Shown here: positions 1 to 64,000 of the stretch, piece after piece
Position numbering within the stretch: position 1 is the stretch's first letter
Layout of the letters: every line of letters begins with the position of its first letter
Origin: Rugalucina vietnamica
Lineage: Eukaryota > Mollusca > Bivalvia > Lucinida > Lucinidae
DNA: 64,000 nucleotides
NCBI GenBank assembly: GCA_964017185.1
Contig: OZ024879.1
Coordinates: 21,951,456 to 22,015,455 of the forward strand
Direction of reading: 5' to 3'
Program-made: the position numbers and the translations under genes
Notes under the pieces: model-generated
Database searches by the model: none
Told to the model about the DNA's origin: nothing
The model's input: the letters and a program-made list of their open reading frames with translations, nothing else

Positions 1-231
1 GCTATTGAAATATTTTGTGAAGAGCGACCAAACTCTGTGCGTACGAATAGACCACTTTTGGAATGCCTATGTGACGAAAATAACCATGCATCCAGCGCGT
101 TATGTCTATTGCCTATAGAAAATGAAAGAGAATTCTTAAAAAATAAGGTTCTAAAGGTACAAACAGAAAATGGCTGGAGAAGGCATTCACTCAAATTTTT
201 TAATAGTATGATTGATGAAAAACTAGATAGG
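1..231 (+). pseudogene. RAG1-like transposase (RAG1L), first segment, cut by window edge and by an insertion
   Basis: The + strand is open from base 1. The translation follows the vertebrate RAG1 core just before its CxxC zinc-binding motif: PNS, then ECLCDENNH (like the RAG1 'LADESDH' stretch), then an IENERE stretch, then MIDEKLDR. In the RAG family this lies between the first and second catalytic Asp of the DDE transposase. The first catalytic Asp and the whole N-terminal region are left of the window. The frame ends at 231, where a 6.3-kb element with target duplication TAGG begins; it resumes in the same frame after the second TAGG (6507-6510), so both parts are one gene. Family assignment rests on motif order and spacing read by eye. 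Confidence 0.85.
228..231 (+). repeat. Target-site duplication TAGG, left copy
   Basis: TAGG directly precedes the inverted repeat that starts AACACCAACCGG. The same TAGG follows the other end. Removing the element and one TAGG joins the RAG1L codons GAT AGG and GCA GAA in frame. Confidence 0.85.
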
Positions 232-495
232 AACACCAACCGGTATTTTTTTGACAAACCGCTTTTCGTCAAAGCTAGGACATCTTTCGAAAGCAGCCAG
301 GGCTTCGCAGTTTGTATATACATGAAGTACCTATCAAGTGGTTCTCTAAAAACTTATTTTGTCTGCCTGTCTTATCTGCAAGTGCCTGAAAAATGGACTA
401 GAAGTTGACTTTCCCATGGGAAAACAGGGGAAAATCATGTTTTCCCATGGGAAATGGCACTTTCCCATGGGAAAACAGGTTGGCCATGGACGAAA
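232..495 (+). repeat. Left long terminal inverted repeat
   Basis: It matches the complement of about 6229-6506. The inner half carries perfect palindromes of the form TTTCCCATGGGAAA. Confidence 0.85.
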
Positions 496-825
496 ACTGG
501 GCCATGGGCAAAACATATTGGCCATGGGAAAAATGAAAAAAAAATCTTATGGTCAATCAGTTATTAAACACAAAATTATAATCATTGTTGCTTTGGCCAT
601 AATGGCCACGTATATATTTTGCAGTTATAACTATGTGAAAAAAATAACATTTGGGCCATGGCCGACTAAAAATGGCCATGGCCAGATTTGCCCATGGCCG
701 ACAAAAAGTGGCCATGGCCATTGTGGTTTTGCCCATGGACAATTCAAATGCTCCCATGGCCAAGTATTTATGGCCATGGCCATTTTAATCACACTCAAGT
801 GGGCCATGGCCATTTGGATGGACAT
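410..825. repeat. Cluster of CCATGG-centred palindromes, left
   Basis: This stretch has over a dozen CCATGG cores, in two palindrome types: TTTCCCATGGGAAA and GGCCATGGCC. A mirror cluster sits at the other end of the same element. Confidence 0.85.
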
Positions 826-859
826 TCTATGCACCATTGAAAAAGAGAAAAGGTTAAAA

Positions 860-1400
860 ATTATAGAAAAGGCAGGTTAAAAGCATTCGGTAAGACGGAT
901 AGATTATGAAAGGTTAAAAATAGTTAAGCAGCTAAAAAATAATTAAGTAGATGCTAAAATCAGCTTTAACAGCTTGGCGTGTCTCGGGCGTGTGACTTAT
1001 ACGTCCCGATTAACTTGATTAAGTTACAGGTGGTTGAATACACTCTGAACGCACAAGTGTATGTTACATGGGAGGCACGCCAGTGTATGTTACATGTGCG
1101 TTCCGATTTCATTAGATGTTGCTTCAGTAGCTTGCCCTATAAGCGTGTGTGAAACACATGTTGAACTTTCGATGCACGTCTGTAGCGCGTGCTAACAGTT
1201 AGCGTGTCTGGGACTTATCACAACCGTCCTCAAAAACTTGGAGATTTTTTATACGTCCGGCACTCGCCTCAGTCACGGGCTAATGTGTAACTGCTAAAGC
1301 GAGTTAAAAGAAATTAATTTTTATACGTCCAAAGTCTTCAGTGTGTTGAGATTTTTCATACGCCCGGCGCGTGTTTGGGTTATACGCTACTATATGACTG
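860..1400. repeat. Dispersed GC-richer repeat with TATACGTCC motifs
   Basis: Short blocks recur, including TTATACGTCC, GGCGTGTC and TCGCCTCAGTCAC. The segment about 1235-1320 matches the complement of about 63875-63960 at the far end of the window, so this is a dispersed family. No coding potential is seen. Confidence 0.55.
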
Positions 1401-1779
1401 CTGTTTTAGCTAAGGTAGGATAGGGTCCGTCATCTGTCCACCATTTTCACAGATCTTCTCCTTTAAACGTGCTAAAACCACTTTGACAATCAAGGCCATG
1501 TAGCACTTATAGGAAAGGGGAAAGTGTATAAAAATAATCCAGGACAAATGACAAAGGCAATTTCCAGGGCCATATATGGTGAAAACTAAAATCTTCTCCA
1601 GAACCCAAGTCTTATGATCATGAAACTTGTCATGTAGCAGCTGCATCATGGAATACAGAACTAAAATGTGTAAATAAATAATGCACTTTGATGACCAGCC
1701 ATATGAAAATAATCTTCTTCTCTGAAACCACAAGACTCAAAGCTTGTATATTTAGTATGTAGCAATCTTATTTGATGCT

Positions 1780-2160
1780 TTACATACCCCCCCCACCCCC
1801 CCCCCCCCCGATCATGCCCATGTGGTTCAAAATGGTCCCACCCAAGGGGAAATAATCTCCTGTATTTATACTACAATGAAGAAAACAATAATATCCAGAA
1901 ACATTCTCTTAACCGTGAGTTTTTCATATTTTGTGTGAAGCAGTGTGAAGTAATCTTCTTTCTAAATTCTGCCACCCATGCCCCTGGGGTCCAAACAGGC
2001 CAAGCCCAAGAGCCCGGGGTCATTAGCTCCCTTACAAATAAAACTGTCCAGATTATAGGCGAGCGTTTACAGGACCACTGGTCCTCTTGTTTGTGTTTCA
2101 CTATATTTCTGTATTTCTGGTCCAGGCTGGAAATTCCAAAAACAGGATTTTGTATGAAAT
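1780..2160. repeat. Poly-C tract and 'CCTGGGGTC' repeat unit, first copy
   Basis: A C-rich run at about 1787-1810 is followed by a unit containing TCCTGCC-like and CCTGGGGTC motifs and GGGGTCATTAGCTCC. Related units recur at 3710-4020. Confidence 0.5.
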
Positions 2161-3240
2161 AACACTATAAACCCTGATCTTCCTAATTATCAAGATGTTA
2201 CAGCCCCTTTCACTCGAGATTGCCGTTTGAGCATTTAAATCAATCAAATTTGTTCACTCGAGTTTGCCGTTTGTTTGTAAATCAGGTAACTTTTTATTCT
2301 ATTTTAGAACTGAATCAGTGTCCCGCAGGTGCCAGGTGTTCTTAAAATCTATTCAGCATTTATCTTTAGGTAATGATGTCACCTCTTCTGATAAAAACAT
2401 TGTAATTGCTTGGTTAAAGCACATTTTTATTTCAAAATTCTTTGTACAACATATACAATGCATATTAAGAACACACATTTGTAACAGGATAGAGACAAAA
2501 GCAAAATTTTATCAATTTAAGCAGTTACCTGATCGGTATCTACATGGCAAAAATTCCACATAGGAAGTTAAAAATTTCACTTGAGTTTGCCATTTGTAAA
2601 GGTCATTTAGTTTGAAGCTGTCACTCAAATCAGCAGATCAATCAATCCAGATGTCTTTGAGGACAACATGAAAAGAAACTCGGAACACATGGTCTTCTTG
2701 TGTGATGCAAATGCTCAAACAGCAAACTCGAGTGAAAGGGGCCGTATTGTGATTGACAATGATGATTTGCCATGATGTGTCTGTCATACGTCTTCTGCAT
2801 TTCATAATAAAAGTTAAAACCTTTAATTATTGCAGGTGTAAAGTAATGATCACTGACAGAATTCAGCATGGACTTCAGCTTTTCAATGTGAGAAAAAGAT
2901 CAACATCTAAACCCAACAGATTTGTCCTAATAGAAGAAAGTATATGTATATGGTGGAAAAGAGAAAACAATGTGTTATTGACCATGTTTGCTCCTGAGTT
3001 CTTGCTTGGACTTGAGTCAAGATACAGATTTCTCAACATCTAGATTATTCCAGCTTCTCCGAGATTGAAGACAGCAGAAAAGTGACAAGTGTAATTTTGA
3101 CGATGATATTAGACATGTTTCTTTACACCATGCCTGTTAGTTCATAATGATCTGTTAAGATTCTAGATCTGTCAGAAATTAACAAGTCTTTCTAATAAGC
3201 GCAATACGAGATCTTTGTTAATCCAGTTTTTAACTCAGTA
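2161..3240. other. Non-coding interior of the 6.3-kb element
   Basis: The motif TTCACTCGAGTTTGCC(G)TTTG recurs near 2210, 2255 and 2578, and its complement near 2720. Short open frames here have no recognisable domain. No gene is supported. Confidence 0.5.
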
Positions 3241-3244
3241 AACT

Positions 3245-3600
3245 CACCTGAGCAGAAGGCTCACAGGTTAGCTTATAGGATAGGCTGGCATCCGGCGTCA
3301 GTTGACATCCGTCCACAATTTCAAAGACAAATGAGCCGCCACATGGGAAAACCAACAGAGTCTGCATAGGCGAAAACAAAGGTGCAGATCAGCTTCGCAG
3401 ATACTGCGAAGCTGATCAGCGCCTTTGTTTTCGCAACTCGGATAGTACAATTCCTCTTCTACTTAAATCAGAAATTTCAAGCTTCTAGCTCTTTTCTGTA
3501 CTTGTACAAGTGGGTTTGTGCCAGACCTGTTCGGAAACCACATTGTTGGTTTTCCCGCGAGGCGGCTCAAATATTTCTGAATCAAGCCGGCCGATCTTGA
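3245..3600 (-). repeat. Hairpin-bearing dispersed repeat, copy 1
   Basis: The core is a long hairpin at 3369-3434 with arms GATCAGCTTCGCAG / CTGCGAAGCTGATC, flanked by GCGAAAACAAAGG and its complement. The following 160 bases match, inverted, the copies at about 4360-4545 and 40905-41130, so this is a mobile MITE-like family. Confidence 0.65.
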
Positions 3601-3709
3601 TAAAATTTTATGTGAACCGTCACTGGGTAGGGGGATTGACTGCATTAGGTTTTTGGAGCAGATTGTATCAAAATTGTGGTTTCCATGGCAACAGGTAGCT
3701 CCCATAGAC

Positions 3710-4020
3710 TTACAATGGGAAAAACATAAAAAAAATCACAAGGCCCAGAGCTTCAATATTTTGTATGTAGCAATGTTTGGTAGTCCCCTTCATCAATCCT
3801 GCCAACCATGTACCTGGGGTCCAAATTGACCATGCCCCAGGGATGTCCATGTGTGCTGTAGGCTTATAGTGTGAAAAATCTTCTAACTCTAAAACCACAA
3901 GACTTAGAGCTTGTGTATTTGGCATGTAACAGTGTTTATTGGTACCCTTTATAAATCCTGCCAATCATGACCCTGGGGTCAAAAATGGCCCCACCCTGGG
4001 GTCATTAGCTCCTATAGACT
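3710..4020. repeat. Tandem 'CCTGGGGTC' repeat units
   Basis: Two degenerate units of about 130-150 bp share ATCCTGCCAA.CATG..CCTGGGGTC and a CCCCA tract. They are related to the unit at 1800-2160. Confidence 0.55.
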
Positions 4021-4054
4021 AGCGTATACATGTACCTAATTTTCTTATTTTGGA

Positions 4055-4140
4055 TCCAAAACATACGCTGTGGGTACTTGTTAGACCCGCCTCAACGAGG
4101 CGGTTCTAACATGTACCCACAATGTATGTTTTGAGCAAAA
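4055..4140. repeat. Imperfect inverted repeat (hairpin)
   Basis: The two arms contain GTGGGTAC...GCCTC and GAGGC...GTACCCAC around a short AAC loop, and extend into AAAACATAC / GTATGTTTT. A partial third copy of the arm lies at about 4225-4260. Confidence 0.6.
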
Positions 4141-4359
4141 ACTTTGAAAAAACAGATTTTTCTCAATAAAATTTTTCTATTTTTGCTTCTGTAAAAAACA
4201 TCTGTATATTGCATGGGCAAAAATGTATTGCTCAAAACAGATTGTGGGTACACCTCCATGGAACTGCCTCGGCGAGCAAATATAAGGCACATCTACCCCA
4301 GTTTTGCTATAAAAGTTGTGTATAAGGGATGTATATGGGCTGTGCACAAGAAAACCAGT

Positions 4360-4545
4360 ATTTGGGGTTTCTGACCATATCCGACACAAACCAGAATGTA
4401 CTGTCACAGAAGAAGGCCAGAAGCTTGGATATAAGTAGAAGAAGAATTGTTATATTTTTGTAGCGAAAACAAAGCACCTTTGTTTTTCACATATATGCAA
4501 GATTCAGGTTTTCTCATGACGCGGCTCATATTACATGGACATGTT
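4360..4545 (+). repeat. Hairpin-bearing dispersed repeat, copy 2
   Basis: It contains TTTCTGACCATATCCGACAC, AGAAGAAGAATTGTTATA and GCGAAAACAAAG, shared with the copies at 3245-3600 (inverted) and 40905-41130. The hairpin is shortened here. Confidence 0.55.
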
Positions 4546-4559
4546 ATTCTGATGTTATA

Positions 4560-5940
4560 GCTCACTTGAGCCCTTGTGAGCCTGTTATAGTATGGGCATT
4601 CTCTGGTGTCCATCTCTCATCTGTCAGTTTATCAGTTGTCCACCGTCGATTGTCCACCGTCGTCAACCGTTTGTTGTATAAATGGTCCAGGTTACATGAC
4701 CAAGATGAACGCCACGCCCATGATATGTTAAACCACTTCTCTGGAACCAGCAAACTGACTTTAACGAAACTAAGTATGTAGCATTGGGGACGCTGGTTAA
4801 TCATTGATTAAATTGTGACCTTAGGTTGAACTTGATCTATTTTACAGCAAGATCAGATTTGGTCAGTCACATGCTTTTCAATGGAAACAGTTTGAAACAG
4901 GATTTTTCAGAAAGGTTTATAGCCTGTGACCTGATAGTAGATACTGACAAGTTATTGAGTTAATGAGTTATGTTTAAGGTCAATGTCATTTCCTTACCAT
5001 GGCAAAAAGTAATAAACTAATTGTAATTATTATTTAATTTTCTCTGAAACCATTTGGCCAATCAAGCAACGTTTTAGGTTTCAGAGCTTCCTTTCGAAGG
5101 GGAAACAAAATTTTCTATAAATGGTTAGGTCACATCACCAGGATGGCTGCCATCCCCATAATGGTAAAAACAATGGAAAACAGTTTTTCTTCTCAGGAGC
5201 CAATGAACCGATTTCAGTGAAACTTGTTATGTATTATCAAGCACTCTAGACCATCATAGATGTATAAAGCTGCTAAGTTGACCTTGCCCTGTAAAAAGGT
5301 TTCAGATTTTAATAATTTGGTTGGGTAGCCTGGGCTTTTGATGGGAAAATATGTAAACAATGCATTTTGTCACAAAGATTTTAGCCTGTGACATGTAAAT
5401 TGATAGATATATTAAAGGACAGTTTTTTGTGTTAATGAAATTATGTGAGAATTCAGTTTTATTTTCAAAGACCAAATCTCGGGTGAGCACTCTGTTTTTT
5501 TATATAAAAAAAAGAAGTTTATTAGTTTGAATTATAATCTTGTTTGTATTGCAATTTTGATATTTTTACATGGAGTGTTATTAGGGGCAGCTGTTTGTAT
5601 CTTTTCAGAATTTTGGGATTAAAATGTGCATATGTGATGTGAACTTTTCTCCTTGTTTTTAGTAGCCACTGTTTTTGTCGACAAAATAAATCATTCAATT
5701 TTAATCAATATGAAAATCAAATTTTTGCATTTTTCACTTTTAATCAAGATGAAAACCACATTTTTGCATTTTGTTCTATGATACCATTCAAATGATAAAG
5801 GATCATATAGAGACACACATGAAACTATCCATACATAATAGATTATAAATGTGAACCCAACAGGGTTGCATAATGTGGTGTTTCTTTTTGTAGTTGAGTA
5901 TAGTAGTTAATCAAAAGTTTTATGTTTCAAAATAAGTTAA
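4560..5940. other. AT-rich non-coding interior of the 6.3-kb element
   Basis: No convincing frame is seen. Near 4625-4680 there are repeated TGTCCACCGTCG motifs. Near 5700-5780 a 40-base phrase with TTTTAATCAA(T/G)ATGAAAA is duplicated. Nothing else is supported. Confidence 0.5.
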
Positions 5941-5947
5941 CAATATC

Positions 5948-6312
5948 TTGGCCATGGCCAGTTATATGGACATGAGAAGGGCCATGGGAAGAAAATTATG
6001 GCCATGGGCAAAATTATTGGCCATGGCCCGAAACTTGACCAACTTTGGGCCATGGCCAGAATTTCATTGCCCATGGCCAGAATTTATGCCCATGGCCAAT
6101 ACTTACAAAATTTTAGATTATAATATTTTTGAATTTATAATATCATGGCCTTCATGGGAAGCAATTTTTATGTAGAAATTGATCTCTAAAAACATTTTTT
6201 ATCAACAGTTAAATTTTCCCATGGCCAACGAATTTTCTGGCCATGGCCACTTTTTTGTCCCTTGCCAATCTGTTTTCCCATGGGAAAGGGCCATTTCCCA
6301 TGGGAAAACATG
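5948..6312. repeat. Cluster of CCATGG-centred palindromes, right
   Basis: It repeats the same two palindrome types as 410-825. The GGCCATGGCC part extends inward beyond the clearly matching inverted repeat. Confidence 0.85.
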
Positions 6313-6506
6313 ATTTTCCCATGGGAAAGCCAACTTCAAGTCCATTTTTCAGGCAGTTATAGATAAGATAGGCCAATAAAATAAGTTTTTAGAGAACCAC
6401 TTGATAGGTACTTAATAAGTATATAAACTGCGAAGCCCTGGCTGCTTTCGAAAGATGTCCTGGATTTGACAAAAAGCGGTTTGTCAAAAAAATACCGGTT
6501 GGTGTT
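6229..6506 (-). repeat. Right long terminal inverted repeat
   Basis: This is the inverted partner of 232-495. The short frames across it are translations of the repeat, not genes. Confidence 0.85.
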
Positions 6507-6510
6507 TAGG
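6507..6510 (+). repeat. Target-site duplication TAGG, right copy
   Basis: TAGG directly follows the complement of the left terminus and is the first part of the resumed RAG1L frame. Confidence 0.85.
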
Positions 6511-7482
6511 GCAGAAAGTGGGCTTTCTGGTAGCGGCTCTAAATATTTATGTACCCTGTGTGAGGCCACGAGAGAGACTGCGATAAGTAATCTTGGCACT
6601 TTTACAGTAAGCCGAACTTATGAGGGCACCAAGGAGCTGGCAGAGTATATAAGGATTAATCCTGACAATTTAAGTCGGTCAGCTATTGATAATATATGTA
6701 AAGGTGTGAAAAGAGAACCTCTTCTAAGGGCCTCAGGATTTGACAAAGCTTTAGATGCTACACATGCAGATATAAACATTGGTTCATTTTTTAGAAAGCT
6801 AATAATCAAAGAAATTGCTGGAGTGACCCAATGGGAGGTTACTCAAGACATTAAAAACATTCTTAGGTGTGCGGAGGTCACTTTTGATCGTCATCTCAAA
6901 AGTACCGTTGGGATAAATCCTCAACTGATGATGCCAGGCAATTATGCGCGTTTATTATTTGACGCTAAAAATGAACCCCATATTCTGTCATTGATCAAGA
7001 ACAAAGAAAGGGCAGGTAATTTGGCATTAATCCTGGACAAATTCAGGTTTATCAGAAAGATTTATAGATCGAAAGAACCTGGAAAAGAGTATGCAGATGA
7101 ACTCAAATCATATAAGGTAGTGGCAGTCGAACTAGGGAATATGCTAATTGAGCATTTTGAATATGTCAGCTGGCCAAATTACTTACATAAAGTGATCGAA
7201 CACGTTCAAGAAATAATCGAATGTCCAGAAGGTCCTGGCACGGTAGGTGGTTTGAGTAGTGAAGGGAACGAATGTTGAAATAAGATTTTCCGACATTTCA
7301 GGAAAAATTTTGCCAGGAAAGGTAACACACAAGGTGGTCTGCGTGATGTTTTATTGATTCACTGGCTCTACAGTAGCCCTTTGTTGTCACAAATGGCACA
7401 TATCACACTGAAAGAAAAACGGTGTAATCAATGCTTTCAGATGGGGCATAATACAAGGTCGTGCTTACTGTCCAAAAACTGA
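6507..7482 (+). pseudogene. RAG1-like transposase (RAG1L), C-terminal core and zinc knuckle, one nonsense codon
   Basis: This continues the RAG1L frame after the insertion. It has the zinc-binding CTLC pair of RAG1, then HADI, whose Asp (6769-6771) aligns with the second catalytic Asp. A NPQLMMPGNYAR stretch matches the RAG1 segment around its 'GNFARKLM'. NYLHKVIEHVQEII keeps both zinc-binding His. SEGNE holds the third catalytic Glu (7261-7263). The next codons read EC then TGA (7276-7278), where RAG1 has a Gly. Beyond the stop the same frame stays open to 7482 and encodes NKIFRHFRKNFARK (RAG1 has a matching NKLFRRFRK stretch), IHWLYSS, and a CNQCFQMGHNTRSC zinc knuckle (CX2CX4HX4C). Invertebrate RAG1L proteins carry a comparable C-terminal knuckle. 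It faces the RAG2L gene tail-to-tail. The protein would mediate transposition by RSS-like ends; this copy looks dead. Confidence 0.9.
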
Positions 7483-7625
7483 CATGTCAACAACTTTTCG
7501 GTTGAAATATAGTGCTTGAAATGTCTACAGTGTTAGAAGCAGTGAGCCAAAAGATATTTTGTAATTCGTATTTGCCAAATATGAGAGACAGTTCCTTGCT
7601 ATAGTCAAGGACCGTATATCTTTAA

Positions 7626-7790
7626 GGGGACACCAATCTCAAAATCTTAAACATGTCATAAAAGTTTCATGCTCAAAGGAAAATGGTATAAAAATATGCA
7701 AAGAACTAAAAGTATGTGTTACAAAAGCACAATTTTCCTTTGGGCAGGTGAATTTTGTGACAGGTATTAGATTTTGAGATCGGCGTGCCC
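7626..7790. mobile_element. Short MITE flanked by TTAA
   Basis: The ends are imperfect inverted repeats, GGGGACACCAATCTCAAAATC against the complement of GATTTTGAGATCGGCGTGCCC, flanked by TTAA at 7622-7625 and 7791-7794. There is no reading frame. TTAA flanks are typical of piggyBac-type elements. Confidence 0.6.
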
Positions 7791-7794
7791 TTAA

Positions 7795-9132
7795 AATTTA
7801 TCTGTAATGAGTTTTTTTGCACTTTCCGATGTTTTACGTCCATGGTAAAAAGCCTAGATTATGTCGAGACGGTCATTTTAACCCTACTGCACTGTTTGTG
7901 TTTATAATGGAAGAAAATGCACAGTTCTGTCGTCTTTAAACTGACAATTGTTGTTTTTTTTCTTGAAATATAAGACAAAATTCTTCACGGAGACAAGTAC
8001 CATTCGCGAGAATGGGTCTCGAGTCTATTGCACATCACATGAAATGTACAAACTATCCACCAAGCTACCACGCCCGTTTCTGTAATGATGTGTGATGGTT
8101 TAGTGACATGCCTACTTTGAGTACGAAGCCTATGGGGTGACAGGCATCACTAAATTCTTTCATTTTTGTACGTGTACAGTATGTATATGATGAATGCCTC
8201 GGTCATGCTGGGTACCAGATCCCAGGGGGAGGGGGTACTCTGAATAGTGCCATATACGTAGACTCGACCAATTTTCATTTTCCAAGTTTTGGGTGTTTTA
8301 AGAAAAACATTTTAAATGTTTTGGGGGCATGGAAATTTTGCAGATATATTTTGGGGTTACCTCAAAAATCAACTATTTTATGGGTTATTATTTAAAAAGT
8401 CACATATATTATTTGGTATCCATGAATTACATTATTACTTTAGGTGGCTCCTCAGACCAGATTCTGTTCGGGGCGGGTGAGGGGGCGAAGGGGGTACGGA
8501 GCAGATGCAGTCAAAGCCTAAGTATAAGCAAAAATTCAGAGTACCATCTCCCTTGGATTTAGATTTTGTCACCATACAGCTCCTATATTGTATATTCGTT
8601 AAAACATTTCCGTTTAAACTTAGATTGCAGCAGTTGCTAGTTTTATCACATTTACTTCTAAGAAAGAATTTCTTTGCTTCAAGATATCAATTTTTACTTG
8701 AAAACCAAGGTTCAGATAAGCAATCACAAGGGACTGTTTCAATTTCAACCAAAGAAGAAAATATACAAACAGAACATACTGCCAAGCAGCTCTTTCCCGA
8801 AAGGGACTATTTACGTGCCTTATTTTAACTAAATAGTTTTGTCATACATAAGGTGCCAACACTGCCCATTCTACTGGCTGTTTCTCCGCCTTGCGTTTTA
8901 TGTGGCACTTTGAATAATGCACTGGCTTCAGTCTAAACATTAAAGAAGAAAAAATATGTTTTATGACTTTTAGAACACATGTACCACACATAAATCATAA
9001 TGGAAAACACGGCGAGTAGCTATTGAATAAAGGGGCCACAATACAGTAATTTGGTAGAGTACATCTGCAAACAACCGATCAACAGTCCATTTTAAAGAAC
9101 ACGTGGGTCTCAGAATTGTCATCAGAACCTAT
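7795..9132. other. Spacer between RAG1L and RAG2L
   Basis: This is the 3' side of both RAG-like genes. It is AT-rich with a G-rich stretch near 8215-8235. A 107-codon + strand frame at 8505-8828 has no recognisable domain and is probably chance. No gene is supported. Confidence 0.5.
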
Positions 9133-10428
9133 CTATCGTTTTCTTTTTCTGCTTACAGTAGGTCGGCAGTCGGGGCAGACATATTTCCCCCTTGGTACTC
9201 CCTTGTCGAGTAAGCCAACACAAAACTGATGAAGCCAGCGATGGCAAGTTGATTCGCACTGCACCCAAGCAATTGGTGAAATTTCCGGTGAATCAGTAAT
9301 TTTACACTTGTCAGCAAGATCGCAAGCCGTTGGCCTTAATGCTTTTGTAGTATATACGAAGAAATTTTCCGCCACACCACCAACTACCATCAAACAATCG
9401 TCTGCAAGCGCTATTGAAGAATTTCCCGCTGTTGCAAATGAACTATCTATTTCTATGATCTCACTTGATTTACTTTCCGTGTCGAATTTTATGATGTTAT
9501 TATTTAACAAGGGCTTCCCTGCGATGTGTTTTTCTGCTTGAACAAAGCCACCGACTATCTACAGGGACGTTTTGATAACGATACTGCTGTGGTACGATAT
9601 GTATATGGGTTTTGTCATTTCAAATTTAATCTTATCCAAGCTAAAATGGTTATTGCTAATGTCAACAGCTTTCAAAAGTATACATTCGTCGACACAAATC
9701 CTTTCTGATGGACAATTGTTTGAGACTATTATTCCACCAATGAATGCAACGCATAAATTACCAGCTAAAATACAAGACGTTGGAGTATGGTAAGTCCGTG
9801 GTTGTATGTCGGGAACATTCGTTAATTTTATCCATGTCAGCGATGATATTTCTAATATGTAGAATGACCCATCATTACATACTTGTGAAAATGGCGATGC
9901 CAACCCAACGACGTTTCTTGTCTGCATTGATAATCCTCCAAACAGTAGCAGCTTCTCATCAGATAATTTATTCAAAGTATGGCCTGAACGCCCGTTTGGC
10001 ACATCTCCTTTTTGTACGTGTCCGCTTTCATTGCCAACATTTGTCTGAACTAATGTGCACTGATACTTTTTTCCACTCTCTCTCGTTTTTTTAAGAAGAA
10101 AAAACTCATCAGTTGTGTCTATCCGCTCTGTATTAAGTCCTCCCCAAACTAAAACCTTCTTTTGAATAACGCATGCTGCTGCAGACTGCAAACATGAGAA
10201 TCTTGACCCAATTGTGTCGCACTGTGTTATATCAGTAATAGTGACATCATCGGCTTCACAGAAGTAAGTAATTTCAAAGAGAGAACTTGCAACCTTCCAA
10301 GAAGACTCTTCCGTTCGACGTGCACCACCGAAGTATAAAAGTTTTCTATAACTACCTGTATCGTCTTCAACATTTTCGGAAAGCAAATGGAGACTACAAT
10401 GACCCTCTGGGGGGGGGAAAGTCTCCAT
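9133..10428 (-). pseudogene. RAG2-like gene (RAG2L): kelch propeller plus PHD finger, one in-frame stop
   Basis: The frame from ATG at 10428 to the stop at 9133 has 431 codons and is interrupted only by TAG at 9559-9561. It reads as kelch repeats with GG signatures: LLYFGG, LVWGG, LLLFGG, AFIGG, IVGG across the TAG, and MVVGG. GDVPNGRSGHTLN matches the RAG2 phrase around its 'GDVPEARYGHS'. The C-terminal 60 residues form a PHD-type finger: C-x5-C, then WVQCESTCHRWLHQFC, then VCPDC, followed by a basic tail RKRKR. Kelch plus PHD is the RAG2 architecture. RAG2 partners RAG1 in the transposase/recombinase; the PHD binds histone H3 tails in vertebrates. A run of nine C at the N-terminus could be a splice acceptor or an indel site, so the start is uncertain. 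Confidence 0.85.
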
Positions 10429-10436
10429 TCTTTAAG

Positions 10437-10761
10437 TTTAATTCAGTTCGCTTCCTTGTCGCTTTTCCCTTCTCAAGCGATTTTGATTTAAACGGCAAGC
10501 ATCGCCACATTGTCCCAGATACAGTCTCAGGAATCTTTGCAACTGTTTCTTATATATTATACATCAAACTGTAAACCTGAAACAATAATATATATCGACA
10601 AATAACAATTAATGTGGAAACAAATCAACCGCCATAAAGCAGAAAGTGGATGACTGAGGAAATGTACGTGTAATAAACAAAGACATCACAAACGTTCTTC
10701 CGTTCTATTAGGCGATGGGTCGTCCCTAAGAAAATACCTTAACAGTTTCTAAAAATTAGTG
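10437..10761. other. RAG2L upstream region; possible right end of the RAG-like transposon
   Basis: RAG-like transposons end in CAC-type inverted repeats (CACTATG in amphioxus ProtoRAG). Read on the - strand, CACTAATTTTTAG starts at 10761 and is the only similar candidate I saw between the RAG2L start and the SINE at 11.2 kb. The partner end lies outside the window, so this cannot be tested here. Confidence 0.2.
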
Positions 10762-10924
10762 TTATCATTCGGCTTCACATAAAACACAGCTGCTACAAAT
10801 TGGTGATATACATCTAACAGTTTTGTCATTTGTATACGAGACGCCGGAACCGGTAAAATCTTTTATATCGTAGGGATAAATTTTCGGGGTTCACCATTTT
10901 GCATTTTCCAGAAATAGGAAACAA

Positions 10925-11085
10925 GAAACCGCCCCCAGTGGGATAACTCTAAAATTTTGTTTATACGTAGGCCTGGATCTAGCATATTCTCTGTACCCCA
11001 AAAATATCTGGTCTGAGGCTTCTGAGCCCCTCCCCCCACCTCGCAAATAAGCACATTCAAATAGTGACCCCGCCCCCCCCCCCCC

Positions 11086-11118
<33 letters not shown>

Positions 11119-11190
11119 ATAATAATAATAATCTGCCGAGCCTACGTATGTGGAAAATTTAAGAATAATCCCCCCTGGGCGCCCCCCCCC
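10925..11190. repeat. Inverted repeat around simple repeats
   Basis: The arms share a TACGTAGGC block and C/G-rich ends (GCCCCCAGTGGG against CCCCTGGGCGCC). Between them, about 11070-11132, are runs of C, A and TAA. It resembles a MITE; the ends are not sharp. Confidence 0.45.
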
Positions 11191-11204
11191 TCGGTTTTGT
11201 AGGG

Positions 11205-11420
11205 GTTATTTGCGTGGCCTGGTGGTAGACCGTCGCATTTCTGAGCCAGAAGCCAGGATTCGATCCTCACGACCTGTCTCTCCGGATTTAGTCCTTGGGC
11301 AAGGTACATTAAGTTTACTTACCACAGTATTAATTAAATACATGATTCAAACGATGGCTTCGTCTCGACATGACTGAAAAAATCTTGACGGAGATGTAAG
11401 GCCTTAACATAGAATGAGTA
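11205..11420 (+). mobile_element. tRNA-derived SINE
   Basis: The head has an A box-like GTGGCCTGGTGGTAGA and a B box-like GGATTCGATCCT in tRNA order and spacing. A body follows with CTTGGGCAAGGTAC. The 3' limit is uncertain. Confidence 0.65.
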
Positions 11421-11519
11421 GTGCAGCCAGGCCAAATTTAACAGGCCGAGCTGACCCGGGGCCGAATTGACCTGAGGCCGAGTTGACGCGGCTGTGTCCC
11501 TGAACGTTATATCACCAAC

Positions 11520-11830
11520 AAAGCAAAAAAAAAAAAAAAACAAAACAACAACAACAACACTCACAGACTAAACTCCATCTTTTCTTTTCAAAATGTGTAG
11601 TTAATGCCGCTGTGAATAAATTTGTTGTCGTGGTGTGAAGCGTTTTACCGGTAAGTTGTTGGTCCGTAAATTGATTGTTTCTATTCTATTCTATTCTACA
11701 CGGTATAAAACACATAACCAATACAAGTACGCATGCGCTGAGAAATGCAATTGTAAACATCCGTGAGGAGCAAAGGCAAATAGGAAAACGTTGTTAGTGC
11801 CGTGGTCAGGGCGGAGCGGAAATGTGTTTT
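11520..11830. other. Low-complexity and non-coding spacer
   Basis: It holds an A17-type run with CAA repeats at about 11525-11560 and a short CTATT tandem at about 11676-11697. No gene is seen. Confidence 0.5.
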
Positions 11831-12221
11831 TAACTGGGGACTGTGAACTAATTATTTATCCCATAGGGTCCAATGTTAAATCCCTGCTCTTTGACAGTTT
11901 ATCCTGCATTCCAGGTAACACTTAGGCCATCAAAATATACCTGAATTTCAAGCCAAAAGATGGATAAGAAGATTTAAAATTGAAAAAAAAAACATACCAT
12001 CACCGGCTCTTTTCTCAGCTGTTGCATGTTGAAGAATGGCCGTCAATTTTTGGGAAAACCCACCTGACCTCATTTTCAAAATTACTGTTTTTACTTTTTG
12101 GACCAGAAAAAACAATTTATGTGCATCAGGTGGTAAATTATATACCAATTTGAAGAAAAATAATTTTTCCAGTTGCTAGAAAGAAAAAAAGTATTTTTAG
12201 TTCACAATTATCACCCAATCA

Positions 12222-12312
12222 TATGCCTCCATTACCAGATAACAGTCTCGGAGCAACCTGCAGATTTTGACTTCTGGGATATGTTGACATAATTAGTTCC
12301 CGGTCTCCTATA
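12222..12312 (+). repeat. MITE copy A (right portion)
   Basis: About 90 bases, from ATCACCCAATCATATG to CCCGGTCTCCTATA, are nearly identical to 13613-13716. The related left terminus GGGGACTGTGAACTAA also occurs at 11836-11851, so copy A may extend from there with internal sequence between. Confidence 0.6.
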
Positions 12313-13590
12313 CTGCACACTTTTTTGAAGGAATTCTTCTTGTTCTGTGTTGTATATGACAATTTAATGTTTTTCGCATAAACTTGTGTGATTTTTTAAT
12401 TGTTTTTGTCTCCTTTAGTCCCAAATATCTCAATTTAATTACCTACCCCCTCTGAAGCAATATAATGAAATAAATCAGATTTTCACAAAGTAGAATAGCA
12501 CTAAATGCCAAAGTAAAACCCTCATTACAACAGAAATGAACATCATATTAACTTGAAATTTTCAGGAAATACTGAATGCATTATTGTATTATTGCTTGAA
12601 TAGAACATTTCAGATGAAGTATTTAAAGGACCCTACAGTGATGCAATTACCCCACCCACCCCATATTTTTGGCAATTTTCTACCCCCATGCTTGTACATC
12701 ATATCTGTCACAGAGATTTTCACCCTGAGCTTGCAGTTTTGATTTAAATGGAAAAAAAAGTATCTTTATTAAACATCATATTGGCAGAACATACTAAAAT
12801 ATCAGTTATTCTGCAAGTCAAAATTGGGATATTCCAACCCTGGGGCTGATTTTACAATGGTACTGCGGCCGAAGCCACATGCACTGCTTATTGATGAAAA
12901 AAAAATCTGTTATGGGCAAAACCTATATTAGTTTGCATTTTTACCCTCTCCTGGTTGCTGCTTGAGAAAATAATACTACATACAGAGCCAAACAACACTT
13001 TTCAGTGACATTTTTACATCAAAATGACAGAAAAAGTGCAAAATTGAGACAATTTCCTGTAAAATATAAGGAAATTCACATTTAAAAGCCCTAAAATAAT
13101 TTAATTCTTCTTATAGCAGTGCATTCTGGTCAAAAAAGAGGAAAAATAAACAAAAAAGTGCATATTTTTACTCCAAGAGCTCTGCAGCAATACAAGGGAA
13201 ACAACTCTACTCCAGTGTTCATTCTCATGCTAGTAGCAGAAAAAGGCATATAATATTGGCCGCATCACAGTAAAACTGGTTTTACGCAGATGAAAAACAT
13301 GTAAACCTGGATCGCGCAGTATGCGCGCATGCTGAACACCTCTTTTCTTGTCATTTCAGTGATTTTAGGGGACTGGCTGTGACTGCTGAAGCACTATTTT
13401 ATACTGGAAGGCTACAGGATACCACCCCCACCCCCTTCCTAGAGTTCTCCTGGGGGATCCTTTCAATTTTTTATACAAAAATGTACATAGCATCCATATT
13501 AAGACATTAATTTATCACCCAGATGCTGCATTCATCCCCAGAAATGGATAATTTGACCCTAAATCAGCCAAATTCATCCTGTTGTACAAT
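12313..13590. other. Non-coding spacer between two MITE copies
   Basis: The sequence is AT-rich with several CCCCACCC tracts (about 12650, 13430). No open frame of note. Confidence 0.5.
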
Positions 13591-13595
13591 TAGTA

Positions 13596-13714
13596 TAGGG
13601 GACTGTGAACTAAATTATCACGCAATCATATGCCTCCATTACCAGATAACAGTCTCGGAACCTGCAGATTTTGACTTCTGGGATATGTTGACATAATTAG
13701 TTCCCGGTCTCCTA
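13596..13714. mobile_element. 119-bp MITE, copy B
   Basis: The termini TAGGGGACTGTGAACTAA and the complement of TTAGTTCCCGGTCTCCTA are imperfect inverted repeats, flanked by TA. There is no coding capacity. Confidence 0.6.
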
Positions 13715-13716
13715 TA

Positions 13717-15655
13717 ACTATATGTAATGACTTTACTTAATAAACACATCGTTACAAACTTATATACTAAATTAATATGCTTGAGGTTGAGTGTTGTTGA
13801 TCCAATACTGCTATCCGACCCGGCATTCTTTTCTTAAGAATTCGCCACATTCAATTTCAAAAAATTGTTAAAATATTTCATTTCACTTTTGAAAAAGAAG
13901 TGCATTGTAATTGTACGGTGGCCAATAAGTGTCATTCCTTCGTTATGGACAAAAATAGTTGCCTTCCTTAAAAATAAGGATAAGTGTAATTCTTAGTGGT
14001 CCTATTCTTGCTTTCCTATTCTTATACACTATGTCACTTCCTGTCTTTAAGGGCTGGGTCACAAAAAAGCCTTCCTTAAAATTCGAATCCGTCAACTATC
14101 AAACAGGTATTTTCTGTTCAAGTATAACATTATTGACATTGCCTTGGATGAATCGACACATAATCCACTGGTACACAGGTTGTTGAAGGTCATATTAAGG
14201 ACAATAAATCTGCTGCATGTTGTATTGAGAATGAATTAAGTTGCCTATCCAAATCCATGTGAACACTGAACATTGTCGGTAATTTATATAACAAACCATC
14301 TCATTCTTCATATTAATAAAGAACATGCCACATCGTACAAGTACTTCTGTTTTCATTTCAATAAATCTTTACTGTCCACTAATTGTGCACACTGGTCAAT
14401 TTAAAGATACTGTAATGCACTTCAGTTTTGCCGCCAGTTGATTAAAAAAAAATCAAAGGATTCACCTTGCAGCCAACGGGATCTGAAAACAACAACGATA
14501 AAACAAACATAAAACAATATAACAAGCCTGAAAACATCAGAATAGCATGTCCATAAAATGTTCACTCCCTCAAAACCCCAATCCTTCTGATTTTGAAAAT
14601 GGGAACTGAAAATTCCTTATAATCACTGAAATCAGACTACCTAAAATTTATTTTCAGAAGTTTAATTTTGGAGAAAAATGCAAATAATTAAATAGAAAAA
14701 TAAAATTATTCATAATCCTTCAAATCATATTGTAAATGATATGCATTTATCTATACACAATTCTTCTGTAAGGGGCTCTGTGTTAAACAACACACTATTT
14801 CTATAAATAGCCTACCATTTATGTATGAACTATGAAGATGGGGAATTGCATCAAAGCTTGGGCAAAAGTGAAAGTGGCTTCGGAAAAGGCCCATACGGAT
14901 TTCAGCTCAGAAATATCCTTGCTTCATGTTGTGTCCTTACAAAATATATGGTTCTGATTTATGAAAATAAACCATTAATTTTAGCTTGTCAATATGTTAA
15001 AAAAATTCTTTAACTTTTAGAGAGAAACGTCCCATGTGCTTTGGCAAACAAATGCCTTATAAAACAGCTCCTGGTCATAAATTCATACCTAGTTTCCCCG
15101 TTCCTTTACACTTTTAATCGAGTTATAGCCTCTATCAGGCATGTGACATTCGTTTTTAGTTGATGAATGGGACGATGAACGCCAATTAAACCAACATCGA
15201 GTGACCTGTAAATTACAAATAAGAAAGTATACAAAAAAACTCATACATATTTTTAATGTGAATTGTGTCCATCAATTTATGACCATTACCTCAGCAGTTG
15301 TGAAAATGTGACTTGCTGAAGGACACAACAAACCTCAGATCCAATAAACCCTGGATAGGTAATTATGGTGTATATTTATGGTATTTATTGTGGTTTCGGC
15401 TAAATTGTCACAGCTGTATTAGCTGTTATTTTAATTATTTGATTTTTTTTAAAAAGGCAAAAGCTCAATATACCAATTCTGGAGAAAGGAACATGTTCAG
15501 CACGAATCTTCCAGAAAAGTAGGTACATATATCAAATGTGACAGTTTTCGCCTTTTTTGATATGAAATCAACAGATTTGGTTAAAAAGGAAGGGGACAAC
15601 TCCAAATACGTTCATAGTTACATATATTTTGACCAGACATGATAAAAAACCTCTT
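13717..15655. other. No gene recognised
   Basis: This is AT-rich DNA. The longest + strand frames (13959-14186, 14825-15013, 15313-15522) lack domains and splice context. Nothing is supported. Confidence 0.5.
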
Positions 15656-15659
15656 ATTA

Positions 15660-15971
15660 TGCACCAGTCATTTGTAACCGTTGTTCCCCCACCTACGGGG
15701 AAGAGCGTGGATTTTGACTTATCGGCTTTCACGTCCCTGCTAGAAGCCCCACCCACAGGGGGCAAACTGTAGGTAAAAAAACTTTGCTCTTTACCCTGCC
15801 CTTCGTAATAGAAAATCTCCCTGGGGTAAGGATCCTAATGTCAAAACTCTCATTTCCACTGCACTGTGGGGACACTTGAAAAAGTAATTACCCCGCACTT
15901 CAACCCGACCATCCCCCGACCTTCCCCATAGGTGGGAGGGGAGGGGATAGTGGTTACAAATGACTGGTGCA
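15660..15971. mobile_element. 312-bp MITE with 20-bp inverted repeats, TA flanks
   Basis: The ends are TGCACCAGTCATTTGTAACC and its exact complement, each flanked by TA. The interior is GC-richer with several CCCCACC blocks. A related but distinct terminus (GTCATTTGT.CCCCGG) bounds the repeat at 59207-59357. Confidence 0.8.
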
Positions 15972-15995
15972 TATACACACTGGCAATTTAGGCCG

Positions 15996-16777
15996 GTGTC
16001 AGCATCATGTAAAAAAGGTACAGGTGTCAGCATCATGTAAAAAAGGTACAAGTAGGCAACGATCAGGAAAAGGCGCAATCAGAAAACAGATTCCCACTCC
16101 AAAAACCGAAGCGAAAAAAAAAAACAACAAACTAACAATAAGGTACTTATACCATGAATACATTTCGTAAGCATGATGAGAACATCTCTTATATCTGTAA
16201 GCAAGAATTCTTATCTTGCAGTTATGCACCTATTATGTAAATGAACTAATTAACACCTAGAGTCTTCAGCTACATTTACCTGTATTTTGTCCATTTTCTT
16301 TACCTCAACAAAGTATTAAAATGTTATTTTTTGGTCAAATTTAACGTTTGAAAAACAAAATTCAATTACCTTTTCCCCCTCTTTAAAGCTATAGCCTTAA
16401 ATTTTTTGTACAATTTAAAAACTTAAAATTTATATATTTTCCATTCTTTTGATTGTGGTATCAGATTACCTTTTAATGACCAAGCAGATATCAGACTCTG
16501 ACCACTCCAACATTTTATTGCAATAATTACTACAGAATGAATCAAAGCCACCTGTTATCAGCAGGAAACCTCAAAACCGCACTTCCTTATCTAACCCGAG
16601 TTAGCACCTAGTTTCTCGGGTAACCGCACTTAATTTTATAAGAGGATGTTCTCAGCATGCGAATGAGCAGCTATTTTCCTAAAAGGTGGCCACTCAGTTA
16701 TCTATAAAATATGATAACATACATAAGGCAACAACAGCACAAAAAATAAACACTTAGACATAAAAAGGGCGCTACAC
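15996..16777 (-). mobile_element. Penelope-like 3'-UTR fragment A, split by a MITE
   Basis: The segments 15996-16175 and 16655-16777 are collinear with 26284-26520, the 3' untranslated end of the Penelope-like element. Shared blocks include GGTACAAGTAGGCAACGATC, ATTCCCACTCCAAAAACCGA and GGTGGCCACTCAGTTA. It carries no coding part, as expected for a 5'-truncated copy. A 28-bp block (GGTGTCAGCATCATGTAAAA...) is duplicated in tandem at its edge. Confidence 0.7.
16176..16654. mobile_element. MITE nested in the Penelope fragment
   Basis: It interrupts the alignment of the Penelope fragment. Termini TGAGAACATCTCTTAT and the complement of ATAAGAGGATGTTCTCA are inverted repeats, and GCATG is present on both sides (16171-16175, 16655-16659). 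Confidence 0.65.
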
Positions 16778-17187
16778 AATGGGGCTGATTGGCAAGACTA
16801 TGGGGCTAAAAGAAGATACGATGGGGCTACAAAAAATATGAATGGGGCTAATTTACCTGTATTTTTTTCACAGATCAATGGGGCTAATCCTACAGGTAAG
16901 TCTATATTTTCATAACACAAGCATTTTTAGTTTTTTGGGCAACTAAATATGACAGTGCCAGTTTCGCGGTCATTCACTAAAAGAAAATCCTCCCCTTTGC
17001 TTGTTATTGGACTTAACATTGCCAGTGTATCCATAGTTTCTTCGCGAGATTTTGAGATTTTCGGATATTTCTTCCGTCTCTCTCAATAAAGAGCTTGTTT
17101 GACACTCTTCAAATCAGCAGGCCCTAAATTCTCCTAAGACATACTTGAAAGTTCCGTTCTAATCAACTTTGACGGCCTTGCTGAAAT

Positions 17188-17345
17188 GAAAAAAGGAAAG
17201 TAACGGCCAGGAACCGGCGCAATCAGAATCAAAGTCCCACGCCATGTTTGGGAAGTCACCAAAATTAAATATATGTACATATATGAAAATAACATATGGT
17301 AAGCCGAGTGAACAGCTAGTTCCCAAAAGGTGGCCACTCATTGAA
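17188..17345 (-). mobile_element. Penelope-like 3'-UTR fragment B
   Basis: It shares AGTAACGGCCAGGAACCGGCGCAATCAG-like, GTAAGCCGA and CAAAAGGTGGCCACTCA blocks with 26284-26520, but is more diverged in between. No coding sequence. Confidence 0.55.
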
Positions 17346-17379
17346 AGTAACTAATGGTGAGTAATATACAATTACTCAC

Positions 17380-17581
17380 CTGAAGCATCAGCAGCAGCTT
17401 TCCGTTTTACACGTGTTCTTAGAACCTCGCGCTCAGTTTTTCTGACACCTGGCTCGTGATTATGTTCCAGAGAACCAGAAAGTACTTTCGTTACATCCTT
17501 ATCTGTTCTTAGTCTTGCATGGCACTTTTTCTTACTCATGGAACATCGCCAAGAAATGTCTTGACACTTTAATTCAATATT
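17380..17581 (-). CDS. FLYWCH-type zinc-finger exon (fragment)
   Basis: On the - strand the frame between an AG acceptor (17582-17583) and a GTGAGT donor (17374-17379) has no stop. It reads KCQDISWRCSMSKKKCHARL, then about 14 residues, then LEHNHEP, the W-C-x-C-AR-L...HNHEP pattern of FLYWCH fingers. The tail is basic (RVKRKAAADAS). Other exons were not found nearby. It is probably part of a transposase gene or a gene derived from one; a functional host gene is not supported. Confidence 0.55.
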
Positions 17582-18136
17582 CTATATGTGTATCCGTCAA
17601 CAATAATGCAAGGCTACTTCATGTCAGTTTCTATTTTTTGTAATTTCTAACTCCATGGTTTGAAAATAAAATAATTAATCAAAACAGATAACATGGTCTT
17701 TCACACATAAAACCCTATTAAAACAACATTATAAAATATCTTAAATGTCGAAAACATCTTTCCTCTTTAAAACCAAAATCCAGTATAAAAGAACAGTTAA
17801 GTTTGTTGATCACTTTTCATTTCATCAGTTTACCTGTATTTACCTGTGATTTAATCCCCTGAACTAGGTGTGAACAACTTAATACTGTGCAGGTAAAATA
17901 GCCCCATTCATACATTTTCCCTAGCCCTATTGTAAACTTTCAGAAATTAAAAATTAGCCTCATTGGAATGCGGCTCATAAAACAATAAGAACAAAAAATA
18001 AACATAAATTTTTAGAATCTGGTGAAAATATGAGTGATTTATGGCTTTTTTTTTTTATTTTACTTTATATTGAATAAGAATAATCATCATTCTTCACAGA
18101 GAGCATGGAATTTTGATGAATGAATGCTTTTAAATG

Positions 18137-18137
18137 T

Positions 18138-18170
<33 letters not shown>

Positions 18171-18171
18171 T

Positions 18172-18211
<40 letters not shown>
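18137..18211 (+). repeat. Long poly-A tracts
   Basis: Two A runs are separated by TGTC. ATGTCAAAAA precedes both, suggesting slippage or a retroposon tail. No retroposon body was recognised upstream. Confidence 0.8.
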
Positions 18212-18214
<3 letters not shown>

Positions 18215-18218
<4 letters not shown>

Positions 18219-19310
18219 TAATTGTACCTAGGTTTCGTCAAAATTGTCTTGATTTGTCATGAATTTAAGTCCGCTAATGATAAATCCTTACATTTATGAC
18301 AAAACATATGTAAAATTTTCATTGTTAAATGTAACAAAAAATGAAGTCTACAAAACTAAAACAGAAAATGTTTTGCGAACAGAAATGCCAATTATCTGAA
18401 TATTTGCATTTTGTGTTTTGTCACACCGGCGGAAGGAGGAAACGCAAAGTACCGGTGTAGATATACTAGAGTGATTAGAGCCTTAGTTGTCACCATTACT
18501 TATTCTAGACCATCTTTATGTGTTTTTGATACTTTAAATAAAGCAGAGACAACACAAATTGACACTTCCTTTAGGTAATTTTCATCTGAGCTCCCACTGA
18601 GGCTCGAACCTGATCGAGTCAAAAAATCTACCTCTGTGCCAGTTATCTTTTAATAGTACTCAATAATTTCAAATATGTGACTGCCGTATTGACCACCATA
18701 CATTAAAACATTCACAATCTTTAAAACCTAGCGTAAAGCAATGGGTTTGGATATATCCTCGAAATTCGAGTTAAAGTTTTATTCGTTCAATAGAAGTATC
18801 TACCGAGTATGCAAAACTGAAGTTAAAGGCACACCTTTGCAATAATACTTACCTCGATCGCTCTTTGTTAGTCCTTTGAAAATGCTAATATTCTGTTAAA
18901 ATTATTGTCAAAGAGGGGAATTTTGACCTAACATCTTCGAGAGACTATGTGCACATACAGCTGAGAAAGTAGTGTAATTATATTTATATTTATTCATGTT
19001 CATGTTTATTTTATGATGCGAATTACACATATACTATTTTAATTTATATAGACTTTCAATCCAGAATAAAGTACTTTTTGAAAATATAAAATTAGTCAAT
19101 ATCTCAACCAAAATATGTCAATTATCAATGCAAATGCCGGTACTGCATTGCATAGATAACTGTCCATAACTTATCTGTTTTTCTTCGCTGCGACAAAGCA
19201 CACTCATAGCCATTCTAGGTATGTGCGCTGTAGGAAATCATATAGGCTCGATACATGACAAACTGGACACCTTTGGCATGCTACGGCAAAAAGCGGTAAA
19301 ATCCTCAACA
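18215..19310. other. No gene recognised; weak tRNA-like head on the - strand
   Basis: At about 18595-18655, on the - strand, CTGGCACAGAGGTAGA and GGTTCGAGCCTC are spaced like tRNA A and B boxes, so a SINE head may be present. The rest is AT-rich without coding signal. Confidence 0.35.
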
Positions 19311-19562
19311 AAATTATTTTGGGCTTAAATTTATATTCAAAGCCAGCCATGACATGTGGTCGTGACAGACTGCTTGTGGGAATCTGTAATAAGGTACAAC
19401 AGAAACAAAAAAAAATACCGAAATCACAATATCACCGGAATCACCACTGAAAACACCCGAAACGACGATATAAATTGATTCATTAAGTAAATTTGTATTA
19501 TGTTTGGATTTTTTAATGTTTATATAAAAGGAGCATAAAGAAAAACAGAAGGGCAATGACAA

Positions 19563-20574
19563 ATGAAAGGTTGCAAAAGAGATAAACCCAAAGTTACAGG
19601 GAAAAGAAAGCACCCATCAGAAAATGACAGAGTGGAAACGAAACAGCATGTAGTAAAGACTATCATGCAAGAAAATATGCAAAACCGGCTGAAACTGTAT
19701 CAGAGGAACATGGCCCAACTAAGAGTGACTTTGAAGTGGAAACAATCTTGAACAACATGACAAATACATATGCATTTATGCCAGTCAGGCCAATAATCCC
19801 GGTTGACTCACAAGGGTTGGAGTCCTGCAGATGCGAAAGGATGACAGAAGGTGAATAACAACAGGACATGGTAAATGGCGAACAACAGGAAACAATAAAT
19901 GAAGTGGCAGGTCTTCAAAAAGAAATGAGAGAAAGCCAAGAATATCAAATATATGACTCAGTAACGGCAAAAGGAAATGAGAGAAAGTCAAGAAGTTCAA
20001 ACATGTGACTCAGTAACTGAGTGTTGGAAGAAAATATAATTACACATGAAGTTGAAAAGATGGTGGAGAGTGTGATAGATGGTGAAATTATAAGTGGGGA
20101 AGATATACACATGACGAAGAGATCAGAAGTATACACAAGGAAAGAAAGAGGGATGAGATGGAAGACTTTGTTGATGGACATATATTGAAAAGGAAAGTAA
20201 ATGGAAATATTGAACATGATGAAGAGAATGATGAATTAATGGAAACTGAGTCTATTTATAGTGAAGATAGAGATCGAATGTAACAAAGTAATTTTGAATG
20301 TTGGAGGGGCCAGGTTCGAGTCTTACCCTGAGGAATGACCCGGAGTCTCTGCTAGCCAGGCTGTTTACCAGAGAGTCTTCGACCGTGACCCCTCACATTT
20401 CAAAATTATACTCAACTATCTCAGACATAACTTGGAAATTAACCCAGCACTGTTACCTAAAGAGAGAAAATACTTACTTGAACTAAAGGAGTGTGAGTAC
20501 TACAGGATCAAGGGACTGTTGAAAATCGTAGAACAACGTCTAAAGTACACAACTGAGCTGAATGGAATGGATTG
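19563..20574 (+). pseudogene. BTB/T1-domain (KCTD-like) gene relic
   Basis: The conserved part is 20285-20574. The frame reads VILNVGGARFES, shifts to LRNDPESLLARLF, and shifts back to FDRDPSHFKIILNYLRHNLE, then PALLPKERKYLLELKECEYY to a stop. This is the order of the potassium-channel tetramerisation (T1/BTB) domain of KCTD-type adaptors. At least two frame changes lie within 80 bases. Upstream, 19563-20280, is GA-rich and encodes Glu/Asp/Lys-rich stretches with stops, possibly the decayed N-terminal part. No introns interrupt the domain, so a processed copy is possible. Confidence 0.55.
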
Positions 20575-20627
20575 AAGACCATTTGTTTCCTTGAGGCTGA
20601 TAGTCTAAAGATATACATAGACTATAC

Positions 20628-20905
20628 ATGGCGGTCCCCGTGGCCGAGCAGTTAGGAGCGCTGTTTCTTAATCACTCGATCATCTCACCGCTGTGTCTGG
20701 TGTGGATTCGAGCCCCGCTCTGGTCACATGTGAGACAAGCCAAGTTCTACTTGCGGGTGTGCCAGGTGTTTTTTTTTTCGGGTTTCCCCGTTTTTTGCCC
20801 CACCTACTGATTGGCCCGTCTCATATGACCTGAAAACCTACTGATTGGCCCGTCTCATATGACCTGAAATAATCTTGAACGGGACGAAAAACTGAATTTA
20901 AAAAA
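20628..20905 (+). mobile_element. tRNA-derived SINE, full head and tail
   Basis: The A box-like TGGCCGAGCAGTTAGG and B box-like GGATTCGAGCC are followed by CCAAGTTCTACTTGCGGGTG. A 30-bp block, CCTACTGATTGGCCCGTCTC..., is duplicated at 20801-20868. The 3' end is A-rich. Related sequence is at 53592-53790 and 62155-62285. Confidence 0.75.
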
Positions 20906-22155
20906 TAGACTATACATAGATGGCTACAAGATTGATAGTTTTAATCAAAAAATATGCATCTGGCGGGATGACCGGTTCTATGGCTGATTTGTTTTTATGT
21001 TTATAAACTGCTGACAGTTCGTTTAAACAAACTAACCAAAATTGCTGGGAGTTCATATCCCAATTTATGAACTCTTACCTCCGACAAGGAGATGCTGAGA
21101 ATCTCGCGAAGTCGCGTTAAATGATGAAATTTTGAAATTTTATCGCGTTCAACTTTAAAACATGATGAAAGTATCGAGGAGATGAAGCCACTATCAGCCA
21201 AAAAGACACTGGAATTAGTTTTAATACGTAGATATTTGTAATTCATTGTTAAATTCATTGAACATTGTATATGTATAGGAAATTTCAAGAAATTCAATTA
21301 TTAAAGTCAAAATTCAGATTTCAGTGAGAGACTTTTAAATTTATCTATAGTTAGTTAGCCTTAATTATCAAGTACATTGTAACTTCTTTTGTAATATTTT
21401 GCAAATGGTAATCAGTATTCTGTGAAAGTGTCAAGTTTTATTTTTAAAATCTGTTCAAAAACCTAAGAATTTTTGCCTATTTCAATTAAATCATGAAGCA
21501 CTCTGTTCTTTTTAACTTAACTATTTATTTAAAGCTTGTCTAGTTTTGTGGTGACGTGTTACCTTTTGAAACTCAATTTCTCTTATAAGCCTCAAGTCCA
21601 CTTTAACAATCTTCAGCAGCAAGTTCCCTTTTCATGTTGCCTGTAATGAAAAACATAAACATTAAGACATCGTTTTAAACGGATGTACATGCACTTATTA
21701 TTGAAAATACTTGTTAATCATTTTCAAGTTATTTCACTTGATGTATTTCTGTAATGTGTGAGCTTTATCTCACTTCTATACACATGGCACGAGTACCTGA
21801 TTCTTGGATAAAGTGATGATCATGTCTTTTAATGAAATTTTTCTGCATTCATTAAACTTACAGACTGGGAATTAAGGGTGCATTTCGTTGCTTTGTAGTG
21901 AGATGAACAGGCGCATTGCAGTGTTTTATTGTAAAGCCTAGTTTTCATAGTCAGGAGCTCAAAATGAGCTTCATTATTAAAACCATTCAATCAAAACCAT
22001 AAGGCTTATATGTATGGATGATTTGACTTTACCACTTTGTAAAAATGGTGTAAATCTCTTTTAGCCGAGTTAATTCGTTGCTCATATTTAAAACTCGATA
22101 TTTGTATATTCTAAAACCTAAAATAAATAGGTATACTATCCCTAATAAATTAAAA
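20906..22155. other. No gene recognised
   Basis: This is AT-rich sequence. A 98-codon - strand frame at 21001-21297 has no recognisable domain. Confidence 0.5.
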
Positions 22156-22308
22156 TAAGAGCTGTCGCAGGACAGCGTAGCTCGCCTGACTTGTGCTTTG
22201 CCACTAAATTTGTTAAAATCTATGACCCGTGACCTCGACCTTGCCTGTAGATGTATTTTGTATAGGGAGCTATTTGCATAAATAAGCTAACAATGAACAC
22301 ATTAATCA

Positions 22309-22875
22309 CAAAGTCACTGGAGCGTGAAATATAGGTCAAGGTCAGTAGGTCAATGTGGGTGCCGAGTCGAGACATCGAGGAGAAGCCATATGCAAGGTTT
22401 GATGGTTGAAGGCTTTATAGTTGATGAGATATTAAGGGTTGGCTTAAAAAATGACAAAGTCACTAGAGCACGAAATATAGGTCAAGGTCAGTAGGTCAAT
22501 GTGGGTGCAAAGTCGGGACATCGAGGAGAAGCCATATGCAAGGTTTGATGGTTGTAGGCTTTATAGTTGATGAGATATCAAGGGTTGGCTTGAAAAATGA
22601 CAAAGTCACTGTAGCATGAAATTTAGGTCAAGGTCAGTAGGTCAATTTGGGTGCCGAGTCGGTACACCGAGGAGAAGCCATATGCAAGTTTTGATGGTTG
22701 TAGGCTTTATAGTTGATGAGATATTAAGGGTTGGCTTCAAAAATGACAAGGTCACTGGAGCATGAAATATAGGCCAAGGTCAGTAGGTCAGTGTGGGTGC
22801 CGAGTTGGGACATCAAGGAGAAGCCTTATGTAAGGTTTGACAGTTCTAGGCTTTACAGTTGATGAGAAACTAACA
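22309..22875 (+). repeat. 146-bp satellite, four tandem units
   Basis: Units start at 22309, 22455, 22601 and 22747, an exact 146-bp period; the last is incomplete. Each contains AAGGTCAGTAGGTCA and GGAGAAGCC. The array sits inside a larger repeat whose edges carry AGCTCGCCTG (about 22180) and its complement (about 23125). Confidence 0.9.
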
Positions 22876-23139
22876 CAGCATCTGAGCATGGTACAAAGGT
22901 GTTCTAGATATTGACCTCTAGCCCCGCCCCAGGCACGACCCCACGGGTCCCTTCACACTAAATCACAGAGGACCCTCATATGCAGCAATGTTCCAAATAT
23001 GAATGATTGCTGGTCAGTGACTATCAAAATATAACAATTTTAAAAACTTTAACCGAAAGTGTGACGCGGACGTACACGTAAACGGGGACGACCGAGATGA
23101 CAAAAATAGCTCTGTGCACTTTGTACAGGCGAGCTATCA

Positions 23140-23990
23140 AGTATAATAGATGAGAAATAAGAAATGTCCTTTAATCTTATTATGGATATCCCAAAACAGC
23201 CAATTTGAGAATATCAAATTATGGATACCATAACATCAGCCCCTTAAGGTTTATTATGAATGTCCTAAAGAGTATTTATCTTAATACATAACTATAGATA
23301 TCCTAATCTAAGTTGAATTAAGGGTATTCTTCATTGGATTTTATACGCATTCAACAATATCCTTTATTCACTTATGGTGACTTGGGCTATTGATATCTAT
23401 TTATTTTAGGATATTCATTATTGGATTCAGGATAGCCATAATTAGTTAGAGGAAATTGTATAATAGATATCCAACTTGAAGAAATAATAATGCAGCCAGT
23501 TGTTGTAGGAACTGGTAAGATCCCTTAAGATAGCAATGTTTATGAATTGGAATTTTCAGGTATCCAAGAGAATCAAGATGTACAACTAGTTAAACCCGGG
23601 GATGCTCCTGTCTGCCAAACAAGTGGTCAGCTAGACAAATTACGGCATATGTGTTCCTTCTCTTTCCAGCCCTTTCAACCGTGACCTTCCTTTATGTTAT
23701 TCTGTGGGTGCCAGACTTGTCAGAATAATGGATGATATCCGGAGTGCTGTCATGTTGAAGGCGTTTTTCAAGGAACAAGGGCGGTCCAAGTTAAGTTCAT
23801 ACATGCACTTAAGCCCTACCTTGAGAAATTGATGACTGCTTCTAAGAACTAAATGTACAGTGAGGATGAGACTTACATTTAAGAGAATTCATGGGACAAT
23901 TGAATTTTAGCGGTCGCTACTTTTCTGTAAGAAAAACCACGTGAATATTGTTGCTAAGGTGTAGAGAGCGCGTGATTTGGCTGTATATTT
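23140..23990. other. No gene recognised
   Basis: Degenerate GGATAT / ATATCC words recur across 23180-23480. Nothing coding is supported. Confidence 0.45.
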
Positions 23991-24059
23991 CTGTCAGTCA
24001 CTTACCATTGATTATTACTACAATCTGTTTTGTTCATGACCTCTGTTTCCTGGTGATAA

Positions 24060-24580
24060 ATATTGTCATGCTCTTGTATAAGTTCATTATTCCCATTTCC
24101 TTGTCTAAGTTCAATATCTTAATTTCCTTGCATCAGTTCATTATTATCATTTCCTGGTATCAGCTCATTATTGTCATTTCCTTGTATCGTTCACTTTTCT
24201 TATTTTTATCACTCCATTAATCTCATTTTCTTGTATCACTTCATTTATCTCGTTTTCTTGTATCAGTTGATTGTTCTCGATTCCTTGTATCAGTTCACAA
24301 TTCTCATTTTCTTTAATCATTCCATTTATCTCATTTCCTTCTTCATGATTCTCTTTTTCTTTCACCAGTTCATTATTGTCATTTCCTTGTATCAGTTCAC
24401 TATTCTCATTAATCTCATTTCCTTGTATTAGTTCGTTATTCTCATTTTCTTTTATCATTCCAGTAATCTCATTTTCTTCTATCAGTTCACCATTCTCATT
24501 TTCTTTTATCATTCCATTTATCTCATTTCCTTGTATCAGTTCATTTTTCTCGTTTTCTTTTATCAGTTCATTATGGTAAT
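24060..24580 (-). repeat. Minisatellite encoding an ELIQGNEIN-type repeat
   Basis: Units of about 27 bp in a 54-bp higher order repeat in one frame on the - strand: ELIQGNEIN / GMIKENENN with variants, about 15 units. It continues the frame of the transposase relic to its right, so it expanded within or beside that coding sequence. Confidence 0.8.
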
Positions 24581-25484
24581 TATGGTCCATTATTACGAGA
24601 ATTAGTTTTGCTTTGCAAGTTAACTGTTTCCCATCGATTGTAAGTTGAATTCCATCTACATAAAACATGTTCAAGTCTTGCACCAGTGGTTTAAGATACA
24701 TGGTCATATTATTAAATTTTGGTTTACCTACACCCTGCAAAACTCCCAAAAGTATCATCTTTTTTTCGCAGAAAACGTTGCTTTCTTGGTGTTTCATTCA
24801 CTTACAGATAAACTGGCCATATAGATACAACCGAACTTTTAAACAGGGGTTTAAAAGGGTTTACTCCATCAGTAAACAAGGATAATGTTATATTGTTACT
24901 ATCTTCAAGAAACTGTCCACTTTCTTTCAAAGCCTGATATTCAGTTCCATAGTAATATCTGTAATTGATTTAGTAGAGACCTTTGATTGTTCTTGGATGG
25001 ATTGCCAAATATTTTGTCATAAGAGATCATCGGAAAGCTGCTTTTCAATATTGCTTGTTACAAAATAATTCTCTGTAAGTTCTTGGTTACATATGTACCA
25101 CTGCAACCATTTGTTTGACTTTGATCAATGTCTTCATCAAACAATCTTTTACAAATGCTGCAGTAAAAATTAAAATTTCAAAAAGTCCTTGAAAATCCAC
25201 AAACTGGCTTGACTTTATCAATGTCTGTTTCCATTATATTGTTTGCTGGAACATGAAGATTAAAAAAAGCTTTGAATTGTGTGTCTGAACAGTTGTGTCG
25301 GGATATATAGGCACATACTGCCAAAAGTTGTTCCTTGTAGTTCAGTGGTGATTCATATAAACCATCAGAACCCTGAATTACGTATAATGAAGCATCATTA
25401 GATATTTCCATTCTTCCAGTTTTATATTTAACTTCTGTCCCATCCGAATCATAAAATGAAACTTCTGTATCTGAATCAGAAATA
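24581..25484 (-). pseudogene. EnSpm/CACTA-like transposase relic A
   Basis: Reading on the - strand from 25484: DSDTEVSFYDSDG, then NYKEQLLAVCAYISRHNCS, a CSICKRLFDED zinc-finger-like stretch, GTEYQALKESGQFLED, TDGVNPFKPLFKSS with SIWPVYLSVNE, and MILLGVLQGVGKP. This is the order found in metazoan 'transposase domain' proteins of the EnSpm type, where '(T)DG..LFKSS....WPVY' is the hallmark. Several frame shifts and stops lie between segments (about 25030, 24920, 24800). Its upstream side abuts the LINE-B RT fragment at 25485, so the N-terminal end is lost. Confidence 0.65.
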
Positions 25485-26283
25485 TATGACCGCGTTGTAA
25501 ATTCTTCGCATCGTCAAAGGATTCAAACCGTCCTCGTAAATACCACAATTTACGAGACTTAAAAATGTGCTTCTGAGTTTAGTACATGCCTCTTTGATGT
25601 TTATGTCAATAGACATGTTTTTATCGCATATCACTCCTAAGTGTTTATGTTGTGTGCCTTCTTCTATATGTAAATTACCGAATGGCCATTGTCTATTGCT
25701 TTGCTGAGACGCCCTCATGAGTTCATTAAAGACCACTACAAGGCATTTTATAATACCGTGTTCGAATCGCCATTTGCTTCCATATCGTAAGCATAAGGAA
25801 AGTAGTTGCATAAGGCACCAGACTGAGTATGCACCGACAAGCATATCATCAGCAACTGTTGGTGATCCACAGCTAATACCATAGATGCAAAACCCAAGAG
25901 CGGACAGTTCAATTTCATAAATAAGATCATTAATATAAATCAAGTACAAGAAAAGGGAGAGAATCCACCCTGACGCGTGCCCTGCAAGACCGGAAACCAG
26001 AATGATTTGTACCCACGACTACGGACACAACTGAACATATCAGTGTACATGTTGACGATCAACCTACAAAATGTCTTGTTGATACCAGAGTTGTACAGTT
26101 TATAAAACAACCCATCATGCCAGACGCAATCGAACGCCTTTTTAATATCTAAGAAACATAAAGTTTACTACCATTCTCTTTGGCATAGAATATTGATTCA
26201 TGTAGTAAAAACGATGTCATAAGACAACCGAAATTCTTCTGGAAACCGCCTTGAAGGGCATAGATCGGAGGAGTTAAAGTATC
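25485..26283 (-). pseudogene. LINE-B reverse transcriptase, C-terminal part
   Basis: On the - strand: ALQGGFQKNFGCLMTS, then LDIKKAFDCVWHDGLFYKL (palm Asp), TRQGG, YINDL and VADDM in place of the usual Y/FADD box, then HLGVICDKNMS. The order matches RTs of CR1/L2-type LINEs. There are frame shifts near 26160 and 25945. The RT continues at 28285 across the Penelope insertion. It stops abruptly after RIYNAVI at 25485, so the thumb and 3' end are missing. Confidence 0.75.
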
Positions 26284-28284
26284 AAAAAAAGGTACAAGTA
26301 GGCAAAGATCAAGAAAAGGCGCACTCAGAGAAAGATTCCCACTCCAAAAACCGAGGTGGGAAAAAACCAAAGTAACAATCAGGTACTTATACCATAAAAA
26401 CATTTCGTAAGCCGTATGAGCAGCTATTTTCCCAATAGGTGGCCACTCAGTTACCTTAACTTAACCAAAATACGAAAACATACATAAGGCGCCAACAGCA
26501 CAAAATAATTTAAACACCAAGACATGAAACAAAAAGAACCACCACAGAAGTATCGACTTGGAACGATCAGTAACACAAAGTTACTTGCGGGTTTAAATCG
26601 ATTTTACATGGCCATAACCTCACCCTCAGCTTCTGCAGTGGTTCATAACATTTAGTAAGCTCTTCGGTCCTCGTGGCGAATCTCTAACTAGTCAATGAAT
26701 CATCAAGAACAAACAAATAAATCATGATAAACATCCTGATGAATCAAATACCAGGACACACAGATTAAGTAAGCTGCCCGACGATGGAGATCCCTGGGCG
26801 CCGAATAACTTACCAACTCCGGAGCAAAAGAAAAACATCAGTTGGACCCCGCTGGGCCAAGCAACAGACAAAAAGTTCCGGCCCCAACCAACTAAAATGA
26901 ATAGCTTTAAGTCGGGGCCATCATAGAGTCTGACGCCCGACCCACCGGCGTGCAATTTAAGAAGGCAGCATAGTTATCAACCGTGATTGGGTTAAAAACT
27001 AAGCATGCAGACTGTCGCATAACATTCAAGTTATAACCTATACGTCTGTAACGTGTAATGATTTTTCTAAACTGAAAAGAAAAATCATTACTTCCTATAA
27101 GTTTCTTAAATTTGTAAACCGAGTCACCATAAAATTCTGGTTCCCAAAGGCCCTCACTTAGAGCGTCTTTAACCCAACATTATATTTGGAAATCAATTCA
27201 TAGTGTCTACGGTAAAATTTAGAAAAGGTTTTTCGAAGTTTATGGTACCGATAGCCCTGTTGGAGAAGTTTGGCCGTTAAACATTTATTTCGAGCGTTGA
27301 AGTCTGTAACATGATTGCAGACTCTAGCAAACCTAATAAGTTGCGAAATGTATACACCATAAGAAGCACGACGAGGAACGTCACCATCCAAAAACGGAAA
27401 ATGTACTATATCAAAATCAAAGTCATCGCGCTTATCATAAATTTTAGAAGAAACAAATCCATTTGCAACAGAAAGATGTAGATCTAAAAAGGGGCCTTCG
27501 GTATCCGAGATATTGGCTTTGTTCAACTGTAGTTCAGATGGATAAATTTGATTGACCATACCTTCAAAATAAGGGTTGTCAATGTTCAAAAGGTCATCGA
27601 GGTACCTAGAAGTGGAATTAAAAGCCTCGATAACATCAGCTTGATTATCATGGTTAAGAGAATCCATGAAATCTCTTTCGAAGCAGTATAAAAATAAATC
27701 AGCAACGAGAGGTGCGCAATTTGTACCCATCGGAATTCCAACAATTTGTCTGTATAACTTGGTCCCAAATCTAATATAAATATTATCCAGGAGATAGGAT
27801 AAGGCATCGCACACATTCTGACATGACCAAAGTGTATATCGACTTTGGTCAGAGGAAGTGAAAAAAGTTTTTCTGTCATTACATGCCAAATAAAGTGAAC
27901 CATAGTTTTTTTAATGCCCTTTTGAATGTCCACTCTATCAAATCCGGAAGTTTTTCTTTAATTAGATTATGTGGTAAAGTTGTATATAGAGTAGAAAAAT
28001 CATATGTGGACAAGCTCGTCGCACGGAACCCTCTACACTTCAATTTATTGAGCACCTCACCAGAATTTTTTATTGACCAAAACCAATTTTTATTTGAAGT
28101 TTCATACACTGTCTCACAGTATCTTATAACATGAGATTTGATAGCAGTAAGACAGGAAGTTAATAATTTAGAAAGTTCAGTAGTAGTACAAGAGCTAGAA
28201 TTTGCAATAAATCTAGCTTTGTATGGTCTTTTGTGAAGCTTAGGTAACCAATACATCGTAGGAAGTTTGTCTTGGCCTTCATTG
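26284..28284 (-). mobile_element. 5'-truncated Penelope-like retroelement
   Basis: It is inserted in LINE-B between codons for RIQL and DTLTPPIY; joining 28285 and 26283 restores that frame. Its coding part is on the - strand, about 28284-26920. The 3'-UTR, 26284-26720, is the source of the dispersed fragments at 16.0, 17.2 and possibly 63.8 kb. Confidence 0.8.
26920..28284 (-). pseudogene. Penelope-type reverse transcriptase (partial)
   Basis: The frame begins within the RT: TMYWLPKLHKRPYKARFI, DFSTLYTTLPH (palm Asp), GIPMGTNCAPLVADLFLY, and SRYLDDLL as the catalytic box, then FLDLHLS. These are Penelope-like RT motifs; LINE RTs have different phrasing around GTNCAP. A frame change near 27885 separates the first motifs from the rest. 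Another near 27160 shifts into LSEGLWEPEF and a C-terminal LVFNPITVDNYAAF tail. No GIY-YIG endonuclease is seen after the RT. The N-terminal half is missing. Confidence 0.8.
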
Positions 28285-29037
28285 AAGTTGAATTCTAGTA
28301 AGAATAATCCTTTCTAGTAATTTTAAGAGAACAGAAGACAGAGTTATGGCATTGTAATTGTCAGGATCGTCTTTTCTTTTGTTCCCACCTTTAAAAAAGT
28401 GTTATTATAGTTCCCCGCTTCATTTCGACAGGAAAATGTGCTAACATTATCATTGCAGAAAATAAATTTGATAGCATTTTATACAAGACGACACCAGCGA
28501 AAAGGATGTGCTCATAAAAGAAACCGTCGTCACCACAAGCTTTACCCTTATGTGTGAGTTTTACAGCAGCTTCAACCTCTTCACTACTGGTAGATATAAC
28601 AGAGCTTTCCGGTTCGTATGCTTCATGATTTAACCGCCTAACTGTGTCACAGACTGTCTGTTTGAATGGTTCTTCAAATGCACAACTTTCCGAGGGGGTA
28701 TAAAGTTTTGAAAAATAACGCGCCCATTCATCTGTTATCTCCCTTTCACTATAGACATTGTTACCACCGAAGTTGATATTAGATCCTGGAGTACTAGCTG
28801 ACTTCTTCCGACGACTATTGATATGATGCCAAATCAAACTGCTATTGACTTCTGCGAGCTTATCAATGTCTTCAAATTGATTTTTCATATAACGTTCCAT
28901 CGTTTGTCGATGCTTACGCCTTAAATGCCTTTTAGCAGCTTTATATGAACAGTACACAACATGGTTGCTATCCCTCGGTTTGCCCCCAGTCACCCAGTTT
29001 GACCGTGCAACGGACATGGATCTATGCAAGGTCGTGA
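28285..29037 (-). pseudogene. LINE-B ORF2 middle part: linker and RT N-terminal region
   Basis: On the - strand: HRSMSVARSNWVTGGK, a basic KAAKRHLRRKHRQ, YFSKLYTPSES, VKLTHKGKACGDDGFFYEHI (the 'K..G.DG' RT entry motif), then after a frame shift near 28395 KRKDDPDNYNAITLSS and LLERIILTRIQL. It joins the endonuclease part at 34858 across the I element and the C-terminal RT at 26283 across the Penelope element. Confidence 0.75.
29026..29037 (+). repeat. Target-site duplication GCAAGGTCGTGA, left copy
   Basis: The same 12 bases are at 34846-34857. They flank the I-clade element and lie within LINE-B ORF2; one copy restores its frame. Confidence 0.9.
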
Positions 29038-29209
29038 TTTGTTTGTTTGTTTGTTGTTTAACGACGCATCAACCCTGATGGGTCATTAGCGTCTAACAAG
29101 GTAAAACATTAAAATATATTGAACTCGTATTAAAAAGTAACACTAAATAAGATATAAATTTCGTTGTAAAGAAACGATATATGAAATGTTAAGATTGAAG
29201 ATTTAAAAA

Positions 29210-32200
29210 TTATATTTTATAAAACAGATTTACTTGTCTAAGAAATGATAAAATCTTTCCAACGGGTACATCTTTGAACAATTCTTTCAAGTTGTTAGCT
29301 TGAAAACAAGAAATTCGCTCTGCTGCAAAGTCAGTGCATTCTAAAAGAAAGTGTTTAACTGTGAATGGTGTATCACAGCCAATGCATTTAGGTTCATCTT
29401 CTCGCTTTAATAAGTGGGAATGTGTTATTCTTGTATGACCAATTCGGAGACGAGCAAGAACGATTTCTTCTCGTCTCGAAAGTTTATGAATTGCTTTTGG
29501 TCGTTTAACGATCGGTTCGACTTCCCTCAATTTATCAAACTTCGCTCCGTTCCAGATTGTTTGCCATTTGTCAGAGATGTACTCGTTAATAAAAGGTTTA
29601 AAATTGACATAAGGAATTTTAAAAACTGTTTCTTCTAGATTTAACGATTCTTTAGCGTTCTTATCAACTTTCTCATTTCCATATATACCTATATGACTGG
29701 GAACCCAGCAATAGATAATTGTTTTCAATTCCGAGATGGTGTGATGTTTTATTAATAGTTTTTGTATTTGAGGGTTTTTGGATGATGTATGGTTTAAGGC
29801 CTGTAAAACTGACATAGAGTCAGAAAAAATAATAAATTTGTCCTTTAAGTTACTTTCATTTATGAAGTCTAAAGCTAAGTCTATAGCTTTAGCTTCCGCT
29901 GTGAAAATTGAAGAGCCATCAGGTAAACGTAATGTTTTGCAATTGCCGTTTGTAAAAGTAGCACAACCAACTTTGTTTTCTTCTTTTGAACCATCAGTAT
30001 AAATACATTGATAGTCAATAAATTGAGATTGTAGTTGATGAAAACTTTCTTTTAGAAGGTGTGGATTTGAGTCGGATTTTTTCCCTGTATGTAGAGTCAA
30101 ATTAACTTCTGGTTTTCTAATGCACCATGATGGTATTTCGGAAACAAAATGTTCTTCTATTTTATCTTTTTGGATGTTTGCTGATTCTAAAAGTGGTGCA
30201 ACCCGTAAACCAAAGGACCGGATAGCCCTTGGTTTACTTTCGTAAAGCTGTACGACTTCTTCAGAAATATATGGCGGAAAAGACACCTTATGAACTGGAT
30301 TTGATGGATTAGCAGCAATTCTAATGGCGTACTGTAGGGCAAGTTTCTCTCGTCGTAAATATAGAGATGGCTCTTCAGCCTCAACATAGAGGCTTTGTAC
30401 AGGTGATGTTCGAAAAGCACCCAGAGCTAATCTTAGGCCTTGATGATGCACTGTGTCAAGAGAACTGATATATGATGGTCTTGCCGATCCATATACGATG
30501 GATCCATAATCTAATTTTGAACGAATGAGGGAACGGTATAGCTGGAGAAGGACAGTGCGATCAGCACCCCAGTCTGTGTGTGATAATACTTTCAGTAAGT
30601 TTAATGCTTTTAGGCACTTGGCCTTTAAGTACTTGATATGTGGTATGAAAGAAAGTTTACGATCAAAAAGAACTCCAAGAAATTTAAAATCTTCAACTAC
30701 TGGAATAAGAGACCCATATAAATAAAGTTCAGGATCGTTGTGTACTTTCCGTAATTGACAGAAATGCACACATTGTGTTTTCGACTTGGAAAATTTGAAA
30801 CCATTATGTGAGGCCCAGTTTTCTATTCTGTTAATGCACTGCTGTAAGTGCCTCTCGATAGTTCTCATACTTTTTGACCTGTAACACATACAGAAATCAT
30901 CTACATATAAGGATCCATCTGTTTTAGGATCCAGACAGTTCATTATGCTGTTTATCTTAATATTGAACAAAGTTGTAGACAAGATGCTACCTTGTGGAAC
31001 ACCCTGTGCTTGATCAAACTTTTCGGATAAAGTCGATCCAACACGAACCTGGATCCAACGATCCGCAAGGAAATTTTCAATAAATGTAGCTAATCTGCCT
31101 CGTATTCCGAGATCATGTAGATCTCGCATAATACCATGTCTCCATGTGGTATCATAAGCTTTTTCCAAGTCGAAAAACACAGCAACAACATGCTCCTTTG
31201 CAACAAAGGCATCACGAATAAAGGTTTCCAGTCTAATTAAATTGTCGTTGGTACTTCGTTCAGAACGGAAGCCCGACTGAACAGGAGATATTAGGTTATT
31301 ACTTTCTAAGTACCATACAAGTCTTACATTTATCATTCTCTCTAAGGTTTTGCAAAGACAACTTGTAAGTGCTATCGGTCTATAGCTGTTCGGTTCTGCA
31401 TGATCTTTTCCAGGTTTAGGAATTGGTATTATAGTGGCTAGTTCCCAACTTTCGGGAAACTTTCCAGTTTCCCACATATCATTAAAAATATCTAAGAGAG
31501 CCTGAAGTGATTTTGGTGGAAGATGTTTTAACATTTGATAGTGAACTTCGTCGGGACCTGTTGCTGTATCATGGGCTTTACTGATAGCGTCTTTTAGTTC
31601 ATCTAAATTAAATGGAGAATTATATTCTTCATTATTTGAGGACTTAAAGTTTAATTTAGTCTTTTCCTGTTCTTTCTTGTATTTTTGAAATTCCTCCGAA
31701 TAATGACTGGTTGAGGAATTTGAACAAAATTGTGATGCCAAAGTATCTGCTATATCTTGTTTTGTGGAAGCTGTTTCGTTCGCATTGTTGAAGTTGTAAT
31801 TAAGATGATGATAAGTAGCAGATTTAGATTTACCGGATATTTTCCTAACCATGTCCCAAACTTTTTTAGTCGGTGTTTTATAATTCAAATTAGATACGTA
31901 TGTTCTCCATGATTTGCGTTTTGCAGACTTTATAGTCCGACGGGCTTTTGCTCTAGAATTCCTATAAGTATTTAAATTTTCATGCGTTGGGAACTTGCAG
32001 AACTTCAACAAAGTGTCTTTTCGTTGTTTGATAGCCTCTTTACAATCGTCATTGTACCATGGGTTACTTTTCTTTGGGTTTGTCGAGGTTTTGGGGATAC
32101 ATTTCTCAGAAATAGTTATTAAAGAAGAAGTAAAGTAAGTTATAGGATCAGAAGAATCAGACAGAGTAGTATCAGTAAGGGACTCATTACATAAGGTATG

Positions 32201-32908
32201 AAATAAATCCCAATTTGCTTTATGTAATTTCCATTTGGGGTTATGGGCTTCATCATGAGTCCGAACGCTTTCAATCAAAATTGGAAAGTGGTCAGATCCA
32301 CGTTGATCTTCACAAACAGACCAGTCATAGTCAAGATAGAGAGAGGGGTGACAGAGTGAAAGATCAAGAGATGAGAAAGTGCCTTTACCAGAATCTAGAT
32401 AAGTGTTCGATTTATCATTCATCAAACAAATGTCGTTTTTCGTGATGAAATCCTCGATTAATTCTCCTCTGGGATCATTGTCATTACAACCCCAAAGCAC
32501 ATTATGACCATTGAAGTCACCTACTAACATATAGGGTGAAGGAAGCTGTTCAAGTAAAGAAGTCAGTTGTTCAGATCTTAAAAGATAAGAGGGAGGGATA
32601 TAGATTGAGCAGAAAGTTATCTCTTTCTCGAGTGTAACGGAAACAGCTACCGCTTGTAGATCCGTTTTAAGTTTAATTTGACGTTGTGGTAATGTTGAAT
32701 GGACAAGTAAAGATGCTCTTAGACAATCCAAGTGAATGTGATTGTAAACATTAAAGCCTTTCAAAGTAAACGTGTCATTAGGTTTGAGGAAAGTTTCTTG
32801 TAGACAGAAAACAGAAGGTCTAAGTAGTGACAAAAGAAGTAGTAGTTCTTCAAAACGTGGTTTTACACCTCGACAGTTCCATTGTATTATTGTATATTTG
32901 CTACCCAT
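29210..32908 (-). CDS. I-clade ORF2: endonuclease, reverse transcriptase, RNase H
   Basis: There are 1232 codons without a stop. The N-terminal APE-type endonuclease has QWNCRG, LQETFL, GDFNGHN and GSDHFPI. The RT (about residues 490-760) has FFDLEKAYDTTW, GVPQGSILS and LYVDDF, then LGVLFDRKLSF. The RNase H (about 980-1120) has YTDGSK, TAEAKA, FSDSMS and GNEKVDKNAK, giving all four acidic positions plus the His-containing WVPSHIG. A CX2C...HX4C finger, CIGCDTPFTVKHFLLEC, lies near the C-terminus. Relative to copy 2 it lacks four residues (GGSS) in the endonuclease near residue 65. It starts 63 bases after ORF1 ends. The protein would nick target DNA and prime reverse transcription. Confidence 0.93.
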   Translation of the reverse strand: MGSKYTIIQWNCRGVKPRFEELLLLLSLLRPSVFCLQETFLKPNDTFTLKGFNVYNHIHLDCLRASLLVHSTLPQRQIKLKTDLQAVAVSVTLEKEITFCSIYIPPSYLLRSEQLTSLLEQLPSPYMLVGDFNGHNVLWGCNDNDPRGELIEDFITKNDICLMNDKSNTYLDSGKGTFSSLDLSLCHPSLYLDYDWSVCEDQRGSDHFPILIESVRTHDEAHNPKWKLHKANWDLFHTLCNESLTDTTLSDSSDPITYFTSSLITISEKCIPKTSTNPKKSNPWYNDDCKEAIKQRKDTLLKFCKFPTHENLNTYRNSRAKARRTIKSAKRKSWRTYVSNLNYKTPTKKVWDMVRKISGKSKSATYHHLNYNFNNANETASTKQDIADTLASQFCSNSSTSHYSEEFQKYKKEQEKTKLNFKSSNNEEYNSPFNLDELKDAISKAHDTATGPDEVHYQMLKHLPPKSLQALLDIFNDMWETGKFPESWELATIIPIPKPGKDHAEPNSYRPIALTSCLCKTLERMINVRLVWYLESNNLISPVQSGFRSERSTNDNLIRLETFIRDAFVAKEHVVAVFFDLEKAYDTTWRHGIMRDLHDLGIRGRLATFIENFLADRWIQVRVGSTLSEKFDQAQGVPQGSILSTTLFNIKINSIMNCLDPKTDGSLYVDDFCMCYRSKSMRTIERHLQQCINRIENWASHNGFKFSKSKTQCVHFCQLRKVHNDPELYLYGSLIPVVEDFKFLGVLFDRKLSFIPHIKYLKAKCLKALNLLKVLSHTDWGADRTVLLQLYRSLIRSKLDYGSIVYGSARPSYISSLDTVHHQGLRLALGAFRTSPVQSLYVEAEEPSLYLRREKLALQYAIRIAANPSNPVHKVSFPPYISEEVVQLYESKPRAIRSFGLRVAPLLESANIQKDKIEEHFVSEIPSWCIRKPEVNLTLHTGKKSDSNPHLLKESFHQLQSQFIDYQCIYTDGSKEENKVGCATFTNGNCKTLRLPDGSSIFTAEAKAIDLALDFINESNLKDKFIIFSDSMSVLQALNHTSSKNPQIQKLLIKHHTISELKTIIYCWVPSHIGIYGNEKVDKNAKESLNLEETVFKIPYVNFKPFINEYISDKWQTIWNGAKFDKLREVEPIVKRPKAIHKLSRREEIVLARLRIGHTRITHSHLLKREDEPKCIGCDTPFTVKHFLLECTDFAAERISCFQANNLKELFKDVPVGKILSFLRQVNLFYKI

Positions 32909-32970
32909 TAAATAATTTAGAGAGGAGATTTAAATGCGTGACCTTTCGTTTAAATGTAGACTGAAAACTT

Positions 32971-34194
32971 CTACTTTGGAGCTGTGATTGGTGACCGAGG
33001 ACGATGGCCACGGGAACCAGGGCGCGAGGCAACCTCGTCCATCTCCATGGCATCGTCATTAGCCAGAGCTCCAAATTTGTTATACTGTTGGACGGGATCA
33101 TCTGATCCCTTCTGCACCCTACTGGATGCAGAATGTGGTTTTGCGTTTGTACTCGGTTGATTTGGTTTTGAACTAACTTTTGCTTGTTCTGACAGAGATT
33201 TGCTTGATGTTACGTTCTGATTTTGAGAAATATTGTTTCTGTTTGGTTTCCTCGCAATGAGAACTTTTGAACTCTCTGTAATCTTACAGTCTTCGACACT
33301 GTATTGTGTAGCAGCTGTTTTGGTTTCTGGTTTGGCAGCAAGTGATTTGACTATATGTGAGAAACTAAATTCAGGCTTCTGTTCAAGTTGTTTTCGAGCT
33401 TCAAGATATGTCAAGTTCTTTGTTATCTTCAATCGCATGATTTCTTTTTCCTTCTTCCATGTTTCGCATTCATTTGATCGTGATAGATGTGCTCCGCCAC
33501 AGTTGACACATTTTGTGGGGTTTTTGCAGTGATTTGTATGATGGTCATGGTTTCCCATACCACATCTTTCACAGACTGACCCGGGGTCAACTGGGCATTT
33601 GTCCTCATGGTGTCCAAACTTCTGACAGTTAAAACATCTCAAAGGGTTAGGTATGTATATGTCAACAGGTACAATTTGATAGAAAATTTTGACTGCTTTT
33701 GGTGGGACGACTGAGTTGAAAGTAAGTAGCAAAGTATTGGTGTTGATGGTTTCCTGTCCTTTCTTAACGGTAAAACGTTTAACTGCCGTTACACCTTGAT
33801 TTTCTAAATATTCCAGGATGTTCTTTTCTGACTCTCCTTTGAGGTTTCTGTCTCTGATAATGCCTTTCGAAGAATTCAAAGATTTGTGCGGGTTCACTTC
33901 TACTGATAGGTTAAAGAACTTTTTTGTTTTCAATAAGATGTCCGTTTGCATTTTTCGTGTTGTTTCCACAAGCAACATTCCATTTTTTAATTTCTTGACG
34001 GATTTTGGCGTACCTATCATGCTTTCTATCTGCTTTTCAATGACAAATGGTGACAGTGACGTAACTGGTGTTTCTTTAATAGTTGATTCAATGAGTAAAA
34101 ACTTTGGAAAAGTGTCTTGTGCTCTAAACAGTGTCGAAGCGTCTATATCATCGTCGGAATCCGGTCGTTGTCGTTTGTTATTTAAGGAAGCCAT
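32971..34194 (-). CDS. I-clade ORF1: gag-like nucleic-acid-binding protein
   Basis: The 407-codon frame has three CCHC-type zinc knuckles at about residues 190-245: CFNCQKFGHHEDKC, CERCGMGNHDHHTNHC and CVNCGGAHLSRSNEC. The N-terminal half has an RRM-like charged region; the C-terminal third is Ser/Gln/Asn-rich. Such proteins coat the element RNA. It is 83% or so similar in length and order to copy 2 ORF1 by eye, with no break. Confidence 0.92.
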   Translation of the reverse strand: MASLNNKRQRPDSDDDIDASTLFRAQDTFPKFLLIESTIKETPVTSLSPFVIEKQIESMIGTPKSVKKLKNGMLLVETTRKMQTDILLKTKKFFNLSVEVNPHKSLNSSKGIIRDRNLKGESEKNILEYLENQGVTAVKRFTVKKGQETINTNTLLLTFNSVVPPKAVKIFYQIVPVDIYIPNPLRCFNCQKFGHHEDKCPVDPGSVCERCGMGNHDHHTNHCKNPTKCVNCGGAHLSRSNECETWKKEKEIMRLKITKNLTYLEARKQLEQKPEFSFSHIVKSLAAKPETKTAATQYSVEDCKITESSKVLIARKPNRNNISQNQNVTSSKSLSEQAKVSSKPNQPSTNAKPHSASSRVQKGSDDPVQQYNKFGALANDDAMEMDEVASRPGSRGHRPRSPITAPK

Positions 34195-34577
34195 ATTTTC
34201 AGTTTTAAGTCTCGACGGCTATGCGCTTCACCCTCCTTGGAGCCCTACAAGGGGACGCTATACGGAAACGGCTCTCCAGTTTCCAGCGCCAAAGCTACAT
34301 ACCCGTCATACTCGCCGTGCAAGATTCCAAAGTACTTCAGACTACCCAAGCTTTAACAACAAATGAATATTAAGTCAGATGTCTAATAAAGAAAACCGAA
34401 ATAACATTCAGACGTTGTACCCACCCTGCCTCTCAACCTAGACCCAAGTAACCCAGAAATACCGAAAAACAAGCCCGTCGATTGACCCTTAAACCACCGC
34501 CTTCTGAGATATAGGGAAAAGGATGATTAAATGAAGAAATTTGGAACACGGTTGCGTATCATTCGATACTGAAAAAG

Positions 34578-34802
34578 TTAGAAGGAAGAAGAGATCTCAG
34601 GGCAAGGCATGGCAGCCGATTGACCGTGTCGAGCCTCCACGGCCTCCCGTTTACACCGAATCCGAGGCCAAAGAGGCGTGTTGAGACAGGTGAAGATCTC
34701 TGGCCTGTCCCTCAACCTCCAGGATCCTCTTCTCCGGCTTACGGGTATCCACCCACGGCAAACAGGTGGCACCTCTTTTGACCGGGTTTTACGGTTCCGC
34801 AT
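34578..34802 (-). CDS. 74-codon upstream ORF in I-element 5'-UTR (copy 1)
   Basis: It starts about 43 bases from the element 5' end. It is Arg-rich (CRGWIPVSRRRGSWRLRDRP). The same frame in copy 2 differs at one residue. It may be a translated leader or simply reflect the high similarity of the two copies. Confidence 0.35.
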   Translation of the reverse strand: MRNRKTRSKEVPPVCRGWIPVSRRRGSWRLRDRPEIFTCLNTPLWPRIRCKREAVEARHGQSAAMPCPEISSSF

Positions 34803-34845
34803 GAGGGAGCGACCGGCCTATTCTAATCCGGGTCCGGTACGGGCC

Positions 34846-34857
34846 GCAAGGTCGTGA
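34846..34857 (+). repeat. Target-site duplication GCAAGGTCGTGA, right copy
   Basis: Exact repeat of 29026-29037. Confidence 0.9.
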
Positions 34858-35680
34858 GCTCTTCGCTCCAATAAGGTTTAAGGTAACGCTTGTATCTCTT
34901 ATGAGCAAAACTTTTGCCCGCGCTATTTTTTGACACGCCAGTCTACTCAATATATGCAACATCTAAAGAAGACTGTGACTCAAAGCTGTTTTCACACAAA
35001 CGCTGAAAGACATCGCAGCGAGCTAAGTTATCTCTATAACGTTGAATTGACGGTTCATCAGCCTTTTTCCAGTTAATATTGACGGATTGTTCTACGATTG
35101 GTGTATCCGAGACTAAGATCGGAATGTGCAGCTGAGCAATGACATTACAGCCCGAGATCTATTATTTTGCATAGAAACAGATTGACTGTGTAGTAGATTA
35201 GCATTTAAGTCCCCCATTATTACTACCAAGCCCTTGTCAGCATACAGTCCCAGCAAATTTTCCATTTTGTCAATATACCCAAGAAATTCAGCGATTGGAT
35301 GGTTTGAGCAAGGAAAATACGTTTGAAATACACAGACATAGAAAGAAGGGCTTATTTCTATTTGTAATCTATGATTCTGTCATCTTCAAACGATAAAGGA
35401 GTTATTATGCTGTCCAACCTTTTATGCCATAACAGAGCTACCCCGCCTTTCCCAACGCGCCTGCGCCCTGGGAATCGGAGATCAAAATCAGATACAGCTT
35501 GGCAATTATAATTGCTGCTTATTTGATTAAGGATTAAGTCCTTTTCATATAACCAGTGCTCCGACAGACCGCAGATATCTATGTTTTTTTTTTTTGTTTT
35601 TTTATAAAAAAACAGTCACTTAAATAGCTTGAACTGGACATAATGCCAGTGGCGTTCCACGTCATTATGTTAATATCCAT
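34858..35680 (-). pseudogene. LINE-B ORF2, endonuclease part
   Basis: ATG at 35680 overlaps the ORF1 stop by 11 bases (ATGGATATTAA). It reads MDINIMTWNATGIMSSSSYL, is broken in a T/A-rich run (35583-35612), and resumes as DICGLSEHWLYEKD, RVGKGGVALLWHK, VVIMGDLNANLL and NWKKADEPSIQRYRDN, the order of an APE-type LINE endonuclease. At least two frame changes and one stop are present. The last codons, EELTTL, run into the I-element target site and continue in frame at 29037. Confidence 0.75.
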
Positions 35681-37322
35681 TAAAAGATTGATAGGAATTA
35701 TCCTGATAATTATCTTGATCACGAAGTGGTGCAAACGGGTTGTATACATCCACATCGGACCTGCTAAACACTTGCCTTTCACGGGGTTTATGCGTACTGT
35801 CACGTTGGCGATAAGTTGCATCACGAGCTTGATTACGCTCATTTCGATCTAGCCAAGGCCGGCATCTAACACGAGGCCAGAATGAGGGAGACTCAACAAC
35901 AGCAGCTGACGCATTATCCTCAATAGTCAGCCGAATAACTACATTTCGTTTATTGCGTTTACTGTGCCAAATACGCACGAACGTAACTGTGGGTCCACGC
36001 CTGTTAACATATCGCGCAATTTTATCTTCAGTGATCGAAGGTAGAAACCCACCAAGATAATAGCGACGTGGCGTTTTCTTTACGTATTGAACGAAGTCAC
36101 CATCATCATCACGTGTCGCATGACTGGTAGATTCATTCTCACGAAAGAAGTCATCATAATCCGAAGTTGCAGTTCTCGTAGTAGTGTGAACAGGTATGTT
36201 ACTTGGCGCAGGTTCTGAAACTGCGTTGCTTTGACCAGTGGACCTTACATTTGCAAGACTATCTTTATATGAGTATGGCTGCGTATCACGCGGTGGACAA
36301 TGATTTTCATGTGAAGAAACTTTACCAAGTACAGAGGATGGCCGCTCCGCTCCGTTGGTATTAACCAGCGGGTTGGGACGGTCATTATATGGATCACCTG
36401 CAACGGACGAACCCTCACTGTCGCCGACACCGTGCTGAGCAGAGTCTTGGGCATCAGGAACAGCATGCCCGGAACGGACACCGGAAGTCACATTTGATCG
36501 TATGTTCGACAAGTGAGGTTCTGCCGTGAGGTGATCTTCACTTGTGCGAAGCCACCCACTACTATCATGGTCATTATGAACAACAACGCCCACTTTCTGG
36601 ACGACAGAGGCCGAGACAGAGTTGGCCTCTCCAGCTAAACGTTCATGCATGTTACTTGTAGCAGAGTCATTACTTTGATCCATCATACTGATAGTTCCGG
36701 AAGCGTCTGAAGTTTGTACCACTTTAGCTTTCTTAGAAGACTTTTTACTTTTACCAGAGTTCGTGTTGGGAAGTACATTATTAACATTGTCAGAGAATCC
36801 TGTATATCTCGAACTGCGCCTTTTAGCAGGCGAATTTCCGTTCTCAGATTCGCTACGCCAAGACTTTTTGTCCAACTCAATACGTTGGGCAGCGAAACCA
36901 ATGTTAGTCACAGCATTAGAAACGGTTGTGCTTAGCTTGCTAAAATCTACCTTCAAACTCAGTATAGTTGATTTTAACGACTGTATTTCTGACGAACGAG
37001 CCGATTCAACAGCAGCATAACTTTGTTTCAATGACAGCACGTCCGCTTTGACATTGTTTAAATTATTCAACAGAGCTACAACCTCAGCAGAACAACCACA
37101 AGAACCACCTGTTGAATTATTGGCCCTTGACGGAGTTTGTGATTGAGACTGAGATTGAGAACGTTGACTCCTATTACCCCTAGCAAGAATATCTTTCAGT
37201 TCGGACCACTCTTCACCTTCTAGCACCGACATTGAGAGTATAAATATCGAGCGAAAGTTTGGAGGCCACAGTATCACCATGTCGCGTACGAACTCGGCGT
37301 TTGAGTTCCGCCTGCAATCCAT
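35670..37322 (-). pseudogene. LINE-B ORF1, main part: coiled coil and RRM-like domain
   Basis: From SMSVLEGEEWSELKDIL the frame is open to a stop at 35670. It has a Ser/Gln stretch, a heptad-like coiled coil (LNNLNNVKADVLSLKQSY...), a long Ser/Asn-rich linker, and a C-terminal RRM-like unit starting YYLGGFLPSITEDKIARYV with a VFVRIW-type strand. ORF1 proteins of CR1/L2-group LINEs have such layouts. The real start is in the overlapping frame at 37692. Confidence 0.65.
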
Positions 37323-37692
37323 ATGGAAATTCTTCGCACTCTTTTATGAGTTCAAATAGCATTGAGCGCTGGTTTTCCAGGTCGGCTTCGGACGAAGCCG
37401 CACACTGAATGATGCGATTGATAAACATTTCTTTGGGCAACCCTCTAAAAATGTATTGAAATTGCATATAAAGCTTATGTTCTGGTTGTTGAAAAATGTC
37501 AGTTTCATCACCGGACCCATCATCTGCACAATTTGGCTCATGCGGCTCTTGCTTAACGGTATGTGTAGGTCCCAGAGACCCCGGAGACCTCGGAGAGTAA
37601 GGAACCTTTACGTCGGTCTCCTCCCCATCGCCGCCAACCAGTTTGGTTGGCGTGAGCTCAGTTAAGTCAGGTGAATCACCACTACTAGCCAT
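37213..37692 (-). pseudogene. LINE-B ORF1, N-terminal part in another frame
   Basis: MASSGDSPDLTELTPTKLVG begins an acidic, Pro/Ser-rich region followed by EHKLYMQFQYIFRGLPKEMF. The frame ends after LDIYTLNVGARR while the next frame carries SMSVLEGEEW, so the protein crosses by a frame change near 37235. This may be a mutation or programmed shifting. The 5'-UTR above 37692 is short; the element end is not defined. Confidence 0.6.
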
Positions 37693-37759
37693 ATTGAGTA
37701 GCAGTATTAATCCAATACAGGAAATACAATAGAATGTAACAAAAGCCCAATTGAATAGG

Positions 37760-38550
37760 GAATAGTTAGTACACTATATCCTTGCCCCAGGGCCGAAATG
37801 AGTTGTCAAACACCATGGGTTATAAATATCCAATCTATTGTTTTCCATAGATTTGCTAATAACTTATATGCACATATTTATTTCATATCAGCGATTGAAC
37901 AGCCAGATAGAGCAGTTAATGCGCAATATTCCAATATAAAATTCTATTGTTTTACTATCAAAAATCACTTAAAATCATACAAATATCTCCGCGGTCAAAA
38001 ACGTGACCGATCACAATAACGGCTAAGATATTCTGTCAAAGATAGATACCCAGAAATTTACCTTTCAAAACACAGCATTCCATTTACAGTCACAGTTTCA
38101 TATACATGCAGCTCAGCCATTGGTTCTTTGGGATACAAAAAAGTAACTTTCTGGCATCTAAAATGCATGCTCACTCAAGTAGATCAGTAAAACATGGTCT
38201 CTTAAGGGTCAAACTTATTTTAGGGGCCACAGATCAGCCCTACCCTCTAAAATTCAATATTTTCTCCCACCTCAAAAGTACGAAACTGTGAATGGAATAT
38301 GTATAGTCCTCTTGATTCAGAGTCAAATACTCTAACACTATGCTACTTCCCTACCCTTTAGGAAATTTTTATTTTCAAAATTGTATAGGCTCACTGCATA
38401 ACTGTTCAGTCATGTATTTAACTTTAAAACTAATTCAAACATTTATACATATATTTTATAGCCCATAGTTAATACTGTATGAGCAACGATGTCAACTATC
38501 AAGCCAAGAGTAACAAATTAATGTCAAACATGTATTTGTGGTCTATCATT
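37760..38550. other. No gene recognised
   Basis: AT-rich DNA between LINE-B and the host gene's candidate last exon. If the host gene has further 3' exons they were not recognised here. Confidence 0.45.
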
Positions 38551-38553
38551 TAC

Positions 38554-38640
38554 CTTTTTTCCATGTATGCCCTGTACACAGGGCCTCCAGCTCTTCTTCG
38601 TTTTCTAATGGTTCGGGCAACAAGTCTTCGTTGTTGTCAG
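38554..38640 (-). CDS. DUF4806-like gene, candidate downstream exon
   Basis: Between CTGACAG and GTAAAT the frame reads DNNEDLLPEPLENEEELEAL, like the start of the DUF4806 domain ('LPL.TEEDLE.LE'). Its phase needs a linking exon that I did not find. Confidence 0.4.
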
Positions 38641-41600
38641 CTGTCAGGAAATGCATTTCTGTACTTCTGACTTTTTATCGAAGATGCAACTTGTTCCTTA
38701 TTGTGAATATTAACTGTTTTATACCTGTATAATCCTCACTTTACAAGTTGGAAGTTTTACAATAATAATAGGTTAGATTTGCAATGTCACTAGAGTGTAG
38801 CCTAGAGTGAGCTTTCATGAGCTATAGTGGGATTTACTGAGTACATTGTTCATTCAGGTTTTAGATTTCAAAGTGGAAACATGTTTGAAGATGTGAAATG
38901 AGACTGTAAAATTCTACTGAGTGTTAGAAAGAATAAGGAATTATTGTTTTATTCAAATATGTAAGTAATTTTTTATGTTGAATTCATTCTCTGCTGATTT
39001 TGTTAATATTGTGCAATTCTGGAATTGTGAAATTCAGTAATATTCATTTGGCTGCTTAATTTAGTATAGTAATACTAACTTACAATTTTTAGGTGGCCTC
39101 TTGGTAGATGATGAGAAGAAGCTCTTGTTATAAATCAGCAGAAGATGTTTCCAACACAATATGTGCATTGATGAATTGAAGTTAGCTGTGGGTCTGCAGA
39201 AGTGTAAAAATAGAATGACATTAAGATGATAAAATCTATGGTGTTCTATATGGGTCATAAATCAGAAATTACTAAGATTTTCAGTTGATGAATGACAAAT
39301 GAAACATATTCAGTCGATTCAATGGATCTATTTGTATAATAATTATTCATTGGGATATTGACAGAATTGGATTGAGATTTGCACTTTGAGTAAAGTGAAA
39401 CAAATAAACATTGAATAGAAATCTATAGTGTACCACAAGGGGAAAAATTTTAGCTAATTGATCTTACGTATGTGGTGATGAAGTCAATAAACACTGTTAT
39501 TTGATGAGCTTACATGACAGATGCATTCATTTGAAGTACATAAATAGAAATACTGAGTGGAAAACTATGGTGTACCACCCGAGGCAAACTAATGCGGAGT
39601 GACACTGATGAAATAAACTTTATGAAAGATATTTTGACATAAGTGACTACAGTTGTCTTGAATTTGACATTGAATAATTTCAGTTGAAGTGATTTTGATG
39701 TACATAAGATTCTGTACAGTTCATACCAGATATTGCACAAACTATAGTGTACCATATGGGTCAGAAAGCTTATATTGAATACAGGATATTTAACAAGTTG
39801 GCTAGGGCATAGATGAATAAGTTTGATTAGATTAATATTTTGTTGTTATATACAGGTCAGAGTACTTAGTGATCAGGAAATTCACAAACCAGTATTCTCC
39901 AGAGTTGTGCTGTGTGAAGTGTAATGATTAGAGTTTATTGCAATAGGTGTTGAATATGCTGATGAAATATTTCTAAGTGGTCTTTGTGGAATTTAGCAAA
40001 CATTATTTTGCTGTTAAGAAACTCTATAGTGTTAGTCTTAGTGGTTTAGTTTTGCTTAGTGTAGTTAGTGGCGCCACGTTATAGAGTTTGAATCTTTGTG
40101 GATATCTATGTGGTTTTCAGATGTGTTCAACAGCTAGAAAATTGCAAATAAGACAAAGTTCAGAATTGTTTAAAAGAGAAAGTTCTAGATAATTGGTTTG
40201 TTTTGAATTGACCTGTATTGAAATATGCCTAGCACAGAATGTCAAAATAAAACTTCTGCTTTGTGGTGAAGAGAAAACATATTGATTTGTTTATCCTATC
40301 CTACAATATTATCCTCTACTAGATTTTATATTAACACCCTAAACATGTTCCTGACATCAGCGTTGAGCTCCATTGCAGACAGTAATTGTGTTAGCACTCT
40401 TATCTGCTCCTTAACGTGGCTTTCTATGACTGACAGTCTCATTAATATGTTGAGCTGTACACCTGAAAACAGAAGCTGGGTCCTAAAAGAAGCATAACCT
40501 GCATCCAGTACTGACATTTTCCCTGGGTCAAGCAAACAAAACAAGGATCAAAACAAATGACTATTTTTGCCAGACTCAACAAAATACACTGGTGGCTATT
40601 TTACTGGATGAGACAAAATGCCTTCTGGGCTATTTCTTTAGACCTGGTAGGTATATATGAGGGACTTTGTTGCAGTACCAAAAGTAGTTATAATGTATGA
40701 TGAAAGTTTGCTTTATATTTTCGTTTTGCTATTTATACAATGTAATCTAATTTTCTGTTTTTGGTGCAGTTTTAATATGTAAAAATTATTTAATCCAGGA
40801 TCCAAATTTTCAATCATCACTACAATTGTAACTGAAATCAAAATAAAGTACTCAACGTAATTCATGGTCACTTTCATTGAACCTTATCTAGCATGTTTTA
40901 CATGAAATGAGCCACATCAATCCGGGTTTCTGACCAGGTCCGACTCAAACGAGACTGTATATGTAGCCAAAGAACGTAGCTAGAGACTTGAAATTTCAGA
41001 TTTAGAAAGAAGAGGCATTGTGCTATCAATGGAGCGAAAAAAGGAGCTGATCTACGCCTTTCTTTTTGCATATGCATATTGTTGGTTTTCTGATGTGGCG
41101 GCTAAAATATTGAAGCAATGAATATTAACCCACCTCTGTAGTTTTCTTGCCCACTGAACCTGTCACCAGACTCACCATCAAAGGATTGATCTGCATCTAA
41201 AAGAAATGAAATCTGTGCATGTCCAGGTCAGAAACATGATACTTGACATACATGTATTGTAATAAAAACAATATTGAGATGAAATATGTCAGTTGTCTAC
41301 ATTTTAACCAACAAATTATTTCCATTTGAATTAGTTTACAGGGACAAAATGGATGTGGTCCAATTTTTTTTATTTTTATTTTTTTTTTTGCATGAATGTC
41401 AACTGGCGTAACTATTCCAATTTCTGTGTCAAATGAGTACTATATGGAGGCTGGTTTGAACATTTATATGAATACTTTGAAAAACATGCATGACCAGGCA
41501 TCAAGGCATACACTCGTTTAAAATGCAATTCCAAAACTTAAATCTGTAGTTTACATAGATCTTTAAACCATGAATCTTACGAAACTGTGATGGACTTCTA

Positions 41601-44600
41601 CCTCTAGGGCCGGCCGGTGACCCAGGTCGAGACAAGGCCTGACTGGCAAGGCCAGCCTGAGAGAAGGCTGGGCTAGATATTGATCGTGGACTGGTTACCA
41701 CTGGTGGCACAGGTAGAGAAGGAGCTGGTCTTTTCTTTGGTGGTGGAATGTCATCATCACCAGAATCTTGCTCTGAATCTGAAATTAAAGAAACAAAGCA
41801 GATTTTTCAAGTATCATCAGTATCAAGTATCATCAGCTGATTACAAGAATATTGAATAGAAGAAACAAACATTCAATGCAAAGTGAAGCGCTTCAGTAAG
41901 AATCCGACTAATCAGTAATGTCTGACATATCATCTTAGAGATTCTTGAAGTTTTCTTAATACTGAGGACCTTGGTCCAGGTAACCACTAAATGATCTCTT
42001 CAATAAGAAATAGTATAATCAAAGTATTTAAAATTGTACGCTCGTATAAGCCATATAGGTCATTCCGAGCACGTTGTTTCATGTTTAAACTTTCACCTAT
42101 TAATAAAATATCTTAAAATGATACCTGCATTTTCTCCACTGTCATCTGATGAAAAAAAAATCGTTCTGGCTTCCTCTTTCTTCTGTTTCCACTTGTTTCC
42201 TCTTCTGTGTCCAGATTGGACTAGGAAAAGCCTAAAGCTTTCTCATAATCACCTGTTCAATGTATAAAATGTGCATCTGTTGGTGAACATGCTACATGCA
42301 CAAAAGCAAATTACATCAAGCATGTTTGATAAGTTTGCAGACACATGTGGTAATCAAATGTAGCAAACCATACGTCTGCAAGCTGCCAAAGTATTTTGTG
42401 ATCATTGTCCTTTGGAAATTTTCTAGTAGTTTTTTCATGTGACCCACACAACCAAAACCTAAATGTTGAAAAAATATGCATATAGAAGCATCATAATAGT
42501 AAGACATCGATAATAACTATCAGGAATCATGCATGAAAAGCTAAGAGGACAACCTGATTTCACAACAAAATCTGATAAAATAGATAAAAGCAAAATTATA
42601 TAAATTCATGTATGAAACTACCTGTGGGAGTGTGTTTAAACAGTCTGACATCAAACAGCTTCCATTTTTCTCTGTCAGGAAGCTCGTATCTTCTCGCTCT
42701 GGCCACACCATCCTGTTGCGGCCAATAAACAAAGGTTCCCTGAAACAAAACAATACATAAGGTGCAGTCACTTCCAGTCGTTGTGAAATCTATTTGCTGG
42801 CAGACTTCAAGTTTTTGCTAGACAAAACCCAATTTTGTAGGACAGTTATATACCTTATCATTGTAATTTTGGAAATTTTGTCTAACAGAATTTTGTCTGA
42901 ATTTTTGCTGGTTTTGACCGACAGACTGGCACTTTTCGCAAAGACTGCACTGCAATGGTTTTTATTTTTAATTAATTACAGATTGATAAGTGTACTAAAT
43001 ACATCATATTAAGGCCCTGACTCTGCTGCAGAGACCCAAGCGGCCCGTACCAGACCCGGATTAGAATAGGCCGGTCGCTCCCTCATGCGGGACCGTAAAA
43101 CCCGGTCAAAAGAGGTGCCACCTGTTTGCCGTGGGTGGATACCCGTAAGCCGGAGAAGAGGATCCTGGAGGTTGAGGGACAGGCCAGAGATCTTCACCTG
43201 TCTCAACACGCCTCTTTGGCCTCGGATTCGGTGTAAACGGGAGGCCGTGGAGGCTCGACACGGTCAATCGGCTGCCATGCCTTGCCCTGAGATCTCTTCT
43301 TCCTTCTAACTTTCTCAGTATCGAATGATACGCAACCGTGTTCCACATTTCTTCATTTATCATCATTTTCCCTATATCTCAGAAGGCGGTGGTTTAAGGG
43401 TCAATCGACGGGCTTGTTTTTCGGTATTTCTGGGTTACTTGGGTGTAGGTTGAGAGGCAGGGTGGGTACAACGTCTGAATGTTATTTCGGTTTTCTTTAT
43501 TAGACATCTGACTTAATATTCAGTTGTTGTTAAAGCTTGGGTAGTCTGAAGTACTTTGGAATCTTGCACGGCGAGTATGACGGGTATGTAGCTTTGGCGC
43601 TGGAAACTGGAGAGCCGTTTCCGTATAGCGTCCCCTTGTAGGGCTCCAAGGAGGGTGAAGCGCATAGCCGTCGAGACTTAAAACTAAAAATATGGCTACT
43701 TCAAACAACAAAGGACAACGACCGGACTCCGACGATGATATTAATCCTTCAACACTCTTTCGAGCTGTAGAAACCTTTCCGAAATTCATTATTATTGAAT
43801 CAACAAACAAAGAGAAACCAATAACGTCACTGTCGCCATTCGTCATCGAAAAACAAATCGAAGCGACTATAGGCACTCCTAAATCTGTAAAAAAGTTAAA
43901 AAATGGTACACTGCTTGTAGAGACAACAAGGAAAACTCAAACTGAAAATCTTATGAAACTAAAACAATTTTTCAACTTGCCTGTGGAAGTTACCATACAT
44001 AAAACGCTAAACTCTTCAAAAGGAATCATCAGGGATAGAAATTTGAAAGGAGAATCAGAGGAGAACATCAAAGAATATTTAGAAACTCAGGGTGTTACAG
44101 CGGTCAAAAGATTTAAAGTTAAAAAAGGTCATGAATACGTCGAAACCAACACGCTACTTCTAACATTAAACACAGTTGTTCCACCAAAGACAGTTAAGAT
44201 CTTTTATCAAATTATTAATGTTGAGCTGTACGTTCCAAACCCTCTCCGATGTTTCAACTGCCAGAAATTCGGACATCATGAAGATAAGTGTCCAGTTGAC
44301 CCCGGATCGGTTTGTGAACGTTGTGGAATGGGAGATCATGATCATCATACCAACCACTGCAAAAACCCTACAAAATGTGTGAATTGTGGCGGAGAACATC
44401 TGTCAAGGTCAAACGAATGTGCCACCTGGAAAAAAGAAAAAGAAATTATGAAATTGAAAGTCACGAACAATTTGACTTACCCTGAAGCTGGAAAACTGTT
44501 GGAACAAAAACCCGAATTTAATTTTTCACAAGTTGTGAAATCATTGGCAGCAAAGCCTGAAACAAAAACGACTTCTACTCAGTGGAGTGCCGAAGACTGT

Positions 44601-47600
44601 AAAATAACAGAAAGTTCAAAGGTGATCATTCCAAGGAAGGTTTCTCAGATAAGATCTAATACACAACAAAATCAGAAGTTAACAAATAGTCAAGCAAAAT
44701 CAAACCAACCGAGTACGAACCCAAAACCACAATCTGCATCCAATAGGATGCAGAAGGGATCAGATGATCCTGTTCAACAACATAACAGATTTGGAGCCCT
44801 GGCGGAGGACGATGCCATGGAAATAAATGAGGCCGCCGTGCGCCCAGCCCGTGGACACCGTCCTCTGTCGCCAATCAAAGCTCCAAAGTAAAAGTTTCCA
44901 GTCTACATTTAAATAAAGGTCAAATAATTGAACCTCCTCTCCAAATATTTCAATGGGTAGCAAATATAAAATAATACAACGGAACTGTCGAGGTGTAAAA
45001 CCACGTTTTGAAGAACTACTACTTCTTTTGTCACTACTTAGACCTTCTGTTTTCTGTCTTCAAGAAACTTTCCTTAAACCTAATGACACGTTTACTTTCA
45101 AAGGTTTTAATGTTTATAATCACATACATTCGGATTGTCTCAGAGCTTCTGGTGGAAGCTCTTTACTAGTCCATTCATCTTTACCACAACGTCAAATCAA
45201 ACTTAAAACAGATCTACAAGCGGTAGCTGTTTCTATTACACTTGATAAAGAGATCACTTTCTGCTCTATCTATATTCCTCCCTCATATTCTTTAAGATCT
45301 GAACAACTGACTTCTTTACTTCAACAACTTCCCTCACCCTATATGTTAGTAGGCGACTTCAATGGCCACAATGTTCTTTGGGGTAGTAATGACAATGATC
45401 CCAGAGGAGAATTAATTGAGGATTTCATCACGGAAAACGACATTTGTCTGATGAATGACAAATCTAACACTTATTTAGATTCCGGTAAAGGCACATTCTC
45501 ATCTCTTGATCTTTCACTCTGTCATCCCTCTCTCTATTTAGACTATGAATGGTCTGTTTGTGAAGATCAACATGGATCTGACCACTTTCCTATTTTGATT
45601 GAAAGTGTTCAGACTCATGGTGAAGATCATAATCCTAAATGGAAATTACATAAAGCTGATTGGGATTTATTTAATAACTTATGTAATGAGTCTCTAACTG
45701 ATACTTCTCTATCTGATTCTTCTGATCCTATAACTGATTTCACCTCTTCTCTTATAGCTATATCTGAGAAATGTATCCCCAAAACCGCGACAAACCCAAA
45801 GAAAAGTATACCATGGTATAACGACGATTGCAAAGAAGCTATCAAACAACGAAAAGACACTTTGTCGAAGTTCTGCAAGTTCCCAACGCATGTTAATTTA
45901 AATACTTACAGAAATTCTAGAGCAAAAGCCCGTCGGACTATTAAGTCTGCAAAACGCAAATCATGGAGAGCATATGTTTCTAGTTTGAATTATAAAACAC
46001 CGACTAAAAAGGTTTGGGACATGGTTAGGAAAATATCCGGTAAATCTAAATCTGCTACTTATCACCATCTTAATTACAATTTCAACAATGCGAACGAAAC
46101 AGCTTCCACAAAACAAGATAAAACAGATACTTTGGCATCACAATTTTGTTCAAATTCCTCAACCAGCCATTACTCGGAGGAATTTCAAAAATACAAGAAA
46201 CAACAGGAAAAAACTAAGTTAAACTTTAAGTCCTCAAATAATGAAGAATATAATACTCCTTTTAATTTAGATGAATTAAAAGACGCCATCAGTAAAGCCC
46301 ATGATACAGCAACAGGTCCCGACGAAGTTCACTATCAAATGCTAAAACATCTTCCACCAAAATCACTTCAAGCTCTATTAGATATTTTTAATGATATGTG
46401 GGAAACTGGAACGTTTCCCGAAAGCTGGGAACTAGCCACTGTAATACCAATTCCTAAACCTGGAAAGGACCATGCAGAACCTAACAGTTATAGACCGATA
46501 GCACTTACTAGTTGTCTTTGCAAAACCTTGGAAAGAATGATAAATGTAAGACTTGTTTGGTACTTAGAAAGTAATAACCTTATATCTCCTGTTCATTCGG
46601 GCTTCCGTTCTGAACGAAGTACCAACGACAATTTAGTAAGACTGGAAACTTTTATTCGTGATGCCTTTGTTGCAAAGGAGCATGTTGTTGCTGTGTTTTT
46701 TGACTTGGAAAAAGCTTATGATACCACATGGAGACATGGTATTATGCGAGATCTACATGATCTCGGAATACGAGGCAGATTAGCTACATTTATTGAAAAT
46801 TTCCTTGCGGATCGCTGGATCCAGGTTCGTGTTGGATCGACTTTATCCGAAAAGTTTGATCAAGCACAGGGTGTCCCACAAGGGAGCATCTTGTCTACAA
46901 CTTTGTTCAATATTAAGATAAACAGCATAATGGATTGTCTGGATCCTAAAACAGATGGATCCTTATATGTAGATGATTTCTGTATGTGTTACAGGTCAAA
47001 AAGCATGAGAACTATCGAAAGGCACTTACAGCAGTGCATTAACAGAATAGAAAACTGGGCCTCACATAATGGTTTCAAATTTTCCAAGTCGAAAACACAA
47101 TGTGTGCATTTCTGTCAATTACGGAAAGTACACAATGATCCTGAACTGTATTTATATGGGTCTCCTATTCCAGTAGTTGAAGATTTTAAATTTCTTGGAG
47201 TTCTTTTTGATCGTAAACTTTCTTTTATACCACATATCAAGTACTGAAAAGCCAAATGTCTAAAAGCATTAAACTTACTGAAAGTATTATCACACACAGA
47301 CTGGGGTGCTGATCGCACTGTCCTTCTCCAGCTTTACCGTTCCCTCATTCGTTCAAAATTAGATTATGGATCCATCGTGTATGGATCGGCAAGACCATCG
47401 TATATCAGTTCTCTTGACACAGTACACCACCAAGGTCTAAGATTAGCTCTGGGTGCTTTTCGAACATCACCTGTACAAAGCCTCTATGTTGAGGCTGAAG
47501 AGCCATCTCTATATTTACGACGAGAGAAACTTGCCCTACAGTACGCCATTAGAATTGCTGCTAATCCATCAAATCCAGTTCATAAGGTGTCTTTTCCGCC

Positions 47601-50045
47601 ATATATTTCTGAAGAAGTCGTACAGCTTTACGAAAGTAAACCAATGGCGGGCTATCCTGTCCTTTGGTTTACGGGTTGCACCACTTTTAGAATCAGCAAA
47701 CATCCAAAAAGATAAAATAGAAGAACATTTTGTTTCCGAAATACCATCATGGTGCATTAGAAAACCAGAAGTTAATTTGACTCTACATACAGGGAAAAAT
47801 CCGACTCAAATCCACACCTTCTAAAAGAAAGTTTTCATCAACTACAATCTCAATTTATTGACTATCGATGTATTTATACTGATGGTTCAAAAGAAGAAAA
47901 CAAAGTTGGTTGTGCTACTTTTACAAACGGCAATTGCAAAACATTACGTTTACCTGCTGGCTCTTCAATTTTCACAGCGGAAACTAAAGCTATAGACTTA
48001 GCTTTAGACTTCATAAATGAAAGTAACTTAAGGATGTTCGCTGCTAACATTTGACATTTTGGAACTTCCGGTTTTTCTTTTCTTGAATATCTCATAAACG
48101 ATTGCAGATATTTTCCAAATATTTTATATTTTGATACATATTGATGATATGCATTGAATGAGCCGTGAAAATTGTCAATCTAAGAAACTTCATTTTTTCA
48201 CCCCATTTTCTGCAACTTTTCAGAAAATTTTAGTTGTCAGTAAAAATTAGGGGGTAGGGTAGAATAAAATTGAATATTACACATCTTCAAATTAATTGCG
48301 CTAGTTCGATGTTTATTTTAGCAGCAGTATATGTGTACATGGTCTTCTAAGTCATTCTTTGCGTATCTGGTGTGTTGGTTTTAAAATTTTAGGTGGTTTT
48401 ATGAAATGGGCTTTTTGAAACAAAACAGTCGAAGAAAGGCTAAAAATGGCGATTTTCAAGTTGTTGGATCTCTCTTATATGCTCACTACCCTATATATTT
48501 CTTTCTTTTATTCAAACAATATTACCAAGTTCTATGTTGTGTGAAAATACAAGAAAAAGTTTGAATCAACAAATATGGGTTTAGCACATTTCAAAATATT
48601 AATTTTTTACGACTTTTCAAGTAAGGGGGTAGGGTTGGAAAAGGAATCGTAAAATTTTGTCATTCACTCCAAGTTGCAAATTTTCCTATGCTTTTGATCC
48701 AAAATAGTGTGCGTTACGTAAATATTATGACTTTTGAAAGCAGTCTATGTGTAGTTTTGTTCAAGACAGGTATGTTTCAAAGAATTAAAAATTAAATTAA
48801 TTTTACCAAATTTAAACATGGAGCTCAGAGGTCTCATTCAGAGGCCTGTAGCTTGAAAAAATGCACACTACCCTATATTTATTTTGTTTTCAAATGTCTT
48901 GTGTTGTATTTTGGAATCAAAAAAGAGTGATTAGAAAAAAAGTTTGAATACTTTTTCATTGGCAGCGAACATCCTTAAAGGACAAATTTATTATTTTTTC
49001 AGACTCTATGTCAGTTCTACAGGCCTTAAACCATACATCATCCAAAAACCCTCAAATACAAAAACTATTAATAAAACATCATACCATCTCGGAATTGAAA
49101 ACAATTATCTATTGCTGGGTTCCCAGTCATATAGGTATATATGGAAATGAGAAAGTTGATAAGAACGCTAAAGAATCGTTAAATCTAGAAGAAACTGTTT
49201 TTAAAATTCCTTATGTCAATTTTAAACCTTTTATTAACGAGTACATCTCTGACAAATGGCAAACAATCTGGAACGGAGCGAAGTTTGATAAATTGAGGGA
49301 AGTCGAACCGATCGTTAAACGACCAAAAGCAATTCATAAGCTTTCGAGACGAGAAGAAATCGTTCTTGCTCGTCTCCGAATTGGTCATACAAGAATAACA
49401 CATTCCCACTTATTAAAGCGAGAAGATGAACCTAAATGCATTGGCTGTGATACACCATTCACAGTTAAACACTTTCTTTTAGAATGTTTTGACTTTGCAG
49501 CAGAGCGAATTTCTTGTTTTCAAGCTAATAACTTGAAAGAATTGTTCAAAGATGTACCCGTTGGAAAGATTTTATCATTTCTTAGACAAGTAAATCTGTT
49601 TTATAAAATATAATTTTTAAATCTTCAATCTTATCATTTCATATATCGTTTCTTTACAACGACATTTATATCTTACTTGGTGTTACTTTTTAATACGAGT
49701 TCAATATATTTTAACGTTTTACCTTGTTAGACGCTAATGACCCATCAGGGTTGATGCGTCGTTAAACAACAAACAAACAAACAAACAAACAAACAAGCAG
49801 AGACCCAAGCGGACATAATGAATTTTAATTATAATATACATGTACATGTAGGTACAACGAGATACACCCAGTAAATTGACTACTGTTAAATCAAGACGAT
49901 AAAAAAAATATGGATAGGAAGAAAAGTTTGTATAATCTATACATACCCGTTGTGTGTACCAGGTATGTGGAACTACATCCACACTGGCATAACCCAGAAG
50001 CTCTATGACATGGTACTGTCTATCAGACTTTGATGAATCAGTCAT
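38554..50045 (-). CDS. Host gene resembling DUF4806 proteins (multi-exon)
   Basis: Exons on the - strand are 49947-50045, 42622-42739, 42125-42220, 41581-41778 and 40326-40462. All have AG/GT borders and matching phases (0, 1, 1, 1), giving 215 codons from MTDSSKSDRQYHVIELLGYA to a stop in exon 5. A sixth candidate exon is at 38554-38640. The N-terminal part (FVYWPQ...WKLFDVRLFKHT), a Ser/Asp-rich middle (SSDDSGEN), a Pro/Ser-rich linker and a coiled segment (VQLNILMRLSVIESHV) follow the layout of DUF4806 proteins. The candidate exon starts like that C-terminal domain. Molecular function is unknown. Intron 1 (7.2 kb) contains I-element copy 2 in antisense orientation. Confidence 0.7.
38760..40300. 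repeat. Intron with a loosely periodic CTAT(A/G)GTGTACCA motif
   Basis: Related phrases occur near 39236, 39423, 39562 and 39742, about 140-185 bases apart, within AT-rich sequence. This may be an old tandem repeat. No exon was recognised. Confidence 0.35.
40326..40462 (-). CDS. DUF4806-like gene, coding exon 5 with stop
   Basis: After TTTTCAG the frame reads VQLNILMRLSVIESHVKEQI, then RVLTQLLSAMELNADVRNMF to a TAA. This amphipathic segment precedes the DUF4806 domain in the family. A shorter exon with splicing onward is also possible. Confidence 0.6.
40905..41130 (+). repeat. Hairpin-bearing dispersed repeat, copy 3
   Basis: It shares TTTCTGACCAGGTCCGACTC, AGAAAGAAGAGG and the GCGAAAAAAGG..CTGATC core with the copies at 3245-3600 and 4360-4545. 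It lies in an intron of the DUF4806-like gene. Confidence 0.55.
41581..41778 (-). CDS. DUF4806-like gene, coding exon 4
   Basis: It encodes SEQDSGDDDIPPPKKRPAPS and a Ser/Pro/Gly-rich linker between TTTCAG and GTAAGA. Codon content is clearly richer in GC than the surrounding intron. Confidence 0.7.
42125..42220 (-). CDS. DUF4806-like gene, coding exon 3
   Basis: It encodes SGHRRGNKWKQKKEEARTIF and SSDDSGENA between CCTAG and GTATCA, phase-compatible with both neighbours. A T9 run lies in the exon. Confidence 0.65.
42622..42739 (-). CDS. DUF4806-like gene, coding exon 2
   Basis: It encodes GTFVYWPQQDGVARARRYEL and KWKLFDVRLFKHTPT between TTTCAG and GTAGTT; it ends with one base of a split Val codon. 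Confidence 0.7.
43028..43043 (+). repeat. Target-site duplication, left copy (GCAGAGACCCAAGCGG)
   Basis: Matches 49797-49812. The final GG may belong to the element start, giving 14-16 bp. Confidence 0.9.
43085..43309 (+). CDS. 74-codon upstream ORF in I-element 5'-UTR (copy 2)
   Basis: Same frame as in copy 1 with one residue changed (position 3). Its status as a gene is unproven. Confidence 0.35.
   Translation: MRDRKTRSKEVPPVCRGWIPVSRRRGSWRLRDRPEIFTCLNTPLWPRIRCKREAVEARHGQSAAMPCPEISSSF
43692..44891 (+). CDS. I-clade ORF1, copy 2
   Basis: It has 399 codons with the same three CCHC knuckles (CFNCQKFGHHEDKC, CERCGMGDHDHHTNHC, CVNCGGEHLSRSNEC). It differs from copy 1 by many scattered substitutions and small indels in the C-terminal third but has no stop. 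Confidence 0.9.
   Translation: MATSNNKGQRPDSDDDINPSTLFRAVETFPKFIIIESTNKEKPITSLSPFVIEKQIEATIGTPKSVKKLKNGTLLVETTRKTQTENLMKLKQFFNLPVEVTIHKTLNSSKGIIRDRNLKGESEENIKEYLETQGVTAVKRFKVKKGHEYVETNTLLLTLNTVVPPKTVKIFYQIINVELYVPNPLRCFNCQKFGHHEDKCPVDPGSVCERCGMGDHDHHTNHCKNPTKCVNCGGEHLSRSNECATWKKEKEIMKLKVTNNLTYPEAGKLLEQKPEFNFSQVVKSLAAKPETKTTSTQWSAEDCKITESSKVIIPRKVSQIRSNTQQNQKLTNSQAKSNQPSTNPKPQSASNRMQKGSDDPVQQHNRFGALAEDDAMEINEAAVRPARGHRPLSPIKAPK
44953..49613 (+). pseudogene. I-clade ORF2, copy 2, broken
   Basis: The frame is open from 44953 through the endonuclease and RT catalytic motifs (FFDLEKAYDTTW, LYVDDF) to a TGA ending at 47247, where copy 1 has Leu. It resumes with frame changes near 47645 and 47805. 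The RNase H region is split by the MITE at 48032-48974 after LDFINESNL and resumes as SDSMSVLQAL to the normal C-terminus at 49613. It keeps the GGSS residues that copy 1 lacks. Confidence 0.9.
48032..48974. mobile_element. 943-bp MITE flanked by TTAA, inside I-element ORF2
   Basis: The ends GGATGTTCGCTGC and the exact complement are flanked by TTAA (48028-48031, 48975-48978). Removing it and one TTAA recreates the copy 1 sequence. There is no reading frame; the interior has duplicated GGGGGTAGGGT and CACTACCCTATAT blocks. TTAA suggests piggyBac-type mobilisation, though TA with a longer inverted repeat fits equally. Confidence 0.85.
49797..49812 (+). repeat. Target-site duplication, right copy
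   Basis: Exact repeat of 43028-43043, right after the CAAA tail. Confidence 0.9.
49947..50045 (-). CDS. DUF4806-like gene, first coding exon
   Basis: It encodes 33 residues, MTDSSK to WYTQR, ending at a GTATGT donor in phase 0. A TTTTAG just upstream of T-ATG could be an acceptor, so a 5'-UTR exon may exist. Confidence 0.7.
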
Positions 50046-50149
50046 ACTAAAATCATATGGGAATGCAATGAAAGTAAGATACAGATTCCTAACAAATACA
50101 TGAAATACAATGTATAAAAATTTACCATCCAGCCAATGATGGATCAAGC

Positions 50150-51230
50150 TTTTATTCTCTATGATGCATCAAGAACGCCATTAATTTCTAACATTACTGA
50201 TAGTCATGGTCAGCAAATATTAAGCAAAAGTTAAACTAAGGTCAAAGCAAAATGATCTTGTTATGCATGGTTCCCCAACCTAGTATCTGACCTGTTCAAA
50301 TGGTTTGGCCCCAACCCTTAACATTTTTGGCCTTGCCTCAGCTTTTTTTAAGGTTTGGGAATGTTACAATAAAACATTTTTCCTAAATACATACCCTATT
50401 TTTCAAAATGTGATAGGAATCGCCTATGTATTTTGTTTTGGCCTAGGTTCTGTAACTTGATCAAAATGCAGCATGCCGTCAAAAGTACTGTTAACACGCA
50501 GCATTCCTCAACAAGCAATTGTGTGTTTTTTAACCTATTTAATTTATCAAAAGCTCTTAATTTCTTACCATCAAGATTGCAGCGAGTCCTGTTAGTTTTA
50601 TTTCATCTCACCATGATCAGCTATGCAGTATGTTGTATGGCATGTCATCTTTTCCCAACATCTGTACAGCTGTTGTGACCAGTATTAGGTATTATCACAA
50701 GGGCATTTTGTTTTTATAGCTTTTCTTAAAGCAAATTGTGCATTGCAGTTTACTGCATATGTATTTCACATGTAAATATCATTTCTCACATATCTTTCCT
50801 CCTTTAAACTTGAAATTTCAATATTGTCGGAATGCCATCATGTGTCACAGCTGTTCTTGATCAGTTCTCCTTAACCATGTAAACCAGAGTTGACCAATTA
50901 TACACAAATGTTTAGTACCCCTTTCCAGTCATTTTTCCACTCACTCTTATTTTAAAAACAGTGCAAAACAGCTATGAATATTACTTCCCCATGATCATTA
51001 CTGTCAATTAATATTGCTTTCCTGCATAAACAGTCCTCAGATAGAACTTTCATGCATGCATATCTTGCATGCGCTCTAATTGCACCAATTAATTTCGAGT
51101 CACATGGATTAAAGAAAAGTGCTCTTTCATACACACGACAGAGGTACTTCCTCGATCCATTTTCATCAACTTCTCTTGATCAGCCTACTACCTTCTATCC
51201 TGAGGAATCAGATAACAAATATGCATTATG
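50150..51230. other. Upstream region of the DUF4806-like gene; no gene recognised
   Basis: AT-rich and without a clear promoter motif. Short frames lack domains. Confidence 0.4.
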
Positions 51231-52222
51231 AGGTCTTTTCATTGAGACTTTGATATTTTTCCCATATAAACATGCCTAACTTTGTCAAGTTCACTCAGTC
51301 GCTTTACCATTTGAACATGTGGGTTTCTTCCTGAGCGTACTAGTCTCTTCAGGTGATGGAGAAAGTTTTCAAAGGGGAAGGTGCTACAACCATCAAGGCT
51401 TCGAAACTTTGCTGCATCAGAGGCAACATGTATCATGCTCTGGACATTGTACACTTAAAATTAAGGTCCATGGAGATGATAACCCTGCTCAATAAAATAT
51501 TCCATCAGTTCCTGAGCATATTCATTATGAAGGTTAGATGTTTTTGTACTGACAAGAAGACACATAGCTACACTCAGAACTTATAAATGGTCATACAGAT
51601 CTCATCGCAAAATGTCCTTTAACACAAGCTTTCCTGTATATAGAAGGAATTGTCTTAATTCAGTAGCTTTCCAACGACCAATCACATCAAGGCCTCTAGG
51701 CTTACGAGCAAAAACCTTTGGAATGAATGGTTTCAAATCAGACAGTTTGCTACTGACATCTGCCTGACCAGCGGACATCTTAACTGCTCTAGGTCCTCTA
51801 ATCCACAACAAAAGCAGTCTACGCATAACACCAAGACATGCTTGATGCATATAGTCAACAGAAAATGTTGTTGTCATATCAATAGGCAAATCACAAAATG
51901 GTGATACTCCTTGATGGTGCTTAGCTTGAACCTGATTTCTGAAGATTAAATCATTTCTTAACTGAATATTGTGAACTTCTTGATATGTGATCCTTCCTAA
52001 CCAAACTCCTCTCTGGCTACACCTTTCACAGCCATAGTAGCCTGAATATTGCTTGGTATTTTTCATTAGTGCTCTTGCTGGTGCATCACATACAATGCAC
52101 TTCATTTTTTCTTTTGTCACATTCTGATCCGTTTTGAATGAGATCTGCCACTATGTCTTGCAGAAACTCTAAATTGTCTGGTTTTGATTCACCACAAAGA
52201 AGGGCAGAGGAAATTTATTTAT

Positions 52223-52326
52223 GTTTGTTTGTTTGTTTGTTGTTTAACGACGCATCAATCCTGATCATTAGCGTCTAACAAGGTAAAACGATAAAAATAT
52301 ATTGAAATCGTATTAAAATGTAACAC
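52223..52326 (-). mobile_element. I-element 3'-end fragment inside the transposase relic
   Basis: It matches the last 100 bases of copies 1 and 2 (GTTTAACGACGCATCAA, TAGCGTCTAACAAGG). Imperfect flanking repeats AGGAAATTT / AGGAAAAAATTT may be the target duplication. Such 5' truncation is normal for LINE insertion. Confidence 0.85.
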
Positions 52327-52600
52327 TCAGTAAAGGAAAAAATTTAAGTGTCTTAAGCCAGATGCCACACAACACAGGCCACGTAGTCCTTTTACTACTT
52401 GTAAAGCGTGGCAAACCATCAATATTCAGAGATATTTCCAAAGTTTCAATATCATTTCTATATTCCTCTGGATATTTGCTGACATGTTTTAGAAGCTCTT
52501 CCTTCAACCCAGAGTACACATAATCGATACCAGACTTGATGATGGTTTCCACTTCTGAAGAATTTCCCAATAACATACGTATACCGGATGGAAGTTTGGG

Positions 52601-52674
52601 GTGGCCATGCCTCTGAAGAATCTTCAGCAGGCTATTGGAGTGGCCATGCCTCTGAAGAATCTTCAGCAGGCTAT
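52601..52674 (+). repeat. 39-bp tandem duplication in the transposase relic
   Basis: The 35-base block starting GTGGCCATGCCTCTGAAGAA occurs at 52601-52635 and 52640-52674, period 39, so SLLKILQRHGH is doubled in frame. Confidence 0.9.
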
Positions 52675-53591
52675 CTCCAGCATTGTTTTACCTGATATTG
52701 GTTGATCCACTCTGCAAGATCTGTTCCTAATGTTGCATCAGCAACCTCTAGCTCAGTCTCGGAATCAGATAATAAATACTTGTCCTCGTCTATTTCATCC
52801 CAGCGAAAAACAATCCTCCTTATCCGAGTCAAACATTCTCTGCGATGGAATATCACTCAGGTTGCTAATTTCATTTTCCCTCGCTGGAATGTTAATACCT
52901 TCATTCTCAGAATTTATACGTTTCATTAATGTCAACATTCATATCTTTGGTTTCATCTTCAGATTCTGAGCTGTACTGATCAGACATTGATGTATTTTTC
53001 CAGGAGTTTTGAGCAGACTTCCATTTCTTTGTATAGTCTAATCTTTGTTTCTTTTTGGACCCATCTGGATTAAAATTAGAATTAAGGCATTCATATATAT
53101 TTATGTGTATATATGGAAATTTCCTGCATGTGCGTTTGTACTGTACAAAAAAATTAAGTTAGGTTATCTCAGTATTTGTTTTCTATATCACTGATTCTCT
53201 TTTTAAGAAACTTACACTCTTGCCGTTAAACATATAGTTTGTCTGTTCTTATTTTATTGTTGACTTCATTTTTGGTTGAGCTTGTCAATGTAGTAAGGTT
53301 TTTAATTAATCTGCTGGATTCAGACGGAGATTTAGAATCATTTGAAGTTTCACTTAAACAGCATGACGAAGAGCATTCAAATGGAGATCTGCTTCTACAT
53401 TCAGCTTCAGAATCTTGATCAGCTTTAGAATTTTGCTTCCTTTTCTCTTTTTTGGACTACCTTGTGTTATGCTGATCCATAGAGGACTGGTGTAAAAATA
53501 ATAACTTGATAAAGTGTGTTATCAGCTTTGCTAAATATTGGTTTCAGTTGTTATTTTTCAGTTTAAATACAGTTTTGCATCATTATACCAT

Positions 53592-53790
53592 GGAGGCGAC
53601 CCTCATGGTTGAGTGGTTAAGGTAACTGACCAGTCCTCTTAGCCATACAATCATCTCACTGCTGTGGGTTCATGCCTCACACAGGACATGGGTCATATGT
53701 TGGACAAGCCAAGTTCTGCTTGTGGACGTGTCAGATGGGTTTCCCCTATAGTTGGCCTCCCAAGCCATCAAAATATTTTTCTGTTGGCAT
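53592..53790 (+). mobile_element. tRNA-derived SINE, degenerate
   Basis: A box-like TGGTTGAGTGGTTAAG and B box-like GGGTTCATGCCT are followed by ACAAGCCAAGTTCTGCTTGT, as in the SINE at 20628. Confidence 0.6.
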
Positions 53791-53819
53791 TTTGAGTACA
53801 TTTTGGCATCCATGCTAAA

Positions 53820-54075
53820 TGTGTTCCTTGATGTGTAACAATACACGCTAGGGTGGATGCCAAGTCTGAAAATGCCCCGGAGTCCCAAAAGTAGGTCAAA
53901 AGTCAACTAAGTGCAAAATTTAATATATTTCAACATATCAGCAATAGCTTAAGTAATATTTTCAATTTATTTATCAAATTAACCCCTAAATTACATCTAA
54001 TACATTTGTGAGGTTTAATCAGCAACAATTGTTACAACAAAGTGATTCAGATTTAGGTCAAAGGTCACTTTAATG
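53820..54075 (-). repeat. Inverted copy of the 58.4-59.1 kb repeat
   Basis: Its complement contains TTGACTTTTGACCTACTTTT, GGCATCCACCC and ACATCAAGGAA, shared with the tandem array at 58440-59085. Confidence 0.5.
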
Positions 54076-54079
54076 CAAA

Positions 54080-54725
54080 AAAAATGCTTATTTTCATGCC
54101 CTTTTACAATTGTCAGTATATTCTGAAGGGGATAAAGTTCTGTTAGGTACTTCTTGAGACTACCATTTTATTTTGTAGTTTTTATTATTTCAAGATAGTG
54201 TTCAATATGACTGTCAAAAACAAGAGAATGCTATAACGGTTGATACATGTACAAGTAACTTACCCTTATCTAAAAATCTTCATACACATCCAATTTTATT
54301 GTACTTTCTCATATTGTAATTGATCAGTTTTGTTGAACCAAAAAATATTTGATACTTTATGGTGTTTATCACCATCAGCTTGGATTTATAAATGATATTG
54401 ATTAATATACTTGAGGTTCAATGTCATGTAAGGAAAATATAATTATTTTACATGCTGTTTTCTAATTTTGACCCTGAGAAAGGTGATGATTGAAAATAAG
54501 AGTATTGATGGTAATCAGAGTTATTTCAAATGAGTCAGATTGATACTAATGTTTTATTTTTTATACCTATTGTATGATGATGGTGGTCAAGATGGCTGCC
54601 ACAACAGCAAAAATTAAATATGTATTGGTAAAATTTTATTACCTTACGTATGGAGAACATAAGTAATATTGATTTCATCGCAAGCAACCCTGTCTGGCGC
54701 ATATTCTCTTCAATAACTTAGTCAT
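54080..54725. other. No gene recognised
   Basis: AT-rich DNA without coding signal. Confidence 0.45.
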
Positions 54726-54743
54726 CAAGCTAATCTATTCTTC

Positions 54744-54900
54744 ATATATCGTTTCTATACAACGACATTTATATCTTACTTAGTGTTACTTTTTAATACG
54801 AGTTCAATATATTTTAACGTTTTACCTTGTTAGACGCTAATGACCCATTAGGGTTGATGCGTCGTTAAACAACAAACAAACAAACAAACAAACAAACAAA
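54744..54900 (+). mobile_element. I-element 3'-end fragment with 14-bp target duplication
   Basis: It matches the 3'-UTR of copies 1 and 2 and ends in CAAA repeats. CTAATCTATTCTTC occurs on both sides (54730-54743, 54901-54914), proving an independent truncated insertion. Confidence 0.92.
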
Positions 54901-55074
54901 CTAATCTATTCTTCGAAGCTGCCAGATCAATAAATAGTGTATTACTGATAAATATAAATTGATTGAAATTCAGGCTGTTTTGATGTTTGTGAAGCCCGAA
55001 TGGCCTCTCGAAGACATTAAAACTGCTGTTTTTCATCATCCAGTGAAAGCTAAACATCTGAATTTCAATACTTA

Positions 55075-56389
55075 CGAGGGGCGATTGGAAAGTACGTAGC
55101 GTGGTACATTATTTCAGTAACGGATCGGCAAATCAATACATGTTTGGTATCATTTTAAACAACTATCTTTCCCCAACGTTCTCACACTAGTTTCACGAAG
55201 GTGACATGATGCAGTCAGAAAAAATATTATTGTAAACATGGGTACTGTTTGTATACTGGAAAAAGTGAAATTTCAATAAAATAGACAATTTATAATCATT
55301 TTTAAATTTAGCAGTGCATGAACACTATTTGATGGAAAGATTATTTTGCACCATTTTGTAGCCCATCATAACGGCAATTTATTATGCAAGTATTGAATGA
55401 ATTCGCAAATTCTTATAACTTCTAAACGAGACGGCAATATCTGCGTCGCTTGGAATTCTCTGCATTTTGTTCATTGTCTATGTCAAAACGCGCCCGTCAC
55501 AATGATTTTAATTTGAAAATATAAAATCAGCATTTGTTTGAATTTATTTTAAGTTTAGTTTCATACCAAGCACTGTTATTATTCAGAGCACAACAAATGG
55601 TAGATAACTGTTTAAATCTGGTCAAGGGTATGGGTGATTTTAGCTAGGAGGAATAGTTTTGTTAGTATAAATTGAGAACTGTGGGAAATAGAATGGTAAG
55701 AAAGAATTGTGAGTTAAAACCAATTACTAGAGTGATGACTGACAAGTTATCTTAAAGAAACTTCCTATAGTTTATAAGATATGAGGGGTTAAGTTACCCC
55801 ACCCACTTCTTGAAAATAGGGGGTAGTGTCATTAAGATTCATTTTCATAGGAACCGAGTAAGACGAGAAGACAAATTTGCATGACGAAATTCTCTGTGTG
55901 CATTGTTCACAACGAATTACGCAGAAAATATACTCAGATGTCACAAATCTTGCTGCAGTATGAGCCTTAATCTCAAAACAAATAGGAAGAAAACATGCAA
56001 AAATGCTATGTTTTGAAACGGTACAACTTTTATAGTAATCAATATTTTTCGAATCTAATTATGCAAGCCGTGCAAGCAATAACCGCAGAAGACATCTACA
56101 GAAATACAATTCCGAGAGATATCGCTTATTTGTTAAAATGTGATATCGAATTAGGTCACTGATTTTCTGTTGATTTTTCTCAATATTTTTGTCGTAAATA
56201 TCCGCCAGTATATAAACATGCCTTCATTTTGAGCGTGCGATGCACGTGTATCACTAGTCGCTCTTCAAAAATCAATGCGTCATCTTGAAGAGGAGAAATT
56301 CTACTTTCTATACATGTATTACTTTAATATATTTAGCAACGCATTAAGAAATTACGATACCATACTACGTACTTTCCAATCGTCCCTCG
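55075..56389. mobile_element. Mariner-like non-autonomous element, 1.3 kb
   Basis: The ends CGAGGGGCGATTGGAAAGTA and CGAGGGACGATTGGAAAGTA (complement) are inverted over about 30 bases and flanked by TA. No transposase frame remains. Confidence 0.8.
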
Positions 56390-56484
56390 TATATTTACAT
56401 ATGTTATTATCAATCAAGTATCTGTCTTTTAGTTCCAAAAACTGTTGCTAATTTTCCGGATTTTTGACATTAAATCAGACTTAC

Positions 56485-56611
56485 CGGAATTTCGGAACAT
56501 CCCAAACGCTAAATTTTCGAGCTTAACGTCATGGCAATATGCGACCGACGTCACGCTAACATCAGTAAAAAAAAACGACGACACCGGCTGACATTGACGT
56601 GACTCCGCCAT
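56485..56611 (-). CDS. Possible first coding exon with promoter features
   Basis: ATGGCGGAGTC starts a frame that reads MAESRQCQPVSS... to FGMFRNSG and ends at a strong GTAAGT donor (56479-56484). Just upstream are CCGCCA and CACGTG (about 56615-56634). No domain and no following exon are recognised. Confidence 0.25.
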
Positions 56612-56639
56612 TAGGCTTGGCTTACCGCCACGTGATATG

Positions 56640-58430
56640 GATTGTTAGCAGAGTGATCAGAGTGTAATTGGAAGAGCAAACCAATGTTTTGTGAATTTAA
56701 AGCGACATGAAAGTTCTTCGACCGTTTTGGTGGAGACTCTGATTATGTAGAGTTGCTTGCACTGGTAGAGAGATTGGCTTGGTTGTGCTGGCATTGAGAT
56801 GCTATCTTTGACATAGGCATTTGTACATACGTCCATTCATTAAGGTATCATATAGCAACTTGTGGAATTTTACACAATCGAAAATAGAGTATGGTATAAA
56901 AGTATAAGGTGTATATTATTGCGCGTTTATCATAAATATATTACTTCATTGATTAAGCTCAGCTGCTGCTTTTTATCATTTGATGAGACTACTTACATTT
57001 ATATTTTACTTATGAAGTACATGTATATAAACTTGTGTATGTTTGGTGTTCGGACAGATGAAACTGAAAAGTCACTGCAGATCCAACATACTGTCTGGTG
57101 TAGCTTTTACATTACTGAGGTTGCTGCTCATTCTATAATTTAAAAGCTAAAACATATTGTCAGTACACTATTTATGCAACATGAGCCGTACTAACACAAA
57201 TCCTGTCAATGAAAAGCCATTCTCATTTACCAAGTGGGGAGTACTGCACACATAATATGCAAGCTTTACTTGTGTCTCAAAGTACTGAGTTTCTTATTTG
57301 TAAATTCCATCATGGCTCTCATAAATCATACAAGTGTATAATATCTATGACACACAGTGTCACTTTACTTCTTTGTCCCGAGACTTGGGCTAAAAATTGC
57401 ATGGGCTAGGCAATTCTGGCATGACAATTAAAATCATCTCACCACTGCAACCACAAAGAGTGGTTAAGTGCACTTTACTGCGTGCTATTTATGCTCGTAT
57501 TAGAAGTACCAAGTTTCTTATTTGCATATTTTACCATAGTTCTCAAGCATGGTGTAAATGAGGTTAAAAATATAAAATTGGTGTATACACTCTGGCAAAA
57601 CCACATACGATAATTCAGTTGTTTACATTGGAAATATTAGTTAATATTTTCAACCCGTAACTATCAAGGAGATTTGAAGACATTGATTTAATCAGGCTCA
57701 ATGGAATTTTACATGTATTTTCACTGACTAAACGTTTGCTTCTGAGCATATGTAGTTAAGCATTGTCTTCTTAGAACGCTGCAATACCTATCAATTTTGC
57801 AGTTTTATTTGCTAAATAACAACTGGCTGTGGAAAGCTATACCAAAATTAAAGTTGTATCATAATCAAAAATGGACCGGTAAGCTTAGCATAACCATATT
57901 GTTCTCCTGTTGCAAAGCATTTTATGTTGGTAGCCATTTTGTACCCCATCTTTGAAAGTTCCATATTTCTAACTTTAATATCATGACATAAATTCTGGAA
58001 ATTGCTACAGTTCTAAAAATGGGCAAAATGAACAATGCACCCGTATGATTTGTTTTGCCGTTTTGCTTGTTTGTTTTCTTGCGGGAGAGGGGGTCAATGG
58101 GTTGGGGCAATTACGTTCACTAAGGACAGGATCTTCACATCATGTACAAATGGAATGCATATCCTGTGGTATTATCTTTACCAAAGTAGTTTAGATGAAG
58201 AAAAATTACTTTTGTGGGTAATAGTGAACATGCTTGTTTTGATAATTTAGTCTGGTTTTGCTACACTTTTATCCTAAGCGAAACAGTGCGATGGGGTACA
58301 AATACGAGACCTGCAAGAACAGATGACTTTAGTCCAGATTTGTATTTCATACTTAAAACTATCAATGCCAAACAAGCACAGCAAGTCTGTCTGCTACTTT
58401 TACAACTGAAATGTTTCAGAAACTGAAATT
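56640..58430. other. No gene recognised
   Basis: AT-rich; frames up to 93 codons have no domains. Confidence 0.45.
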
Positions 58431-58439
58431 GTGAATGCA

Positions 58440-59085
58440 TTTTCAGGGTATACCCTGTTTTGAATTGATGACCTCAACTGACCTTTGACCTCAATGGCTG
58501 ACATGCATTATTTTCTAGAGAAGCCTTAAATCATCTCAGAGATGTACTACAAATGCTTTGGGAAACTTTCTTTAAGCCAGCCCATGATTTTGTGATAGAA
58601 CTGCATTATTTAGTAATCATTACAGGTTTTGACATTTTTGCACTCATATGACCTTTGACCTAATTCTGTGACCCAGAGGCAGTAACAAACTTGGAATAAA
58701 CCCGTATGAGTTTAAGCACTTATCAATGAATAAAATGAGCACATGTTGCTTTAAGTCAGTCCATGTTTGATATGTAGATTACTTATCATTGTAACGGGTG
58801 TTTGTTATTTTGCACTCATTTGACTTTTGACCTAATTCTGCCATCCATGACCATTACAGTTTTGATATCCACCCATATGTCTTTGGACACATGTCAAGGA
58901 ATAACATGAGTACAAGTTCCTAAAATCACTCTATGATTTTCCAAAATAATAATGTTTATTTTTACTTTTACAGATTTTTGCAATTTTGCACTCATTTGAC
59001 CTTTGACCTTGTTCTGTTACACAGGGTCATTTACAGACCTGGCATCCACCCGTACGAGTTTGGGCACATGTCAAGGAATATTATG
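58440..59085 (+). repeat. Degenerate tandem repeat, about 175-bp units
   Basis: TGACCTTTGACC(T) variants with TTTTGCACTCAT before them recur near 58480, 58645, 58825 and 58995. ACCCGTA(T/C)GAGTTT and CA(T/C)GTCAAGGAAT follow. At least three units. Confidence 0.65.
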
Positions 59086-59206
59086 GAGGTTGGGGATAGC
59101 AGGGACATAGCGGGGCTGAAATGCCGAGATTTTACTTCCGATGAGTCCCGATAGTGCCTATTCTCACCGCCATGGAATAGGCGAGTAAAAATTATTCAAA
59201 TAGCTT

Positions 59207-59357
59207 AGGTCATTTGTCCCCGGTGGACCGGGGCTTTAAGCAGGAATTTTACCACATTTTTGTCCCCGCAGGGCGGAGCTTTTACCAGGGCTTTAAAATT
59301 TGAAAAGTTAAAAGCCCCGCTATTCCCCGGCCCAAGGGGTGCCGGGGATACAAATGA
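59207..59357. mobile_element. GC-rich MITE-like inverted repeat
   Basis: GTCATTTGTCCCCGG opens it and the complement of CCGGGGATACAAATGAC closes it. Inside, GGGGCTTTAA and TTAAAGCCCC-like arms pair. It recalls the TIR of 15660-15971. Confidence 0.55.
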
Positions 59358-59529
59358 CTGGTAGAGAAACAAGAGATTCGGCATAATCGGCTGGAATCGC
59401 ACGAAGTCTTGCAAGATTTCATTAAGATTTCTTCACGATAACACGGTTGAAAAGGGGAAATACGGCACGAAAGTTTGGAGAATAAGACATGAAGAATGTG
59501 CCAATAGCTATATATGAATCGTGTACGTA

Positions 59530-60094
59530 CGAGAGGGCATCGGAAAGTACGTATAAAATTGCTGTAAAATAAATTTGCGTCAACTGATTGATATGAAGTT
59601 TTGTACGAATAAACATTGATCCTTTTGTAATTCAATGACATTGTCATTTTAAAACAATGACGTCAGACGCTCATGCATGAGACAGCGTTATGACGTCACT
59701 TCACGTGACCCGGCGCACCTGTACCCCTGGGTTGACTTTGTTAGTGTATTTGGGGGGTTTGGGGAAGTTGGTCGACATTTTTAATGGAAAATAATTTTTT
59801 TCTAACATTAAATTGACCATTTTTCGAAAACATACGGCATTCTGATGGTTTATCTACGAATACGGTGCAATTGAATTCAACAGGTTAGCGTAAAATATGC
59901 AAGAACGTCGATTTCTTAGGCGGTGTTTCCATAACGACAGCTGCAACGCACGTGCGCGAATTATGCTTGCGTTATTGCAATGGAATAACTGCATATATAT
60001 CACTGCATTATTTGATGAAATTTCATCTCGAAATAACGAAAGATAAAGAAATGACAGCATTCATTTTTATAAGGTACTTTCCGATCACCCCTCG
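59530..60094. mobile_element. Mariner-like MITE, 565 bp
   Basis: The ends CGAGAGGGCATCGGAAAGTA and CGAGGGGTGATCGGAAAGTA (complement) are flanked by TA. They are related to the ends of 55075-56389, but the insides differ. Confidence 0.75.
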
Positions 60095-60097
60095 TAT

Positions 60098-60302
60098 AAA
60101 AGAACATTCTTGGGGATTCTTGATTTTTATTTGTCAGGATAGATACATGACTGTATCTGTGGCGTTTCGCGCCATATGCATGAGAAGCCACGTACATGCT
60201 TCCCTGCTTGTCTGTCAGATACCGTGGTTCTAAATTTGCAAAGTCGGGTACTCTCCCCTTGCCCCTTCGTTTGCCCTTGCCTGCATCTTTCTTATTACCC
60301 AT
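60098..60302 (-). other. Small basic open frame, status unknown
   Basis: MGNKKDAGKGKRRGKGRVPD begins a frame that runs into the mariner-like MITE. The Lys/Arg/Gly-rich start could be a gene's first exon, but no donor or domain is convincing. Confidence 0.2.
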
Positions 60303-60304
60303 CT

Positions 60305-61400
60305 TGTACCAATGAATTAGTCAACAATTCATGATGTTTTCCCGCAAAAATACACTAATGACATCAAATTGCATGCAACATTGCTTTGATTTCAAACGCA
60401 GCTGAATCATAAACCATTCGTGGAAGTCTTGGTCGGTTCCATGCCTACACGCATTATTGGCTTAGTTGGCCCAATATATACATGTGTGGGTCATAAATGT
60501 GCCCATTTGTGGTAGGATTGTTTCAAAAAAGTTAGTATTTGCGATTCATCTTATATTGCGTTTATCACGTCAGAAGTGTATATACGAACTCAGAAAAAGC
60601 CAATCTCTCTTCTTAAAGTTTACCAAAAACTAGGGTTATTTCAAAGAAATGTCAATGTTGTGACCACTAAAACAAACTTCCATCTAATTGGATCTTATCA
60701 CGAAACCTAAAGTATTTTAGCCATGATCAGGTTGACTTAAAGCCAGATGTACGTAATTGACCTCACGGTAGAATATTTTTATTGTTTGCATGTGAGTGTA
60801 TTTTGATGTCCTACATACGAAAATGAAAAGAAATCGATACCGTTCCGAGCTTGTTTTCGAGATGTAGGCCTTCAAAATTGTCAAATTTGAGAGCGAAATC
60901 ACATTGACGTCAACGTAAAATGCGATTTTTAGACCCCCTTTTTGTTAATTTTCTTGATATATTTAAAAAAATCCACGGTAGGATTTAAAAAAAAAAACTG
61001 CTATGTATTAGAGAAATTCCTGAACTACATATAGATAACGAGAAAGCTCTTAGCTACCGGATTCGTTTTCCTGCTATAAGCGTACGAGGAGAGGTAGTCG
61101 TTGCTGAATTCAATACATTTTACGCGCGACGTCGATTTTTCGCCAAAATTTCCGACACTGTTTAGTATTCAATATTGCTAACTGTCGCGGAAATGCTGTT
61201 TTCTTCGGGATAACATGTCCACAATCTATATTTTGAGCAAAAATAATAAATAATATCAAACGTTTTACATTTCTGAAGTCCTCTGCATAATTGTATGGAT
61301 ATAGTTAACGTAAACTGACGCTAGAAATGACGTTTCGAGCAAAAACTGACGTTACGAATGCGGCGTAAAAATGACGTTTTTTAATCCAATATTTTCGACC
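60305..61400. other. No gene recognised; TGACGT words
   Basis: Several TGACGT(T) words recur at 60904-61400, including four within about 65 bases near 61317-61379. No coding signal. Confidence 0.4.
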
Positions 61401-61409
61401 TTAACTATG

Positions 61410-62010
61410 TAACACCAATGCCATTGGTAACAACATTGATATTAATGATAACGATATTGACATTTCAAAACTAAGTATTGTTTAAATTTTTGCCTGGTTA
61501 TTTTACGACACTAACACTACATCATAGTTCTCTTTTCTCATATTCACCTGCAAGAAATAAAAAATACCCACATAAACTTTGTTGCTATGTTGGTCAATGT
61601 TGTTACTATGCTGGTCAATGTTGATACTATACTGATCAATGTTGTTACTTTGTTTTTGTGAGAAATCTTCAAAACAATGATAGAACGTAATCTATTTAAA
61701 TATGCATTGTTAAAATGTATACATTTGTCACACATTAAGCTACTTTTTCGCAATTTTTTAAACTTTCGTGCTTCCAGCATGTGAAAGAAAAAAGTTATAT
61801 TTGTCAATGTTGTTACCACACAATGAGTAACAACATTGACAGTAACAGCATTGACAAAATTTGACAAATCGTCAAATCTAGGGCTTCTGGATGGATGTTT
61901 AAGCACAATGAAAACTTTAATGTGTGTTTACCCTAAAGTGTAATTAAGCATTGACCAGTATTTGAACATTTGATAAGTTCAGAAGTTTTTAATGAGTAAC
62001 AACATTTGAC
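61410..62010. repeat. Scattered GTAACAACATTGA motif in both orientations
   Basis: The motif or its complement TCAATGTTGTTAC occurs about eight times (near 61417, 61580, 61612, 61638, 61803, 61829, 61993). Spacing is irregular. Confidence 0.6.
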
Positions 62011-62154
62011 TTACTTACCGATCACATACCCAGCAGCCATATTATAATATTCAAAAACTAAGGCATAGTTGCGTTTTTGGGAGTCAGCACGTTTTTATCA
62101 TGGTAATTATATGGAGGTGTTTCAACTAACGTGTAAAAAAAAAGCATTAAAACG

Positions 62155-62285
62155 CCATGTTCTGCTTGCGGGTGTGTCAGGTGTTTTTCCCCGTGTACTC
62201 CGGTTTTTGCCCCACCTACCGATTGATTCGTCTAGATAGGAGTGAAAAAGCTTGAAAGGGACGTAAAACTGAATCCAAAAAATTA
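62155..62285 (+). mobile_element. 5'-truncated SINE
   Basis: GTTCTGCTTGCGGGTGTGTC, CCCCACCTACCGATTG and GGGACGTAAAACTGAAT match the body and tail of the SINE at 20628-20905. Confidence 0.7.
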
Positions 62286-62784
62286 AAACGCCATGGTGTG
62301 TAACCATAAGAAATGATTTATAAAACAATAACAACACTGACACGAACTCATTGGACAAGCACTTAAGCCAAGAAAAAATCATAAAGCAGTTATGGACATG
62401 CTTGGAAATAATTGCAGACGTCTCTTTATTATCTGTTCATATTAAAAAGTAGCTGAACCCTCAGTAACATAGTGACTTTGTCATATTTTTATCACGGGGT
62501 TAGTGCCGGACAGCCCAAAAGTACTAATATTTGTGTACTCAACAAGGAATTTGAAGAGCTTATCATAAAGACGATGAACAAAAAGTGCTGTTTCAACATG
62601 ACCACCATGATGCCTTAAGACTTACTTAAAGAAATAATCTAAAAAGCAGAATGAAGTATGAAAAAATCATCACGGACAGAAAAATGCACATTCTTTGAAA
62701 AAGGCCCGTATGACCACGGTGTTTATATTTTAAGCACTTCTGGATGCCATGATATTCTACTTTTGGGTAAAAGTCCCATTAAAT

Positions 62785-62860
62785 GGAGGCAACATCCCGA
62801 CATGACCTTAGCTGTTGACTGTGACGTAAAGCATCAATTCAAACACACAGAAAATTCATA
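62785..62860 (+). mobile_element. SINE/LINE-type 3' tail fragment
   Basis: CCCGACATGACCTTAGCTGT followed by a GACGTAAAGCA tail resembles 3' ends of mollusc retroposons. The 67-codon frame across it is not a gene. Confidence 0.4.
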
Positions 62861-62894
62861 GCGATTAAGCGTATTGCGTTCATATGCACAAAAT

Positions 62895-63095
62895 ACACCC
62901 GGGTGCAAAAGAACCGTGACCCGGGTTCAATTTCTATTTGCTCCACCTCGAAAGTAGGGGCAAATTTGCACCCGGGTGTAATTTTTGCACTGGGTTTACT
63001 TTCTTAAAACACCGTTGTCATAGCATAAAATACGTAGACCGGATCCAAATTTACAACCGGGGTGCAAAAATACACCAGGTGAAAATGTTGCACAT
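62895..63095. repeat. CACCCGGGTGCA-type palindrome cluster
   Basis: ACACCCGGGTGCA, GACCCGGGTTCA, GCACCCGGGTGTA and ACAACCGGGGTGCA recur within 200 bases, with paired arms. Confidence 0.5.
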
Positions 63096-63749
63096 GAACA
63101 CGGCTTTAGTTTCGTATTTGCTTCGGAATGTATTCATGACATTCGTAACGGATTCGTGGTTCATTCGTAGTTGGGTGACAACCTCCGGAATTCCCGAAAA
63201 TGTTTCGAATGCATCCGAATAAAATAAGATCCAGCTACGATGTCACGGAATGAACTACGACTTCGTTACGAATTAACTGCGATTTTTGGGTCGAAAATTC
63301 CTGAACAAAATTTTGAACAGTTTGGCCATGAATTTCTGACTGACCAACAAACGGCAAGATCTTACTACGAACTGTAAGAATTAGTTAAGATATTCACAAA
63401 TCGATTACGTTTCAGCTACGAATTCAAAAACTTTGTAAATTTGTGACGATTCGTGTGTCGTTTTGTCGTAGTCTGATAGGGGGCATTATGAATAAAAATT
63501 GAAATGTGAAGTCATTGTGTGACTGAGAATGCAGTAATAAGCGCGTCTAGCCCAGCACCCGGGGATACACAGGTTCACCATCCAATAGGGTACACCGGAT
63601 TCAACGATTATTCTGTCACGTGAGGGAAACGAGGAAAATGTCATGCAATGCGGTAAATGTGAAATGTCAATTTAGATGCATTTTATTGTTGTGTAACAAA
63701 ACTGTGCTAGTTGACTGACAATCGCTACAATCGGTGTAAGTTGATAGAC

Positions 63750-63820
63750 GGTGAAAAATGTAAAAGTAACGGCAGCGATAAGGAAGTGGCGCAATCAGAA
63801 CAAAAACAAAACTAAAAGGG
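63750..63820 (-). repeat. Possible Penelope-like 3'-UTR fragment C
   Basis: AAAAGTAACGGCAGCGATAA and GGCGCAATCAGAA-like words resemble 17200-17230. Short and weak. Confidence 0.3.
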
Positions 63821-63859
63821 CATTCGGGTATATGAAAAATCTTTAAAAGCCTAAGATTT

Positions 63860-64000
63860 TGCACTGTAGAAATTACTATGATTCTTAAACTCGTTTTAGC
63901 AGTCACACATTTAATAGTGTGTGACTGAGGCGTGTGCCGGATGTATAAAAATCTCAGTAGGCTGAAAATTTTGGAGTTCGTTTGTGTTACGTAACAGACA
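63860..64000 (-). repeat. Copy of the repeat at 1235-1320
   Basis: Its complement contains GAGATTTTTATACATCCGGC, CGCCTCAGTCACACA and GACTGCTAAAACGAGTTTAA, matching 1235-1320. Confidence 0.6.

Follow-up and report, generated by a model that had tools for sequence, protein, structure and literature searches.

A probable fossil of a RAG-like DNA transposon, with convergent RAG1L and RAG2L genes and a nested inverted-repeat element, in an animal genome

The window, which is the whole 64-kb stretch of DNA that was analysed, carries towards its left edge a RAG1-like gene (RAG1L) on the + strand and a RAG2-like gene (RAG2L) on the - strand (Table 1). The two genes are convergent, and their natural stops, 7480-7482 (+) and 9135-9133 (-), face each other tail-to-tail at a distance of 1650 bp, the same layout that was given in the preliminary description of this locus. 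At 7620-7796, between the two stops, nine miRNA family rows were returned, all under their gathering scores; miRNA genes were rejected here and the stretch was taken as a self-complementary TTAA-flanked hairpin instead. No other RAGL copies or remnants were found in the 64-kb window.

Table 1. Positions of the features at the RAG-like locus, numbered from the first letter of the window
Feature	Position	Strand	Remarks
RAG1L 5' visible piece	1-231	+	Frame open at window edge; covers the alignment positions of mouse E649, E662 and D708
Target site duplication TAGG, left copy	228-231	+	4 bp; found by script
Nested TIR element	232-6506		6.3 kb; separate insertion within RAG1L
Target site duplication TAGG, right copy	6507-6510	+	Found by script
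RAG1L main piece	6508-7275	+	6b40_A 1.4e-67; Pfam RAG1 4.6e-32
In-frame stop TGA in RAG1L	7276-7278	+	Two codons downstream of the catalytic glutamate
RAG1L C-terminus	7279-7482	+	CTT* zinc motif Cx2Cx3GHx4C (CNQCFQMGHNTRSC); natural stop 7480-7482
Intergenic stretch between RAG1L and RAG2L stops	7483-9132		Contains the TTAA-flanked hairpin
TTAA-flanked hairpin	7621-7795		175 nt; in the intergenic stretch
RAG2L frame	9133-10428	-	ATG 10428-10426 to TAG 9135-9133
In-frame stop TAG in RAG2L	9561-9559	-	Just before the fifth GG motif
Candidate 3' TIR end	11783-11799	-	5'-CACTAACAACGTTTTCC; protostome consensus minus one A

RAG1L is coded by the + strand pieces 1-231 and 6508-7482, which cover the protein from roughly mouse residue 637 onwards, including its C-terminus, and homology to the RAG1 core was found in all three of its collinear pieces. 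The first piece matched the amphioxus RAG1L chain 6b40_A (E 6.6e-19, phmmer) and aligned to mouse RAG1 residues 638-711 (phmmer), with a Pfam RAG1 match of 3.7e-05 that is under the curated cut-off. The main piece contains the CTLC zinc ligands, DATHAD, GNYAR, the YLHKVIEH zinc ligands and SEGNE, and every motif word listed in the preliminary description (CTLC, HADI, PGNYAR, NYLHKVIEH and SEGNE) is present. The last piece (7279-7479) matched 6b40_A at 1.4e-08 and Pfam RAG1 at 1.2e-04, the latter under the curated cut-off, and a motif test found in it the published RAG1L tail motif. By alignment, equivalents of the catalytic acidic residues E662, D708 and E962 (mouse RAG1 numbering) are present, the E962 position being the glutamate of SEGNE (codon 7270-7272), and the D600 equivalent lies to the left of position 1. 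There is a V at the E649 position and an M at the R848 position, both of which are published invertebrate hallmarks. A selenocysteine reading of the in-frame TGA was rejected: a search of 7279-9200 for SECIS elements, at E up to 1, found none; the sole SECIS match at the gathering threshold in the window is at 26932-26865, on the opposite strand.

The element nested in RAG1L has arms at 232-424 and 6314-6506 that are 91% complementary, extending inwards to about 300 nt at 86%. The arms begin exactly at 232 and 6506 and have the ends AACACC...GGTGTT. The insertion point lies five codons beyond the one that aligns with mouse D708, and the RAG1L frames on either side are in phase if one TAGG is discounted. 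No transposase domain was found when all 19 ORFs of at least 70 aa wholly inside 232-6506 were scanned, 18 of them having no Pfam match at E 0.01. The remaining ORF matched a chemoreceptor family below threshold (E 0.0053; 16.8 bits, where the cut-off is 23.8), which was taken as chance among 19 scans.

The RAG2L frame encodes six kelch GG motifs, two of them downstream of the in-frame stop, and a C-terminal PHD finger, without an acidic hinge (Pfam Kelch_4 1.9e-06, PHD 2e-06), bearing out the kelch repeats and PHD finger that had been reported on the - strand frame 10428-9133. For the main piece, 10431-9559 (-), the top solved-structure match was amphioxus RAG2L 6b40_M (1.4e-24), followed by zebrafish RAG2 (0.0065) and KLHDC2 (0.01). 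The last piece, 9555-9136 (-), carries kelch GG motifs and the PHD finger, which has the published invertebrate pattern Cx4-7Cx14-16Cx2-4Cx4Hx2Cx11-18Cx2C; the vertebrate RAG2 PHD pattern was not found in RAG2L by the motif test. Alone, this piece best matched the PHD fingers of KDM5B and KDM5A, and there was no RAG2 among the matches listed for it (60 of 81). The amphioxus RAG2L, however, lacks a PHD finger. The identification of the genes as RAG1L and RAG2L stands, as amphioxus ProtoRAG is the best match both of the RAG1L pieces (1.4e-67) and of the main piece of RAG2L (1.4e-24). The preliminary description had named a closer resemblance to unrelated kelch/PHD or DDE families as evidence against itself; this was not the case for any RAG1L piece or for the main kelch piece, and was seen with the last RAG2L piece alone.

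The right end of the element had been placed at 10761, but this position agrees with the published protostome RAGL TIR end, the consensus used for scoring right ends, at only 7/17 positions and was rejected. A site at 11799 fits with one base deleted and is the better candidate. It is at edit distance 1 from CACTWMCAAACKTYKBB, is the sole one-edit match in the 64-kb window, and adjoins CCGTG at 11800-11804, which would be a 5-bp TSD. In simulations, the chance expectation of a one-edit match was 0.0075 on the same strand of the 5.57 kb that follow RAG2L (400 stretches simulated) and 0.1 over both strands of the entire window (10 windows simulated). This rarity depends on permitting a one-base edit, and the test was devised once the site was already known. 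Without gaps, the site agrees with the consensus at 15/17 positions, and the best of 200 shuffles was equally high. A partner left TIR would start with CAC and match CACTAACAA..., with CCGTG ahead of it. As the left TIR, the RAG1L N-terminus (where zinc fingers, ZDD and NBD would be sought) and the paired 5-bp TSD lie beyond the window, transposon status is read only from the pair of genes and a single candidate end.

The homology, the layout, the catalytic and zinc residues in view, both in-frame stops and the nested insertion with its duplication are best explained if an animal genome here holds the fossil of a cut-and-paste DNA transposon of the RAG-like kind, a reading to which we assign a probability of about 0.93. 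The copy is probably of the RAGL_B type, ProtoRAG-like, and the host is probably a protostome; the fit of the candidate right end to the protostome consensus agrees with the mollusc-like genome proposed in the preliminary description. If intact, RAG1L would serve as a DDE endonuclease/transposase, assisted by RAG2L as a kelch-propeller cofactor whose PHD finger would read histones; together they would cleave at terminal repeats with CAC ends, and insertion would produce 5-bp duplications. In this copy, the TIR element has split RAG1L just past the D708-aligned codon and each gene has a stop codon, so that transposition is beyond its reach. The locus had already been called a transposon remnant, a status that is upheld here, although neither the stop in each frame nor the TIR element at 232-6506 had been recognised.

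The decay consists of one stop per gene, with 0 frameshifts in about 2.5 kb. If the arms of the nested element were identical at insertion, 4.6-6.0 nonsense changes would be expected, against the one per gene observed. This is light for an old fossil and counts against the fossil reading. Stops fewer than a neutral guess, and frames that are otherwise intact with no frameshift, would suit a domesticated RAGL gene pair with a host function, seen here as a broken allele or with stops and insert that are assembly or allelic artefacts; protostome RAG1L-RAG2L pairs without detectable TIRs are described in PMC7204232. However, two stops, a 6.3-kb insertion between catalytic residues and the plausible TIR end at 11799 make such a pair unlikely, although it could overlap with the fossil reading if the genes were once domesticated and are now dead. 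The in-phase flanking frames could also indicate a functional RAG1L gene with 232-6506 as an intron, but the inverted-repeat ends, the TAGG duplication and a junction without GT...AG make this very improbable.

RAG1 and Transib have a DDE core in common. The locus could, on this basis, be a Transib transposase beside an unrelated kelch/PHD host gene, given the common ancestor of RAG1 and Transib (PMC9435367) and the KDM5B match of the PHD piece alone. Against this, the main RAG1L piece matches RAG1L and vertebrate RAG1 chains (1.4e-67 to 3.3e-28), with Transib (6pqn) absent up to E 1; Transib appeared with the C-terminal piece alone of the three, at 0.73. In addition, the main RAG2L piece matches amphioxus RAG2L ahead of zebrafish RAG2 and KLHDC2, and the PHD finger has the invertebrate RAG2L pattern. 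We regard this explanation as barely credible. Returning to the fossil transposon, it is conceivable, but rather doubtful, that the host is a lineage without described linked RAG1L-RAG2L pairs (e.g. a bivalve outside Pteriomorphia), and that the light decay may mean a recent RAGL arrival, with live copies elsewhere in the genome.

The RAG1/RAG2 enzyme builds antibody genes, and the transposon from which the V(D)J recombinase arose has its closest living record in RAGL elements. A further copy that carries a PHD finger and CTT* adds evidence that ProtoRAG-like elements were widespread in animals, and shows a RAGL element dying through point mutation and nested insertion. Oysters, mussels and ribbon worms are already known to carry such RAG-like copies, and molluscan RAG-like elements are reportedly the subject of Panchin and Moroz 2008. 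The present copy is of a known kind and leaves the published picture of RAGL elements unchanged. In one scan, 8 pattern matches to the main RAG1L piece were found in viral contigs, none of them confirmed by tblastn, and a PHROGs search gave one row (E 0.13). The main text of the Mercenaria genome paper (PMC8905726) has 0 mentions of RAG, RAG1, Transib or 'recombination activating'.

Among known systems, ProtoRAG of amphioxus (PDB 6b40; a RAGL_B element) is the best match of all RAG1L pieces and the main RAG2L piece, with 48% identity for RAG1L (175/362 over the three pieces) and 35% for RAG2L over the aligned parts; its RAG2L lacks a PHD finger, whereas that of the present copy has one. Martin et al. 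2020 (PMC7204232) describe protostome RAGL_B transposons in the bivalves Crassostrea virginica and Pinctada imbricata, RAGL pairs in other oysters and mussels, and degenerate RAGL copies with stop codons. As described there, the bivalve elements have in common with the present copy convergent RAG1L/RAG2L genes, CTT*, the invertebrate PHD pattern, no acidic hinge, the V/M signature residues and, with the candidate at 11799, a TIR-like end; the present copy, likened to them here by description, differs in that a nested TIR element interrupts it and the window cuts it. Transib transposases belong to the same DDE superfamily as the present RAG1L, and Transib elements are without a RAG2L gene (PMC9435367); the locus described here has a RAG2L gene and its transposase is not Transib-like. 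With vertebrate RAG1/RAG2, the copy shares the visible RAG1-core catalytic and zinc residues and a six-bladed kelch RAG2, but it has CTT*, no acidic hinge and another PHD spacing. The kinship with the ancestor of the V(D)J recombinase that had been proposed holds in a general sense, but the main RAG1L piece is nearer to amphioxus ProtoRAG (114/248, 46% identity) than to zebrafish RAG1 (80/244, 33%).

The gene content and layout at the left of the window give good support for membership of a RAG-like (RAGL) transposon, with a RAG1-like gene (RAG1L) in three collinear pieces on the + strand and a RAG2-like gene (RAG2L) facing it tail-to-tail. This membership is not fully proven by the ends, since the RAGL left end, the left target site duplication (TSD) and the RAG1L N-terminus lie beyond the window.

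Pieces of RAG1L and RAG2L and their matches (6b40_A, PDB chain of amphioxus ProtoRAG RAG1L)
Feature	Coordinates	Strand	Match
RAG1L first piece	1-231	+	6b40_A 6.6e-19; aligned to mouse RAG1 residues 638-711
RAG1L main piece	6508-7275	+	6b40_A 1.4e-67; Pfam RAG1 4.6e-32
RAG1L last piece	7279-7479	+	6b40_A 1.4e-08
RAG2L frame	10431-9133	-	amphioxus RAG2L match and PHD finger

With the Pfam RAG1 profile, the middle (main) piece scored 111.4 bits, well over the curated cut-off of 25 bits, and the first and last pieces scored 22.5 and 20.8 bits, both slightly below it. The main piece also matched vertebrate RAG1 chains (1.5e-30 to 3.3e-28). Of its residues aligned to amphioxus RAG1L, 114 of 248 are identical (175 of 362 when all three pieces are taken together); of those aligned to zebrafish RAG1, 80 of 244 are. 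In the alignments, E, D and E stand opposite mouse E662, D708 and E962, three RAG1 acidic residues; the equivalent of the fourth of the set, D600, falls left of the window. Hallmarks of both genes were defined according to Martin et al. 2020 (PMC7204232). The zinc motif of the RAG1L tail (CTT*), Cx2Cx3GHx4C, occurs once, as CNQCFQMGHNTRSC. The positions of mouse E649 and R848 are occupied by V and M, and residues such as these are linked to uncoupled cleavage and transposition in the same text (PMC7204232).

For RAG2L, the 290 residues before an in-frame stop matched 6b40_M, the amphioxus RAG2L chain, at 1.4e-24, followed by zebrafish RAG2 (0.0065) and KLHDC2 (0.01). Six GG motifs, the mark of kelch repeats, are consistent with six kelch blades. 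The piece past the stop holds two of them and a PHD finger (Pfam 2e-06); its top PDB matches were the PHD fingers of KDM5B and KDM5A, and RAG2 was not found among the best 60 of 81 PDB matches. Amphioxus RAG2L has no PHD finger, so this piece is unable to match there. The invertebrate RAG2L PHD spacing occurs once in RAG2L, and the vertebrate RAG2 spacing was tested on it and not found. Only 1 of the 20 residues between the last GG motif and the PHD finger is acidic, which indicates that RAG2L has no acidic hinge. Between the two genes lies a TTAA-flanked, MITE-like hairpin (7621-7795; 175 nt, self-complementary).

RAG1L is interrupted by a single inserted element with terminal inverted repeats (TIRs), whose arms begin exactly at 232 and terminate exactly at 6506. 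Complementarity between the arms is 91% across 193 nt, with 17 mismatches, and 86% when about 300 nt are compared. TAGG stands on both sides of the element (228-231 and 6507-6510), the RAG1L phase is kept when one TAGG is discounted, and GT...AG was looked for at the junction and not found. The insertion site is five codons beyond the codon aligned to D708 (214-216). The element is thus probably non-autonomous to judge from its 19 ORFs of at least 70 aa that lie wholly within it: eighteen were without a Pfam hit at 0.01, and the other hit a chemoreceptor family below threshold. The element's ends (414-809 and 5952-6324) are dense in short palindromes around CCATGG, such as GGCCATGGCC and TTTCCCATGGGAAA, with 14 and 12 CCATGG sites, respectively.

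The RAG1L frame 1-408 terminates within this nested element. A further in-frame TGA (7276-7278, +) is the second codon past the catalytic glutamate codon; a selenocysteine reading of it was rejected, as a SECIS search of the downstream 7279-9200 gave no match. In RAG2L, an in-frame TAG (9561-9559, -) directly precedes the fifth GG motif, and the product as encoded would end before GG motifs five and six and the PHD finger. From the halted RAG1L and the shortened RAG2L, we infer that the copy is dead. No frameshifts were seen in the two genes over about 2.5 kb. Arm divergence of 7-9%, taking the arms as identical at insertion, predicts 4.6-6.0 nonsense changes vs 2 observed, which is weak evidence because the arms may have differed already at insertion.

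The preliminary description had placed the RAGL right end at 10761, a position that did not hold up, agreeing at 7 of 17 positions with the published protostome TIR consensus, CACTWMCAAACKTYKBB. A candidate right end at 11799 reads inward as CACTAACAACGTTTTCC, the consensus minus one A, and is the only one-edit match in the window, whichever strand is read. In simulated sequence, such matches came up at a rate of 0.0075 per 5.57-kb stretch past RAG2L (one strand, 400 stretches) and of 0.1 per window with both strands counted (10 windows), in a test devised after the site had already been seen. Scored without an edit, the site reached 15/17, as did the best of 200 shuffles.

Elsewhere in the window, 11210-11290 resembles a tRNA-derived SINE, with A-box-like and B-box-like words; ARAGORN found no tRNA in the window. 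A repeat array at 24031-24640 (15 overlapping copies, spacing mostly 27 bp) overlaps an ORF encoding a repetitive protein (24174-24797, -). The ORF 27158-27910 (-), whose motifs look like those of a Penelope-type reverse transcriptase, had no Pfam match at 0.001, and about 230 bp downstream sits a SECIS_1 element (26865-26932, -; 39.1 bits, gathering score 35). One literature search joining Penelope-like elements with SECIS found no paper; in another, 'selenoprotein' was absent from the 5 of 9 matches listed. Two similar non-LTR retrotransposon copies (29038-34847 and 43040-49785) lie in opposite orientation with arms 81-99% alike; in one of them a frame of 1239 aa runs without a break and encodes endonuclease, reverse transcriptase and RNase H-like domains, and on account of this frame the copy may be recently active.

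As is established for ProtoRAG and RAG, RAG1L cleaves beside CAC at both ends with the help of RAG2L, and insertions give 5-bp duplications (PMC7204232). In sea urchin, according to that paper, methylated H3K4 is a ligand of the RAG2L PHD finger. Intact and degenerate RAG1L-RAG2L pairs are known from oysters, mussels, a ribbon worm and cnidarians (PMC7204232), the same distribution across phyla is reported in PMC8355894 and PMC9885083, and a later survey counted 173 species with RAG1L or RAG2L homologs (PMC9435367). The Rugalucina vietnamica copy belongs to this already published kind of element, in a disabled form.
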